Shown here piece after piece: positions 1 to 64,000 of a stretch of 64,000 nucleotides of DNA (position 1 is the first letter of the stretch; each line of letters begins with the position of its first letter). The position numbers and the translations under genes were made by a program. The stretch comes from Quercus robur (lineage: Eukaryota > Streptophyta > Magnoliopsida > Fagales > Fagaceae), in assembly GCF_932294415.1 (NCBI RefSeq), contig NC_065536.1:13044974-13108973 (forward strand). The letters run 5' to 3'. The notes beneath the pieces were generated by a model. It had not been told where the DNA came from. It ran no database searches and was given only the letters and a program-made list of their open reading frames with translations.

Positions 1-946
1 TTTTTATTGCAATATCATGCAAGTTTCCATGTGAAACCTAAAATAAATTTTGGAACTTTCTAAGCACCATACCGGTAATTGTGGTCAAACAAAATGGTAA
101 TTTCCTATCTTATTAGTCATTCGAAAGTGAGATGTAATAAACAAAGGGAAATGTTAATAAAAGTAGATATCCCTCTTCCATGCAATCCAACAAAGTTGAA
201 AGAGAGGTCCACACGTTTATGACTTTCTGGAAAAGTAGCTATCTTTAGTCTAGCACCATGTCAGGTAAGATTTCTTTATAAAAAGTGAAGTTTCTCATTT
301 TCCTACAGATTCCCCTCTTTTTCCATGACACTGATGGTGTAAAGAAGAAAGAAGGGAAGGGAAATATTAAACTTTCCTTTGTTTGGTTATTAGGAGAGGA
401 GAAAAATGAAAAAGTGAAGAAAGTAGAATCCACTCACCACAATAATTTTTTATCAAAAATCTCACACTCAAACGGGGAAAGGGGATGTATGAAAAGTCCA
501 CTAAAAGATATAGTGCATATAGATTTATTGTATATCAATATGCTAGCTAAATAGCTAAAAATCCTTTTCACTTGTAGATAAAATGTTATGCCCTAAAACA
601 TGGACACAAATAAGTCCATTTACTGTCATATAAGCATTAAAAGATATAAACGCGCAACACATGTTAAAGCTTCAATCTATTTTTGTTTTGGGAAAAATAT
701 CAATTGAGAATGTATTTTTCATCAACTTTCAAGGCAATCAACCATAAATCCAGCTACAACATGCGCAGGACCTCCCAGCAAAAACAAATTCAATTCCCTT
801 TTTTTTCCCAATTTCAATAAGGAAATCAAACAGGAAATTGCATTGAAAAATGCCTTTACATTAATATAGGATCTGATTTACATTGGAAAAACTCCCCAAT
901 AAAAAAGTACCAAAATTATATCTGACATTAACAAGAAAAATAGATG
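1..946. repeat. 3' flank of the Myb/SANT gene, duplicated at 44,330-45,196
   Basis: I see no coding potential here. The sequence is colinear and nearly identical to 44,330-45,196, differing by small indels. It is the left end of a segmental duplication that continues through the terminal exons of the Myb/SANT gene. The window edge cuts it, so the duplication may extend further left. Confidence 0.85.
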
Positions 947-2528
947 CTACCGTCTAAGCTTTTTCAATAACCACTTCCTCCGTGCTGTGACATCCATGGC
1001 CACGAACATCTTGGCCTTTCTCTCATCTTCTAAAAGTTCACAAGCCTCCAAGAAGATCTCATCATCCATGTCAGGAACGGTTTGAAGTGCTGCAACTATA
1101 CATTCTATTGAGCTGTAGTCTTTGTCTTCCTCAGTACCCAAATATGTTTTTACTACACATGGCTTCCCCTCAACTGCCTCTTGTGTCTCTTTCTTGATGG
1201 TTCTCCGAACTTTTTGGATACATCCTGAGGTTGATGAAGAAGCAGATTTTCGCTTTCTTCTCAGATGAGATATTTCTAACTCCATAATTGGAGATTGTGT
1301 ATCTCCAATTATATCGTCAATCCCCATCCCCAGGGTGTTGGTGTTGATCTCCATTTTTACATCGAAATAACTTGATCTACTATGCTGACTTTCATTACCA
1401 TAAATCAAGCACAAATCACAATAATCATCCAAGATCTTATATCTGTATGTAACTGCATCTGGATGATCCTGCAAAATGCCATTTTTAAATAAAAGCTGAT
1501 CAAAATTATAGAGTTCAATGTTCAACTATCAATAAGATTATGTTCTGCACCCTACATTATGCACCAACATATAGTTTACTTCATGAATACTGTTAATCAT
1601 TTCATCAAGGGGGAGAGAAAGAAAGAATATGTGTGCACGCACACATGTTTACCATACTGTGGCATGCTCAGTGCTCTTTAGTGATAACCAAAGGAAACAA
1701 AAGGAGATAACACTTTATCCTAGCAAGATTACAAATAAGAAAAAATAGCACCTTGATATAAGCTTCCCAAACATCATCATCAGCTGTCATTGTTTGGTGA
1801 ATTCCATCCCAAGCAAAGCCATTATGATTCAGGGTATCTGTGATGTCCGTATACTCTTTCCTCAAACTCCAATACCGATCTTCTAGTACATCTTTATCAC
1901 AAAGGAATCCAAATTTTTTACTAAATGTTGCATTCATCCAGGTCCAAGCTTGAGCATCGTACGTACGACCAATCTTATTCCCTCTGTGCAACTGTTCTAA
2001 CATAAGGTCAATAAAATAACGGTCCATTTCCCTTGTCCAATTTATCCTCAGAGAATCATTATTAGCAGGGGACTGGTAATTCTCTTCACCTACAACTTTA
2101 AAAATAACTGTCATTACATGAGAGGATTTATTCTGGAGCCATACAGTACAAAAAAAAAAAAAAAAAAAGTAATAATAATGTTGTTTCATACTGTTTGACA
2201 AAATTTAATAGCTTCAAACATTACTTGAAATGGACAAATTTCAGTTCTTTTGTATCAAACTTTCAGGAAAACTGAGTCAAGTAGATGTATTAGCATCAAA
2301 TTAAAACTTCCTTTTTGCATGGATAGTGACAAATTAATTACAACAACAAAGTTGACAATTTATTTATAGTAATTATTCTAGCAAATGGACAACTATTGCA
2401 CCTGTAAATTAAACATGCTAGTGCAGTTTTCAGATGGTCCTCCCCTAATATCACACCTGTAATTCAAACATTTTCTGAGAAGTCCTTAACTGATTGTACC
2501 AATCTTGTCTACCTAAAGGTAATATTGC

Positions 2529-2563
<35 letters not shown>

Positions 2564-5500
2564 AATATTTACTCCCAGCTAATAGTCCTCAGCATCCATA
2601 GAGTGACCAGAGTAATTTTGCCTTTGCTCAGTGTTGTCATTTCCATATATCAAAAACAAATCGTTGACATTTGGGAGAGTTCTATTGCGGTATGTTCTTG
2701 CATCAGGATGTACCTATAGAAATTATCTATAAGTTGTTGGGACCAAAAAGAATATTTATGTAATGGAAATTCAGAAGAAAATATCACCTTAACATAAGCA
2801 TCCCAGACATCATCTTCAGCACGTATAATCTGTTGCATTTCATTCCAAGAAAAACCACTCTGATCAAGTAGAGTTTTCATATCATTGAACCGCTTCCTCA
2901 AGTTCACAAAATGACTTTTTAGGACATCTTTGTCATGCTGAGACCCAAATTCTGCACTAAACTTTGCAATCATATCACTCCAGGCTAGCTTGTTGAATTT
3001 TTTATCAACCATACTTCCATTGCGAACTTGCTCTAACATTAGATCAATAAAATATCGGTCCATCGATGGTGTCCAATCAGTTCTTTGGTGATAGCTATTG
3101 TTAAGTCTGGCACCTTCAGAGAATTATAAATAACGTAAATATGGGGAAAGGTAATCTTTATTTGCTCATTAAAAAAAAAAAAAGATTCTTCTTTTGACTT
3201 CAATGATCACTATGTTTCATATTAAAGAGGGAGTAGGGACTTGTTCTCTTTCTGTTTTTTTCCCTTGGTTCAAGAAAGCATTTAAACATATCTTGACAAA
3301 ATGCTATTGCAATCAATGCAATATGAAATAGCACAGGTATATATATCCAGACACATTGAACACATATATCTAATTGCTCATTGACTAAAGACCAAATACT
3401 TAAATAGGGAAAACACAGGCAAATGCTGAGATTGCTTATAAGCTTGTTGAACCAAAATCTCACCAAAACCGTTACATCCTAGATCTTGACGCGCTTCATT
3501 ACACCGTTCATCAGAAGCTGGATTTCTATAAATCAAGCACAAGTCATTATAATTTGGCATCGGCATGATTCGGTATGGTTTTGCATCTGGGTGTTCCTAC
3601 ATAAACAAAGTTTTAGCCAATAGCTATGTATACTCGAACTGACATTTAAGACTAAAATAAGTTGACAAGGCACCTTCACATATGCATCCCAAACATCATC
3701 AAAAGCTGTGACCATTTGCTGTGTTTCATCCCATGAAAATTGTCTCTGTTCAAGAAGATTTTTCATATCAAAGTACTGCTTTTCCAAACTTCTATAACGA
3801 CTTTTCAGAAAATCTTTGTCATGTTGTAATGAGAATCATTCCCTGAACAACATAAACATATCTATCCATGCTTGATTGTTGAAAGTGAAATCAATCTTCT
3901 TCCCCTTATGCACTTCCTCTAGCATTACATCTATGAGATAACGGTCCATTGAAGGTGTCCAATCTGTTGTTGAACAACCACTGTTTGCATAGCATTGGAT
4001 ATCCTCCCCTATTACAAACCAAAGATTTTGTTAATTCATGCAATAAGAAATATGTATTTCAAAGATGATAAGTCCAATGAGACAACTTATACTTTTTTTT
4101 TTTTTTAATTAAATGCAGGGGTAACACTCTCGTTTTAGCCAAAGTTAGATAGATCAGCATTGTCAACCCCAGTCAACAACCATGTAGAAATATTTAGAAT
4201 GATAACTGCATGGGTTCTGGTACATCAGAATTAGGATAGCAATGAAAGAAAAGGAAATAATGCAACTGAAGGAAGACTGATATAGTAGGTTAAGAACACA
4301 ACAAAGAAAATAAGACAATAAATAAGCAGATAATAACTTCCTTAAATTATTTGGGAAGCTCTCGCTGCTGAAACAAGAAACCTACCAATTCTCAAATCTG
4401 GTTCTTCACTGTCAAGATCTGCATTGCACGTTGAAATGCTGTATCTTCCATTACAAACTTCTTCACCATATATAACACATAATTTGTGATAGCTGGGAAC
4501 AGATTTATTTCTATATGACTGAGCATCAGGATGCACCTGCATATTTTATACATAAGCCACATAATAAAACTACAAATATCTAAAGGATACAAGAATGAGT
4601 AAATAAAATTCACCTTGGTATAAGAATCCCAGACATAGTCCTCAGCAGTTACCATTTCTCCTGTTTCATCCCAAGAAAACCCACTGTGATCAAGAAGAAC
4701 CTTTATATCATTATACTGTCCCCTTAAATGTTTGTATCTATTCCTCAGACCATCTTTGTCATGGTGAGATCCAAATTTTGCATTGAACAGTCTAAGCATT
4801 TCGATCCATGCCTCAGCCACAAATCCATGACCAATTTTATTCCCTCTAAGCACCTGGTCTTGTAACAATTCAATAAGGAAACGATCCATTGTTGATGTCC
4901 AATTTGTTCTCCGACATTCACTATCAGAAGAGGTATGGCCCTCCTTTTCTTCAGCTACAGGATAGGTAAAACTGACTGATTTATGAGGATAATAGACAAC
5001 TTCTCATTCATCAAAACGTTTCAGACTTTTAAACATAAATTAAGCTAGAAGAACATTATACTTGCCATTAATTGACAAACAGTAATTCATATACTTTAAC
5101 ATCATTGGATAGCAATAAGATGGGGTACAGACAATATCCACAGCCCCGTAAATCTGTCCTAACCCTAAGAGAAAATTTAAAGAAATTATTAAAATGAATT
5201 AAAATCTCATGGATCTTAAATGAACTGGGCATCCCTACAAGCACATAATGAAAAAACTAGAACCTATAAATCAAATTTCCATTTAAGGATTGCAAACATG
5301 AGAAAATAATAACTGTTATACAGTATACAAATCTCTCCAATTAAACATATCTGATCAAATTCCATTTTGTGAAGCTTAAAGACCTACTGGACACCCGAAT
5401 ATTAACCAAAGTCTTAATTGTGATTATCAATAAATCCCAAGTGGCATGTATAAAAACGAAACCAGATTTTTTATTTTGATAGGTAAACTGAATTATACTA

Positions 5501-7472
5501 ATAAATTGGAGAGGAGTATCCTCAAGAATACAGGTTCCGTCTAAAGGTCCTCCTTTTAATACAAGAAATGAACCTCACCTGTCTTGATCTGTATGATATC
5601 ATCTTCAAAGTTTCTCCCTTGCAATAAATGACTGCAATGTCCATTGCTTACTGCATTTCCAAATATCAATTTCAAATCGCAATAGTTTAGCAAGGTCTTC
5701 CTACGATACAAATGCGCATCTGGGTGTGCCTACATCAGCAATTGTACGAATGAAATACAGTAAAAATGAATACCAATAACCAAATATATATGATAGTGTA
5801 CCTTGATGTAATTATCCCATAGATAATCATCTGCTGATATCTTTTGTTGAATTTCATCCCAAGAAAATCCCTTCACCTCAAGTAGACTCTTCACATCAAT
5901 ATAATATTTCAATAATTTCTTAAAACGGTGTTTTAAGAAACTCTTTCCATATTTAGAGCCAAATTTTCCATTGAACGAGGAGAGCATATCATTCCATGCT
6001 TGTTTCTTGAATGTATTACAGATCTTATTGCCTTTTTTAAGTTGGTCCAGCAAAAGCTTGACAAAATATCGGTCCATGGCTGGTGTCCAATCTATTTTTG
6101 AATGCTCTTTACTTGCCAGTACAAGGCTATTCATTGCAACACCTAATCAGTAAAAGTAGTATTTATTCATCAAAAATAGATTATTCTTCTTGAAATACTC
6201 ATTACTGTAAGCTAACATAGAACATATGTAATTTCAATCAATCTTGCTGCACCCAATTCCTAGCTATCAAATAAAGTAAGATATGCAAAATCCAAAAAAA
6301 TAAACCATCAGGACCAGTTCAGTCAAGTGTTCACACAAAGCCAAGAACAATGTGCTCATTTCTCTGCAACATTTTTTTCTCTTTTCCATGGATGGGAATA
6401 AAGGTGCTTGTTTCTCCCATAATACAGACCGGTTTGCAAAACAACAGCAACTACAAGTCTTATAATTAGGTACTACTTAGGTCATAATTGGCTAAGTTCA
6501 GAATCAGCAGTAACCACAATTCTGATTCTTGTGGAAAGCATACCATGGTTGAATGCCCAAAGATTGGCTAAAAGAGAGATTGCAGTGTACAAATTTCAAA
6601 GATGGTAAAAGGCCATTATTACTTCAAAATTTATTAAATTCTAAGGGGCATAGAGTCCAATCTATCTCTGGATAGACTCAAGAGAAAAAGGGGGAGGGGG
6701 TTGTTGCTTATGGCCCTTTCTTGTTTTATGCATACTCTCTAGAATAAAATAGTAGTAATAATAAATAATAAAGAATTAGATAGTATAACCAAATCAATCA
6801 CAATGAAAAATGGTAATTTAAGCAAAAAAACCCAATAGCATACATTCCAATGCCAATGGCATATGCATCATTTCTGCTGATCCATGTCAGGATATAAAAA
6901 CACACCAGTATTCACTCCTTGAATGTCATCATCAAAGTCTATATCACGACTTGATAGGCTGTATCTTCCATCTGCTGTTGTATGTGCATATATCAAGCAC
7001 AAATCATTGAAGTTCATCAAGGCTTTGTTTCTATAAAACTGTGCCTCTGGGTGAGCCTGCATGTATATAATGTCAAGTCACCACTCACTATGACACCAAA
7101 GGTGTAGATCAAATCAAAACATTAACAAAACTAATGCACCTTGATGTAAGCATCCCAAACATGATGACTGGCGACCACCATTTGTTTAGTATCATCCCAT
7201 GAAAATCCATTCTGATCAAGTAGACTCTTTACATCATTGAATTGAGTCCACAAATTAGTGTAATGACTTTTCAAGACCTTTTCATCATATGGAGATCCAA
7301 AATAGGCATTGAACATGGTCAGCATATCAGTCCAAGCTTGTTTGTTGAATGTATGGCCCATCCTATTCCCCCTATGCACCTGATCTAATAAAAGATCAAT
7401 AAAATAGCACTCCATCGCTGGTGTCCAGTTTGTCCTTGTCCGATCACTACATGCAGGCATTTGGATGCCCAT
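947..7472 (-). CDS. Six-module Myb/SANT-like DNA-binding protein (L10-interacting MYB-like, At2g24960 family), one in-frame stop
   Basis: This is a multi-exon gene of six exon pairs. The A exons encode a Myb/SANT-like domain (Myb_DNA-bind_3 type; W-T-x-x-M-x-R/C-Y-F start, F-G-S middle, D-x-x-W-D-x-Y-x-K end). The B exons start H-P-D/E-A and carry an L-x-x-I-Y motif. Coding exons from splice consensus: 7472-7140, 7056-6906, 6142-5802, 5729-5579, 4954-4614, 4536-4386, 4008-3674, 3596-3464, 3113-2788, 2713-2608, 2089-1752 and 1468-947. A-to-B introns are phase 0 and B-to-A introns phase 1. The sum is 1,076 codons. The last exon adds a basic stretch and a helical tail ending K-K-L-R-R. An in-frame TGA at 3836-3838 (codon 547) cuts module 4, so a direct product keeps three modules. 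The start ATG lies just inside the exon after a 5' UTR intron. Such proteins are probable nuclear DNA-binding or transposase-derived factors; the exact function is unknown. The exon model is inferred. Confidence 0.85.
2532..2561. repeat. (GA)n microsatellite, duplication breakpoint
   Basis: This is an uninterrupted GA tract in the intron between modules 5 and 6. Homology with 44,330-46,800 stops exactly at the corresponding GA tract (46,780-46,801). Confidence 0.8.
3836..3838 (-). other. In-frame TGA in module 4 of the Myb/SANT gene
   Basis: The exon 4008-3674 stays open on both sides of this TGA in the frame set by its splice sites. The domain continues normally after it (Q-H-D-K-D, then R-Y-R-S-L). 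The aligned modules carry a sense codon here, within the F-x-x-K/E-F-G-S region. Either the gene is truncated, module 4 is skipped, or the base is a sequencing error. Confidence 0.8.
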
Positions 7473-8489
7473 TTCTTCCCCTACAACATTGAGACTATCA
7501 TTCTAGTGATAAGAGTCCTTTTACATGCTATGCTTCCAATGCATAAACAATAAGTCAACCTAGTCCTTAGCTGTAGAGGTGGAAAATTCAAATTCACCAG
7601 AAATATCTGAAACCCATAAATAAGATTGCACACCTGTTTCAATTCGTTTAACAATTCAAACTCAAACTAGTGATCATTGAAGCTAACACACTGATTATAC
7701 CAATGTTTAGGATCCTCCAGAGTTCTTAGGCTAACTTCATCATGGAATTCCTAAAATCTTACCTATTTGTTCTGAATTGAGTGAATTGCTTATGACACAT
7801 CATCAATAATTTAAATAGATACCAAAATGGTGATAGTCAATATTTTCTTAAAATTTACATCATAGAATCTAATCTACTCATTTAAAAATGAATGTAAAAT
7901 ATTTTAGGAACTCTATAATTGCAAAATAAAAATTCAAACCCAAATCAACTATCAAAATGAAGATAATAAAGAGATACTACCGTAAAATTCCAGCTCAAAT
8001 TATACATACTAACACCTTGTTTAATTCTCGAGAAAACCGATAGAAAATGAAAGAGGGGGAAAATATTCAATTATATGTGGTACACAAAAGGATGAGTTAA
8101 CCAAAATTCCAAACCAAGTATGCCAAAGGTCTGCACACTATTTCAACATGCTTAACTCTTTCAAAAATCAAGAGTACATTTTAAATGAGTGATGCTACAA
8201 ATTTTACAACATAAGTCTTACAAATGGATATGTCACCTTTTAAACACACACACACACAAAAGTTCATAAATTCATTTATTATGTTGTTGTGGCACTAAAC
8301 ACATTCATTATCGTGTCCATTTGCAAGCCTTTATAGTAAATTTAGCAGTAGCTTTAGTGTTTTCGCAATTTAAATACTACTTAGTTGATTAAATGAAGAA
8401 AATACACTAAAAACACACTAATCCAAGCTAATATTCAAAACACTAAACCCTCTCTAACATTTGGTTTCAAATATCAATTTCAAATATAT

Positions 8490-8650
8490 TATAGGGTAAA
8501 TTTCATTAACTTACCCTGAGGTTTGAGTAAATGTTAACCGGGTCCAAGACATTTCAAAACTAACCAATTTGGTGCGTAAACAATAAACATTGTTAGGTTC
8601 ATTAGTCATTTTTCTCTTCTCTCTTAGGGACCAAATTGGTCAATTTTGAA
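8490..8650. mobile_element. Truncated MITE related to the element at 22,116-22,321
   Basis: It shares the internal pattern of the 22.1 kb MITE: a tract about a shortage of acceptance sequence around gtttgag...gttaac, then ccaagacatttcaaaa, and an inverted gaccaaattggtca arm. The right terminus is missing because the LINE fragment begins there. Confidence 0.45.
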
Positions 8651-8955
8651 ATATTTTTTTGATAAGTAATAAGATTATATTGATAAAGAAAAGGAACACC
8701 CTAGTACACAGGGAGTGAACAAGGGAAAAGAAATCAAATACAAAAATTGCAAGAGTCTAGGAAATCAATAAAAGAAGGGAATGATTGTCTTTGCAAAGCA
8801 AACAACCAATCCCTTAAAGTTCTAAAAAAGAGAAGTTTGAGGTCCGGAATAGATCTCTCAATATCTTCAAAACATCTACTATTTCTCTCCCTCCAAAGAC
8901 ACCACATTAAGCAATGAGGAATGATGAACCAAACCTTAGGGTGGGTTAATGGAAT
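8650..8955 (-). mobile_element. 5'-truncated LINE 3' end (antisense)
   Basis: It begins with a T run followed by gataagtaataagatt and attgataaagaaaagg. This is the same 3'-end signature as the LINE fragment at 20,394-20,708 and is typical of plant L1 tails on the minus strand. The body is AT-rich and non-coding. The right edge is approximate. Confidence 0.55.
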
Positions 8956-9536
8956 TCACCCTACATTATAAGACTACAATTTACAACTCCAATTAGTCTA
9001 TCAAATAAGCGAATACACCAAAAACGTACCAATCCAAAATTGCAAGATTACTTCCAATTACAACTTAAAATCCTAATTAGTTCAATCAAATAAAGAGATT
9101 AACTAAAATTCTAGCACTAACCCTCTCTAGCATGTAAAAAATCACAACACTACAACTCTAATTAGCTGATCACATGAAGCAAATACACCCAGAATATACT
9201 AATCCAAGCTACAATTCCAACATTAGAGATTCCATTAACAAAATTCGTGCACTATTAGTATTTCGTTTATCTACTGCTAGATTTAAATTTTCGAATTCCG
9301 ATTCTAAAAAAAATAAATAAATAAAGCCAGAATAAGTGAAGCTAATTAGAGAACAGGAACGATAGCAAAGTTAAAATTGAACTAGACGAATAGTATAACA
9401 AAGATGAAATAAAAAATTTCAGATTCAAAGGGTTTTTTTTCTTTTTCTTTTTTTTTTTTCTTTTTTTTTCCATTTCCTACTCTTTCTCAGTAACCAACAG
9501 AAAATAAGCTAATTCCATTCTTTTATTATGTAACGT

Positions 9537-9570
9537 ATGTGTGCGTGTGCGTGTGCGTGTGCGTGTGCGT
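9537..9570. repeat. (GTGCGT)n microsatellite
   Basis: Five or so hexamer copies of GTGTGC/GTGCGT lie just downstream of the 5' UTR exon donor. No homologous tract was seen in the 29.4 kb copy, which carries a (TG)n run nearby instead. Confidence 0.8.
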
Positions 9571-9609
9571 TCTGATATAGAGAAATAGTTAGAGATTAGG
9601 GTTTCGTAC

Positions 9610-9700
9610 CTTTGATTTGTGGAGAGAAATCGCAGAGAGAGAGAGAAGAAGAAGAGAAACTTCGAGGTGTGACTTGCGAGAATGGATTTACGAAGAACAC
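9610..9700 (-). other. Probable 5' UTR exon of the Myb/SANT gene
   Basis: On the minus strand a purine/pyrimidine-rich leader ends ...ccacaaatcaaag followed by a gtac donor at 9,610. The same leader and exon edge are preserved in the broken copy at about 29,430-29,490, which supports it as transcribed 5' sequence. The upstream limit and transcription start are not visible. Confidence 0.5.
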
Positions 9701-9824
9701 TGTGGTGGCTGTTTGGATGTTTTGACAGACATACTCCTCTCTCTGGATAGCTATATCCTGCACCTGTTCAATGATATATCGGTACTCTAGGAAAGGATGT
9801 GTCATGTGTGTGATAGTGGTCCAT

Positions 9825-9845
9825 TTTTTTTTTTTTTTTGCTAAA
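9825..9845 (-). mobile_element. Tail-only retroinsertion (T15 + GCTAAA) with 19-bp TSD
   Basis: The 19-bp sequence at 9,806-9,824 is repeated perfectly at 9,846-9,864. Only a T run plus gctaaa lies between. Read on the minus strand this is tttagc followed by poly(A), that is, a LINE/SINE 3' tail with almost no body. Confidence 0.75.
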
Positions 9846-9865
9846 GTGTGTGATAGTGGTCCATA

Positions 9866-10045
9866 ATAATCATCTTGGGACCAAGATTTTTTTCCCAAAC
9901 TGGTTCATAGAAAAACGCTTCGGACTCTTCTTTACTTTTTATTTTTATTTTTTATTAAATGTAAATTTTGAAAATTTAATTGATCCATAATAATCATCTT
10001 AGGACAAAGGTTTTTTTCCCAAACTGGTTCATAGAAAAACTTGTA
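9866..10045. repeat. Short tandem duplication, unit about 130 bp
   Basis: The stretch from ccataataatcatctt to catagaaaaac (about 9,861-9,916) recurs at about 9,986-10,041 with a few differences (ggacaaagg for gggaccaag). It is non-coding. Confidence 0.6.
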
Positions 10046-10151
10046 CGGGTAGAAGAGCTACCCAATGATTTGGATGCTATATTCCGATCTGATTTAGTTC
10101 AATAAATTTACTTACCTCTTTCTCAAAAAAAAAAAAAAAAAAAAAAAAAAA
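10045..10151 (+). mobile_element. LINE 3' tail with poly(A)
   Basis: The sequence ends ttcaataaatttacttacc and ctctttctc, then about 28 A residues. This resembles a plant LINE 3' UTR on the plus strand. The body is lost. A SINE follows immediately. Confidence 0.45.
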
Positions 10152-10321
10152 ACTATTCAGTTAGTTCAACTGGTAAAGTCTCTGATGGTTTGTATAAAAG
10201 ATCTTGGGTTCAATCTCCGTCTACACCAAAAATCGATTGGTGTCTTGGTCTGAGGATAAAGAGCTATCATTAGGAGCGGACGCCAAAGATTAAAACTCTC
10301 TCAAAAAAAAAAAAAAAAAAA
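10152..10321 (+). mobile_element. tRNA-derived SINE
   Basis: It has tRNA-like pol III promoter boxes: an A-box-like ttagttcaactgg near 10,160 and a B-box-like gggttcaatctcc near 10,207. A tRNA-unrelated body and a 19-20 bp poly(A) tail follow. An antisense relative lies at 30,603-30,766. It is not a functional tRNA gene because no cloverleaf closes and the body is longer. Confidence 0.7.
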
Positions 10322-10369
10322 GACTCTTCTTATTTTTTTATTAAATGTAAATTTTGAAAATTTTACTGG

Positions 10370-11210
10370 TCCATAATGTATGTTATTAACATACAAATTT
10401 TGAAATTTTAACGTTATTCTTCTTGAAATTTTTCAAGCATGGGGAAATAATAAAAACATATAATCTAACGATTAAATTTTCAAAATTTACATTTAAGAAA
10501 AATATATATAGAAGAAGTTTTAAGAATTTCAAAAATTTTCCATTATCTTATGAGTTGGATTTATAAATTTTTTTTTTTTTAAATTTTGCAATACATACTA
10601 CAAAATGGAAAATACATATTGGAAAAAATTTTGCAACAAACTTGGTAGTAGTCTATGTCTACAACTTCACTCAATATTTTTTTTTTATTGGATGTGAATT
10701 TTGATAAATTCACATTTGGATTATATTTTCTTCTCATATCCTCTATGTTTTTAAAATTTTTAGAAGATCAAAAATCAATAACTTGTTATCAAATAGATAT
10801 TCAAATTTCAAATTTTTGTAGTCTAAAATTATATATAAAATAAATTCTCAAAAAAAAAATATATATATATATATATACACACATAAAATATAAGTATATA
10901 AATTGAATAGAAAATTAAATCCAATTAACACGAAATTTTATATGTGTTAAGAACATTAAAAATGTGTAATTCAACGACTAGATTTTTGAAATATATTACA
11001 ATATTAATTTTTTAAATAGAAGTTGTAACCTTAGGCTACAACTAAATTTGTAGCCAAATTTTATTCATACATATATATCTCTTGCATGAGATATTTTTTT
11101 ATAGTCTTATTATCATTGTAAATCAATATGTTTTTAGATAAAGTTTATTACATTTTTTAATTGAATTTAATGCAACTAGGTGATGGAAAATTTGAATTTA
11201 ATTAGGGAAG
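10370..11210. repeat. Left arm of duplicated AT-rich intergenic segment
   Basis: This has no gene. It is colinear with 48,270-49,096. The two arms of this segment (10,370-11,210 and 16,999-17,585) are separated here by the L1 element but are contiguous at 48-49.7 kb. Confidence 0.8.
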
Positions 11211-11249
11211 TTTTTTTTTTTTTTTTTTGAGGGGGAAATAGCTGAAACT

Positions 11250-14200
11250 TTATTGATGTAAAAGAGCCAAATCAGCTTGTACAATAGATTGAATGTGTGA
11301 TGGAACATCCTCCATCCAAGCTAAAAAATCTGGTATGCGTAGAGCATATTTGGCCAGACTATGAGCTACAGCATTGCCATCTCTTTTTGTATGAGAATAT
11401 AGCAATAAATCAAAATTTTGGGACAAACTTCTGACATCCTCAAGCAGTAAACCCGTAGGTGTTAATGTCTCTGTTCTTTCCAGTAGTGCTTGTATCACTT
11501 CCAGTGAGTCACCCTCCAGTATAAGGCGCTGAAAGCCAAGATCTTTTGCAAATGTTAGAGCCGTAGCAGCTGCCATGGCCTCTATCTCCACTGCCTTAAC
11601 GGACTGATGTATTTTCTTCGCACATGAAGCTAGAGCCAAACCGTTCATGTCCCGTACAACCACTCCAACTCCAGACTTTTTCTCCTGTGAACAAGTCGCC
11701 CCATCAAAATTTACTTTAACCACTTCCCTTGGAGGAGGACGCCAGTGGTTTTGGGCTGTATGAGTAGCCCGTCGCCCCTGAGATTCCCGCCTCTGTATTG
11801 ACCTGTGAAAATCCTCCAAACTGGATTTTGCAGCAACTGCTACCTGCTGAAGATCAGTGGCAGGTTCTTGTATCCGAGCCCGGTTCCGTTGATTCCAAAC
11901 TGACCAAGCCGTGAGTGCAAAAAGATCCAAGTTCTTCCCTTCCGTGATTAACCAAGAAACCAGGTCTGTGAAGTCCAGAAAACCAGTAGAGTTTCTGAAA
12001 TCCCATTCTGCGTGATCAACCCAGACGACATCAAGCTTGGTGCAGGTCCATAATGCATGAAGAGGGTCTTCGACATCGGTTTGGCAGCGTTCACATGTGG
12101 AATCTTCAGTGATAGTGCGTTTCATCAACGCGTGTTTTGTCGGCATTGCATTTCGACAGGCCCTCCATATAAACATTTTAACCTTCTGCGGAACTTGCAT
12201 CGACCAAATTGCTTTCCATATATTTTTATCTCGAAGAGGTGGAACCTGGTTTGAGACTTCCCTTTCAGCTTCTTCCTTGAGGAAATGGTAGCCCGATTTG
12301 CATGTATAAACCCCATTTTTTGTGTACGGCCAGAACAGGACGTCCTCTGCTTCAACATGGCTCAGTGGAATTGACTTAACTAGCTCAGCATCTTCTTCAT
12401 TGAATAGCCCATTCACCAAGTCTGCCCTCCATTGCCGCGTGGATTGATCAATCAAGCAGGACACCGAGGAGTTTTCAAAGTCCTGTATGGGGCAAATCGG
12501 TAGATATGGAGGATGTTTCCTTGGCAACCATCTTTGCTGCCATATGTTGATTTTCTCCCCATTTCCAACCCTCCACCTAACTCCCCTTTGAATAACATCC
12601 CTTCCTCTAATAATACTCTTCCATGCATACGAACCCATTCTTGAGTCAACCGCTTCCATGATTGTAGTATTTGGAAAAAATCGGGCCTTGAAAACCTTGT
12701 AGAAAAGAGAAGTTTTATTGTGCAAAAGTCGCCATGCTTGCTTTGCTAGTAGGGAGTCATTGTACATGGTTAGATCCCGGAAGCCCATTCCACCCACTGA
12801 TTTGGATTTTGTCATTTCCTCCCACTTGATCCAATGAATCTTTCTATGATCACCACGTTGCCCCCACCAAAATTTTTTAATTAGAGCTTCAATTTCATGA
12901 CACAATCCAATGGGTAATTTAAAACAACCCATTGTGTAGGTGGGGATAGCTTGTATGATTGATTTTAGTAGCACCTCCCTACCTGCTTGCGAGAGCAATT
13001 TACCTTCCCAACCTTGTAACTTCCTCCATATTTTTTCTTTGATGTAGTTGAAACTTGCTTTTTTCCTTTTACCCACAAAGGAAGGTAGCCCCAAATACCT
13101 CTCATATTGCATGATCTCTGGAACACCAAAAGCCACCTTTATTGCATGCCTCACATCACTTGGAGTACATTTGCTAAAAAATAATGCAGTTTTGTTTTTA
13201 TTGACTTTTTGCCCCGATGCCTCCTCATACATATTCAAGACCTCCAACACCTTTTCACATTCTTCTATGGTTACCCTGCAAAAAAGAAGACTATCATCTG
13301 CAAAAAGCAGATGGGTTAGTTTGGGCCCTCTCCTACACAGTGAAAAACCGTGTATTTCTCCATTATTTTCCGCTTTCTTGATTAGCCCATTTAGGCCTTC
13401 AGTACAAAGCAAGAAAAGAAAAGGTGATAGAGGATCGCCTTGTCTTATCCCCCGAGTAGGCTGAATCATACCACAAGGCTCCCCATTGACCAACACCGAA
13501 TATGAAACAGTTTTAACACACCCCATTATCAGTTGGATCCACCTTTCATTAAAACCCATTTGTCTCATCAGTTTTTCCAAGAAATTCCAATCAACCCGAT
13601 CGTAAGCCTTACTCATATCCAATTTAATAGCCATAAAACCATGAGTAGTAGACTTGAAATTTTGCAAACTATGAAGGGTCTCAAATGCAACAAGGATATT
13701 ATCAGAAATTAATCTATCTTTTGTAAAAGCTGATTGGTGTTCAGTGATAATAGATGGTAATAATTTTTTCAAACGGTTGGCCAATACTTTGGAATATACT
13801 TTGTAAAGTACATTACAAAGACTAATAGGGCGGAATTGATGAGCATATTCAGGCTTATTTATTTTTGGTATGAGAGTGATAAACGTATGGTTGAGGGGGG
13901 ATGGTAGAGTACCTGAATTCAACCATGCCAGGATGGAGGAGGTGACATCCTCTCTTACTGTGTCCCAAAAATGCTGGTAAAAAAGGGGTGGCATTCCATC
14001 GGGCCCAGGAGCTTTAAGTGGTGCCATTTGGTGTAGTGCTTCCTCCACTTCTTTCTCATCAAATTCTTGGCTTAGGGCGGCATTCATCTCATCATCAATG
14101 ATAGGTTGTACACATGATAATACATGTTGGGGCATATTGTGCTCAGTTGAGGTAAAAAGATTCTGGAAATAATTTACCAGAATTGTGGCGATATCAGTCG

Positions 14201-15362
14201 GTTGGTCTCTCCACCTATCCTCCTCATCTCTAATTCCTTCAATCAGATTTTTCCTATATCTCCTTGTAGCACAACTATGGAAATATTTGGTATTTCTATC
14301 CCCTTGCCTTGCCCATAGTACTCGTGATCGTTGGGCCCACATAATGGCTTCTCTCTCCAACAGCACCTCAATCTCCCTTTTTAACTGCCTCACTCGATTG
14401 TTGTTGCCACTAGCCATAGCTTCAACTTCGGCTTTTGCTAAGTTTTTCTTCAATCGGTCCAAATCCTTCCTCACACTACCAAAGACATTTTTATTCCACC
14501 AACACAAATCTTTCCCACATTTTTCAACCTTTGCTAGAATAGAACCTTCGAACCCGAAATCACCAACACTAGTCCATGCAGCCTGCACCACCTCTTCACA
14601 TCCCGTGTGTGACAGCCACATCTCTTCAAATCGAAACAATTTTTTCCGGGAAGGTGGATCAATTCCCGAAAAAACAATATGGAGAGGGATATGGTCTGAA
14701 AAGTCACATCTGAGATGATAGACTTTTGTTCCCGGAAACCTTAAAAACCAGCTGTTAGTTGCCAAACATCTATCTAATCTTTCCCATATTGAATTACCAT
14801 TCTCGAAATGTCTACTCCAAGTGTATTTTGGGCCTACAAAGCCCAAATCCATAAAACCGCACTCATCAATCACATCTCTGAACTGTTGCATCTGGTTATG
14901 GGACCGAATTGCTCCTCCCAACTTTTCATCCTGACGAACTATTTCATTGAAATCGCCATAACACAACCATGGCCTCTCTGGACTTGAATTCAATCTCCTA
15001 AGTTTCTCCCAAGCTTCAGACCGTCTTCCTGTTTCAGGTTCACCATAAAATCCTGTAAAAAACCATTCACTTTCCAAACCTTTGTCAATAACAGCATGAA
15101 TAAAATTTTTATCTGATCCTTCTATAGTCAAATTAATTGATGATCTCCAGTAAAGAACCAGACCACCACTGCGCCCCACTTTTGGAACTACCCATCGATG
15201 ATCAAAATTGATACTATTTTGAATGAACTCTATCCTTGCTTCGTCTGTAAGTGTTTCGGCTAAAAACACTACAGAGGGATCTTTTGCCCGTATTAATTCC
15301 ACGAGCTCTCTTCCTATACGTAGGTTCCCAAGCCCACGACAGTTCCATACTAAGCAACTCAT
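11250..15362 (-). CDS. LINE ORF2: endonuclease-reverse transcriptase-RNase H polyprotein, intact
   Basis: It is an open frame of 1,370 codons. The N-terminus is an apurinic-like endonuclease (start around C-L-V-W-N-C-R-G-L-G, catalytic G-D-F-N-E near residue 137, S-D-H-I-P-L near 220). The central reverse transcriptase has K-A-P-G-P-D-G, a K-L-D-M-S-K-A-Y-D-R-V block, R-Q-G-D-P-L-S-P and the catalytic F-A-D-D near residue 688. A zf-RVT region (C-x2-C...H-x-L-W-x-C) follows. The C-terminal RNase H has V-N-F-D-G-A near 1,218, an E-I-E motif and E-G-D-S. It nicks target DNA and copies the element RNA by target-primed reverse transcription. The start ATG overlaps the end of the ORF1 frame as ATGA at 15,359-15,362, suggesting coupled reinitiation. 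No stop or frameshift was seen, so it may be a young copy. Confidence 0.95.
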   Translation of the reverse strand: MSCLVWNCRGLGNLRIGRELVELIRAKDPSVVFLAETLTDEARIEFIQNSINFDHRWVVPKVGRSGGLVLYWRSSINLTIEGSDKNFIHAVIDKGLESEWFFTGFYGEPETGRRSEAWEKLRRLNSSPERPWLCYGDFNEIVRQDEKLGGAIRSHNQMQQFRDVIDECGFMDLGFVGPKYTWSRHFENGNSIWERLDRCLATNSWFLRFPGTKVYHLRCDFSDHIPLHIVFSGIDPPSRKKLFRFEEMWLSHTGCEEVVQAAWTSVGDFGFEGSILAKVEKCGKDLCWWNKNVFGSVRKDLDRLKKNLAKAEVEAMASGNNNRVRQLKREIEVLLEREAIMWAQRSRVLWARQGDRNTKYFHSCATRRYRKNLIEGIRDEEDRWRDQPTDIATILVNYFQNLFTSTEHNMPQHVLSCVQPIIDDEMNAALSQEFDEKEVEEALHQMAPLKAPGPDGMPPLFYQHFWDTVREDVTSSILAWLNSGTLPSPLNHTFITLIPKINKPEYAHQFRPISLCNVLYKVYSKVLANRLKKLLPSIITEHQSAFTKDRLISDNILVAFETLHSLQNFKSTTHGFMAIKLDMSKAYDRVDWNFLEKLMRQMGFNERWIQLIMGCVKTVSYSVLVNGEPCGMIQPTRGIRQGDPLSPFLFLLCTEGLNGLIKKAENNGEIHGFSLCRRGPKLTHLLFADDSLLFCRVTIEECEKVLEVLNMYEEASGQKVNKNKTALFFSKCTPSDVRHAIKVAFGVPEIMQYERYLGLPSFVGKRKKASFNYIKEKIWRKLQGWEGKLLSQAGREVLLKSIIQAIPTYTMGCFKLPIGLCHEIEALIKKFWWGQRGDHRKIHWIKWEEMTKSKSVGGMGFRDLTMYNDSLLAKQAWRLLHNKTSLFYKVFKARFFPNTTIMEAVDSRMGSYAWKSIIRGRDVIQRGVRWRVGNGEKINIWQQRWLPRKHPPYLPICPIQDFENSSVSCLIDQSTRQWRADLVNGLFNEEDAELVKSIPLSHVEAEDVLFWPYTKNGVYTCKSGYHFLKEEAEREVSNQVPPLRDKNIWKAIWSMQVPQKVKMFIWRACRNAMPTKHALMKRTITEDSTCERCQTDVEDPLHALWTCTKLDVVWVDHAEWDFRNSTGFLDFTDLVSWLITEGKNLDLFALTAWSVWNQRNRARIQEPATDLQQVAVAAKSSLEDFHRSIQRRESQGRRATHTAQNHWRPPPREVVKVNFDGATCSQEKKSGVGVVVRDMNGLALASCAKKIHQSVKAVEIEAMAAATALTFAKDLGFQRLILEGDSLEVIQALLERTETLTPTGLLLEDVRSLSQNFDLLLYSHTKRDGNAVAHSLAKYALRIPDFLAWMEDVPSHIQSIVQADLALLHQ

Positions 15363-16771
15363 TGTTGTTGGCGGGGCTGACTATCAGCCTCCACCAATAA
15401 AGAAGTTGATTTCTCATCAGTATTCGATACTTGAATGCGTTTCGAAGGTACCTCAAACTGACATTCTGCTTCAACATTTGTTCTTTTTTGCCCTGAGATT
15501 TTCTGCTCTGTAAATTGCCCCACTGAGTTAACCGGTCTGCTTTTTCGTGTCCAGCAATGAGGGCTGCGTGTTTTCACAATTGATGGTGAAGCCCTAGATG
15601 GATCCTGATCAACACGTGCGTTGCTTAGTTGCTGGTTGGTATCTTTTAAATATTCACGTGAGCTAGAGTCCATTATTACTTCAGCTGCTGAGTCACACTC
15701 CTTTTCCAAACATAACTCTTCAGCTAGATCATCATCAATATTATTTTGCACCGGCTGATCCTCATTAGGTCCCTTAAATGCTCCTTCAATCACGGTATTA
15801 ACTGGATATGATTACTAATTTTCAGTTTCAGCCGAGGTGTTTACTCCAGAGAATCCGTTGCACTTTAATGGTGAGTTAATGCTTCCCACGTAACGTTCAT
15901 CCTCACTGCACGCACGGTCCAACCCTCTTCCCCTCCCCTGCTGTGGCGGCTTGCCTGAAGCTTGGCTTGCCATGGTGGTCGTGCTGCCTTTCTTTTTTTC
16001 AGCATAATACCCAGGAACCTTGATAACATTCCTCTTTGATGGAATAAATGGTGGAGCTCTCAGCTGTGGACCAAACTCTCTTTGATCAATGCTCAGCGTC
16101 CCTTCACTCTCAATCCAGAGATCGCAATCTCGATCGTCATGAGTTAACCGGCCACACCAATAGCAAATATTGGGCAATCTTTCATATTTGAAGGACACCC
16201 AAATCTCTTTCCCATCATGCAGTGATATAAGGCGACCACGACACAATGGTAGAGATAAATCAATGGATACCTGTAGACGGATGAAGTGACTCGCATCAAA
16301 CACCCTATTTTCCTTTGGCCGAAACACCTGACCTATAACCTCACATATTTTTATCCCGGCTTCCACACTCATGTACTTGACAGGAAGTCCATGCACTTGC
16401 ACCCATAGGATCGTCCTCTCGAACCTGATCTCATTCAAAGGTTTATCACCTTCATAACGCTCCATTACTACCAGGTGTTTATCAAAACTCCATGGTTCGC
16501 TACTAATAATTCTTTCCACATCCTCTTCGTTATCAAAAGTGAATAAAATTTTATGGTCCTCAAACTTCTGAATCTTGAACCCACTCCTGGCTCTCCACAA
16601 TGGTGTAAAAGTTTTAGCTATTACATCCACACTGAGAGCTCTCCTTGTCAAGAATTTCGCAGCGATGGAGAATTCCTTGACAGTTTCCTCGTGAGTGAGA
16701 CTACACCCTGGCCCTTCTCTCTCGGAGAGGGTAAGGCGGTTCCAAGAATTTGCTAGCTCATCCATGATCAC
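15359..16771 (-). pseudogene. LINE ORF1 (DUF4283 / CCHC zinc knuckle), broken by two adjacent stops
   Basis: The first 318 codons (16,771-15,815) contain the DUF4283 region typical of plant L1 ORF1 and Gag-like proteins (E-R-T-I-L-W-V-Q-V-H-G-L-P region). A CCHC knuckle follows, C-Y-W-C-G-R-L-T-H-D-D-R-D-C. TAG and TAA at 15,812-15,817 end this frame. The same frame then stays open from 15,811 to 15,359, and its stop overlaps the ORF2 ATG by ATGA. The likely ancestral ORF1 was about 470 codons of RNA-binding protein. The distal part is low-complexity and has no recognised domain. Either the stops are inactivating mutations or the shorter ORF1 is natural. Confidence 0.8.
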
Positions 16772-16998
16772 TTACCCCACAAACTGTTTCCCAATCCCCT
16801 GAAAGAGAACCCAACAAACCTAGAGATAGTCTTACTATCCCAAGGATACAATCCACACCTCCAATGAAGTGACACCCCAATTCTACAAAGCCAAAGAAGT
16901 TAGAACAAGGCACTAGCTTCTTAGGCAGAGAGAAACCCGTCAAAGAGATTTTCTGTACATTTGTTAAATATCGAAAATCTCTGAAATTGCCTTTTGAG

Positions 16999-17585
16999 TT
17001 TATTTGTACCTAAGAAAGTGTATTTAAATTTTGTCCATACAGTAAGGTTAAAATGTGTCCCCTTATAAAGAAAACGATTTTTCTTAGCTATTGGCATTGG
17101 ACAATGCATTATGTTTTAGAAAAAAATATTTAGTACAATGATACTAATTTTTTTTTTTTTTTTTTTTTGAGAAACTAGTACAATGATACTAAATAAAGCC
17201 TTCCGAGAGGTTAAGGCAGGAGGAATCCGCGTGGAACAATATTGACATTGTCCTATTTTGTAAATATTCTATGAATTTCTTTTAGTTAAAGAATGAAGTT
17301 TGGGTATAGAGTTGATTGTAATTTAAGGTTACAACTCCTACTTTAAAATTATAACATGATTACAGATTTTGAAAATTTAATCATTGGAATACATGTTCTT
17401 TATATTTTTAACATACATAAAATTTCATATCAATCAATTTTATTTACTATTCGATTTATAAACTTTTTTTTTAATAATATTATACTACAAAAAATTAAAA
17501 TTTAAACATTTAATTGATAATATAATTTTTATTTTGATCTTTTGTAAATTTTGCAGACATGGAGAACATGAGAAAAAAAATAGTC
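16999..17585. repeat. Right arm of duplicated intergenic segment
   Basis: This is AT-rich non-coding sequence colinear with 49,108-49,690 at high identity. It resumes after the L1 insertion. Confidence 0.8.
17148..17175 (-). mobile_element. Tail-only retroinsertion with 17-bp TSD
   Basis: The target at 17,131-17,147 is repeated at 17,176-17,192. Between them is a T run plus gagaaac. The paralogous site near 49,237 has one diverged target copy and no insert, so this is a true insertion. The residue matches the tail of the SINE at 17,738. Confidence 0.85.
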
Positions 17586-17737
17586 TGCATAGAATCCGAA
17601 GGTGAAGTGGGATTTGGAGTAAGGTGGTGAATCTGGTGGTGTGGTTGGTTGGTTTGTCGAGTGACTCTCTCTCAAACATTCCCTTGTTTTTTTTTATGAT
17701 GGAATGTTTTGACAATTTTGGATCTCTCTAACACTCT

Positions 17738-17863
17738 TTTTTTTTTTTTTTTTTGAGAAATAATTATAATATGCTGCTAACCCCGCAGCTCGAACTCTTT
17801 CCTCCTTAGATCCCCAAGTACTTTGTACTTGGAGAGGTGCCAATTCAGTTACAAGGCTTTTGG
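17738..17863 (-). mobile_element. Antisense SINE with 12-bp TSD
   Basis: The exact 12-bp repeat ctctaacactct flanks it at 17,726-17,737 and 17,864-17,875. On the minus strand the body starts gccaaaagccttgtaactg, has a B-box-like agttcgagctgc and ends atttctc plus poly(A). The size and structure fit a tRNA-derived SINE of a different family from the one at 10,152. Confidence 0.8.
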
Positions 17864-17875
17864 CTCTAACACTCT

Positions 17876-18323
17876 CTTTTTAATAAAAGCTATTTTATTT
17901 ATTTTAATATACTTTTTCACAATTTTTTTAATATATAGAGAAATATAATTTAGGAAATAAGTAAAGTACCTTTTTTTTCCCCCCAAAAGGTAAGTACATT
18001 AGTTTATTAAAGTCGCTAGAAACTAGAAAGCCACAGTTTACCCCCCAAAAAACGCAATTGAAAAGCAAAAATGAGAAGGTTCCCTTAAAGAATCGCTTAC
18101 AATTATACAATACTGTTCGTTGTGGTACCCAAACGAAGGGAAAAGCCATAAATTTAGGTTCTCTTCACATTCCTAAGGACACACTTGTTGTATTTCCTTT
18201 TCTACTACCATCCGTGTTAAGTGGATTGTTTTGTGTTTGAGCTCCTACATAGACATGATGGATTGTCTAAAAATATGGCCATTTCTGCAAAGCCATAGTG
18301 GTCAAATTCCAAATGGATAAAAA

Positions 18324-18354
<31 letters not shown>

Positions 18355-18446
18355 GGGTGTTCCACGGGACTTTTGGAACATTATGCTTGTAGTGTTTGAA
18401 AGATTTTGTTCACACCACATTTCAGAGAGGATTAAAATATATATAT

Positions 18447-18500
<54 letters not shown>

Positions 18501-20339
18501 AAAAGCCATAATCAAAAGAAACAAGCTACTTTAGTTTTTGGATATAATTTTATTTTCATGAATAGCTAAAATAAAATGTCAAAATGAAAATTCAAAACTT
18601 AAAAAGAGCAAACAAAAAATTGAATCAAACATGAAGAGCCAAAACAAAATTTTAAAACATAAATAGCCAATTTGAAAATGGAATTAAACATGAAAGGCCA
18701 AAATAAAATTTTGAGTCGTAGAGGAACAAAATGAAAACAACTCCGAATTTTAAGAGCCAAAATGTACTTTATTAGTTTTTCATTGTTTTATCTATATATT
18801 TAATAATCTATTCATTTTAAGAGAAGTCTTGGCCACCAGTCATTATCTAAAAAGTAAGGATTAAGGACACTGTGAATAGGACAACGCTGGTTTTATGCAA
18901 CATAATTAATATTTACTAAAAGCATCCAATTAGCCTCCGCTCTTTTGTTTTTAACTAATCATTTTCAAATATATCCATTTGCTAGACTCAATATTTATTT
19001 TCTCCATCTATCAAAATATTATTTCCTTGGTTTTTTTTAATCTTTCTCTTTACATTTTTCTCACTTTGTCTTTGCTAATGCACACTTCAACTCCACTATG
19101 CTACACTGCACCGCGCACCTTTGCTAATGTCACTACCCACACCTGCAACCAACTACTACTAATTCCACATCCAATCCATAGTTAATTAACTAGTGCAATG
19201 CTAATGCTTCTAGGATCTAGCATCCAATCCAAAGTCTCACGTCTACTACTCAAGTATACAGTGCAATCAGCATACTGTTTATTGAACTTAGATCTAAATG
19301 ACATGAACCAACACAATTTTTTACATCTTTGATCATAAACGATATACCGTTTAACAAATAGGGTAACTTTTGACATATTAGGTTGTAAGGATAAATTGTT
19401 TGGTTGTTCTTAGCCCAAATGGCAGAAATGCCAAATAAGTTATATATGAATTGGGTGCAAACAACACCCTCTTTGCCATTTCAGCATGAATTTTGCTAAT
19501 AATAAAAGAGATGAGTAGATGAAATTTACAAACATAAATCCAAACCCACCTATGAAACAGTGTGTAAGAAAAGAAGAAACTTATATCTTGGTAGTTAAAG
19601 TTTATAAGCATAAGCCCAAACCACCTAAAAAAGGTGATTTAAACTAGAAAAGACATACAACTAATTTTTATTTTTAAAACATATAAATACAAGATGCTCT
19701 AAAAGTAAATCAAGGGCCGTGATGTTACATTATATCGTAATATTACATTATTGTAATCTTATATTAATGCAATCTCAATATAAGAATATAACATTACATT
19801 ATTTAGGAAGGATTAAGGTAAGGTGATGTGATATATTTTGTAATTTTAGATTATAGTAATGTTGGAAAAAATAACATTTACCAAAAATCTTAATGTCATA
19901 TAATCGTAATGTGTATCACATCAAAGACACATCACAGCGAATCAAATGCCCTTAGGTGTAATTGAAAGTATGTTCAATAACTTATGTCTTCTAGGGTTAT
20001 CTCAACTCTCAAGCCTAGAGAAGGATTGTGATAACTAATATAAAATTTGGTCACTTTTTTCTTTCAAGAATAGAGAAAGTAAACATCACCATGCAGGTGC
20101 TCCCAACAAAATCAAATTGACTTCCATCAAAGCGTTCAACACTGAAAATAATTGGAGTATATAAAATGAAATCAAGTAGAAAATAGTATTGATAAAATAC
20201 TTCAAATTAAAATTAGATCTTATTTACACTGACAAAACTTTGGAACCATATCTTTTTTTTTTCTTTTTTCTTTTTTTTTTTTTTAATTTTTATGAAATGA
20301 ACCATAGCTAAATTTAACTCCAAATTGACAAAAAAAATA
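17876..20339. other. Intergenic, no gene seen
   Basis: This AT-rich sequence has several T/A homopolymers (18,324-18,354) and an (AT)n run. A stretch at 17,930-18,240 is less AT-rich and could be an old repeat fragment, but I recognise no domain on either strand. Nothing else here can be supported. Confidence 0.5.
18435..18499. repeat. (AT)n microsatellite
   Basis: A run of TA/AT dinucleotides of roughly 60 bp, with two interruptions (tacatacat) near its left end. Confidence 0.9.
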
Positions 20340-21510
20340 TATGTACCGTCAAAGCTTTCTTGATAACCATTTACCACTGCAAATTTCTTGACCTTTTTTT
20401 TTTTTTTGATAGGTAATAAAATCTTTATTGATAAGAAAAGACAATGAGTGTACAATAGTACACCACTGCAAAGAAATGAAATACAAAATAATCAAAAGGA
20501 TAAGCTAACAAAATTAAGGAAATCAAACAAAGAAATACAATGCATAAAACCCCAAATACGAGGCCACTCAAAGTCCTAAGTAGCAAAGACTTCAACCGAT
20601 CTATATGTCTCTCAATTTCCACAAAATGTTTGGGCATTGGGTTTCTTCCAAGTTAACCACATAAGACACGCCGGTACTATATTCCAAACATTTGAAGAAT
20701 GAATTCCCAAAAATCTTTCTTGGCCATTCTCTCATCTTTTAAAAGTTCACAAGCCTCCAAAAAGAGCTTCTCATCTATGTTAGGAACAATTTTGACTACT
20801 CATGGCATTTGCTCATCTGCTTCTTGTATCTCTTCCTAGATGTCCTCTGAACTTCTTGAGATCATGCAAAGGCTTAAGAAGTTACAAACTTTCTATTATT
20901 TCCACTGATAAGATATTTCAAACTCCCTAGTTGGATATTGCATATCCCAAGTTATATCATTGACCCCATTGGAAGGGCAATATTGTTGATCTCCATTTTC
21001 ATGTCCAAACAACTTGATCTTCCATTTTGACTTTCATTAACATTAATCAAGCACAATTCACAAATATGAGATCCTATCTCTATACGCAATTGCATCCAGA
21101 TGATCCTGCAAAATGTCACTTTTAAATGAATGAAAGCTACTCAAAATTATACAATTCATTAATTAGTATAGAATTAATATGATCGTGCTTCATTCCATAT
21201 TACCCAAAAACACTCAATTTACTTGATGAAGAAAGTAGTAATGTCATTTCATCGAAGGGTAAAAAAAAAATACAATTGTGCATGCGCCATGCTTTGGGAA
21301 ATGAAAGCTTCCCAAAGCTCAACATTACTAATGAGATAGAATGGCACCTTCATACAAGCTTCCCAAAGCTCAACATCAGCTGCCACTATTTTGCAAATTT
21401 CATCCCAAGCAAAGCCATTCTAATTGAGGAGATCCATGATGTCCAGTACTCTTTCATCAAGCTCACTATTGGCAACAGAGGTCATCCTCTTCACCTACAA
21501 TAACCTCACC
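20340..21510 (-). pseudogene. Decayed fragment of the Myb/SANT gene (module 6 and last exon)
   Basis: The minus strand matches the last exon (950-1,470) and the module 6 A exon (1,752-2,090) of the gene at the window start. Many indels and substitutions are present and no open frame longer than a few dozen codons survives. The last exon is split by an antisense LINE fragment at 20,394-20,708. The upstream modules are absent. Confidence 0.75.
20394..20708 (-). mobile_element. 5'-truncated LINE in the last exon of the Myb/SANT pseudogene
   Basis: A T run followed by gataggtaataaaatc and tttattgataag marks the 3' end on the minus strand. The flanks tttcttgacc and tttcttggcc look like a diverged target-site duplication. 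The disrupted exon continues on both sides. Confidence 0.65.
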
Positions 21511-22599
21511 AATATATACAAGTTAGTTTAATGACTTGAACTTTGAGTTGCTTTCTCCTCCTCCATCTTGAACCCCACCCCCTCTTCTACAAGCACACCA
21601 TATCATATAAATCTAAAAATATTCCCAAACAATTTAAAATCATTTTGCAAAGTCTTCAAATAACTGCTATCTATCTTTGCTCAAATACCATCTATTAACA
21701 AATAAATGAAACAATTGCCTATATTTGTGCACTTAATGTCACAACAGCTGCCTTTCATTCTTAGTGATACCAGAATGACAAAAGTACAAGAATATTGTAT
21801 GCAACTTTGATGATATCCTCATTAGCAAATAAGCCTTTTAAAAAAAATTCAGTAAGTCATGTGCTAACAATCCTTGCCTAAAGTGAATGGAAATCAGACT
21901 CGATGTTGCAAAAACACCGTTATATTAAGAACTGCTTAAAACCCAAATATAACTTAACCCAAAAAAGATACACTCAATTTGGGTATAGAATCAAAGGTAA
22001 TTGACATACAGAAAGATCTTTTAATTATGAGCATGTCTAGCCTCATATTGAACTACAAGATATAGAAATGAAGAAGATATCACATATCTATTCCAAAAGA
22101 ACAAAGATTTGTTTTGGGCAAAATACAACTAACACTCCTAAGGTTTGGGCTAATGCCAGCCAGGTCTGAGACTTTTCAAAATTGACCAACTTTGTCCCTA
22201 ATCACTGTGAGAAAGAGGAGAAAATAAGTAACAGTTTATGGACCAAGTTGGTCCATTTTGAAAAGTCTTGGACTTGGCTGACATTAGCCCAAACCACAAG
22301 GGTGTTAACTATATTTTACCCATTTCTTTTCAACTTCAAATAGAAGAAGATACAACTACATGTTAACTTAATGCACGATTACAAATGGATCTGAGATAGG
22401 GCTCCACCACCTTACCACTGACTTGTTAACATGATTACAAATTCATTCGCAAATAACAATAATTAGAGCCTCATAACAAAAACATTTAAAAGGGAATAAT
22501 TTAGGATGAAAAAAGTTGGATCTAAGACAGGGCACCTCTTCCTAAAGAGGACAAGAAAATCTATTAAATAAAATAAGGTTTTTTTTTGTGTTCCAAATT
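21511..22599. other. Intergenic, holds one MITE
   Basis: I see no gene. The 22,116-22,321 MITE is listed separately. The rest is AT-rich and unassigned. Confidence 0.5.
22116..22321. mobile_element. Foldback MITE, probably Mutator-type
   Basis: It is about 206 bp with long inverted ends. The left arm starts gggcaaaatacaactaac, with ggtttgggctaatg inside, and the right arm ends atattttaccc with cattagcccaaacc inside. The flanks atttgtttt and atttctttt form a 9-bp near-duplication, the length made by Mutator elements. Confidence 0.7.
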
Positions 22600-25330
22600 T
22601 GAAAATTTTTGATCTAATACTAAGAAAGGAAAAATATAATTATCAAATGAAATCCAACACAAAAACAGAAAATGCACTTCAATTTATCTTATGAATGAGC
22701 CACATGGAATTGCATACCCAAGAGACAAAGACAATAGGTTATTAAACTCAAAATAGTGCTCCTTAAAAGGTGATCCTATCCTCTTCTGACAAGTACAATT
22801 TCTTCAAGGATCAGGTTAATGTATGCCCTTAAGGCACACATTAATCATCTATTTGAGGAAATTTTTATGAGAAATTAAAAAAACTGTCGAAAAATTTAAT
22901 CACTTTTTTGCTTTTCTATAAAATAATTTCCTAAAATAGTTTACAAACATATGCCCTAAGGGCATACGTTAATAAAACCCTTATTAACATGGAAAGAAAA
23001 CCGGCCTTACAGCCTAGAACACCTGCCAATTCAACTTCTGCTCAAACCAATTCACTTGAACCCATATTCATGTTCAATTCAGAAATCTCTCAAAGCAAAG
23101 ATCAAAGAAAATTTTTGGTCTAACAAGTAATTAATGGTATCGGGGATGCAATCCGTCTCATGGACAAAAGTGAATTTTTTATCTAGTTCTAGTCACAGGC
23201 TTCCAAATGTTCTAAAATTATGTGATTGACACTTCCGGTTTTTAAATCTATTCAATATTATCACTACACGTCATCTTTTGTTTAGAAGCACATTTTTTGG
23301 GATGACTTCATGACTTCTGAATTGCAAGAACATACGCCAAGCATTGCCAATGTATTTTATGTTTTTCTTCCATTCTTGAATTGAAACGTTACTACTCTTT
23401 ATGCAGGGACCGATGACTAATAAAAACAGATCAATACAATTGCCTCTTTGTTTTTGTTATAGTTGTGCTTACATATATACTATGTTCTCATCAAGAATTT
23501 GTCTTGTTTTAGGGGTTATAAAATAGAACAGTTGATACATAAACAGGTGTGTATGAGACAGATAACCTAATGTAATATGATGCCCCACAATTATATTTCA
23601 GCATATACAATCATACATTAGTACTTAAATAAACAATAGCAAATATCTTTTGGTATCTAAATCAGATTCTTTAAACTGTGCTAAATTGAAAACTTTTGAA
23701 TTTCTCAAAAATCTAATTACTAAGAAGCAAAAACATAAATATTGAGTAGAAAGAACTCACCAACTGCACAAATGCTTGCCACCCCCCCCCCCCCCCTTTT
23801 TTTGGTTATCTTGTTTGACCAGATCAAGCCAATAAAATTGTCCCTTGGACCTTAAAATTTAATTTCAAGTCCTCAGCATGAAAACACCAAGAAGGATTTT
23901 TACATTAAAAGTCAAGAGCCAGGAGAACATATAAATCCCTACAAAAGAACAGCAGCAGGTGAGCATAGTAGAAAAGGATATATCAAAACACAGTGATGAA
24001 AAAAAAATAGCTAGTTCCGAGACTGCAAAGTTTGAATAAAATGAAAGGGTGCAGCCAGGAGTTCTAAGGCAAACATCTTATGCAGAAATGTTGTAGAAAC
24101 ATGCCCATGTCAACTACCAAAAGACCAATCCATGCAAAAGATGTCTCACTAGGTAGAAGCATTATTGCACAGTTATTTAATATTTATCATGTAAATGCAA
24201 GAACACAATTTGTCTAACAGATCATAATATAGGATTTTCCTCAAACAAAGATGATGGTATTGAATTATTATGTCCCAACAAGTTGTTGTTCAAAAAGTAC
24301 AACCTAGATAAACATAACTACTAGTCAACTTCACACAAACACCTGGAGGGAAATCAGCATTGGGAAATGGCTTTCTACAATGCCAAAGTCTAGGCAGGTG
24401 ATCATAGCATTAAGGCCTCAGATACCAAATCAAATTCAAACCCATCTTTTATCACAATCATCCAATTCAACTGCATTTTAAGACCATTAAGATCATAAAC
24501 TATTCAAATAAAATAAAAACCATTATTTTCCCCCATTTTTTGAAGGGAGCAAAATCTATTCCTGAGTTTAAGTCACTCTTTTTTAAATACTAATCCACCA
24601 AACCTAATCACTTTGTAAAATTGTTTTACTCTCAAATGAATTTAAAATGCACCAAATTTAACAAGCAATGACTTTATCAGTAGACTATATAACCCAAAAA
24701 TTTAAGCTCAAGGATTCACTCTTACTCCAACTTCTAAATTTTTCTTTTTGGTTGGTTGAATCTGTATATTTATTTATTTTCCATAATACAAAGTGCATTT
24801 TGGTTGAACTGAGTCTTCTATCTGAAAATTTATGGCACCATGACAATTCCATTAATCAAACCTTAAATTCCTAGCAACATTCATTTAAGCTATCTGTTTC
24901 AAAATAAATACCACTGAGCCTTTTCAAAACACCATGACAATATGCTAAACTAATTAAAACCAGTAATTCTAATCATTTCAAGAAATCTCTTGACAATGGC
25001 CAATTAGATGTGTATCTTAGTGAGTCTGAAAAAGCATAGGGCTTCTGACTTTACTGGTCCATTAACTAGATAATTTAATGTTTTTTTCTCGAATAATTTT
25101 GAAGGCTTTTTAACCATTACGAATTTACAAGATATTGAATTCAAAAACAAATAATATGATCATCAATTATACTTTTACTTTGCATAAATGTCCTTTCAAA
25201 TTAAATTAGTATCCCGCATGAAAGAACCCATTAATTTAGAGAAAGAGAATGGGAAGTGACAAAAACCCCCAAAGATGCAAATCAAACACTGCAAAACAAG
25301 GAGACATACTCTGGCATTCAACAATCAAAC
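22600..25330. repeat. Diverged copy of the 33.2-35.5 and 36.8-38.7 kb flanking segment
   Basis: This has no coding sequence. Landmarks shared in order include a block near 22,990 (gaaaaccggccttacagcc; compare 33,633 and 37,158), aatctcttga near 24,985, and ggagacatactctggcattc near 25,300 (compare 35,512). It is AT-rich and much diverged. A poly(C)-poly(T) tract lies at 23,780-23,804. Confidence 0.55.
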
Positions 25331-25388
25331 AGTAGGTTGAGAACACAACAAAGAAAATAAGACAATAAATAAGCAGATAATAACTTCC

Positions 25389-28300
25389 TTAAATTATTTG
25401 GGAAGTTCTTGTAGCTGAAACAAGAAACCTTCGAATCCTCAAATCTGGTTCTTCACTGTCAAGATCTGCATTGCACGTCGAAATGCTGTATCTTCCATTA
25501 CAAATTTCTTCACCATATAAAACACATAATTTGTGACAGCTGGGAACATATTTATTTCTATATGACTGAGCATCAGGATGCACTTGCATTTTTTATAAAT
25601 AAGCCACATAAAAAAACTACAAATATCTAAAGGATACAAGAAAGAGTTAATGGCAATTCACATTGGTATAAGAATCCCAGACATAATCCTCAGCAGTTAC
25701 CATTTCTCCCGTTTCATCACAAGAAAACCTGCCCTGGTCAAGAAGAACCTTTATATCATTATATTGTCCCCTCAAATGTTTGTATCTTTTCCTTAGACCA
25801 TCTTTGTCATGTGACATCCAAATTTTGCATTGAACAGTCCAACCATTTCAATCCATGCCTCAGACACAAATCCATGACCAATTTTATTCCCTCTAAGCAC
25901 CTGGTCTGGTAACAATTCAATGAGGTAACGATCCATTGTTGATGTCCAATTTGTTTAAAGACATTCACTGTTAGAAGAGGTACAGCCCTCCTTTTCTTCA
26001 ACTACAAGAAAGGCAAAACTAACTGATTTATGAGGGTAATAAATAACTTTTCATTCAACAAAACATTTCAGACTTTTAAACATAAATTATGCTAGAAGCA
26101 CATTATACTTGCCATCATTGACAAACAGTAACTCATATAATTCAACAACATAATCGGATAGCAATAAGATGGGTACAGACTACAGAACAATACCCACAGC
26201 CTAGTAAATCTGTCCCAACCCTAAGAGAAAATTTAAAGAAATTATTAAAATGAATTAAAATCTCATGGATCTTAATGAACTGGGCATGCCTACAGGCATG
26301 TAATGAAAAAACTAGAACCTATAAATTGAACTTCCATTTAAGGATAGCATACATCAAGAAAAAAAAAAACTGTCATACAGTATACGAATCTCTGTAATTA
26401 AACATATCTGATAAAATTCCATTTGTGAAGGTTAAAGACCTACTGGACACCCTAATATTAACCAGAGTCCTAATTGTGACAATCAATAAATCCCAAGTTG
26501 CATGTATAAAGATGAAACCAGCATTTTTATTTCGATAAGTAAACAGGACTATATTAATAAATTGAAGAGGATGTCCTCAAGAATACAGGTTCCCTATAAA
26601 GGTCCTCCTACACATTCAAGAAATGAACCTAACCCGTCTTGATATGTATTATATCATCTTCAAAGTTTCTCCCTTGCCATAAATGACTGCAATGTCCGTT
26701 GCTGATTGCATTTCCAAATATCAATTCAAATCTCCATAGCTTAGCAAGGCCTTCCTATGATATGAGTGCGCATCTGGGTGTGCCTACATCAGCAATTGTA
26801 CACATGAAAATACAGTAAAAATGAATACCAATAACCAAGTAGACAAATAGTAACTCTTTTCATATTTAGAGCCAAATTTTCCATTGAACAACGTGACCAT
26901 ATCATTCCATGCTTGTTTCTTTTTTTCTTTTCTTTTTTTTTTTTTTTTTTTGATAGGTATCATTCCATGCTTGTTTCTTGAATGGATTACAGATCTTATT
27001 GCCTTTTTTAAGTTGGTCCAGCAAAAGCTTGACAAAATATTGGTCCATGTCCAATCTGTTTTTGAATGCCCTTTACTTGTCGGTACAAGGCTATTCATTG
27101 CAACACCTAATCAGTAAAAGTAGTTTTTATTCATTCAAAATAGATTATCTTGAAATACACATTACAATAAGCTAACATAGATCATATGTAATTTCAATCA
27201 ATCTTACTGCATCCAGTTCCTAGCTACCAAATGAAGTAAGATATGAAATTAATTACTATCGCTTCCAAAAAAAAACCCATCAAGGCCAGTTCAATCAAGT
27301 GTTCACAAAGCCAAGCACGATGTGCTCATTTCTCTGCAACATTTTTTTCCTCTTTTATGTGGATGTAAATAAAGGTGCTTATTTCTCCTCTGATACAAAA
27401 AGGTTTGCAAAGAAACACAACTACAAGTCTTATCATTAGGTACTACTTAGGTCGTAATTGGCTAAGCACAGAATCAGCAGTAAGCACATTACTGATTCTT
27501 GTGGAAAGCAGACCAGAGATCACTGCCCAAAGACTAGCTAAAAGAGGGATTGCAGTGTACAAATTTCAAAGATGGTAAAAGGCCATTTTTACTTCAAAAT
27601 TTATTAAATTCTATGGGGCATAGAGTCCCATCTATCTCTGGATAGACTCATGAGAAAAAGGGGGAGGGGATTGTTGCTTATGTCACTTTCTTGTATTATG
27701 CACACTCTCTAGAATAAAATAGTAGTAATAATAAAGAATTAGATAGTATAACCAAATCAATTACAATGAAAAATGGTAATTTAAGCCAAAAAAAAACCAA
27801 TAGCATATATTCCAATGCCACTCGCATATGCATCATTTCTGCTGATCCATGACAGGATATAAAAACACACCAGTATTCACTCCTTGAATGTCATCATCAA
27901 AGTCTATATCATGACTTGATAGGCTGTATCTTCCATCCCCTGTTGTATGTGCATATATCAAGCACAAATCATTGTAGTTCATCAAGGCTTTGTTTCTATA
28001 GAATTGTGCCTCTGGGTGAGCCTGCATGTGTATAATGTCAAGTCAGCACTCACTATGACACCAAAGGTATAGATCAAATCAAAACATTAACAAAACTAAA
28101 GCACCTTGATGTAAGCATCCCAAACATGATGACTGGCAACCACCATTTGTTTAGTATCATCCCATGAAAATCCATTCTGACCAACTCATTGAATTGAGTC
28201 CACAAATTAGTGTAGTGACTTTTCAAGACCTTTTTATCATATGGGGATCCAAAATGGCATTGAATGGTCAGCATATCAGTCCAAGCTTGTTTTTTTAATG

Positions 28301-28430
28301 TATGGCCCATCCTATTCCCCCTATGCACCTGATCTAACAAAAGATCAATAAAATAGCACTCCATTGCTGGTGTCTAGTTTGTCCTTGTACGATTGCTAAT
28401 TGCAGGTGTTTGAGTGCCCATTTCTTCCCC
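25389..28430 (-). pseudogene. Broken copy of the Myb/SANT gene, modules 1-3
   Basis: This is colinear with 4,340-7,500 of the intact-looking gene. B3 is at 25,389-25,590, A3 at about 25,650-26,010 (indels), B2 at about 26,640-26,780, A2 at about 26,850-27,110, B1 at 27,833-28,027 and A1 at about 28,090-28,430. A2 has lost about 145 bp and contains a 37-bp retroinsert. A1 has two small deletions that shift the frame (near 28,190 and 28,260). A 5' UTR exon relic lies at 29,430-29,490. Modules 4-6 and the tail are absent. It is not expected to encode a working protein. Confidence 0.85.
26922..26958 (-). mobile_element. Tail-only retroinsertion with 21-bp TSD in a pseudogene exon
   Basis: The 21-bp target at 26,901-26,921 repeats at 26,959-26,979. 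Between them lies a T-rich run plus gataggt, the same 3' terminus as the LINE at 20,394. The intact gene has a single target copy at about 5,988-6,008, which is the empty site. Confidence 0.9.
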
Positions 28431-28871
28431 CTAAAACATTCAGACTATCATTCTAGTGATAAGGTCCATTCCTATGCTATGCTTCCAATCCATAAACAAC
28501 AAGTCAACCTAGTCCTTAGCTATAGAGGTGGAAAATTCAAATTCGCCAGAAATATCTGAAACCCATTAATAAGATTTGCATTCTTGTTTCAATTCGTTTA
28601 ACAATTCAAACTCAAACTAATGAACACTTATAGCAAACACACTGATTATACCAAAGAATTAGGATCCTCCAGAGTTTTTAGGCTGACTTCATCATGGAAT
28701 TCCTAAAATCCTATCTATTTGTTTTGGAATGAGTGGATTGCTTTTGGCACATCATCAATAATTTAAATAGATACCAAAATGGTGATAGTCAATATTTTAT
28801 AAAACGTTGATACGTCGTAAAATATAATCCACTCCTTTAAAAATGAATGGATAAGATTTTAGGAACTCTGC

Positions 28872-29085
28872 AGTAGAGTTACCCGGATATCTTAATACAT
28901 ATATTATTCTGAGCTTAAGTTCTACATGTTACCCATTTTTTTAGCTGCTTAGAAAGCTAAAGAGAAAGGTGGACGATTTTAAATCCTAGATATTAAAAGA
29001 TCATTGGGGTCTCTCGGAAAACGAAAACCCAGAGTTTCATTAACAGAGTTTCTGAACTTTTTGCTTATCTATAGCTAAATTAAGA
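28872..29085. other. About 215-bp insertion relative to the gene copy at 7.9 kb
   Basis: The sequence ttaggaactct-ataattgcaaaat is continuous at about 7,910 but split here by about 215 bp. The insert has no inverted ends or poly(A) that I can see, so its origin is open. Confidence 0.5.
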
Positions 29086-29369
29086 ATTCTATAATTGCAA
29101 AATAAAAATTCAAACCTAAATCAGCTGTCAAAATGAAGATATTTAAGAGAAACTACTATAAAATTCGAGCTCAAATTATACATACTAACACCTTGTCTAA
29201 TTCTTGAGAAAACTAATAGAAAATGAAGGATAGGGGGAAAATATTCAATTATATGTGGTACACTGTATTGGGTTTTCATAAAAAAATCAAAACAGAATGT
29301 CATTCCAACCACAGTTCCTTTTATTTATGCTTCCAATACACAAAAGGATGAGTCAAGCCAAAAGTCCAA

Positions 29370-29371
<2 letters not shown>

Positions 29372-29401
<30 letters not shown>
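29372..29401. repeat. (TG)n microsatellite
   Basis: About 15 TG dinucleotides in the flank of the duplicated 5' UTR exon. Confidence 0.9.
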
Positions 29402-29404
<3 letters not shown>

Positions 29405-29499
29405 ATGATTTAGAGAGAGGGTGTGTTTGATACCTTTGAATTGTGGAGAGAAATCGCAGAGAGAGAGAGAGAGAGAGAGTGAGAAAGAAACACTGTGGT

Positions 29500-30602
29500 T
29501 GCCGTTTGGCTGCTTTGAGAGACATACTCCTCTACGTGGACTGCTATATCGTACTCCTGCACCACTCCATAACAGAAAAATTGACCAAACTGTCAATGTT
29601 TAACCAAATGAATGCCTATGACTATGAGCACCATTTTCCATGTGGGAATGGTGACTGCATTTGTCTTCCCGTTAATCAGCTTGATGGGGTTTTTGTCTTT
29701 CTGGGTGCCTAGCTTATGGGGTTTTTGTCTTTTCACGGTCGTTAAGAGTGTGTTGATAAATGTAGGAAGAATGAAAGGATCGAGGACAAAAGGGCCAAAT
29801 AATATTATTTGGCAAAATATGTAAAAATCTACCATTGTTTTGAAAAAATATATAAATGTACTAATTTTTTGAAACTCGAGTTTATAAAACTCGAGATTGC
29901 CATATAACTCGAGTTTTAGGAACTCGAATTCTTTGAAAAAATAACTTTTAAATTTGCCGGGTTATTTTTTAGAACTCGAGTTACATAAAAAATTGATGGC
30001 TATTTTTCATGAAACTCGAGTACGTGAAACTCAAGTTAAAAAAAAGTAGTAAATTCCTAATTATTACTTATATAATATAGTAATATTTAATAAAACTAAC
30101 TAAATAAATCAAATTAATACGTGTTTATGACATACATATACAAATTGATTAAACTCAAAAGTAATAAAGCATAATAATGAACCAAAAAAACGGTTCTTTT
30201 TCATCTTATTCATCATCTTGTCTAACCAATTTCATCAAAATTAATGTCATAATTTTCCCTCAAAAAAATAAAAGAGACTCAATGTTATAATAATGTTCAT
30301 CATTTTGCAAAATTATTTCTTCATTAACATTTTCTTCTTCTCATCAGCATTTATTATATCTTTTTATTCTTATCTGAACTTACTGTGGTTGGCTTTTCAA
30401 ACTAGTCAGTATTAGAAGTTTCCCTAATATATGTTCATTAAAAAAAAAAAAAAAATCCTTTTATCATTTAAACAATGGACAAGGGCAGCCATTAGCATCA
30501 ATAAATGGAGTTTTCCATAATGAAACAAGTTAAGAGGTTATTGACACGTACTCTAGGATGAAACAAGCTGAAATGAATTAAAAAACCACAGTAGATAATT
30601 CC
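29500..30602. other. Intergenic, includes a CTCGAG cluster
   Basis: No recognised gene. A 70-codon plus-strand frame at 29,612-29,824 has no family resemblance and includes a direct repeat (ggggtttttgtctttt). The CTCGAG cluster is listed separately. Confidence 0.4.
29868..30028. repeat. Cluster of palindromic AACTCGAGTT motifs
   Basis: CTCGAG occurs five times in about 160 bp, with two one-base variants (CTCGAA, CTCAAG), usually as AACTCGAG or CTCGAGTT. The spacing is irregular (about 15-50 bp). Clusters like this are seen in subterminal regions of plant transposons, but no partner end is identified here. Confidence 0.6.
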
Positions 30603-30766
30603 TTTTTTTTTTTTTTTAGAGAATTTCAACTATGGCGTCCGCTCCTGATGATAGTTTTTTATCATCAAACTAAGACACTAATCAGTTTTTGGTGTAGGCA
30701 GGAATTGAACCCCAGATCTCTTATTTAACCATAAAAATTTTTACCAATTGAACTAACTAGAACCCA
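30603..30766 (-). mobile_element. Antisense SINE, same family as 10,152
   Basis: It starts with a T run at 30,603. It contains the reverse of the 10,152 SINE (tggcgtccgctcctgatgat, then aggaattgaaccccagatc and ttgaactaactagaaccc). The flanks cacagtagataa and cgcagtaaataa look like a diverged target-site duplication. Confidence 0.75.
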
Positions 30767-31094
30767 CCGCAGTAAATAAATCTTATTACACATACTTACA
30801 AATGAATTATAATCTAAAAATAGCGTACCAATTAGTGACCCACCATTAATTTTCATTGAGGTATTCATTGGGAAAAGTTAACGGATGTTATAAGTGCATT
30901 GGTTTGGAAAATATTTTAGAAATTTGTTATGAAAAAAGAAAAAGAAAAACTAATTTTTTTTACAGCATTTTATATTTTCCGTCAAAATGGTATTAAAACT
31001 TTCATAAAAATTTCCATAAACAAATGCCCTAAGGGCACCAATTAACCGGATCCTTCATTATTTAACTGAAATCTATTTATTAGCCATATTGTGA

Positions 31095-31262
31095 AATGAG
31101 TAATGTTTTAAACACAAACTTTTTACAATATTGTTGCAATTACTAATGGGACAAATTTTTACTGATTCTCATCTAGGCCCACTATTGACATTACTTTTTT
31201 ACTTCCTAATAACCACTTATCTCATCAGTAGTTTGTAAAATATATTGTAGTTTTAGCATTTT
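31095..31262. mobile_element. MITE-like inverted repeat
   Basis: The left side, gagtaatgttttaaacaca...tttttacaatattg, is complementary in pattern to the right side, gtaaaatatattgtagttttagcatt. It is about 165 bp and non-coding. The ends are approximate. Confidence 0.45.
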
Positions 31263-31287
31263 CCTTGTGAAAAACCAACCCAATCAT

Positions 31288-31509
31288 ATGGAAAAACTTC
31301 CATATACGGACACACCCAAATTCGCACTAATTTTCACAACTTGCTAGGCTGTTAACTTATGATTAGATTACAACACTAATACATGGCATGAGACTATCAC
31401 GGAACTTGGTGAAAAAATGGATTTGGGTGCACCAATCACAGGCTGATACTAGTCTGTTGTGGGATTTGGGTGTGAAAATGGATAATATGTCCATAAAGTT
31501 TTCCTAGAT
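31288..31509. mobile_element. MITE-like element with GGAAAACTT ends
   Basis: The left end, ggaaaaacttccatatacgg...acacccaaattc, mirrors the right end, gatttgggtgtg...tccataaagttttcc. It is about 220 bp. The target duplication is not resolved. Confidence 0.6.
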
Positions 31510-32639
31510 TTTTTTTTTTTTTTAATATTACTAAGGGAAATTAGGACCATACGAAGGTTTCAAATGGTCTACAAAATAGGTAGAGGCCTGATCAGCCCAA
31601 CTTAAACTGTTGCTAAATTCGAGTCATTAACAAAAAATTTGCCATGTAAAAATTAAAAACAAAATTTCTATCAAGTGTATAATGATGTATCATAATATGC
31701 TTATACCTCATTTTACATAGATAAAGCTATTAAAGTCAAAAGTCAAAATCAACCTTGAAATGAGTAATTTGATACGAACCTTTTGACCATTTACAACTTT
31801 AGAGTGTTATAAAAGTAAATTAGTGTCAAACAGTGTCTTTCAAGGGAGATTCGTGGGCTTTTTTCTTCTTGGGTTGAAGTTTAGAAGCATAAGCCCAAAC
31901 CCACCTAAAAAATGTACATTAAAATTGAATGGGCAATGGGCATACAAATAATTTTTGCATTAATACAACGAAAGGGGCTAGTAAAACGACTCAGTAAATA
32001 CCTTGTTATGAACAGAAAAACACTTATACCCCCTGCTTAAGCTAGTCAGAAGTGTCTTCCACAATCACTCCTAGTCTTCCAATATATGACTTGAAATCAA
32101 GAGGACAAGGTGAGAAAATCCTTTAGGCTTCTTCCAATATAATTTTTTTGATTGCCAAACATCTTAGCAGTCTTTTTTTTCCCCCTTCTTGTGATTTGAC
32201 CACAAAACTGTTTAGTGGTAATCATCAACTGGCAACTATCAGGAGGTGTGCACACTCTAACAGGCCTCTCTGGTCTTGAGATTGCAAAACCTGAGTTGTT
32301 TCATAAGCACATGAGTACCTACAAAACAGAGACATAGAGAGCATTAGGACAGATTGCACAGAGCTTTCCATCTGCTTTTTTACAATTTATAAGTACGTAG
32401 TGCTTAAGTAAATCACTTTTTAGACAGTGCATTAGAAAGTAAGGTCAACAACTTTCTGCCTTCAAGGGTTATACCAACTAGCAAGCTTCCCAACTCCAAA
32501 CTACTCCATGATGGCCTCTCCACAATACACAAATACGAGGCTTACAAAGTAGCAGATTTTTGTTCTTTCTCTCATAAGATTTTCAAACTCCCAATTATCA
32601 TCAATCTCCATCCAGAGGACATTATTGTTGAACTCCAAT
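31510..32639. other. Intergenic, no gene seen
   Basis: AT-rich, with no domain or repeat family that I can support. The end of this stretch (about 32,560) is where the tandem duplication with 36 kb begins to be visible. Confidence 0.4.
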
Positions 32640-33165
32640 TTTGTGTAACAAAATATTAGGATGCACCTAGATATTTTATAATATAAGCAACAAATAGAGC
32701 AAATAATTGTCTAAATATACTAGAATGGATAAATGGCAATTCACCTAGGTATAAGAAGCTTAGACATAATCTCAGAGGTCACCATTTCTCCTGATCTCAA
32801 GACAACCCTATCTGTTCAAGAAGAACCTTTGTATCATTACATTGCATCCTCAAATGTTTGTATCTATGCCTCAGAGTATCTTTGTGATGGTGAGACCAAA
32901 TTTCCCATTGAACAGTCTGACCATTTCAATCTAAGCCTCGGCCACGAATCCATCACCAACTTTATTCCTGTTAAGCAAATGATCCATTTTTTATGTCTGA
33001 TTTATTCTTGGACATTCACCAATCAGCACAGGAATGGCGTTCTTTTATGCACCAACAGGAATGATAAAATTTATTTATGGGGTGATAAAAATTCATTTAA
33101 CAAAGCATTTGAGAATGCACTTGCCGGGACAGGGCTATTCATTGCAACACCTAATTGGTAAAAGT
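32640..33165 (-). pseudogene. Myb/SANT gene fragment (module 3 A exon joined to 5' edge of module 2)
   Basis: On the minus strand it matches 4,540-4,950 (module 3) with many indels. It then jumps to the 5' edge of the module 2 A exon (compare 6,110-6,160), so about 1 kb was deleted. The 142-codon plus-strand frame over this region is an antisense artefact. Confidence 0.75.
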
Positions 33166-34628
33166 AGTTTTTATCACAGACTAACCAAAATGATAAAAAA
33201 TACATGTGAACAAAGCAATGGATAAAGCATCAAATTTACTAGGGATGACAAGTGGATCTGAGAAAAGGAATCTCCTTCTCCAAGCCTATGTCAGGGAAAG
33301 ACAGGAAAACTATTAGAGAAAAGCTTTTCCTTTTCTTTTTTTGAATTCGATTTTACAACTATTGATATGATTCTTAGAAAGGAAGAAAATCTAATTATCA
33401 AATGAAACAATCAAAAAAAAAAAGAAAAGGAAATTGCAATTCAGTTTATCTTAAATATTTGCCACATGGATCAGCACACTGAAGAGATAAGGAAAATGGG
33501 TCGACAAACTCTAAAATACTCTAAAAAGAGCAATCCACCATCCTTTTGTCAAATATAATTTCTGCCAATCACAATGTCCACATTTGTTCAATCAACACAT
33601 TCCAAACTGCCTTATTTTAGCATGAAAAGAAAACCAACCTTATAGCCTTGAACACTTCCCAGTACTCTCCCACCAAAACGAAGTCAGTTGAACCCATTTT
33701 CATTTTGTCATTTGGGAGTCTTAAAGCAAATAAGCAGACAACTAAGATAGCTTAGCCCAGTTGTACATCCCCACAAGATGATAATAGGTCCATAGAGAAT
33801 CTCCATTCCCTTTCCCACCTGGAATCTGAATTAGATGCCTCATGTTGCTCCTACAATCCCCTTTAGTCAAACCCCTATCATGCTGAAGAACTGAGAACTG
33901 AGAATTTCTCAGTGGAAAGTGTTGACATAAGCAGAAGTCCATCTTGCCCTGTAACCATATCTGTTAAAAACAAAGAATTTTGATAAGTGTCACAACAGTA
34001 CACAAAAAATAAAAACAAAAGAAAGCATCCAGAATGCAATCCAAATTAGCATTCATGTATCGTAAGTTCCACTTTGCCATTCTTCTCAATACACCCATAT
34101 CTCTGGCTACCATTGTGTTCTTATTTCCAAAAATAATTTATAAAAAAAATAAATAAAGAAAAAGGGTAATTTATGAAAGAATTATTGTTCCAAACTTTCA
34201 AAGGTAAGATAAGTTAGTTTCACACAGTAGTGAAGTAATTTGTATAAGTGTAAAATTTCACAAAAGCTTCTTTTCATTCTTATTCTTTTTTAATATAGAG
34301 ATAATAGAAAATTAGTAATAATTACAAATAACTGTACATTGGAGACTGGAATCTCCTCCAACCACATATAATCCCCACCAAATTTAAAGGAAATGACAGA
34401 TTTCTAATCCATACTAATATATTCCAAAAAAAAAGGAGAAAAGGATTACACCATTTTATGATACTATACTATTTCTTCCTTAACACCAAATTTTGTAAAC
34501 CCATTACTCCTAGGTTTGAGCATTGCATGAATTTTAATAATTAATTCTATTATTTATTTTACCTTGTCATTTTCTTAAGTTCCCAATATTGCTTATATTT
34601 TGTTGGCATTAATGTAAGACTTGTGCAG

Positions 34629-34659
34629 ATTATCAAAAAAAAAAAAAAAAAAAAAGTGC
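34629..34659 (+). mobile_element. Tail-only retroinsertion with 13-bp TSD, shared by both tandem units
   Basis: aagacttgtgcag at 34,616-34,628 repeats at 34,660-34,672 around attatc, an A run and gtgc. A decayed version lies in unit 2 near 38,065-38,110, so the insertion is older than the tandem duplication. Confidence 0.65.
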
Positions 34660-36059
34660 AAGACTTGTGCAGAGTGCACATCAAAAATCTAAGTCGTAAG
34701 CTTAAAAGAGTATTCCATAATAATATCTTTTCAGCAAGCTATGAAAACCTATAAGGGTATGTAAATGGGTTGATGTGCTGTAGTAAATTTAAGAATTCCT
34801 AATACAGCTCTTGTTTCGTTAACACCAAATACAAATACACATCTCCCTCTTCCCTCATTAACCTTGGAAAATGGCTTATGTGCAACTCCTTTCACCATCT
34901 CCAAAGTAGGATTTTTCTTCCATAAGCCATTTCCTATCTCAAATATCCTGCTTTCTACCCATAAATCCATATATATAAAATATTGAAAATTTTTTTTTTT
35001 TAACTTTTTAAATATTATTCTTATTGTATCTTAGAAGAGGACAAGACGATAACTGCTTAACCGGTTATTGTATCCTTCCTAGCTAAATGCTTACTATTGC
35101 CAAATCCAGCAGGCCTCATTTGGCAACTACCACTCTGCCCCTTCAAATCCCATAAGAAACTATGCTCAACTAATGAAACCAATAATTCCAATTTAGTATA
35201 AGTAATCTCTTGAGTATGTCTAAGCAATGCTGATCTTCATCAATATAAAATATTATTTTCATTTTGGCTTTACTTGTCCATTGCACAACTTTATGCTTTT
35301 CACTAAAAGAATTTTAAAAACTTCTTTTCCATTAAAAGGAATGCAACTCAGCAACAAATCATATTACTAATTTCTTTCATTAGTTCTATTCTTTTGTTTG
35401 CATTACTATATCCTTTCAAATTGGCTTAATACCCCTTTAATGATGAGCATGTTAATATAATGAAAGAGAGTGCGAAGTGACAAAGATGAAAATCAAACAA
35501 TAAAACTAAAGAGGGAGACATACTCTGGCATTCAACAACTCAAAAGAAATTAAACAAAGATGATGCAAAGGAAAACATTTTCAAAGTAACAATAGTACCT
35601 TGCCTTGTTTCCTTGAATTTGATCAAGAGGTTGTAATTTTCTTTCACTGTGGCTATGAGTTGAAATTGGAATCATAGTTCACAGAGGGATAGGCCAGTGA
35701 TGAGGAACCCAAAATAAACCCATGTCCAACAGTTAAAGCAAATCCCATATCAAAGTCAGACCCACTTGTCACATCTAATTAATTTTTTTTACTACAATCC
35801 AAATAATTAATTTTTTTTGGCAGGGTGGAAGGCCTGACAAAAGAAACTCACACACACACCATTAAAGCCGATATCTTGACTCACTTGGTTATACCCTCTT
35901 ATCAGAATTTGGATTTCCATAAATCCAATAGACTGAAAATTGTGGGTTCTACAACATGAGATTTTGGATGACAAAAACTGAGATAATGCAACTGAAAGGA
36001 CTCTAATATTGTAGGTCAAGAAACACTACCATGAAAATACAACAATATAAGCCGACAAT

Positions 36060-36765
36060 ACATTAATGAATTATTTTGAAAGCACTCAATGCTGAACAAA
36101 CATACCAATCATCAGATCTGGGTCTTTAATGTTGAAATATGCACTGCATACAAAAATGTTTTCTCTGTTAGTAACCTCTTTGCCATCTATAACAAATCAT
36201 TTCAAATAGTTTGGCACATATTTATTTCTATATGACTGATATTTTATATATAAGCAACAAAATAAAGCAAATAATTGTCTAAAGATACTAGAATGGATAA
36301 ATGGAAATTAACCTAGGTATAAGAATCCTAGACATAATCTCAGAGGTTACTATTTCTCCCAATCTCAAGACAACCCATTATGAACCTTTGTATCATTACA
36401 TTGCTTCCTCAAATGTTTGTACCTATGCTGAGCATCTTTGTGAAGGTGAGACCAAATTTCCCATTGAAAAGTCTGACCATTTCAATCCAAGCCTTGACCA
36501 TGAATCCATTGCTAACTTTATTCCCATTAAGCATTTGGTATTGTAACAATCCAAAGAGGTAATGATCCATTTTTTTATGTCAGATTTATTCTTGGACATT
36601 CACCATCAGCAGAGGAATGGCCTTATTTTATGCACCAACAGGAATGATAAAATTTATTTATGGGGGGATAACAATTCATTTAACAAATCATTTGAGAATG
36701 CACTTGCTGGGACAGGGCTATTCAATGTGACACCTAATTGGTAAAACAATTTTTAATCACTGACT
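36060..36765 (-). pseudogene. Myb/SANT gene fragment (B3, A3 and 5' edge of A2)
   Basis: This is the same composite as 32,640-33,165 but it keeps the module 3 B exon (36,080-36,235). A further short B4-like stretch lies at about 35,860-35,945. Many frameshifts are present. The internal module 3 to module 2 junction matches the one in the first unit, so the deletion came before the tandem duplication. Confidence 0.75.
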
Positions 36766-38854
36766 AACTAAAATGAAAAAAAAAAACATGTGAACAAAGC
36801 AGTAGCTAATGAAAGGAAAACTATTGGAGGAAATCTTCTATCTTTTTAAAAAATTCGATTTTACAACTATTTGATATGATTCTTAGAAAGGAACAAAATA
36901 TAATTATCAAATGAACCAATCAAAAAAAATGGAAATTGAACTTCAGTTTATCTTACATATTTGCCACATGGATCAGCACACTGAAGAGATAAGGAAAACA
37001 GGCAAACTCTAAAGTACTCTAAAAAGAGCAATCCAGCATCCTTTTGTCAAATATAATTTCTGCCAATTACAATGTCCACATTTATTCAATCACCACATTC
37101 CAAACTGCCTAAAACATAGTTTCTAGCAGCAACCACAAACTTATTTTGGCATGAGAAGAGAACCTACCTTATAGCCTTGAAGACCACCCAGTACTCTCCC
37201 ACCAAAACGAAGTCACTTGAACCCATTTTCATTTTTAATATGGGAGCCTCAAAGCAAAGAAGCAGACAACTAAGATAGCTTAGCTCAATTGTACGTCCCC
37301 ACAAGATGATGATAGGTCCATAGAGAAGTGTGAATAACCTGTAATGCTGAAAATGAAAGTTGGGGATCTGTTCAAAAGAACTGAGAATTTCACAATGCAG
37401 AGTGGAGACATAAGCTGAAGTCCATCTTGCCCTGTAATGATATCTGTCAAAAACAAAGAAATTTGACGAGTGTCACACCAATACACAAAAATAAAAACAA
37501 AACAGAGAATCTACAATGCAATCCAAAACAATGTTCATGTATCACAAGTTCCACGTTGCCATTCTTCTCTATAGACCCATATTACTAGCTACTATTGTGT
37601 TCTTATTCCAAAAACAATTTTAAAAAAAAAATAAAGAGAAAAGCTAATTTTTGAAATAATTTTCTTTCCTAAACTTTCCAAAAGCTTCTTCTCATTCTTT
37701 TTTTTTTTTTTTTTAATTTTTTAATATAGAGAAAAAATATTAATAATTACAAATAGTAGTACATTGGTGGCATTTAAGCTTTGTATGTTGGATGGAATCT
37801 CCTCCAACCACATTTAATCCCCACCAAATTTAAAGCAAATGACAGAGATTTCTAATCCATACTAATATATTCCAAAAAACCAAAAGGTTTACACCATTTT
37901 ATGATACTATACTGTTTCTTACTTATCACCTAATTTTGTAGATCCATTACTCCTAGGTTGGAGCATTGCACGAATTTTATTAATTAATTATATGATTTAC
38001 TTTACCTCATCATTTTCTTAGGTTCCCAATGTTACTTAAATTTTGTTTGTATGAATCTAAGACATCCAGATTATCGAAAAATAAAATAAAAAAAAGGTGC
38101 AAGACTTGTGCAGAGTGCACATCAGAAATCTAAGTCATATGCTTATAATATTTTTCAACCAGCTGTTAAAACCTATAAGGGTATGTATGTAAATGAGTTT
38201 ATGTGCTGTAGTAAATTTTAGAATCCCTAATACAGTTCTTGTTTCATTAACTCCAAACACAAATACACAATTCCCTCTTCCCTCATTAACTTTGAAAAAA
38301 TGGCTTATGTGTCAATAACTGCTTTACTGCTAATTGTATCCTTCCTAAGATTTTAAGCAACTCCCAGTTAAATGCTTACTTCTGCCAAATCTAGCAGGCC
38401 TCAGTTGGCAAGTGACACTCTGCCCCATCAAATCTCGTAAGAAAATATGCTTAACTAATTAAACCAATATTTCTAATTCAGTACAAGTAATCTCTTGAGT
38501 ATGATCAAGCAATGTTGATCTTCATCAATATAAATTTTTTTTTTTTTTTGGCTTTACTTGTCCATTGATCTTCATCAATGCAGAACTTTGTACTTTTTCT
38601 AAAAGAATTTTGAAAACTTCTTTTCCATTAAAAGGAATGCAACTCAACAACAGATCATATTACTAATTCCATTAAAAATAATACCTGGGCATATTTCTTC
38701 GCATTGGACTCGGTTTCTTTGACGGTGGATATAGATTGAAAATGGAGTCATTTTTTATAAAGGGATTGGCTATTGAAGAAGAACCCAAATCAAACCCATT
38801 ACCATAAGTCAAGCCCATTTGCTATATCCACTGGACGCCTTGAATCAGATGTCT
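36766..38854. other. Intergenic part of tandem unit 2
   Basis: Non-coding AT-rich sequence homologous to 33,166-35,540. Nothing else is recognised before the 3' end of the TNL pseudogene at 38,855. Confidence 0.6.
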
Positions 38855-39737
38855 TCAGGGACTAGAGGAGCTTGAAGTGTCTCCTGCGTCTGAGTCTGTC
38901 TGTGAACCATTTGGAGATAGTAAAGGTGCGAGCAGCTCTGTGTCGTCAGCAACATTTTGAGAATTGTGTTGGATGATAACGGAATTCTGAGGAGGACATA
39001 CGCATTCCACATGTACTCCCATCCTTGCAATCACAGGAGCACATTTTCCGTTTTCACTTACCCAGTGATCGATTTTACATGAAATCTCAACATGATTCCG
39101 ATCACCTTGCATCAAGTCTCCGAATCTCCTCTGTAATCGGCCGTGAGGTTCTCCGCGAAACCACAGATGATCACACTTCAATCCATAAAAATGCCGCGTA
39201 ACCATGAGACGTCGCTTACGACTATCGGTAGAAATGTGGATATGAAAAAGACAATTGATACTATCATCACGAATAGAACCGTGTTTATCATTATTAGCGT
39301 AACTATCCTTCAACGGAATTAGATGAAGAGCAACACAAACAGCAATTGATGGAAACTCAGGACCAACCCAGAATGATATGGAACTTTCAATGCTTTGATG
39401 ATTGATCCAATTCGGAATCTTCTTTCCTGGTACTGTAATATCATATATCTCTTCATAATCAAACAGATACATATCTAGAGTGGGAAAGAACTCATTATGA
39501 ATTGCGATGAACTTGGAGAGGGAGACCCGGGAAGAGCAATCAATCTGATTCGATAATTTGCGATATGAATGCGAATCCATTAATACTTTGTGTTTCACAC
39601 CTGAACATTTCATATTTGGTGAAAGCCCTAAAATTCTTCCAAACTGCATGAAATTAGGAATTTTAAGAAATTGAAGTTTAGCAAATCTAGTAAATGTATT
39701 TGCAAAGGTAACCAAAATTGTTTCTATTATTACTTTA

Positions 39738-39768
<31 letters not shown>

Positions 39769-42700
39769 CCTGAAGGATTAATTTTCTTAATGATTCTGAA
39801 TTCAACGATATGCAGTTTGTTGCATCTACAAGTCTTATACTTTCTGGAAGCTTTGGAATTTTCTTAAGGAACTTGGAATCTCAAATTACAAGCCAATTTA
39901 ATCTATTGAATCTGATAATGCTTTCTCTGAGGTTCAAATCTTTACTCCCTGATAATAGATATTTCTCTGAGTGGGTGAAGCAAGAAGTCAACTTTTTTAG
40001 AAAATTCAACTTTGGAAAACAATATTTATAAAAGCCACCGTAAGAATTGCACGTTGCTGCTTGTCTACCAATCCCCACGTCCTTTAGAAATTTGACATTA
40101 CCAAAAAGCAAGAGTTCGCGAATTTGCTGCAATTTTTAAATGCAACTAGGAAGTTGACACGAATAGAAACTGGAACCTATTTCTAATCGCTCAAGCCCAG
40201 TGAGATTCTCAATTGACGGAGGAAGCTCTCTAATAGCAGTGTGTCCTAGACTTAAAAACTTTAAATTTTCCATTTCTTGGGGAATATCGGGTAACCTTTT
40301 AATCCTTTTGCAATTAAAAAGATATAAATATTTAAGAGATTTCATCACAATACAACTTGGGAGAATTTGAAGTTCATCACAACTAAAGAGGTCCCAGCTT
40401 TCAAGCTTATCAAGACATCCAATAGAGTCATGAATCTTGACTAATTTTCTACAATTTCGGAGATCCAATTTCTTTACATTTGGGGTGGCACTCAATAAAT
40501 CGGGTAATTCCCTAATGTATTGATTGGAATTGAAATTCATATATGTCAAGTTTTTGCATTGTATCCTCTGTAGAAAAAAGAAAATCAAAATTTTTAACCC
40601 CAACAAACGTTATTAAAATATAGTTTAATAAAGTAATAATAATTATAAATAAATAAAAATGATTATACCTTGAAAAGCTTGTCCAATGTAACTCGACTTT
40701 CTGGCATGTTCAATGCAATGAGATTTTGAGGATCAAAATTAGGTGGTAAGGAAGATAAAGGAAATCCGGACCAATCAAGAACCCTTAATTCGTTAGGAAG
40801 ATATTTGAGACCTCTACAAATATCTACATTACTAACTATGAGGAACTTGAGATTTTTCATCTTTTCAAGACATTTAGGTTCTAATTTCATCTTTGATGAT
40901 TCAGGTGAGCATATCCTTATGCCTCGAATTTTTTCTGATCCCTAATTAGACAAAGCATCAAGTCAATCACGCTATACAATAAAATTCACTAAAGCGTAAT
41001 GACGGTTAATTTAAATAAGAACTAAACTAATAAAGTTAAATTTTCTTCAACATTTAAATGAAAAATAATCACTACATTTGCCATTAGAAAAAAGGTAGAA
41101 AATGAACCAAGATAATGCATACCATATTTTGTGTTAGTACTTTATGAACATCCTCATAACACCATAGCCTACTGCACTCTCCAGGCAAGTTTGGTGATTC
41201 CCGTTGAACAATGTCCCTACCCATTTGTTGTAGCAAGTCATGCATCAACAATTTATCTTATTGACCAACGGTTATTAGGCACTTATCGATAAGTCTTTGA
41301 ATTCCATGAATTGGATATAAATTGCAAGCATCCAGTATATCAATGACATACTCCTTAGGAAATCCCTCAAAGAAGCATGCAATATCAAGGAAAATATCTT
41401 TTTCAGTTTTATCCAATCCTACATAACTTATTTCAAGTATTTTTTTTATTTCTTCATTAGGAATTCTTTCATACTTTTCTACTGCACTTCTCCATTCAGG
41501 TTTAGTTCTTCCATACAAATCAGCACCAATTATTACTAGAGCCAACGGCAATCCCTTGGCATATTGTATAACTCTGTCTGCAAGTTCCAAATAATCATCT
41601 TTGGGTTTGTTGCTTTGGAAGGCGTGCATACTAAAAAGTTCAAGAGCTTCATCTTGATCTAATTCCTTAACCGAGTAGGTTGAACAACAATTTCCAAGAG
41701 TAGCTGCCAAGTGTTTGTCTCTTGTTGTTATAATGATTTTGCTTCCAGAAGCAAACCAATCACATCTTCCAAGCAAATTTTCTATTTGGATCCGTTTATC
41801 CACATCATCAAGAACTAAAAGGATCCTCATAAATGAAAGTCTTTCCTTTATCATATTGATTCCTCTCGATTTGTTACCCACCTTTAAATTTGTATTCCTT
41901 AAGATCTCAAAAAGAAGTGTCTCTTGTAGTTCGATTACACCAGCATTTGTCCCCGATCTTTCTCTTAAATTTTCTAGATAACAAAATCCATCAAATTCAT
42001 CACAAATTCTATAAAATAGCTTTTGCGATTGTTGTCTTACCAATTCCACTAGGGCCATAGATACCTATTATATGACCATCATTTGACTTAATATCTGAAA
42101 GTATGGTCATTACATGATAATTTATTCCAACTGGGTATCGTGCGACAAATAATGGTGAGCAGTTTAATTTAAAATTTGAGATCCTTTCAACAATTCCTTG
42201 GATAAATTCAAACTCGCTACAACTGTCATTCATAGAATATGAAAACAATATATGATTTAGATTTTTATAATATATACACACACACAAAATTTAGAAAACA
42301 AAATTGAAAATGAACTAAATTTAAGATGTTCAACTTGTGAATTAAATTTGAATAATTATCAAATAAAGTAAGTGGCATGTACAAATTCATAAATCTATAA
42401 CTATCATTATGTTAGCATATATATATATATATATATATTAGTTTTAGGGATCTAGACATAGTTGTCATGACGTATTGAGCATTCAATCATCAAGGTGGTG
42501 TGGTAGTTCATTGGTTCAACCATTAGATGATTGACTCAACCGTTGTACTAATGATAAATTTATTTTAAATATGAACAAATTAAAATAAATTAAAAAATAC
42601 AAAAAGAATATAAATTATAAAAAGATGAACTTACATTCACTTTAAACATAAATATATAGGCATTACATAGATTGAAATTAATAGGATATTATTGTTCATA

Positions 42701-42904
42701 TATTGAATTTATATATGTTTATATAAATAATTACTAAATAATAAGATACTTGAATTGATCATTTGACTACTCATTTCAAAGTTTAAAAGCTAAAGACTTA
42801 AAAGACCATAAATAAAAGTGCATAATTGAAGGAAAGTATAGTAACTAATTTGATAAAAAAAATTAACATTAAAGACCAAACGATTTGAAAAAAACCATGT
42901 GATT

Positions 42905-42927
42905 TAGTATTTTTCTCTTTCTTTCTT

Positions 42928-42968
<41 letters not shown>
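42905..42968. repeat. Long poly(T) in TNL intron 1
   Basis: A (TTTC)n start grades into about 40 T residues. It could be an old retroposon tail; I could not find flanking duplicates. Confidence 0.6.
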
Positions 42969-42973
<5 letters not shown>

Positions 42974-43080
42974 CATCAATTTTCATGATTTAATCAACTT
43001 TTTGGTTGTGAAACTAACGTTTCTGTCATAACGTCCAGATTTTCATATTGTTTACCAACTTGAGGGTTCAACCATTGTTT

Positions 43081-43112
43081 GACTCAACAACAACCAAAAA
43101 AAAAAAAAAAAA
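43081..43112 (+). mobile_element. Tail-only retroinsertion with 11-bp TSD
   Basis: aaccattgttt at 43,070-43,080 repeats at 43,113-43,123 around gactcaacaacaacc plus an A run. The TSD is short, so chance is possible. Confidence 0.5.
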
Positions 43113-43174
43113 AACCATTGTTTTGGTACGATTATGATAACTATACATTTAGCATAAAGTTGCAATGAAAATCT

Positions 43175-43195
43175 TTTTCTTTTTTTTGAGTGTGA
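43175..43195 (-). mobile_element. Tail-only retroinsertion with 16-bp TSD
   Basis: gttgcaatgaaaatct at 43,159-43,174 repeats exactly at 43,196-43,211 around a T-rich run plus gagtgtga. It lies in TNL intron 1. Confidence 0.75.
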
Positions 43196-43595
43196 GTTGC
43201 AATGAAAATCTAGTTACTGATAATTGAAACTTGTTACAACTTACAACTCATTTTTAATAATAGAACTAAATTATTAAGGAGGAAACATTTTTTAAATAAA
43301 TAATATGTGGGAGAAACACCTATTTAATTGGTAAGGTAATTTTTTATTTTATTTTTAAAATCTTTCTATTTCTACATTGCCTACTAACTTCTATACTAGT
43401 GTTTTCTCAAAAAGGAAAAAGAAAAAGAAAATCCTTCTATCGGTGTAGATATGAAGAAAAAAAAATTCATTCATAATTTGGCCAAAAAACTAACACTGAT
43501 AAATTAGTGGTAATTGTTGTTTAACAATAAAATCAGTTATCATAACAAACCAGTGAAACTCATAAAAAGTACAATAGTTGTCATTAAATTCATAC

Positions 43596-44089
43596 CTATG
43601 TTGGTAATGCCAACCAGATATATTTGCAACTTCAAATAAAGCTTCCCTGCAGCTCTGCACCTTGTAATCCTTTAATTTTTCTTCATGTTTAGATAGTGCT
43701 TCTCCAAACTTTCCTTTTTGGTTACGAACCTCTGATGGATCTATGTTGTAAAAAATCGGTAGCACTAACTGGTCTTTTTTCTTACACTCAACAATCTTGG
43801 TAAGTTCATCCAAGCACCATTTGGAGGATGCATAGTTTTCAGAGAATACAATTATTGAAATCCTTGAACTTCCAATGACTTTGAAAAGTCCTACAGAAAT
43901 TTCTTCCCCCCTTTGAAGGTTATTATCAATAAAAGTGTTAATACCCCGTTGACACAAGGCATTATACAAATGACCGACAAAACCAAGACGGGTATCTTCA
44001 CCTCTAAAACTCAAGAAGACATCAAATTTCTTGGGTTGGTGGGTGAAAGAAGAAGATGAGGCTTCTTTGCAGGTCACAAGAGCCATCAA
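43596..44089 (-). CDS. Intact TIR exon of the TNL homologue
   Basis: About 165 codons from M-M-A-L-V to a donor at 43,596 (ag before gtatga), with no lesion. If the first intron is retained, the frame continues to 43,490 (199 codons), giving a TIR-only protein. TIR domains of this type are NAD-cleaving signalling enzymes, and the expected glutamate lies in the S-S-K-W-C-L-D-E-L motif. Whether it is expressed is unknown. Confidence 0.7.
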
Positions 44090-45196
44090 GATTTATGAGC
44101 AAACAGCTGTAAAGATCTGAAAGGAGGAGAAAGAAAACTGTGAAGGGATTGCAATATAACCCCGGAAAGTGAGACAAATTAGGAAGAAGGTGAATGCAAG
44201 CAAGAGAAGCCTTTAAAGGTGGATTGCTTTCGGTGTGTCCAGCAACTCTTTGAACTTTAAAGTCCCATATTGATGCTTTTTACATTGCTCTTGGTGTGAC
44301 TCTGAACTTTCCAAGAACCACAGATGCCTTTTTTATTGCAATATCATGCAAGTTTCCGTGTGAAACCTAAAATAAATCTTGGAACTTTCTAAGCAACATA
44401 CTGGTCATTGTGGTCAAACAAAATGGTAATTTCCTATCTTATTAGTCATTCGAAAGTGAGATGTAACAAACAAATGGTAATAAAAGTAGGTAGCCACCTT
44501 CCATTCAATTTAACAAGTTCAAAGAGAGGTTCACAGGTTTCTCATTTTCCTACAAATTGACCCTTTTTCCATGACACTGATTGCGTAAAGAAGAGAGAAG
44601 GGAAGGGAAATATTAAACTTTCCTTTGTTTGGTTATTCGGAGAGGAGAAAAATGAAAAAGTGAAGAAAGTATAATCCACTCAGCACAATAATTTTTTATC
44701 AAAAATCTCACTCAAAAAGGGAAAGGGGATGTTTGAAAAGTCCAATTAAAAGATTTAGTGCATATAGATTTATTGCATATCAATATGCTAAATGGCAAAA
44801 AGTCCTTTTCACTTGTAGATAAAATTTTATGCCCTAACATGAACAGAAATAAGTCCATTTACCGTCATATATGCATTAAAAGATATAAACGTGCAACAAA
44901 TGTTGAAGCTTCAATCTATTTTTGTTTTTGGGAAAAATATCAATTGAGAATGTATTTTTCATCAACATTCCAGGCAATCAACCATAAATCCAGCTACAAT
45001 CAACCATCACCATGCGCAGGACCTCCCAGCAAAAGCAAATTCAATTCCCTTTTTTTTCCAATTTCAATAAGGAAATCATACAGGAAATTGCATTGAAAAA
45101 TGCCTTTACATTAATATAGGATCTGATTTACATTGGAAAAACTCCCCAATAAAAAAGTACCAAAATTATATCTGACATTAACAAGAAAAATAGATG

Positions 45197-46337
45197 CTAC
45201 CGTCGAATCTTTTTCAATAACCACTTCCTCCGTGCTGTAACATCCATGGCCACGAACATCTTGGCCTTTCTCTCATCTTCTAAAAGTTCACAATCCTCCA
45301 AGAAGATCTCATCATCCATGTCAGGAACGGTTTGAAGTGCTGCAACTATACATTCTATTAAGCTGTAGTCTTTGTCTTCCTCAGTACCCAAATATGTTTT
45401 TACTACACATGGCTTCCCCTCAACTGCCTCTTGGGTCTCTTTCTTGATGGTTCTCCTAACCTTTTGGATACATGCTGAGGTTGACAAAGGAGCAGATTTT
45501 CGCTTTCTTTTCTGATGAAATATTTCAAACTCAGTAGCGGGAGATAGCGCCTCTCCAATTATATCGTCAATCCCCATCCCCAAGGTGTTGGTGTTGATCT
45601 CCATTTTTACGTCGAAATAACTTGATCTACTATGCTGACTTTCATTACCATGAATCAAGCACAAATCACAATAATCACCCAATATCTCATCTCTGTATGT
45701 AACTGCATCTGGATGATCCTGCAAAATGCCATTTTTAAACAAAAGCTGATCAAAACTATACAGTTCAATGTTCAACTATCGATAAGATTATGTTCTGCAC
45801 CCTACGTTATGCACCAACATATAGTTTACTTCATGAAGACTGTTTATCATTTCATCAAGCGGGAGAGAAAGAAAGAATGTGCGTGCACGCACACATGTTT
45901 ACCATACTGTGGCATGCTCAGTGCTCTTTAGTCATAACCAAGGGAAACAAAAAGAGATAACCCTTTATCCTAACAACATTACAAATAAGAAAAAATAGCA
46001 CCTTGATATAAGCTTCCCAAACATCATCATCAGCTGTCATTGTTTAGCGAATTCCATCCCAAGCAAAGCCATTATGATTGAGGATATCTGTGATGTCCGT
46101 ATACTCTTTCCTCAAGCTCCAATAACGATTTTCTAGTAAATCTGTCACAAAGGAATCCAAATTTTTTACTAAATGATGCATTCATCCAGGTCCAAGCTTG
46201 AGCATTGTATGTACGACCAATCTTATTCCCTCTGTGCAACTGTTCTAACATAAGGACAATAAAATAACGGTCCATTTCCCTTGTCCAATTTATCCTCAGA
46301 GGATCATTATTACCAGGGGACTGGTAATCCTCTTCAC
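45197..46337 (-). pseudogene. Myb/SANT gene remnant: module 6 and last exon
   Basis: The last exon (45,718-45,197, 522 nt) is intact and nearly identical to 1,468-947. The module 6 A exon (46,337-46,002) is 2 nt shorter than its counterpart, a frameshift near 46,140. It also has an in-frame TAA near 46,045, where the parent has a sense codon. No upstream modules remain. Confidence 0.85.
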
Positions 46338-46779
46338 CTACAACTTTAAAAATAACTGTCATTACATGAGAGGATTTATTCTGGAGGCATACAGTACCAA
46401 AAAAAAAGTAATAATAATGTTGTTTCATACTGTTTGATAAAATTAATAGCTTCAAACATTACTTGAAATGGGCAAATTTCAGTTCTTTTGTATTAAACTT
46501 TCAGGAAAACTGAGTCAAGTAGTTGTATTAGCATCAAATTAAAACTTCCTTTTTGCATGGATAGTGACAAATTAATACTTATTACAACAACAAAGTTGAC
46601 AAATTATTTTTAGTAATTATACTAGCAAATGGACAACTATTGCACCTGTAAATTAAACATGCTAGTGCATTTTTCAGATGGTCCTCCTCTAATATCACAC
46701 GTGTAGTTCAAACATTTTCTGAGAAGTCCTTAACTGATTGTACGAATCTTGTCTACCTAAAGGTAATATTGCAATACAA

Positions 46780-46801
46780 GAGAGAGAGAGAGAGAGAGAG
46801 A
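46780..46801. repeat. (GA)n microsatellite at duplication breakpoint
   Basis: It is homologous to the GA tract at 2,532-2,561. Sequence right of it is unrelated to the Myb/SANT gene. Confidence 0.85.
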
Positions 46802-47156
46802 CCAAAGAATTGGCAATCCAAGTGTCAGTGATCCAAGAATCCAAGATACAAACTCCAAGAATTCTAATGGTTCTAGAATCAAATGAGGTCTTGAGGATAC
46901 TAGAACATTTCAAGGTTCAAAGAACCAATGAGACCTTGAAGATTGAAGAACCATTGAAGGCTCAAGAATTTGAGCAAAGTTTGAAGATCTACGAAGAAGA
47001 AACCTTCATGTGCACCGGACCGCTTGTCAAAGAGAAATGCATGAATATGGTGATCAAAATGTCACTACGGTATTGGTCCATTGGAAGATCTCCTTTGATG
47101 AAGATGCTATTTCACAACAACACCTTGTGGGCAAGGTATTTTCAAGGGGAGGGAAA
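46802..47156 (+). mobile_element. 3' internal fragment of an LTR retrotransposon with polypurine tract
   Basis: About 350 bp of plus-strand open frame rich in E/K has no recognised domain. It ends in a polypurine tract (aaggggagggaaa, 47,144-47,156) immediately before the LTR. Everything upstream of 46,802 is missing, so the 5' LTR, gag and pol are absent. Confidence 0.65.
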
Positions 47157-47628
47157 TGTTAGGAATGCTATAAGCATATGGATAATAATTGTTGTATTGA
47201 GATTTAGTTAGTTAGTTAGTTACAATTCCAAGCATGTTAATCACATTTAGCACATGTTGGAATTATTAATGCACATGGGGAATGATAGAACATAGTTAGT
47301 TAGTTAGTTATAATTCCAAGCATGTTAATCACATTTAGCACATGTTGGAATTATTAATGCACATGGGGAATAATAGAACCAATAGGATGAGGCCATGTGG
47401 ACCAATGAGATTAGAGCTAGTCTCCTATAAATACATGATTGTAATCCATTATGAGGAATCAATGAAGAATAAACCAAATTGTTAGTGCATTAGTGCATCT
47501 TTCTCTCTTAATCTCTCTCTTTCTCTATGGAGGGTGACTACCTCGAATTAAGTCAATTTCCCTACAATCCCCATCCATTCCCTTATAATTCCCATCAATC
47601 TCCATTAGGAACCACCGGGTTCCTAACA
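47157..47628 (+). mobile_element. 3' LTR, 472 bp
   Basis: It begins TGTTAGGAA and ends TTCCTAACA, a perfect inverted terminal pair with TG...CA ends, directly after a polypurine tract. An 88-bp internal tandem duplication is visible (aattccaagcatgttaatc near 47,224 and 47,312). A TATAAATA box lies at 47,426-47,433. No pol is present, so Copia or Gypsy cannot be assigned. Confidence 0.85.
47426..47433 (+). promoter_or_regulatory. TATA box of the LTR promoter
   Basis: TATAAATA about 270 bp into the LTR, followed by a plausible R region. It is inferred from position and consensus only. Confidence 0.5.
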
Positions 47629-48260
47629 GCTTCCAGTACGTGACTAACAAATTTCGCAGATCCCAGTACGCAACTTCAATCACCAACTAAAGAAGTTTGT
47701 TGACTACAAAATTCTTCAGATCATCACACGATGAAGATTAAGAAGTTCCTTGATTACAAAATCCTATAGTACACAAACACAACAGCTTCTTCACAAGAAA
47801 TATGAACTAGAGCAAATTCTATCTCCGGTCACAATTTGCATGAACAAACTTTGCACTTGTGCAACTTGTGTCACCTTTGAAGGCCCTTAAAATAATCATT
47901 ATATATGTCTAGGGCTGTGAGAAAAGAAAACTCAAATATATATTTATGGATTGAATGAAAAATAGTCCTGAAAAACTGAACTTCATAAATCTCGACAAAT
48001 ACCCTATTTGTTGAGCTGCTATCGAGTCACAGGTTGGAACAGCTCTTCAAGGCTCAATAGATGCTAGCTGTCGAGCTTTAATGAACAGCACTTTTCACAT
48101 TTGAATCTTGAACAGACTTGTATGGCTTTAACACTTGAACTTGAAATCTTGTTTCTTGAAATATTAAACACATTGTAGATCTATCCAAATACAAGTAAAA
48201 TACGTTTTGTCAAAAAATTATCCAATTATATAAAATAGTGACATATGTTCCTAACATGTG
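47629..48260. other. Unassigned repeat-like sequence
   Basis: No gene. It contains recurring acttg/tcgag words (tgtcgagctttaat, gagtcacaggttgg) that look like decayed LTR sequence, but no ends can be defined. Confidence 0.35.
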
Positions 48261-48269
48261 TAACACATA

Positions 48270-49690
48270 TGTTCTAACATTTATGTTATTAATATACAAA
48301 TTTTAGAAATTTAAAAATTTAATCTTCTTGAAATTTTGCAAGTATGGGAGAATAATAAGAACATATAATGTAATGATTAGATTTTTAAGATTCACATTTA
48401 ATAAATAAATAAAATATATATATATATATAAGAAGTTTGAAGAGTTTCAAACTTTTTCCATTATCTTATGAGTCGCATTTAAGATTTATAATTTTTTTTT
48501 TTATTTCACAACACATGCTGCGAAATGGAGAATAAGAATAATAATATATATATGAAAAAATTTTGCAACAAACTTGGTAGTAGTTTAAGTCTACTACTCC
48601 ACTCAATATCTTTTTATTAGATGCAAATTTTGATAAATCCACATTTGAATTATATTTTCTTTTCATATTCTCTATGTTTGCAAAAATTTTAGAAGATCAA
48701 AAATCAATAACAATGTTATCAATCAAATACTTAAATTTCAAGTATTTGTAATCTAAAATTATACATAAAATATAAGTTTATAGATTAAATAGAAAATAAA
48801 ATCTGATTGACATGAAATTTTATATGTGTTAAGAATATTAAGAACTTGCAATTTAACAATTAGATTCTTGAAATATATTACCATGTTAATTTTTTAAATA
48901 GGAGTTGTAACCTTAGGCTATAACCAAGTTTGTAGACAAACTTTGTTCATACATATATATCTTGTGCATGAGATTTTTTTTTATAGTCTTATTATCAATT
49001 GTAAATCAATATGTCCTTAGATATAGTATATTACACTTTTTAATTAAATTTAATGCAACTAGGTGGTGGAAAATTTGAATTTAATTAAGGAAGTTAGTAT
49101 ACTGCATTTGAACCTAAGAATGTGTATTTAAATTTTGTCCATACAGTAAGTTTAAAATGTCTCCTCTTTATAAAGAAAACGATTTTTCTTAGCAATTGGC
49201 CTTGGTCAATGCATTATGTTTTACAAAACAATATTTTATACAATAATACTATAGCCTTCTGAGAGGTTATGGCAGGAGGAATACGCTTGGAAGAATATTG
49301 ACATTGTCCTATGTTTGTAAATATTTTATGAATTTCTTTTAGTTAAAAAGAAAGTTTGGCTATAGACTTGATTGTAATTTAAGATTACAACTCCTCCTTA
49401 TCAAAAAAAAGGAAAAAAAAAAGATTATAACTCCTACTTTAAAAATTAATATGATTACATATTTTGAAAAAAATTTCATTAGAATACATGTTCTTTATGT
49501 TTTTAATACATGTAAAATATTTTCATATTAATCGGATTTTATTTACTATTTGATTTATAAACTTTTTTTTGAATAATTTTAGATTACAAAAATTTGAAAT
49601 TTAAACATTTAATTGATGACATAATTATTGATTTTTGATCTTTTGTAAATTTTGCAAACATGGAGGATATAAGAAGAAAATGTAATCTAA
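48270..49690. repeat. Duplicate of 10,370-11,210 plus 16,999-17,585 (empty L1 site)
   Basis: It is colinear with both arms that flank the L1 element. The joint at about 49,096-49,108 has no LINE, and the tail-only insert of 17,148 is also absent. No gene. Confidence 0.85.
49396..49420 (+). mobile_element. Tail-only retroinsertion with 15-bp TSD
   Basis: aagattacaactcct (49,381-49,395) recurs as aagattataactcct (49,421-49,435) around ccttatc plus an A-rich run. The paralogous site near 17,325 has one target copy and no insert. Confidence 0.75.
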
Positions 49691-49759
49691 CGGTGGATTT
49701 ATCAAAATTTACATCCAATAAAAATATAACAATATTTGACTACAATCTTAGTTATAGCT

Positions 49760-50010
49760 TACTAGCCTTTAAGCACGCGCGTACTCAAAAGGCTCTTCTA
49801 TTTTTTGGGTAAGAGTTAATTTAGAGTATTTATTATAATTTGGGATTACTATATCTTTCAATCACAAAAAAAAAAAAAAAAAAACCTAGGGGTGTGATGA
49901 AAGGCTTTTTTTGTGATTGGAAGATATAGTAATCCTAAATTATAATAAATGCTCTAAATTAATTTTTACCCAAAAAATAGAAGAGCCATGCCCGTGCTCA
50001 GAGGCTAGTA
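49760..50010. mobile_element. Foldback MITE, about 250 bp
   Basis: Two arms of about 100 bp are inverted around a short A-rich centre. The ends TACTAGCC and GGCTAGTA bracket it. The arm text ctcttctattttttgggta pairs with tacccaaaaaatagaagag. The TA at both edges may be a target duplication. Confidence 0.85.
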
Positions 50011-50235
50011 TATTGAAAGCTAGTCTCCATCATATTAAACATCTTCTATATAATTTTTTTTGTCTGAATTAAACACCTTCTATATAAATTTCTATTTCTA
50101 ATTTAACTCACATGTTTCTTACTTTTTATCAAATAAAAAAAATGTACATCTGCAATTAACTTCTATATCATGAAGCAAGGGATAATTTTGCCTTAGTAGA
50201 CAACATGTACATGCATCTTGAAGGGCAACATACAT

Positions 50236-51023
50236 AGAGGCTGTTTGGATTGAGTTTTTTGATAACTCAATTCTCTGTTTCCATAACTCATAACTCAAAA
50301 ATGATGGGACCCATAGTAAAAAGGTTGTTTGGTCAAACGATAACTCTGTTTCCATCACTCAATTCTCTGATTTTTGAGTTATGAGTTATGGAAACTGAAA
50401 ACAACAAAAGGCTGTTTTCAGTTTCCATAACTTATAACTCAATGGCATTTCCGTAAATAAACACACATGAGGGACCCACAGCCGCAACTTTTGACCACTT
50501 TTTTTTTTTCCTGGGTTGGCCGTTCAGGTTTTTTTTTTTTTTTTTTTTTGGGTTGGCGTTGTTCTTTTTTTTTTTTTTTCTTTTTCTTTTTCTTTTCCTG
50601 GGTTGGTTGTTCGTTTTTTTTTTTTCTTGGGTTGGCATTGTTTTTTTTTTTTCTTTTTCTTTTTCTTTTCCTGGGTTGCCTGTTCGGTTTGGTTTTTTTT
50701 TTTTTTTTTTTTCTTTTTCTTTTCCTGGGTTGGCTGTTCGGTTTGGTCTTTTTTCTTTTTCTTTTTTTTTTTTTCTTTTTTTAGCTTCGGTGAGTTGGGT
50801 ACTAAAAAAAAAAAAAAAATGTACTGGCTGACAGGTGTGGGACCCATGAATAGTGTGAAAAAATTGAGTGATGAAAATAAAAGTGATGTTGCCAAATGAG
50901 TATGAAAAAATGAGTGATGAGTGATGAGTGATGAGTTATGAGTGATGAGTGATGAGTGATGAGTGATGAAAATTAAGTGACGGAAATTGAGTGATGAAAA
51001 ATCCTTACCCAAACAGGCTCTTA
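50236..51023. mobile_element. hAT-like non-autonomous element with T-rich core
   Basis: The terminal inverted repeats are gaggctgtttgga at the left and cccaaacaggctc at the right. Subterminal sequence is rich in inverted gagttatgagttatgg/ccataactcataactc arms and in gagtgat repeats (50,905-50,965). There is no transposase. The target duplication is not resolved. Confidence 0.65.
50505..50800. repeat. Minisatellite, six imperfect CCTGGGTTGGCTGTTCGG units in poly(T)
   Basis: The motif cctgggttgg(c/t)(t/c)gttcg recurs about six times with T-rich spacers of 15-35 bp, inside the 50.2-51.0 kb element. The poly-F/poly-K open frames here are low-complexity artefacts. Confidence 0.8.
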
Positions 51024-51311
51024 TTCACTACTTACTACACACTCGCAAAATTAAAATATTATTACATGCCTCAAATCCTTTTAGCCGAACCTGTGTACGA
51101 TGTCCTCCATCTCCCTTAAATCTCCCTCACCAGTCACCACCATAATAATGGGAAAAAGAACCACAATCAGATATGGAATTTCCTAAGGGGAAAAAAAAAT
51201 CAAATATAATATTAGGACAATGAATTATTATAATGAATAAATTCATGATAAATTCTTTTGTAGACACCCCCCATAAGTAAGTCGATCCCTACAAAACATG
51301 TATAGCCTTAG

Positions 51312-51336
51312 ATGTCTTCACCCAAAAAAAAAAAAA
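51312..51336 (+). mobile_element. Tail-only retroinsertion with 14-bp TSD
   Basis: atgtatagccttag at 51,298-51,311 repeats exactly at 51,337-51,350 around atgtcttcaccc plus an A run. Confidence 0.75.
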
Positions 51337-51350
51337 ATGTATAGCCTTAG

Positions 51351-52229
51351 GTGAAGGATTCTTACACTACAAATTTATGAATGCAGCAAATTAGTAATTT
51401 CATATTAATTTTTTAATGTTTTCTGATTAAAAAAAACTTGTTGCCAAGTGAAAATTCAACAAAATTTGGCCATTCAAGTCAAAAAGCTAATTGGGCATAT
51501 AAAAAATATAAATGAAAATTACATAAATCATGGTACAAACTTTTAATAAAAATTGTAATATTTACAAAATCATTTTTCCAAATAGATTTGTGGTCTATAA
51601 ATTAAGATGGTTTCAACAGCTTATTGAATTTGGTTTCAGAAAGAAGAATTTTTAACCAAAGATTTCAACATCTAAAATTACATCCAATTAACACCGGTGC
51701 TAAACTACTAATCACACAGTACAACTTTCTAGGTTTGATTAACACTCCCTTGAAGACAAAAAAAGAAAAAGAAAAAAGAATTCATCAAGAAAATTTAGCG
51801 TTACTCACTTAGGTTTCAACCTCCATTCTTGAACAACTTTTTATTGCTACACTTGTTAAGTGCTTCCACTACAAACAACTGCTCCATTTGCTGGTTTTTG
51901 TTTTGCTTTGGTTCGGGCAGCACATTCACCAAATTGAAATATGAAAATAGTTCTGGAAACAAGCTTTTGCTTAAGAGACTCATGATGGAAACATTTAGAT
52001 GTGGTGTGATAATTGATAAGCATAACTAGTTAAGAGTTGTAGGAGGTTATGTTAGAGGTAGGTTTTTGTTTTGGAGTGGGAGACTAATTAAACGTGTTTG
52101 TGTGGTTGTTTGTTCTTTTAAAATGAAAAATACTATCAAACGTGGAGTCTTTTGGGTTAATATTGCAAAAACTGAAATTAATTTGCGTTATAGGTACTAT
52201 TGAAACTTATTTGGGATTTTGAGGAGAGA
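51351..52229. other. Intergenic, no gene seen
   Basis: AT-rich with short open frames only and no family resemblance. Confidence 0.45.
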
Positions 52230-53014
52230 GACTGAATTTCGGTATCACCATTGCCGAAATTCAGCCAAAAGTATGAGAGAGAAGATGTAAAAGGAGGAAA
52301 GAGAAAATGTTGAATTTCGACAACGTGGATACCGAAATTCCTCTGCCCAGTTCTCTGCCCGAACCCTCTCTCCTGTGTGCCCGAGTGTGGAGTGCCCAGG
52401 GAAAAAAAAAAAAAGGCAATTGCGGTAATGCAATTGCCGAAATAGAAAAGAAAAAGAATTTTTTTTTTTTTTTGGTAATTGTGGCCATGGCAATGCCGAA
52501 AATGAAAAAAAAAAAAAAAAAAGTGGTTCCAAAATATCTGAAAGAGTAAAAAAAATGTAATGTCCACAATATTTTTACAACATTTTCACAATAAATCACA
52601 TTAATTAATTATTATTAGTTAAAAAAATTTGTGACAAAGTAATTGTGGCAATAGGATTGCCGAAAATGTGAAAAAAAAAAAAAGAAAAGAGAGAAAAAAA
52701 AAAAGAGAGAATTGTGGCAATGGGATTGCCGAAAATGTGAGGAAAAGAAAAAAAAAAAAAAAAAGAATTGTGGCAATGGGATTGCCGAAAATGTGAGGAA
52801 AAAAAAAAAATAGATAATTGTGGCAATGGGATTGCCGAAAATGTGAGAAAAAGAAAAAAAAAAGTGGTTCCAAAATATCTAAAAGAGTAAAAAAAAAGTG
52901 TAATGTCCACAATATTTTTACAACATTTTCACAATAAATCACATGTAATTAATTATTATTAGTTAAAAAAATTTGTGGCAAAGTAATTGTGGCAATAGGA
53001 TTGCCGAAAATGTG

Positions 53015-53054
<40 letters not shown>

Positions 53055-53309
53055 TTGTGGCAATGGGATTGCCGAAAATGTGAGGAAAAAAAAAAAAAAA
53101 AAAGAAGATAATTGTGGCAATGGGATTGCCGAAAATGTGAGGAAAAGAAAAAAAAAAAAGTGGTTCCAAAATATTTGAAAGAGTAAAAAAAAGTGTAATG
53201 TCCACAATATTTTTACAACATTTTCACAATAAATCACATGTAATTAATTATTATTAGTTAAAAAAATTTGTGGCAAAGTAATTGTGGCAATAGGATTGCC
53301 GAAAATGTG

Positions 53310-53344
<35 letters not shown>

Positions 53345-54459
53345 ATTGTGGCAATGGGATTGCCGAAAATGTGAGAAAAAAAAAAGAAAAAGAAAAAGAA
53401 AGAGAATTGTGGCAATGGGATTGCTGAAAATGTGAGGAAAAGAAAAAAAAAAGTGGTCCCAAAATATTTGAAAGAGTAAAAAAAAGTGTAATGTCCACAA
53501 TATTTTTACAACATTTTCACAATAAATCACATGTAATTAATTATTATTAGTTAAAAAAATTTGTGGCAAAGTAATTGTGGCAATAGGATTGCCGAAAATG
53601 TGAAAAAAAAAAAAAAAAAAAAAAAAGTAAGAGAGAATTGTGGCAGTGGGATTGCCGAAAATGTGAGGAAAAAAAAAAAAAAAAAAAAGAATTGTGGCAA
53701 TGGGATTGCCGAAAATGTGAGGAAAAAAAAAAGAGAGAATTGTGGCAATGGGATTGCCGAAAACGTGAGGAAAAGGAAAAAAAAAAAAAATTTGTGGCAA
53801 TGGGATTGCCAAAAATGTGAGGAAAAAAAAAAAGGATAATTGTGGCAATGGGATTGCCGAAAATGTGAGGAAAAGAAAAAAAAAAAAAGTGGTTCCAAAA
53901 TATCTGAAAGAGTAAAAAAAAGTGTAATGTCCACAATATTTTTACAATATTTTCACAATAAATCACATGTAATTAATTATTATTAGTTAAAAAAATTTGT
54001 GGCAAAGTAATTGTGGCAATAGGATTGCCGAAAATGTGAAAAAAAAAAAAAAAGAGAGAATTGTGGCAATGGGATTGCCGAAAATGTGAGGAAAAGAAAA
54101 AAAAAAAAAAAAGAATTGTGGCAATGGGATTGCCGAAAATGTGAGGAAAAGAAAAAAAAAAATTTGTGGCAATGGGATTGCCGAAAATGTGAGGAAAAAA
54201 AAAAAAAAAAAAGATAATTGTGGCAATGGGATTGCTGAAAATGTGAGGAAAAGAAAAAAAAAAAAAAAGTGGTTCCAAAATATCTGAAAGAGTAAAAAAA
54301 AGTGTAATGTCCATGATATTTTTACAATAAATCACATGTAATTAGTTATTATGAGTTAAAAAAATTTGTGACAAAGTAATTGTGGCAATGGATTGCCAAA
54401 AATGTTTAAAAAAAAAAAAAAAAAGAGAGAATTGTGGCAATGGGATTGCCGAAAATGTG

Positions 54460-54490
<31 letters not shown>

Positions 54491-54765
54491 AGAAGAGAAT
54501 TGTGGCAATGGGATTGCCGAAAATGTGAGGAAAAGAAAAAAAAAAAAGAATTGTGGCAATGGGATTGCCGAAAATGTGAGGAAAAAAAAAAAAAGAATTA
54601 GGCGAATTTTTTTTTGTAATTGTGGCAATGGTATTGCCGAAATAGATGAAATTTTTTTTGGGATAATTGTGGCAATGTCATTGCCGAAAATGGGGAGGGG
54701 AATAATGGAATGGAATTGTGGCAATGACATTGCTGAAATAGGTGAAATTTTTTTTAAAAAAAAGG
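52230..54765. repeat. Hierarchical satellite built on the palindrome GGCAAT-GGG-ATTGCC
   Basis: There are two levels of repetition. The short unit (about 45-65 bp) is attgtggcaatgggattgcc, gaaaatgtgagg and a variable A run, seen roughly 28 times. The long unit (about 295-435 bp) is a constant ~120-bp segment starting gtggttccaaaatat followed by three to six short units. Its starts are at 52,523, 52,864, 53,160, 53,453, 53,889, 54,269 and, degenerate, 54,765. The first short unit of each long unit reads ggcaataggattgcc, so the order is inherited. The long antisense open frames here (F/H/N-rich) are artefacts of the repeat. Confidence 0.9.
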
Positions 54766-54804
54766 TGGTTGCCAAAATCTGGGGAGGAATTTAAAAAAAA
54801 AAAA

Positions 54805-54975
54805 GTGTTACGCTCACAATATTTTTATAATATTTTCACAATAAATCACAGCTAATTAATTATTATTAGTTCAAATTTGAATTTATCACTATATTACTTT
54901 TTCAATCTAACAATAACAACCTCCACTTAAAATTTGTTGTTAAAATATTGTAAAAATTGTGTGTACCTATCATTT
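54805..54975. mobile_element. MITE whose left half matches the satellite constant segment
   Basis: gtgttacgctcacaat...ttcacaataaatcac is the same text as the constant segment of the satellite. Here it continues to an inverted right end (aatattgtaaaaattgtgtg). The complete element is probably the source of the satellite segment. Confidence 0.6.
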
Positions 54976-54994
54976 CTTTAAAAAATAAAATGTG

Positions 54995-55190
54995 GAATGG
55001 ATTTGTGACAATGGCATTGCCGAAATAGGAGAAAAAAATTTGTTCCCATTGCCGAAATAGAGGAGAGAGATATAAAAAAAGTACGCATATTATTCTTTCA
55101 ATATTTTTTTGACTGAACCAGTTTGGTTTGTCATATTCTTTTAGAAATAGATAAGGATAGATTCAAGTACACTATCTGCTACATTGAATC
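54995..55190 (+). repeat. Left boundary sequence of the Mutator-like region
   Basis: It contains caatggcattgccgaaata, gaggagagagata and gtacgcatat, then gactgaaccagtttggtttg. The same string of motifs recurs at 60,015-60,300, directly before the transposase gene. Confidence 0.65.
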
Positions 55191-55194
55191 TTTT

Positions 55195-55570
55195 TTTAAA
55201 GTACACGCTGTAAAAAAAAACAAAAAAAAGTACATAGATTCTTATAGAAGAAAAAAATGACTGATGTGCACGCTGTAAACAAAAAAACAAAGAAAGTATA
55301 CAGATTCTTACAATAGAAAAGAAAAAATGATTGATGTGCACACTGTAAACCAAAAAAAGCAAAGAAAGTACATAAATTCTTACAATATAGAAGAAAAAAT
55401 TTATTGATGTGCACACAGTAAACCAAAAAAACAAAAAAAAAAGTACATATATTCTTACACTACGGAAGAAAAAAAATGATTGATGTGCACGCTGTAAACA
55501 AAAAAAAGCAAAGAAAGTACATAAATTCTTACATGTACGCTATAAACAAAAAAAAAAGCAAAGAAAGTAA
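55195..55570 (+). repeat. Tandem array of a 65-75 bp repeat (copy 1)
   Basis: About six units have the core gtgcac(g/a)ctgtaaac, with copies near 55,201, 55,266, 55,337, 55,409, 55,485 and 55,537. Each is followed by an A-rich stretch and gtacatagattcttac. The same unit forms arrays at 59,450-59,970 (direct) and 63,830-64,000 (inverted). Confidence 0.9.
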
Positions 55571-56410
55571 ACCAAAGAAAACAAAGATTCAATCAACCAG
55601 TCACCTCAACTCCTCATCTCATCTGATTTTTATTCTCTGCAGAAAATATTTTTTGCCACGCCTAAATCTCCAACGTAATTCTTTGTTGTCTACTCCTCAT
55701 CTCATCTCCAACATGATTCTTTCTTGTCTGCTCCTCATCTCATCTGATTTTTATTCTCTACAGAATCTATATTTTGCCACGCCTACTACACCACGTGATT
55801 CTTTTTTGTCTTTTTATTGTTCAATTGGTAATAAAAGATAAGAGAAGTGCGAACTAGAATTGCATCTCATCACAATTCCTCAGGTTGCAAAGTTGCTCTT
55901 TTACTTTGTTTCAGTGTGCCACAACTAAAGATTGTAAGTTTTTTGTTAATGTAAGTTTTTTTGCTTTGCTTATTAACTTATAGCTCTAGAAATTAACAGA
56001 TTTATTATTATTGTATAAACATGTGCTTTGTAAATATTAAAAGCTAATACATTGTAAAATATTATGTATTGTTGTAATTGTAATTAATATTATTTGTATG
56101 CCTATGTTTATGATAATTGTTGTTGTTGTTGTTCTTGTTCTTGTTCTTGTTATTCAAATTTTAGATTAATGAATTATTTTTTATGGTTATCTGATTGTGT
56201 GTTTTTTTTTTTTTTTTTTGCAAGTATCACTCTATAATTCTCACTCTTTTAGTTGGCATCACAATTGTGGTAAGCATCTCAATTATAGTTAATACTAATT
56301 ATTGTGTGTATGATTATTTTTGCTAAAACTATTATTATTATTATTAAAAATTTTGCTTCATAAATCCTTTATTTGAGTTTCTTTCAATTTTATTGAAGGA
56401 TATATTTGAA
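55571..56410 (+). promoter_or_regulatory. Upstream region and probable 5' UTR of the PMD gene
   Basis: No coding frame. The sequence shows pyrimidine-rich leader-like stretches and several GT-AG candidates (for example gattgtaagt near 55,934 and cttttag near 56,252). A non-coding first exon with an intron is plausible but unproven. Confidence 0.35.
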
Positions 56411-59002
56411 ATGGAGCAACAACAATATCACATCTCTAATGACGCAATGGAAGGCAATGTACGTTGCAAGATCCAAATTTATTAATGTCCTAATAATCTC
56501 TACAATTATTCAATTTACATGAAAATAATTTAAACATTAGCAATATAACATTGTATATTTTTTTTTAAAATTCAATTTCAGGTTTCCACCTTACGAGTGC
56601 GACCCCAATCGTTTGCACCCCTCCCGCAGTTAGGCGAGTGTATCACCCCATATTTGTATCAATGTAGATTATACCGTGTTACCCGCCTACCACATATAGA
56701 TATTGATTGGAGTCTTATCACTTCTTTGGTAGAGCGATGGCAATCTAGTACCCATACATTTCACCTACCTAATTGTGAAATGACTATAACTCTACAGGAT
56801 ATAGCAATCCTTACAGGATTGCCTATTGATGGCAATGCAGTGTGCGGGCCAATAAATTTGATTTGGAGTACAGAATGTCGTGATTTACTTGGGGTGACAC
56901 CACCTGCAACAGCATTGAATTTTGGTGGCCTTAAAATAACATGGGTAAGGGATACATTCTCAAACCAACCAGAGGGTGCCAATGCTATAACAACCCAACA
57001 GCATGCTAGGGCATACATGTTTCAGGTTTTGGCTTTACTATTTGGAAATAAGAGCCAAAGTAGATTGCATTGCTGCTTTCTCAAGCTGTTAGAGGACTTT
57101 GGTGTAGCTGGGGAATATAGCTGGGGTAGTGCTACACTTGCTTACCTTTATAAAGAGCTGTGTACTGCTGCTATTAAAAAAAGCACAGAGATTGCAGGTC
57201 CTGTTTTCATATTACAATTATGGGCGTGGGAGCATCTTCCATATCTGACCCCAATTCCAATAAATCCAGTAAATTTAAATGGCGACGACCCATACGGTTG
57301 CAGGTATAATATTTACTTTTTATTTATATACAATTTTGTAATCCTTGATACTTCCAAATCCTAAATATTGTATGACAATCATTAATTGTGTATAGGTGGG
57401 ATACCAAGAGAACGTTTACTCACACACCAACACATGTTTTACATGCGTACCGTTCTAATCACGATACACATAATAATAAACAGGTAATATATCACAATGC
57501 ATCAATGGTTAATTTACTAGTTATATTATTGTCTTGATTGATTATAACATAGTTATTGTAATTGGAATTGCAGGTTGTTTGGACACCATACGATAACTAT
57601 ATGCATCCATGGTGTCTTGCAGAAAGAAATATATGGACTACAACAGCGCCATTGTTGTGCTTCCAAATTGTAGAGTATTACCACCCAGAAAGAGTCATGC
57701 AACAGTTTGGGTTGTTGCAAAGATGTCCAAGGTGGCCTACAGACAATTTGGATAAATCCGTGCATTGTGTAAAGTTGACAGGAAAGTCCACTGTCAATTG
57801 GAGAATGCAGCATGACCAATACTACCAGCGTTGGAACATGCGAGCTGAACTTCTAGTTGGAGATGACCATTTTGATTCAAGTGTGGACTACGCAACATGG
57901 TACCAGCAAAATGGTCACCTATTCACAACACCAGAAGCGGCTGCCCATATGTACCAGGTTATTATTTTAGTTTTTTCAATAATATTGCACTAATATTGAT
58001 AACAAGTTATTTACACATCCAAATACTGCACTAATATTGATAACAAATTATTATTTTCGTTTTTTCAATAATATTGCACTAATAAATGTTATTTTCCTTT
58101 TTTTGCGGCAGCAAACTGAGGTCAATAATATGTTAAATTTAGCTGTTGCAAACCAACAGAGGAATGATCTCACAGCACAACAAGTCCTTCCACTAATAGT
58201 AGAGGGCCTTACCCGATTGAAGTTGTCAATGGAAGCAAATATTTCCTCCGTCCCTACTGAAAGGGTGACAACCTTTAGGCGACGACAAAGGTGCCAAGGA
58301 AGACAGCTGCAAACCTATACTGAAACCCACTCGTCCACCTCTGCACAACGTGGACAATGTGGAAATGATGATGCCGGACCATCCACCTCCGCACAACACA
58401 ATATGTACAGCTCTACCCAAGCTGGGCCATCAACATTTGCTGGTAATGAGCCAACCACCTTCAGTGAGTATAATCCAATTAATGTGAACGAGTATTGCAT
58501 GAATTTATATCAACAGATTGGATCATCCACTTCCATAGGACAAGGATTTGAGGGTTTGTTTAGTTATGACCATTATCCCCAACCTAATTCAACACCTTCC
58601 TCTTATCACCCATCGCCACCTCCATCTTATGCTGGGCAATACAATTATGGCCAAGATAGCCAGTACAACTATGATTTCTGCACACCACAACCTTCCCAAC
58701 CACCCCCTCATGTTGGTGATTTTTGCACGCCACAAAATACATGGGCATGTGCTCCAAACTCCAAGGAAGAGGCTTCCGTAACAGACTCTGAGGAAGATGC
58801 CTCAAATGAGGACAGTGGGGAAGATGCAGAAGATAGCCAAGATATGGAGGTATCTTCAGATAATGAAGATGACGACTGTGGTAATTATCAAACAAAGATT
58901 GATATTAGAACACAGCCGAGGCGCATGGGGAGAAGTCCTGTGCAAGCACGAAGGTACCCACAACGAGAAAATAGGCATCCTCCATGTTGTGGAACACAGT
59001 AG
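56411..59002 (+). CDS. Plant mobile domain (PMD) protein, MAIN/MAIL1-like, apparently intact
   Basis: Five exons follow from splice consensus and matching phases: 56411-56458, 56582-57303, 57396-57483, 57574-57957 and 58112-59002. They give 2,133 nt and 710 residues with no stop or frameshift. Exon 1 codes 16 residues from ATG (M-E-Q-Q-Q-Y). Exons 2-4 hold the PMD fold (L-V-E-R-W near the start, M-T-I-T-L-Q-D at about residue 75, G-L-P-I-D-G, then W-E-H-L-P, and D-P-Y-G-C-R-W across introns 2 and 3). The last exon is a Q/S/P- and acid-rich tail ending in a basic R-R-Y-P-Q-R. The same domain occurs in the nuclear proteins MAIN and MAIL1 and in 'PP7 long form homologue' annotations, and is often found on transposons. 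It lies 2 kb upstream of a MURA gene in the same orientation and between copies of one tandem repeat, so it is probably a passenger or accessory gene of the Mutator-like unit. The molecular role is unknown. Confidence 0.85.
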
Positions 59003-59420
59003 AAATTGAATGTACCCCAACGTCGCAATCACTAAACAATGTAAAATGACTGTTTATTAAAAATATATTAAAGTATTATCATTATTTATGCATCATTGTA
59101 AAAAAAAATATTATGCCTAGATAGTATACATAGCACATTATACTACTAACCATAAGACCTTTGTGGAAACAAGAAATGTGTACTTATTTTTTCGCATTTG
59201 AAATTAGTGTCCAATTAATCTAATCATACATCTATTTACTATAATTGTCCATTCCTAATCCGACATAGAATCTATGTGTAGCCACAACTATAGGCGCATA
59301 ATAGGTGGAATAAAAAAGGTGTCAAACTTCAATAAATGGGAAATCTTTTGTCCTTTGCATGATGGCTACTGTGGTGTACATTTTTATTTTCATTCTCCAC
59401 AGCCTCTCTTCCAAACCCTC
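59003..59420 (+). other. 3' region of the PMD gene, no other gene
   Basis: AT-rich with a possible poly(A) signal context (tttattaaaaatatatt at 59,053). No domain or repeat until the array. Confidence 0.4.
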
Positions 59421-59449
59421 GTAAAAGTGTCAAAGACAAAAAAGAAGTA

Positions 59450-59970
59450 CATAGATTCTTATTCTCCACAGCCTCTCTTCCACAGCCTCTCGTACATTGA
59501 TTCTTATTCTAAAGTGCACGTTGTAAACAAAAACAAAAAAAAGTACATAGATTCTTATAGAATAAAAAAAATGACTAATGTGCACGTTGTAAACAAAAAA
59601 AAACAAAGAAAGTATATAGATTCTTACAATAGAAAAGAAAAAATGATTGATGTGCACACTATAAACCAAAAAAAAGCAAAGAAAGTACATTGTTTCTTAC
59701 AATATAGAAGAAAAAAATGATTGATGTGCATACTGTAAACAACAATAAAGTATATAGATTCTTACAATACCGAAGAAAAAAATGATTGATGTGTACACTG
59801 TAAACCCAAAAAAGCAAAGAAAGTACATAGATTTTTACAATATAGAAGAAAAAAAATTGATTGATGTGCACGCTGTAAACAAAAAAAAAAAACAAAAACA
59901 AAGAAAGTACATAGATTCTTACATGCACGCTGTGAACAAAAAAAGCAAAGAAAGTAAAAAAAATAAAACA
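59450..59970 (+). repeat. Tandem array of the 65-75 bp repeat (copy 2, direct)
   Basis: About seven units, with gtgcac-type cores near 59,514, 59,580, 59,651, 59,726, 59,791, 59,866 and 59,932. It has the same orientation as the 55.2 kb array. The text after both arrays matches (caatcaacca, then tcaactcc). Confidence 0.9.
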
Positions 59971-60014
59971 AAGAGTCAATCAACCAATCACTTCAACTCC
60001 TTATCTCATCTGGT

Positions 60015-60300
60015 TTGTGGCAATGGCATTGCCGAAATAGAGGAGAGAGATATAAAAAAAAGTACGCATATGAAAAAAAGTATCCTATAAGGATAGATTC
60101 AAGTACAATGACATTGCAGAGATTCTTTTCAGTATTTGTGGCATTGCAGAGATTCTTTCAGTTTTTTTTTGTTGCCGAAATAGAGGAGAGAGAGATAAAA
60201 AAAAGTACCCTATAAGGATAAATTCAAGTACAATGGCATTGCAGTGGCATTGCAGAGATTCTTTCAGTATTTTTTTGACCGAAGGAGTTTTGTTTGTCAT
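60015..60300 (+). repeat. Second copy of the boundary sequence
   Basis: ggcaatggcattgccgaaat, gaggagagagata, gtacgcatat and tttgaccgaaggagttttg match 55,005-55,140. An internal duplication is visible (ttgccgaaatagagg at about 60,026 and 60,172; cattgcagagattc three times). Confidence 0.7.
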
Positions 60301-60424
60301 GTTCTTTTATGGTAAAAGTACCTATAATGTCACTGAATTTAACTGATATGAAACTTGCATCCTATTTTAACAGCACTAATGTCACAGAAATTTTCACAGT
60401 TCTTATTTTCTACTCTTTTTCCCC

Positions 60425-60430
60425 TATAAA
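60425..60430 (+). promoter_or_regulatory. TATA box of the MURA transposase gene
   Basis: TATAAA in cccctataaattcc, followed by a leader that reaches a consensus donor (aag before gtgagt at 60,568). Only position and consensus support it. Confidence 0.5.
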
Positions 60431-60568
60431 TTCCATCAACCTTCTTCTCCACTCTTGTTCCCCTCATAATTTTACCAACCATTTTCAAATCATGCGTGCC
60501 ATATATTCTACAAACAACTATAAGTAACAACACTTGCAAATATCTATCCGTTCGTTATCTCTTAGAAG

Positions 60569-60945
60569 GTGAGTTATATTTCTTAAGTAGTTACTTTTCT
60601 TTTTATAATATTCATGTTAATATGTTTTAGGGGCATAGCTAAGCATGAAAATCTTTTTTTTGTTAAATTATTTGTTCATGCAAATCTTGTTTCTGTATTA
60701 TGTGTTTTGCAACATGAACTGATTTGTATGATATGTTTTACATTATTTATTAATGAATTCTTGCCTAAATTTCAAATTTGACGTATATTTCCTTAAAGAA
60801 ATACTTAGTTTGTTAGCCTATAATATACACGTATGTTTAATACTATTATTATCAGTGAATATTTTTAATGGATTACCTTCTTGTATTGCATTGTAATGGT
60901 TGTGTTGTGTTAATTTATTAATACTATTATTATGTTTTAATGTAG
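60569..60945 (+). other. 5' UTR intron of the transposase gene
   Basis: The donor gtgagt follows 60,568 and the acceptor ag is at 60,944-60,945, immediately before the ATG at 60,946. This is a common arrangement for MURA genes. Confidence 0.5.
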
Positions 60946-63681
60946 ATGGCAGAAAAGTTATTCATTTTTCTCATCCATTTCAATGGAATAATTAAACATG
61001 GAGAAAATGGGGTTTATTACGAAGGGCCACCTCCTTCTATGCTTCCATTAAGCCGGGGTGTTACATTTGAAGATCTATGTGATGGAGTAGCATCCACGCT
61101 TCATATAAACAGAGAAGATTCAAAATTGACTATTTGGTATAGATTTCCATTTCAATGTCATCCACATCCTGTGACTTACCAGCAAGTTTTGGTAGCAGAT
61201 GATAATGGTGTCAATGCAATATTCGATATGTTAGACCGCCAATATGGATTTGTAGGTGCAGAGTTATACGTGGGTGTAGAGCCTATAAGAAGCCATCGAG
61301 ATGTTTTCCCCATTCGATATGCCAACGAAGGACTGAGTGCATCGTTTTGTTATTCACATAGCAAGCACTTCCATGATCCATATGCCACTCATATTAGTCA
61401 TTATTCTCAAGATGCGGCTCATTCCCCAATCAACATTGGCGGTGCTGACTATCATGCTCCATATACCCATGTTGCAATTGAGGACCAACATGTTCCTTCT
61501 CGGCCAATGAACAACAGTGATGCTGACTATGATAATCCAACTGAGCATGTCACACAAGAGACTACTTGTTTTGAGTTTGAAACTCAGTATGACCAAACCG
61601 CCACTCAGAGAGCTGCTAATGATCCCAATGATACACATCGCATAGCTGCTACTACTGAAAATGCGGTCCATACATTATCAGAAAGGATGCGGACCATGGA
61701 TAGTGATGACCAACTTGATGACGATGAGGTCCTTGATGATATTAGAGATGAACAAGAGCCTCCAAATGAAGGTAATCATGAAAGCAGTCCAACTATGGCA
61801 GTCCATCAACCTTCATCACTAAGCTTTTCACAGAACACGTGGGATAATATGATTGATCCAACCCTACCATTTGAAAAGCCCACTCAGAGTATTTGGGACC
61901 CTACCCAAGAGTTTTATGTGGGCTTGCTTTTTGCCGATAAGGATGAACTACAAGCTGCTGTTAAACGCTATCACATCAAGAGGAACCAAACATTTTGTGT
62001 AAGAGAGTCAAATCCAGAATGTTGGTCTGTAAGGTGCAAAAATTGTTCTTGGCGTCTTCGAGCATGCTTCCGGGCTACATATGGGTTGTTTGAGGTTAGG
62101 AAATACAATGGTCCACACACATGTACAGAGTCCACTCTCACACAAGATCACGAGCAATTAGACACCCATGTTATTGAGAAAGAGTTGAGGGATGTTGTCA
62201 AAAATGATCCAACCATAAAGATTGCTTCACTTCAACAGACTCTTTACAATAAGTACCAATACAGGCCTTCTTATTTTAAGGTGTGGGAGGCAAAAGAGAA
62301 AGCAATTGGTAGAGCGTTTGGTGATTGGGACAAATCTTACCAATTATTGCCAAAATGGTTGAAAGCTTTGACTGATTCAAACCCGGGCAGCAGGGTTATT
62401 TGGAGAACAATACCTGCTACTATGCCAGGCTGTGCGATATTCGAGAGAGTGTTCTGGGCTTTTGGTCCATCAATTGAAGGTTTTCAACATTGTAGGCCAG
62501 TAATTAGTATTGATGGGACTTTCCTATATGGAAAGTACAAAGGTACGTTATTGATTGCATCAACGTGGGATGGTGACAACAGACTTTTTCCACTTGCCTT
62601 TGCCATTGTGGAGAAGGAAACTGATGATAGCTGGTATTGGTTTTTGCGTTGTATTTAGATTAATGTCACTAATCGAGAAGGGTTATGTGTCATATCTGAT
62701 CGTCATCCTGGTATAATGGCAGCGATACAGACTATATGTCAATCGACATGTTGGTATCATCGTTTTTGCCTTCGCCATGTGGCTAGCAATTTCAATCAAC
62801 AAATTGGGAATAAAAACTTGAAGGCTATGGTAATGTGGGCAGGCATGGAGAATCAGTTACGAAAGTATCAAATCACTAGGGATAGAATTACTCAATTAAG
62901 TGTAGATGGTGAGAAGTATTTAAGGGAAATACTAGTGGAAAAGTGGACATTAGCATACGATGGTGGACATCGTTATGGGGCAATGACCACAAACTTGTCT
63001 GAAAGCTTCAACGGAATTCTAAAGAGTGCTAGAAATCTGCCCATAACTACATTAGTTGAACTTACATACTATCGTTGTGTCGCCTACTTCGCCGATCGGT
63101 ATACTAAGGCATGTGCAGAGGTTACTACCGGTGAACGCATTACGGCCTATGCAAAAAATAAATTCAATAAATGGGAAAAAAAGGCACCAAAGCATTCAGT
63201 TATTGTGTTCAGTCATGAAGATGGTTTGTTTGAAGTCAGAACACCAATAAACCCTAACTCTGCATATAGGGGTAATCATCGTCATGAGTTAAATTTGAGG
63301 CAGAACACTTGTAGTTGTCAAAAATGGCAGGTTTATAAGATTCCGTGCTCACATGTCATTGCCGTGTGTAAATATCAAGGGATCTCTGCAATGCGATATA
63401 TCGACCGTTGCTACCATTTGGAAGAACAAGTTGCTTGTTATGCACCTAGATTTCGCATGGTTCCAGACAGTGTACATTGGAATGAGCCTAATTTCCCGGT
63501 CTTGTATCCTAATGTCAAGCTGCGCCGTGAAAAAGGTCGACCAAGAACAACTCGGCTTCGAAATGAAATGGACGAAGGGGCAGAGCATCAACCAAGGCCA
63601 TTGTGCAGTCTCTGTAGGCAAGAAGGCCATAATAGAAGAACATGCCCCACTCGAACTGTGGCTAGCTCCACTAGTGGCTAA
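60946..63681 (+). CDS. MURA-type Mutator transposase, one in-frame TAG
   Basis: One frame of 912 codons including the stop at the end. Order: an N-terminal ubiquitin/PB1-like region (1-110), an acidic linker, a Mutator DNA-binding zinc domain (about 325-410; C-x2-C with H-x-C), the MULE catalytic domain with D at residue 523 (S-I-D-G-T-F), D at 585 (I-S-D-R-H-P-G) and E at 686 (L-S-E-S-F-N-G), a SWIM zinc motif (C-S-C...C-S-H) and a C-terminal CCHC knuckle (C-S-L-C-R-Q-E-G-H-N-R-R-T-C). It would cut and join element ends. A TAG at 62,656-62,658 (codon 571) separates the first catalytic D from the other two catalytic residues. The frame is otherwise clean. Alternatives are readthrough, a sequencing error, or a tiny intron ending at that AG. 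Confidence 0.9.
62656..62658 (+). other. In-frame TAG in the transposase
   Basis: The frame is open for 570 codons before and 340 after. The following residues (I-N-V-T-N-R-E-G-L-C-V-I-S-D) are normal for the family. It therefore looks like a single recent substitution. Confidence 0.85.
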
Positions 63682-63737
63682 ACTAAATGACCCAACATAA
63701 GTATTCAATCTACTTCAGTGGATTGGTTGGACTGTTG

Positions 63738-63764
<27 letters not shown>
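63738..63764. repeat. Poly(T) downstream of the transposase gene
   Basis: About 27 T residues, with no flanking duplicate seen. Confidence 0.7.
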
Positions 63765-63768
<4 letters not shown>

Positions 63769-63829
63769 ATGTTTTTAGGAGTTGGACCATATTGTTAGTT
63801 TGTGCAATATGGTCCATATGTTATGATGT

Positions 63830-64000
63830 TACAGCGTGCACATCAGTCATTTTGTAAGAATCTATGTACTTTCTTTGCTTTTTTTTGGTTCACAGTGTGC
63901 ACATTAATTATTTTTTCTTTTCTATTGTAAGAATCTATATACTTTCTTTGTTTTTTTTTGTTTACAGCGTGCACATCAATCATTTTTTTCTTCTATAAGA
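63830..64000 (-). repeat. Inverted array of the 65-75 bp repeat (copy 3), cut by the window edge
   Basis: Reverse-orientation units have cores acagcgtgcacatc near 63,832, cagtgtgcacattaat near 63,892 and acagcgtgcacatcaat near 63,965. Together with 59,450-59,970 they form inverted ends around the transposase gene. The outer terminus lies beyond the window. Confidence 0.9.

Follow-up and report, generated by a model that had tools for sequence, protein, structure and literature searches.

The window, a stretch of 64,000 nucleotides from Quercus robur, carries one copy of a large Mutator-like element (MULE) with a transposase gene, MURA, and a second gene encoding a plant mobile domain (PMD) protein. 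As a whole, the locus is very probably explained by an element of about 12.7 to 14.5 kb, of the autonomous type, in which PMD and MURA stand in tandem between long terminal inverted repeats (TIRs) and are accompanied by arrays of a 72-bp unit. The right end of the window copy and its right target duplication fall past position 64000, and the right end is known from other copies only.

Extent and ends of the element

The left start of the element was placed at 52145, a boundary common to other copies in the host genome and mirrored at their right ends. The letters just outside this terminus (52136 to 52144) are the presumed left copy of a 9-bp target duplication. The outer end of the left TIR begins with GAGTCTTTTGGG and occupies 52145 to 52420 on the forward strand; it gave at least 41 genome matches (40 of 532 candidates scored). 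It is followed, within the repeat, by a palindromic satellite, GGCAATGGGATTGCCGAAA (52420 to 55060, forward strand), which in other copies is mirrored past the right-hand array C, weakly in the case of copy cp10. The inner part of the repeat, the S block (55003 to 55180, forward strand), recurs in inverted orientation close to the right end in 9/9 large copies. It also resembles a segment between array B and MURA, the S' block (60013 to 60320, forward strand). In all seven copies compared, the left end was mirrored at the right end, which lies 1.4 to 2.7 kb beyond the point equivalent to 64000. The TIRs hold the palindromic satellite plus a 72-bp array, reach roughly 1.6 to 3.3 kb and, in these copies, both end in GAGTCTTTTGGG. 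The right end of the window copy would accordingly be expected as a mirrored repeat ending GACTC, and then TCAAACGTG.

The initial annotation had set the boundary near 55 kb and described array-based ends in place of plain TIRs. Both points need revision, since the element starts at 52145, the satellite at 52.2 to 55.1 kb is its own, and the arrays form part of the long inverted repeats at the ends. A foreign flanking satellite at 52 to 55 kb was ruled out because the region is shared and mirrored in other copies. No 9- or 10-bp duplication was found between 55130-55215 and 59003-59520, as expected if the left end is at 52145. A PMD-only unit with its right inverted end at 59003 to 59492 was also considered and was not accepted, as its best score was matched by 6 of 200 shuffles. 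Rfam gave no matches at the gathering score in the region from 50 to 64 kb. The features by which a MULE is recognized were found: long TIRs (in the other copies), target duplications in the range of 8 to 11 bp (in 9/9 large copies) and a MURA-type transposase with MULE and SWIM domains.

Genes and arrays inside the element

The PMD gene (56411 to 59002, forward strand) consists of five exons (56411-56458, 56582-57303, 57396-57483, 57574-57957 and 58112-59002) separated by four GT-AG introns, and encodes a stop-free protein of 710 amino acids that matches PF10536 over profile positions 3 to 347 of 347 (E value of 3e-73). The apparently intact five-exon gene that had been annotated is thereby confirmed. 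Searched against Pfam with E values up to 10, the protein returned PMD and one weak unrelated family only, with no VANC-type match; in the PDB there were just two weak matches, to another family (E values of 0.08 and 0.17). The predicted fold of exon 2 alone had a mean pLDDT of 35, too low for use, and scans of viral contigs and prokaryote genomes yielded no relatives. The gene lies between the element ends, as expected of a MULE with PMD. A host gene of the MAIN/MAIL type would carry its PMD outside transposons, but in 9/9 large copies PMD is inside the ends.

Head to tail with it, on the same strand, lies MURA (60946 to 63681), a single frame with one in-frame TAG at 62656 to 62658, in agreement with the nearly intact gene first described. 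Its DBD_Tnp_Mut, MULE and SWIM domains scored above their cutoffs and a zinc knuckle below its own. Judged by these reading frames, the window copy has a PMD gene that is still readable and a broken MURA frame, so that MURA from elsewhere would be needed. Besides MURA and one frame over array B, no frame of at least 120 amino acids was present between PMD and 64000, a threshold that a short-exon gene would escape.

Three arrays of one unit of about 72 bp, A and B direct and C inverted, were reported initially, and repeat alignment bore this out. Array A with its inner flank (55181 to 55629, forward strand; units at about 55181-55585) lies upstream of PMD. Array B with its inner flank (59394 to 60016, forward strand; units at about 59514-59945, with a degenerate start from about 59394) is internal, upstream of MURA. 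Array C (63829 to 64000, reverse strand) is the start of the right TIR and is cut by the window edge. Identities were 87% over 358 bp (A-B), 93% over 152 bp (A-C) and 92% over 153 bp (B-C), scores matched by 0/200 shuffles in each case; aligning A with C in the wrong orientation gave a score at chance level (119/200 shuffles). The units are mostly in register: the in-order assignment of A units 1 to 3 to B ranked 2 of 120, C1 was best matched to A1, and C2 to B2 and A2; C3 was closer to A5 than to A3 or B3. Array B with its flank resembles array A over about 450 bp. The arrays are probably control regions of PMD and MURA. They showed no enrichment of the DOWN site, in the form printed for MORC1 (PMC9899485).

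Copies, derivatives and relatives in the host genome

Nine large copies were chosen with a query covering the PMD 3' part and array B, so that the presence of PMD and array B reflects the selection, whereas that of MURA, the ends and the duplications does not. All nine carry MURA and PMD in the same order between the same termini, with target duplications of 9 to 10 bp (six exact, three with one mismatch). These duplications lie outside the whole element, indicating insertion as one unit, and chance neighborhood of the two genes is refuted. In cp3, the terminal bases are identical at 230/230 positions and the duplication is exact, indicating recent movement of the family. Among the 11 PMD/MURA pairs aligned, none had both genes undamaged, and PMD was damaged in all 10 pairs other than that of the window.

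The initial annotation had offered, besides a single large element, a MULE nested beside a related non-autonomous element carrying PMD. The corresponding rival is a MURA element spanning arrays B to C that landed next to or within a PMD element. The window by itself does not decide, since B and C alone would make a plausible inverted pair (the 153-bp match above), and a MURA-only copy does exist. However, with the two genes between the same ends in every large copy, duplications outside the PMD side and no terminus at array B in any of the nine (allowing up to 2 mismatches), two neighbors are hardly credible. The MURA-only copy itself (5,877 bp; duplication of 8/9, by eye), one of two fetched among eight MURA genes listed without a PMD partner, has at its start 23 bp of terminus fused to the S' block and not array B, where copies of mere neighbors had been expected to end. 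With a MURA 99% identical to that of the window, it looks like a derivative of the element. It is also quite improbable that the 72-bp arrays are transposase binding sites, with array B as a working internal end. Long Mutator repeats are described as holding transposase sites and promoters (PMC3310237), and the register is mostly kept at all three places. Nevertheless, seven small derivatives kept the termini and satellite with no copy of the 72-bp core (up to 3 mismatches), six of them with exact duplications, so that the arrays are dispensable for movement, and array B lacks a terminus in the large copies.

PMD could also be a passive passenger, retained only by its position between the ends, a reading that we consider rather unlikely. 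Another copy has PMD deleted, which, together with the MURA-only copy and its near-exact duplication, indicates that PMD can be lost, and the damage in all 10 other aligned pairs fits a passenger. When the copies were pooled, dN/dS relative to the window was 0.42 for PMD and 0.51 for MURA, with 0.42 and 0.38 in one shifted frame; being no lower than this control, it was dropped as proof of selection. Against a passenger, PMD is present in both gene orders found, and occurs in many plant Mutator clades, as described in PMC6446971. In addition, PMD dN/dS between the window and cp10 was 0.22, compared with 0.76 and 1.47 in shifted frames, with third codon positions accounting for 48 of the 87 differences; at the sequence level, this comparison shows constraint on PMD.

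Diverged relatives have the other gene order. Of the 40 PMD matches listed (40 of 55 candidates scored; for MURA, 40 of 296), 25 are paired head to tail with MURA, and in 5 of the 30 paired ones, all diverged relatives, PMD and MURA face each other. In a MuDR-like layout the second gene is convergent with the transposase gene; this was seen in relatives d2 and d3, whereas the window and 9/9 large copies are head to tail. Both of these relatives have the array, or what remains of it, upstream of MURA. Each TIR of d3 has a single core motif and lacks an array, so that a history in which the array came to occupy both ends involves an additional step. No clear target duplication was seen in d3, nor could the left end of d2 be located. 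As read from the aligned copies, the comparison shows that the genes move together and are turned round relative to more diverged relatives, the polarity of this inversion being based on divergence, not a rooted tree. Hence, of the proposal of one large element that captured PMD, the single element stands, and any capture would be older than the head-to-tail layout, as PMD is already in the diverged relatives.

Proposed mechanism and comparison with known systems

Host PMD proteins silence transposons, and transposon-borne PMDs have been speculated to counter silencing (PMC5418596). An anti-silencing role of the oak PMD is plausible. MURA would recognize the outer repeat, perhaps the satellite, and move the element, while the 72-bp arrays would control PMD and MURA, and PMD would be a helper that the element retains, most likely as a counter to host silencing. 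The ancestral state may have been that of the diverged relatives, with PMD and MURA convergent and the array preceding MURA. Along the lineage leading to the window copy, both TIRs would have acquired the array as well, and MURA with its array copy would have been turned round, leaving array B in the middle. More tentatively, and in our view unlikely, PMD might be a sequence-specific anti-silencing factor, a VANC counterpart of independent origin, that binds the arrays upstream of PMD and MURA and at the ends and keeps them unmethylated, so that both genes are expressed; the arrays would then have been copied into the ends and moved with the turned MURA because both genes need them. The family offers a test case for PMD function, having a separate, readable PMD gene and arrays tied to genes, not movement, as well as array-free small derivatives, a MURA-only derivative and two gene orders for comparison.

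PMD in Mutator-like elements is already in print, and the oak element is a variant of that pairing. The PMD-bearing plant clades described (VANDAL, MuDR-9_OS, MULE-Monocots, MDR, MUDRAVI2 and MUDR) likewise combine a MURA with SWIM or CCHC, inverted repeats, 9-bp duplications and an extra PMD gene (PMC6446971). As given there, their repeats measure 14 to 421 bp and PMD is often antisense, whereas the oak repeats are far longer and satellite-filled, and its genes are head to tail with an internal array. The PMD-C fusions of grasses and Amborella also place PMD on a Mutator-like element, but fused to the transposase (PMC5418596), while the oak PMD is a separate five-exon gene. Multiple-terminal-repeat MULEs have a further internal copy of terminal-repeat sequence, with at least 100 bp of similarity; array B and its flank resemble array A over a longer stretch but bear no terminus in the large copies. 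Among 12 distinct solo-repeat elements of tomato, one had a second copy, and resemblance to a transposase gene was limited to a single such element (PMC3310237). The oak element, in contrast, codes for a transposase and has many copies, and its array B corresponds to no more than the inner portion of the terminal repeat.

VANDAL elements with VANC share tandem repeats in noncoding DNA near genes. Their extra gene, VANC, fights silencing, as described in PMC5735166 and PMC10398659, a role proposed for the oak PMD. The oak PMD protein had no VANC match in Pfam at E values up to 10, and the VANC21 motif is absent from 55181 to 64000. Finally, the nematode Tm1 Mutator/Foldback elements also have composite terminal repeats of tandem units and 9-bp duplications; they differ in having units about 14 bp long and a transposase of the Phantom-like type, and the text consulted mentions no PMD (PMC3169594).

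The PMD and MURA genes insert as one unit

The initial annotation had suggested looking for other copies of the plant mobile domain (PMD) gene and the Mutator-type transposase (MURA) gene between the same arrays. Upon searching the host genome (785.7 Mb, 42 contigs), nine large copies (cp2 to cp10) were taken from the best matches to a query covering the 3' end of PMD together with array B, so that both parts are present in them by choice. All nine fetched copies carry the two genes in the same order: terminal repeat, inner terminal-repeat block S (55003-55180 in the window), array A, PMD, array B, the similar block S' (60013-60320), MURA, array C, S and terminal repeat. Target duplications of 9 to 10 bp flank every one of them (six exact, three with one mismatch). 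These results show that the PMD and MURA element inserts as a whole unit. The large copies measure 12.7 to 14.5 kb, excluding the insertions contained in cp7 and cp8, and part of MURA is missing from cp8. Copy cp9 (C4:27632996-27657132) is a partial tandem duplication, where MURA is cut near its end and followed by a second left terminus with identical 12 flanking letters, as would result from copying both the target and the element two times.

The match between the window and the other copies spans about 52145 through 64000. Past the equivalent of 64000, a mirror image of the window's left end was observed in the seven compared copies, which stop at the shared terminus GAGTCTTTTGGG, 1.4 to 2.7 kb beyond that point; the mirror match is short in cp10. 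Since the left end is mirrored at the right of other copies, the palindromic satellite at 52.2-55.1 kb is part of the element. The satellite of cp10 has no match to that of the window at the cut-off used, and its terminus matches the window's at 82% over 139 bp. Identity between the left and right terminal 230 bp (201 bp in cp2) ranges from 0.95 to 1.00 in cp2 to cp10. Identical terminal repeats (230/230 bases) and an exact target duplication indicate that cp3 moved recently.

As a genome query, the outer 276 bp gave at least 41 matches; as 40 of 532 candidates were scored, the family is larger than the matches listed. In the reverse view, pairing these outer-end matches, part of the termini, into elements longer than 10 kb recovered cp3 to cp9 and cp11, with genes in seven of the eight. 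The exception, cp11 (C37:60413415-60427538, 14.1 kb), shares these ends and is flanked by an exact 9-bp duplication, and contains no PMD, no MURA and no 72-bp array. It holds two copies of a 312-residue frame, one of which was scanned and gave a single Pfam match, under the cut-off; zinc-knuckle-like motifs were noted in this frame by eye.

Genes and arrays of the window element

The PMD gene (56411-59002) has five exons and four GT-AG introns, and encodes 710 amino acids without a stop. The protein matches PF10536 over positions 3 to 347 of 347, and when the exons were scanned separately, pieces of this domain appeared in exon 2 and exon 4, a split that supports the splice model. MURA (60946-63681) encodes Mutator DNA-binding, MULE and SWIM domains, together with a zinc knuckle whose Pfam score is under the cut-off. 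Its one in-frame TAG (62656-62658) falls between the first and second of the putatively catalytic acidic motifs.

Eleven PMD/MURA pairs were aligned (window, cp2 to cp8, two of cp9, and cp10). PMD is undamaged in the window only and MURA in cp4 only; both genes are damaged in the more diverged relatives d1 to d3. Between the window and cp10, dN/dS was 0.22 for PMD and 0.34 for MURA, versus 0.76 and 1.47 (PMD) and 0.48 and 1.01 (MURA) in shifted frames. Against all of cp2 to cp10, the values were 0.42 and 0.51, respectively, and one shifted frame gave values no higher than these (0.42 and 0.38). Against d1 to d3, real and shifted frames gave no separation. Constraint is thus supported for one comparison only, window versus cp10.

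The window contains three arrays of a 65- to 76-bp unit: A, left of PMD; B, between PMD and MURA (direct); and C, right of MURA (inverted). Their similarity scores exceeded all shuffles (200 per comparison), and the correspondence of units runs in order from the outer side. For units 1 to 3 of A and B, in-order pairing ranks 2 of 120 assignments, and C1 and C2 are best matched by the first and second units of A or B; as an exception, C3 is closer to A5 than to A3 or B3. Along a 152-bp stretch common to the three arrays, C shares the letter of A at 6 sites and that of B at 2, too few for any conclusion.

Elsewhere in the window, a TNL-type disease resistance gene lies in pieces on the minus strand (38855-44089), based on NB-ARC and winged-helix Pfam matches, with other parts by eye. 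Long minus-strand frames at 11250-16771 resemble, by eye, a non-LTR retrotransposon. Frames at 947-2201 and 45197-46455, about 44 kb apart and near-identical by eye, are apparently duplicates of a gene whose C-terminal domain is of the At2g29880 type.

Derivatives and gene order

Pairing within up to 18 kb used 40 listed matches to PMD exon 2 (40 of 55 candidates scored) and 43 to MURA (40 of 296 scored). Among the listed exon 2 matches, 25 lie head-to-tail with MURA, 5 are convergent and 10 are unpaired; PMD identity to the window is 92-100% for head-to-tail and 84-91% for convergent matches. When the PMD 3' end was used instead, with 30 of 61 matches retained and array-only matches and split pieces set aside, 24 were head-to-tail, 4 convergent and 2 unpaired. 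Exon 2 pairing left 13 MURA matches unpaired: two belong, as second pieces, to genes already paired, two find a partner through the PMD 3' end, and the remaining nine represent eight genes.

Two of these eight listed MURA genes without a nearby PMD match were fetched. The initial annotation had reasoned that PMD and MURA would be mere neighbours if MURA-alone copies always ended at the 59.4-kb array (B) and PMD had unrelated flanks elsewhere; neither copy starts at that array. The MURA-only element at C35:44080342-44086218 (5877 bp) has 23 bp from the left terminus joined to S' (starting at the window equivalent of 60113), followed by a MURA that shares 99% identity with that of the window and has a one-base gap, and then by arrays and the full right end; by eye, 8 of 9 flanking letters are alike. 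The copy at C41:30454311-30459310 passes from array A and the PMD upstream region to the middle of MURA, which shows that PMD and array B were removed by an internal deletion. The simplest reading of both copies is that they are deletion derivatives, and they show that PMD is not always kept by the element.

Seven small elements (s1 to s4, two in s5, and s6; 1.28-2.70 kb) retain termini and satellite, with exact 9- to 10-bp duplications in six and no target duplication found in s6. The 72-bp core motif, searched on both strands with up to 3 mismatches, was absent from all seven and from cp11, whereas each of the nine large copies has 16 to 17. The 72-bp arrays go with the genes, and duplicated targets around small elements without the core indicate that movement in trans needs no 72-bp arrays. 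Satellite count differs widely across copies, and the large copies are nearly constant in their number of 72-bp units.

In d1, PMD is 94-96% identical to the window in its three largest exons and MURA about 97%; the genes lie head-to-tail, with satellite, S, array, flank and S' between them. In d2 and d3 (80-89% in PMD exons, 89-93% in MURA), MURA faces PMD. On the MURA upstream side, d3 has about ten array units and d2 a few core motifs. One core motif was also seen in each terminal repeat of d3, and a second array past its right end, with no clear target duplication found; the left end of d2 was looked for and not found. The convergent order is probably the older one, given that PMC6446971 lists the PMD of most MUDR-group members as antisense.

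Proposed working and relation to known elements

We infer that MURA would act on the outer terminal repeat, and that the 72-bp arrays may control PMD and MURA, because array sequence is found upstream of MURA whichever way the two genes are arranged, and upstream of PMD where they run head-to-tail. PMD is probably a helper against silencing, a role that PMC5418596 puts forward, as speculation, for Mutator-borne PMDs. PMC5735166 and PMC10398659 describe motifs bound by VANC that expand as tandem repeats in the noncoding DNA of VANDAL elements; neither the DOWN site nor the VANC21 motif was enriched in the arrays. In the openly accessible literature, we found no element combining a separate PMD gene, terminal repeats of comparable size and composition and an internal array, a weak negative. 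The presence of PMD in plant Mutator-like elements is already known: a table in PMC6446971 places it in most members of several plant clades, and PMC5418596 describes PMD fusions. Extra terminal repeats inside Mutator-like elements are likewise described in PMC3310237.
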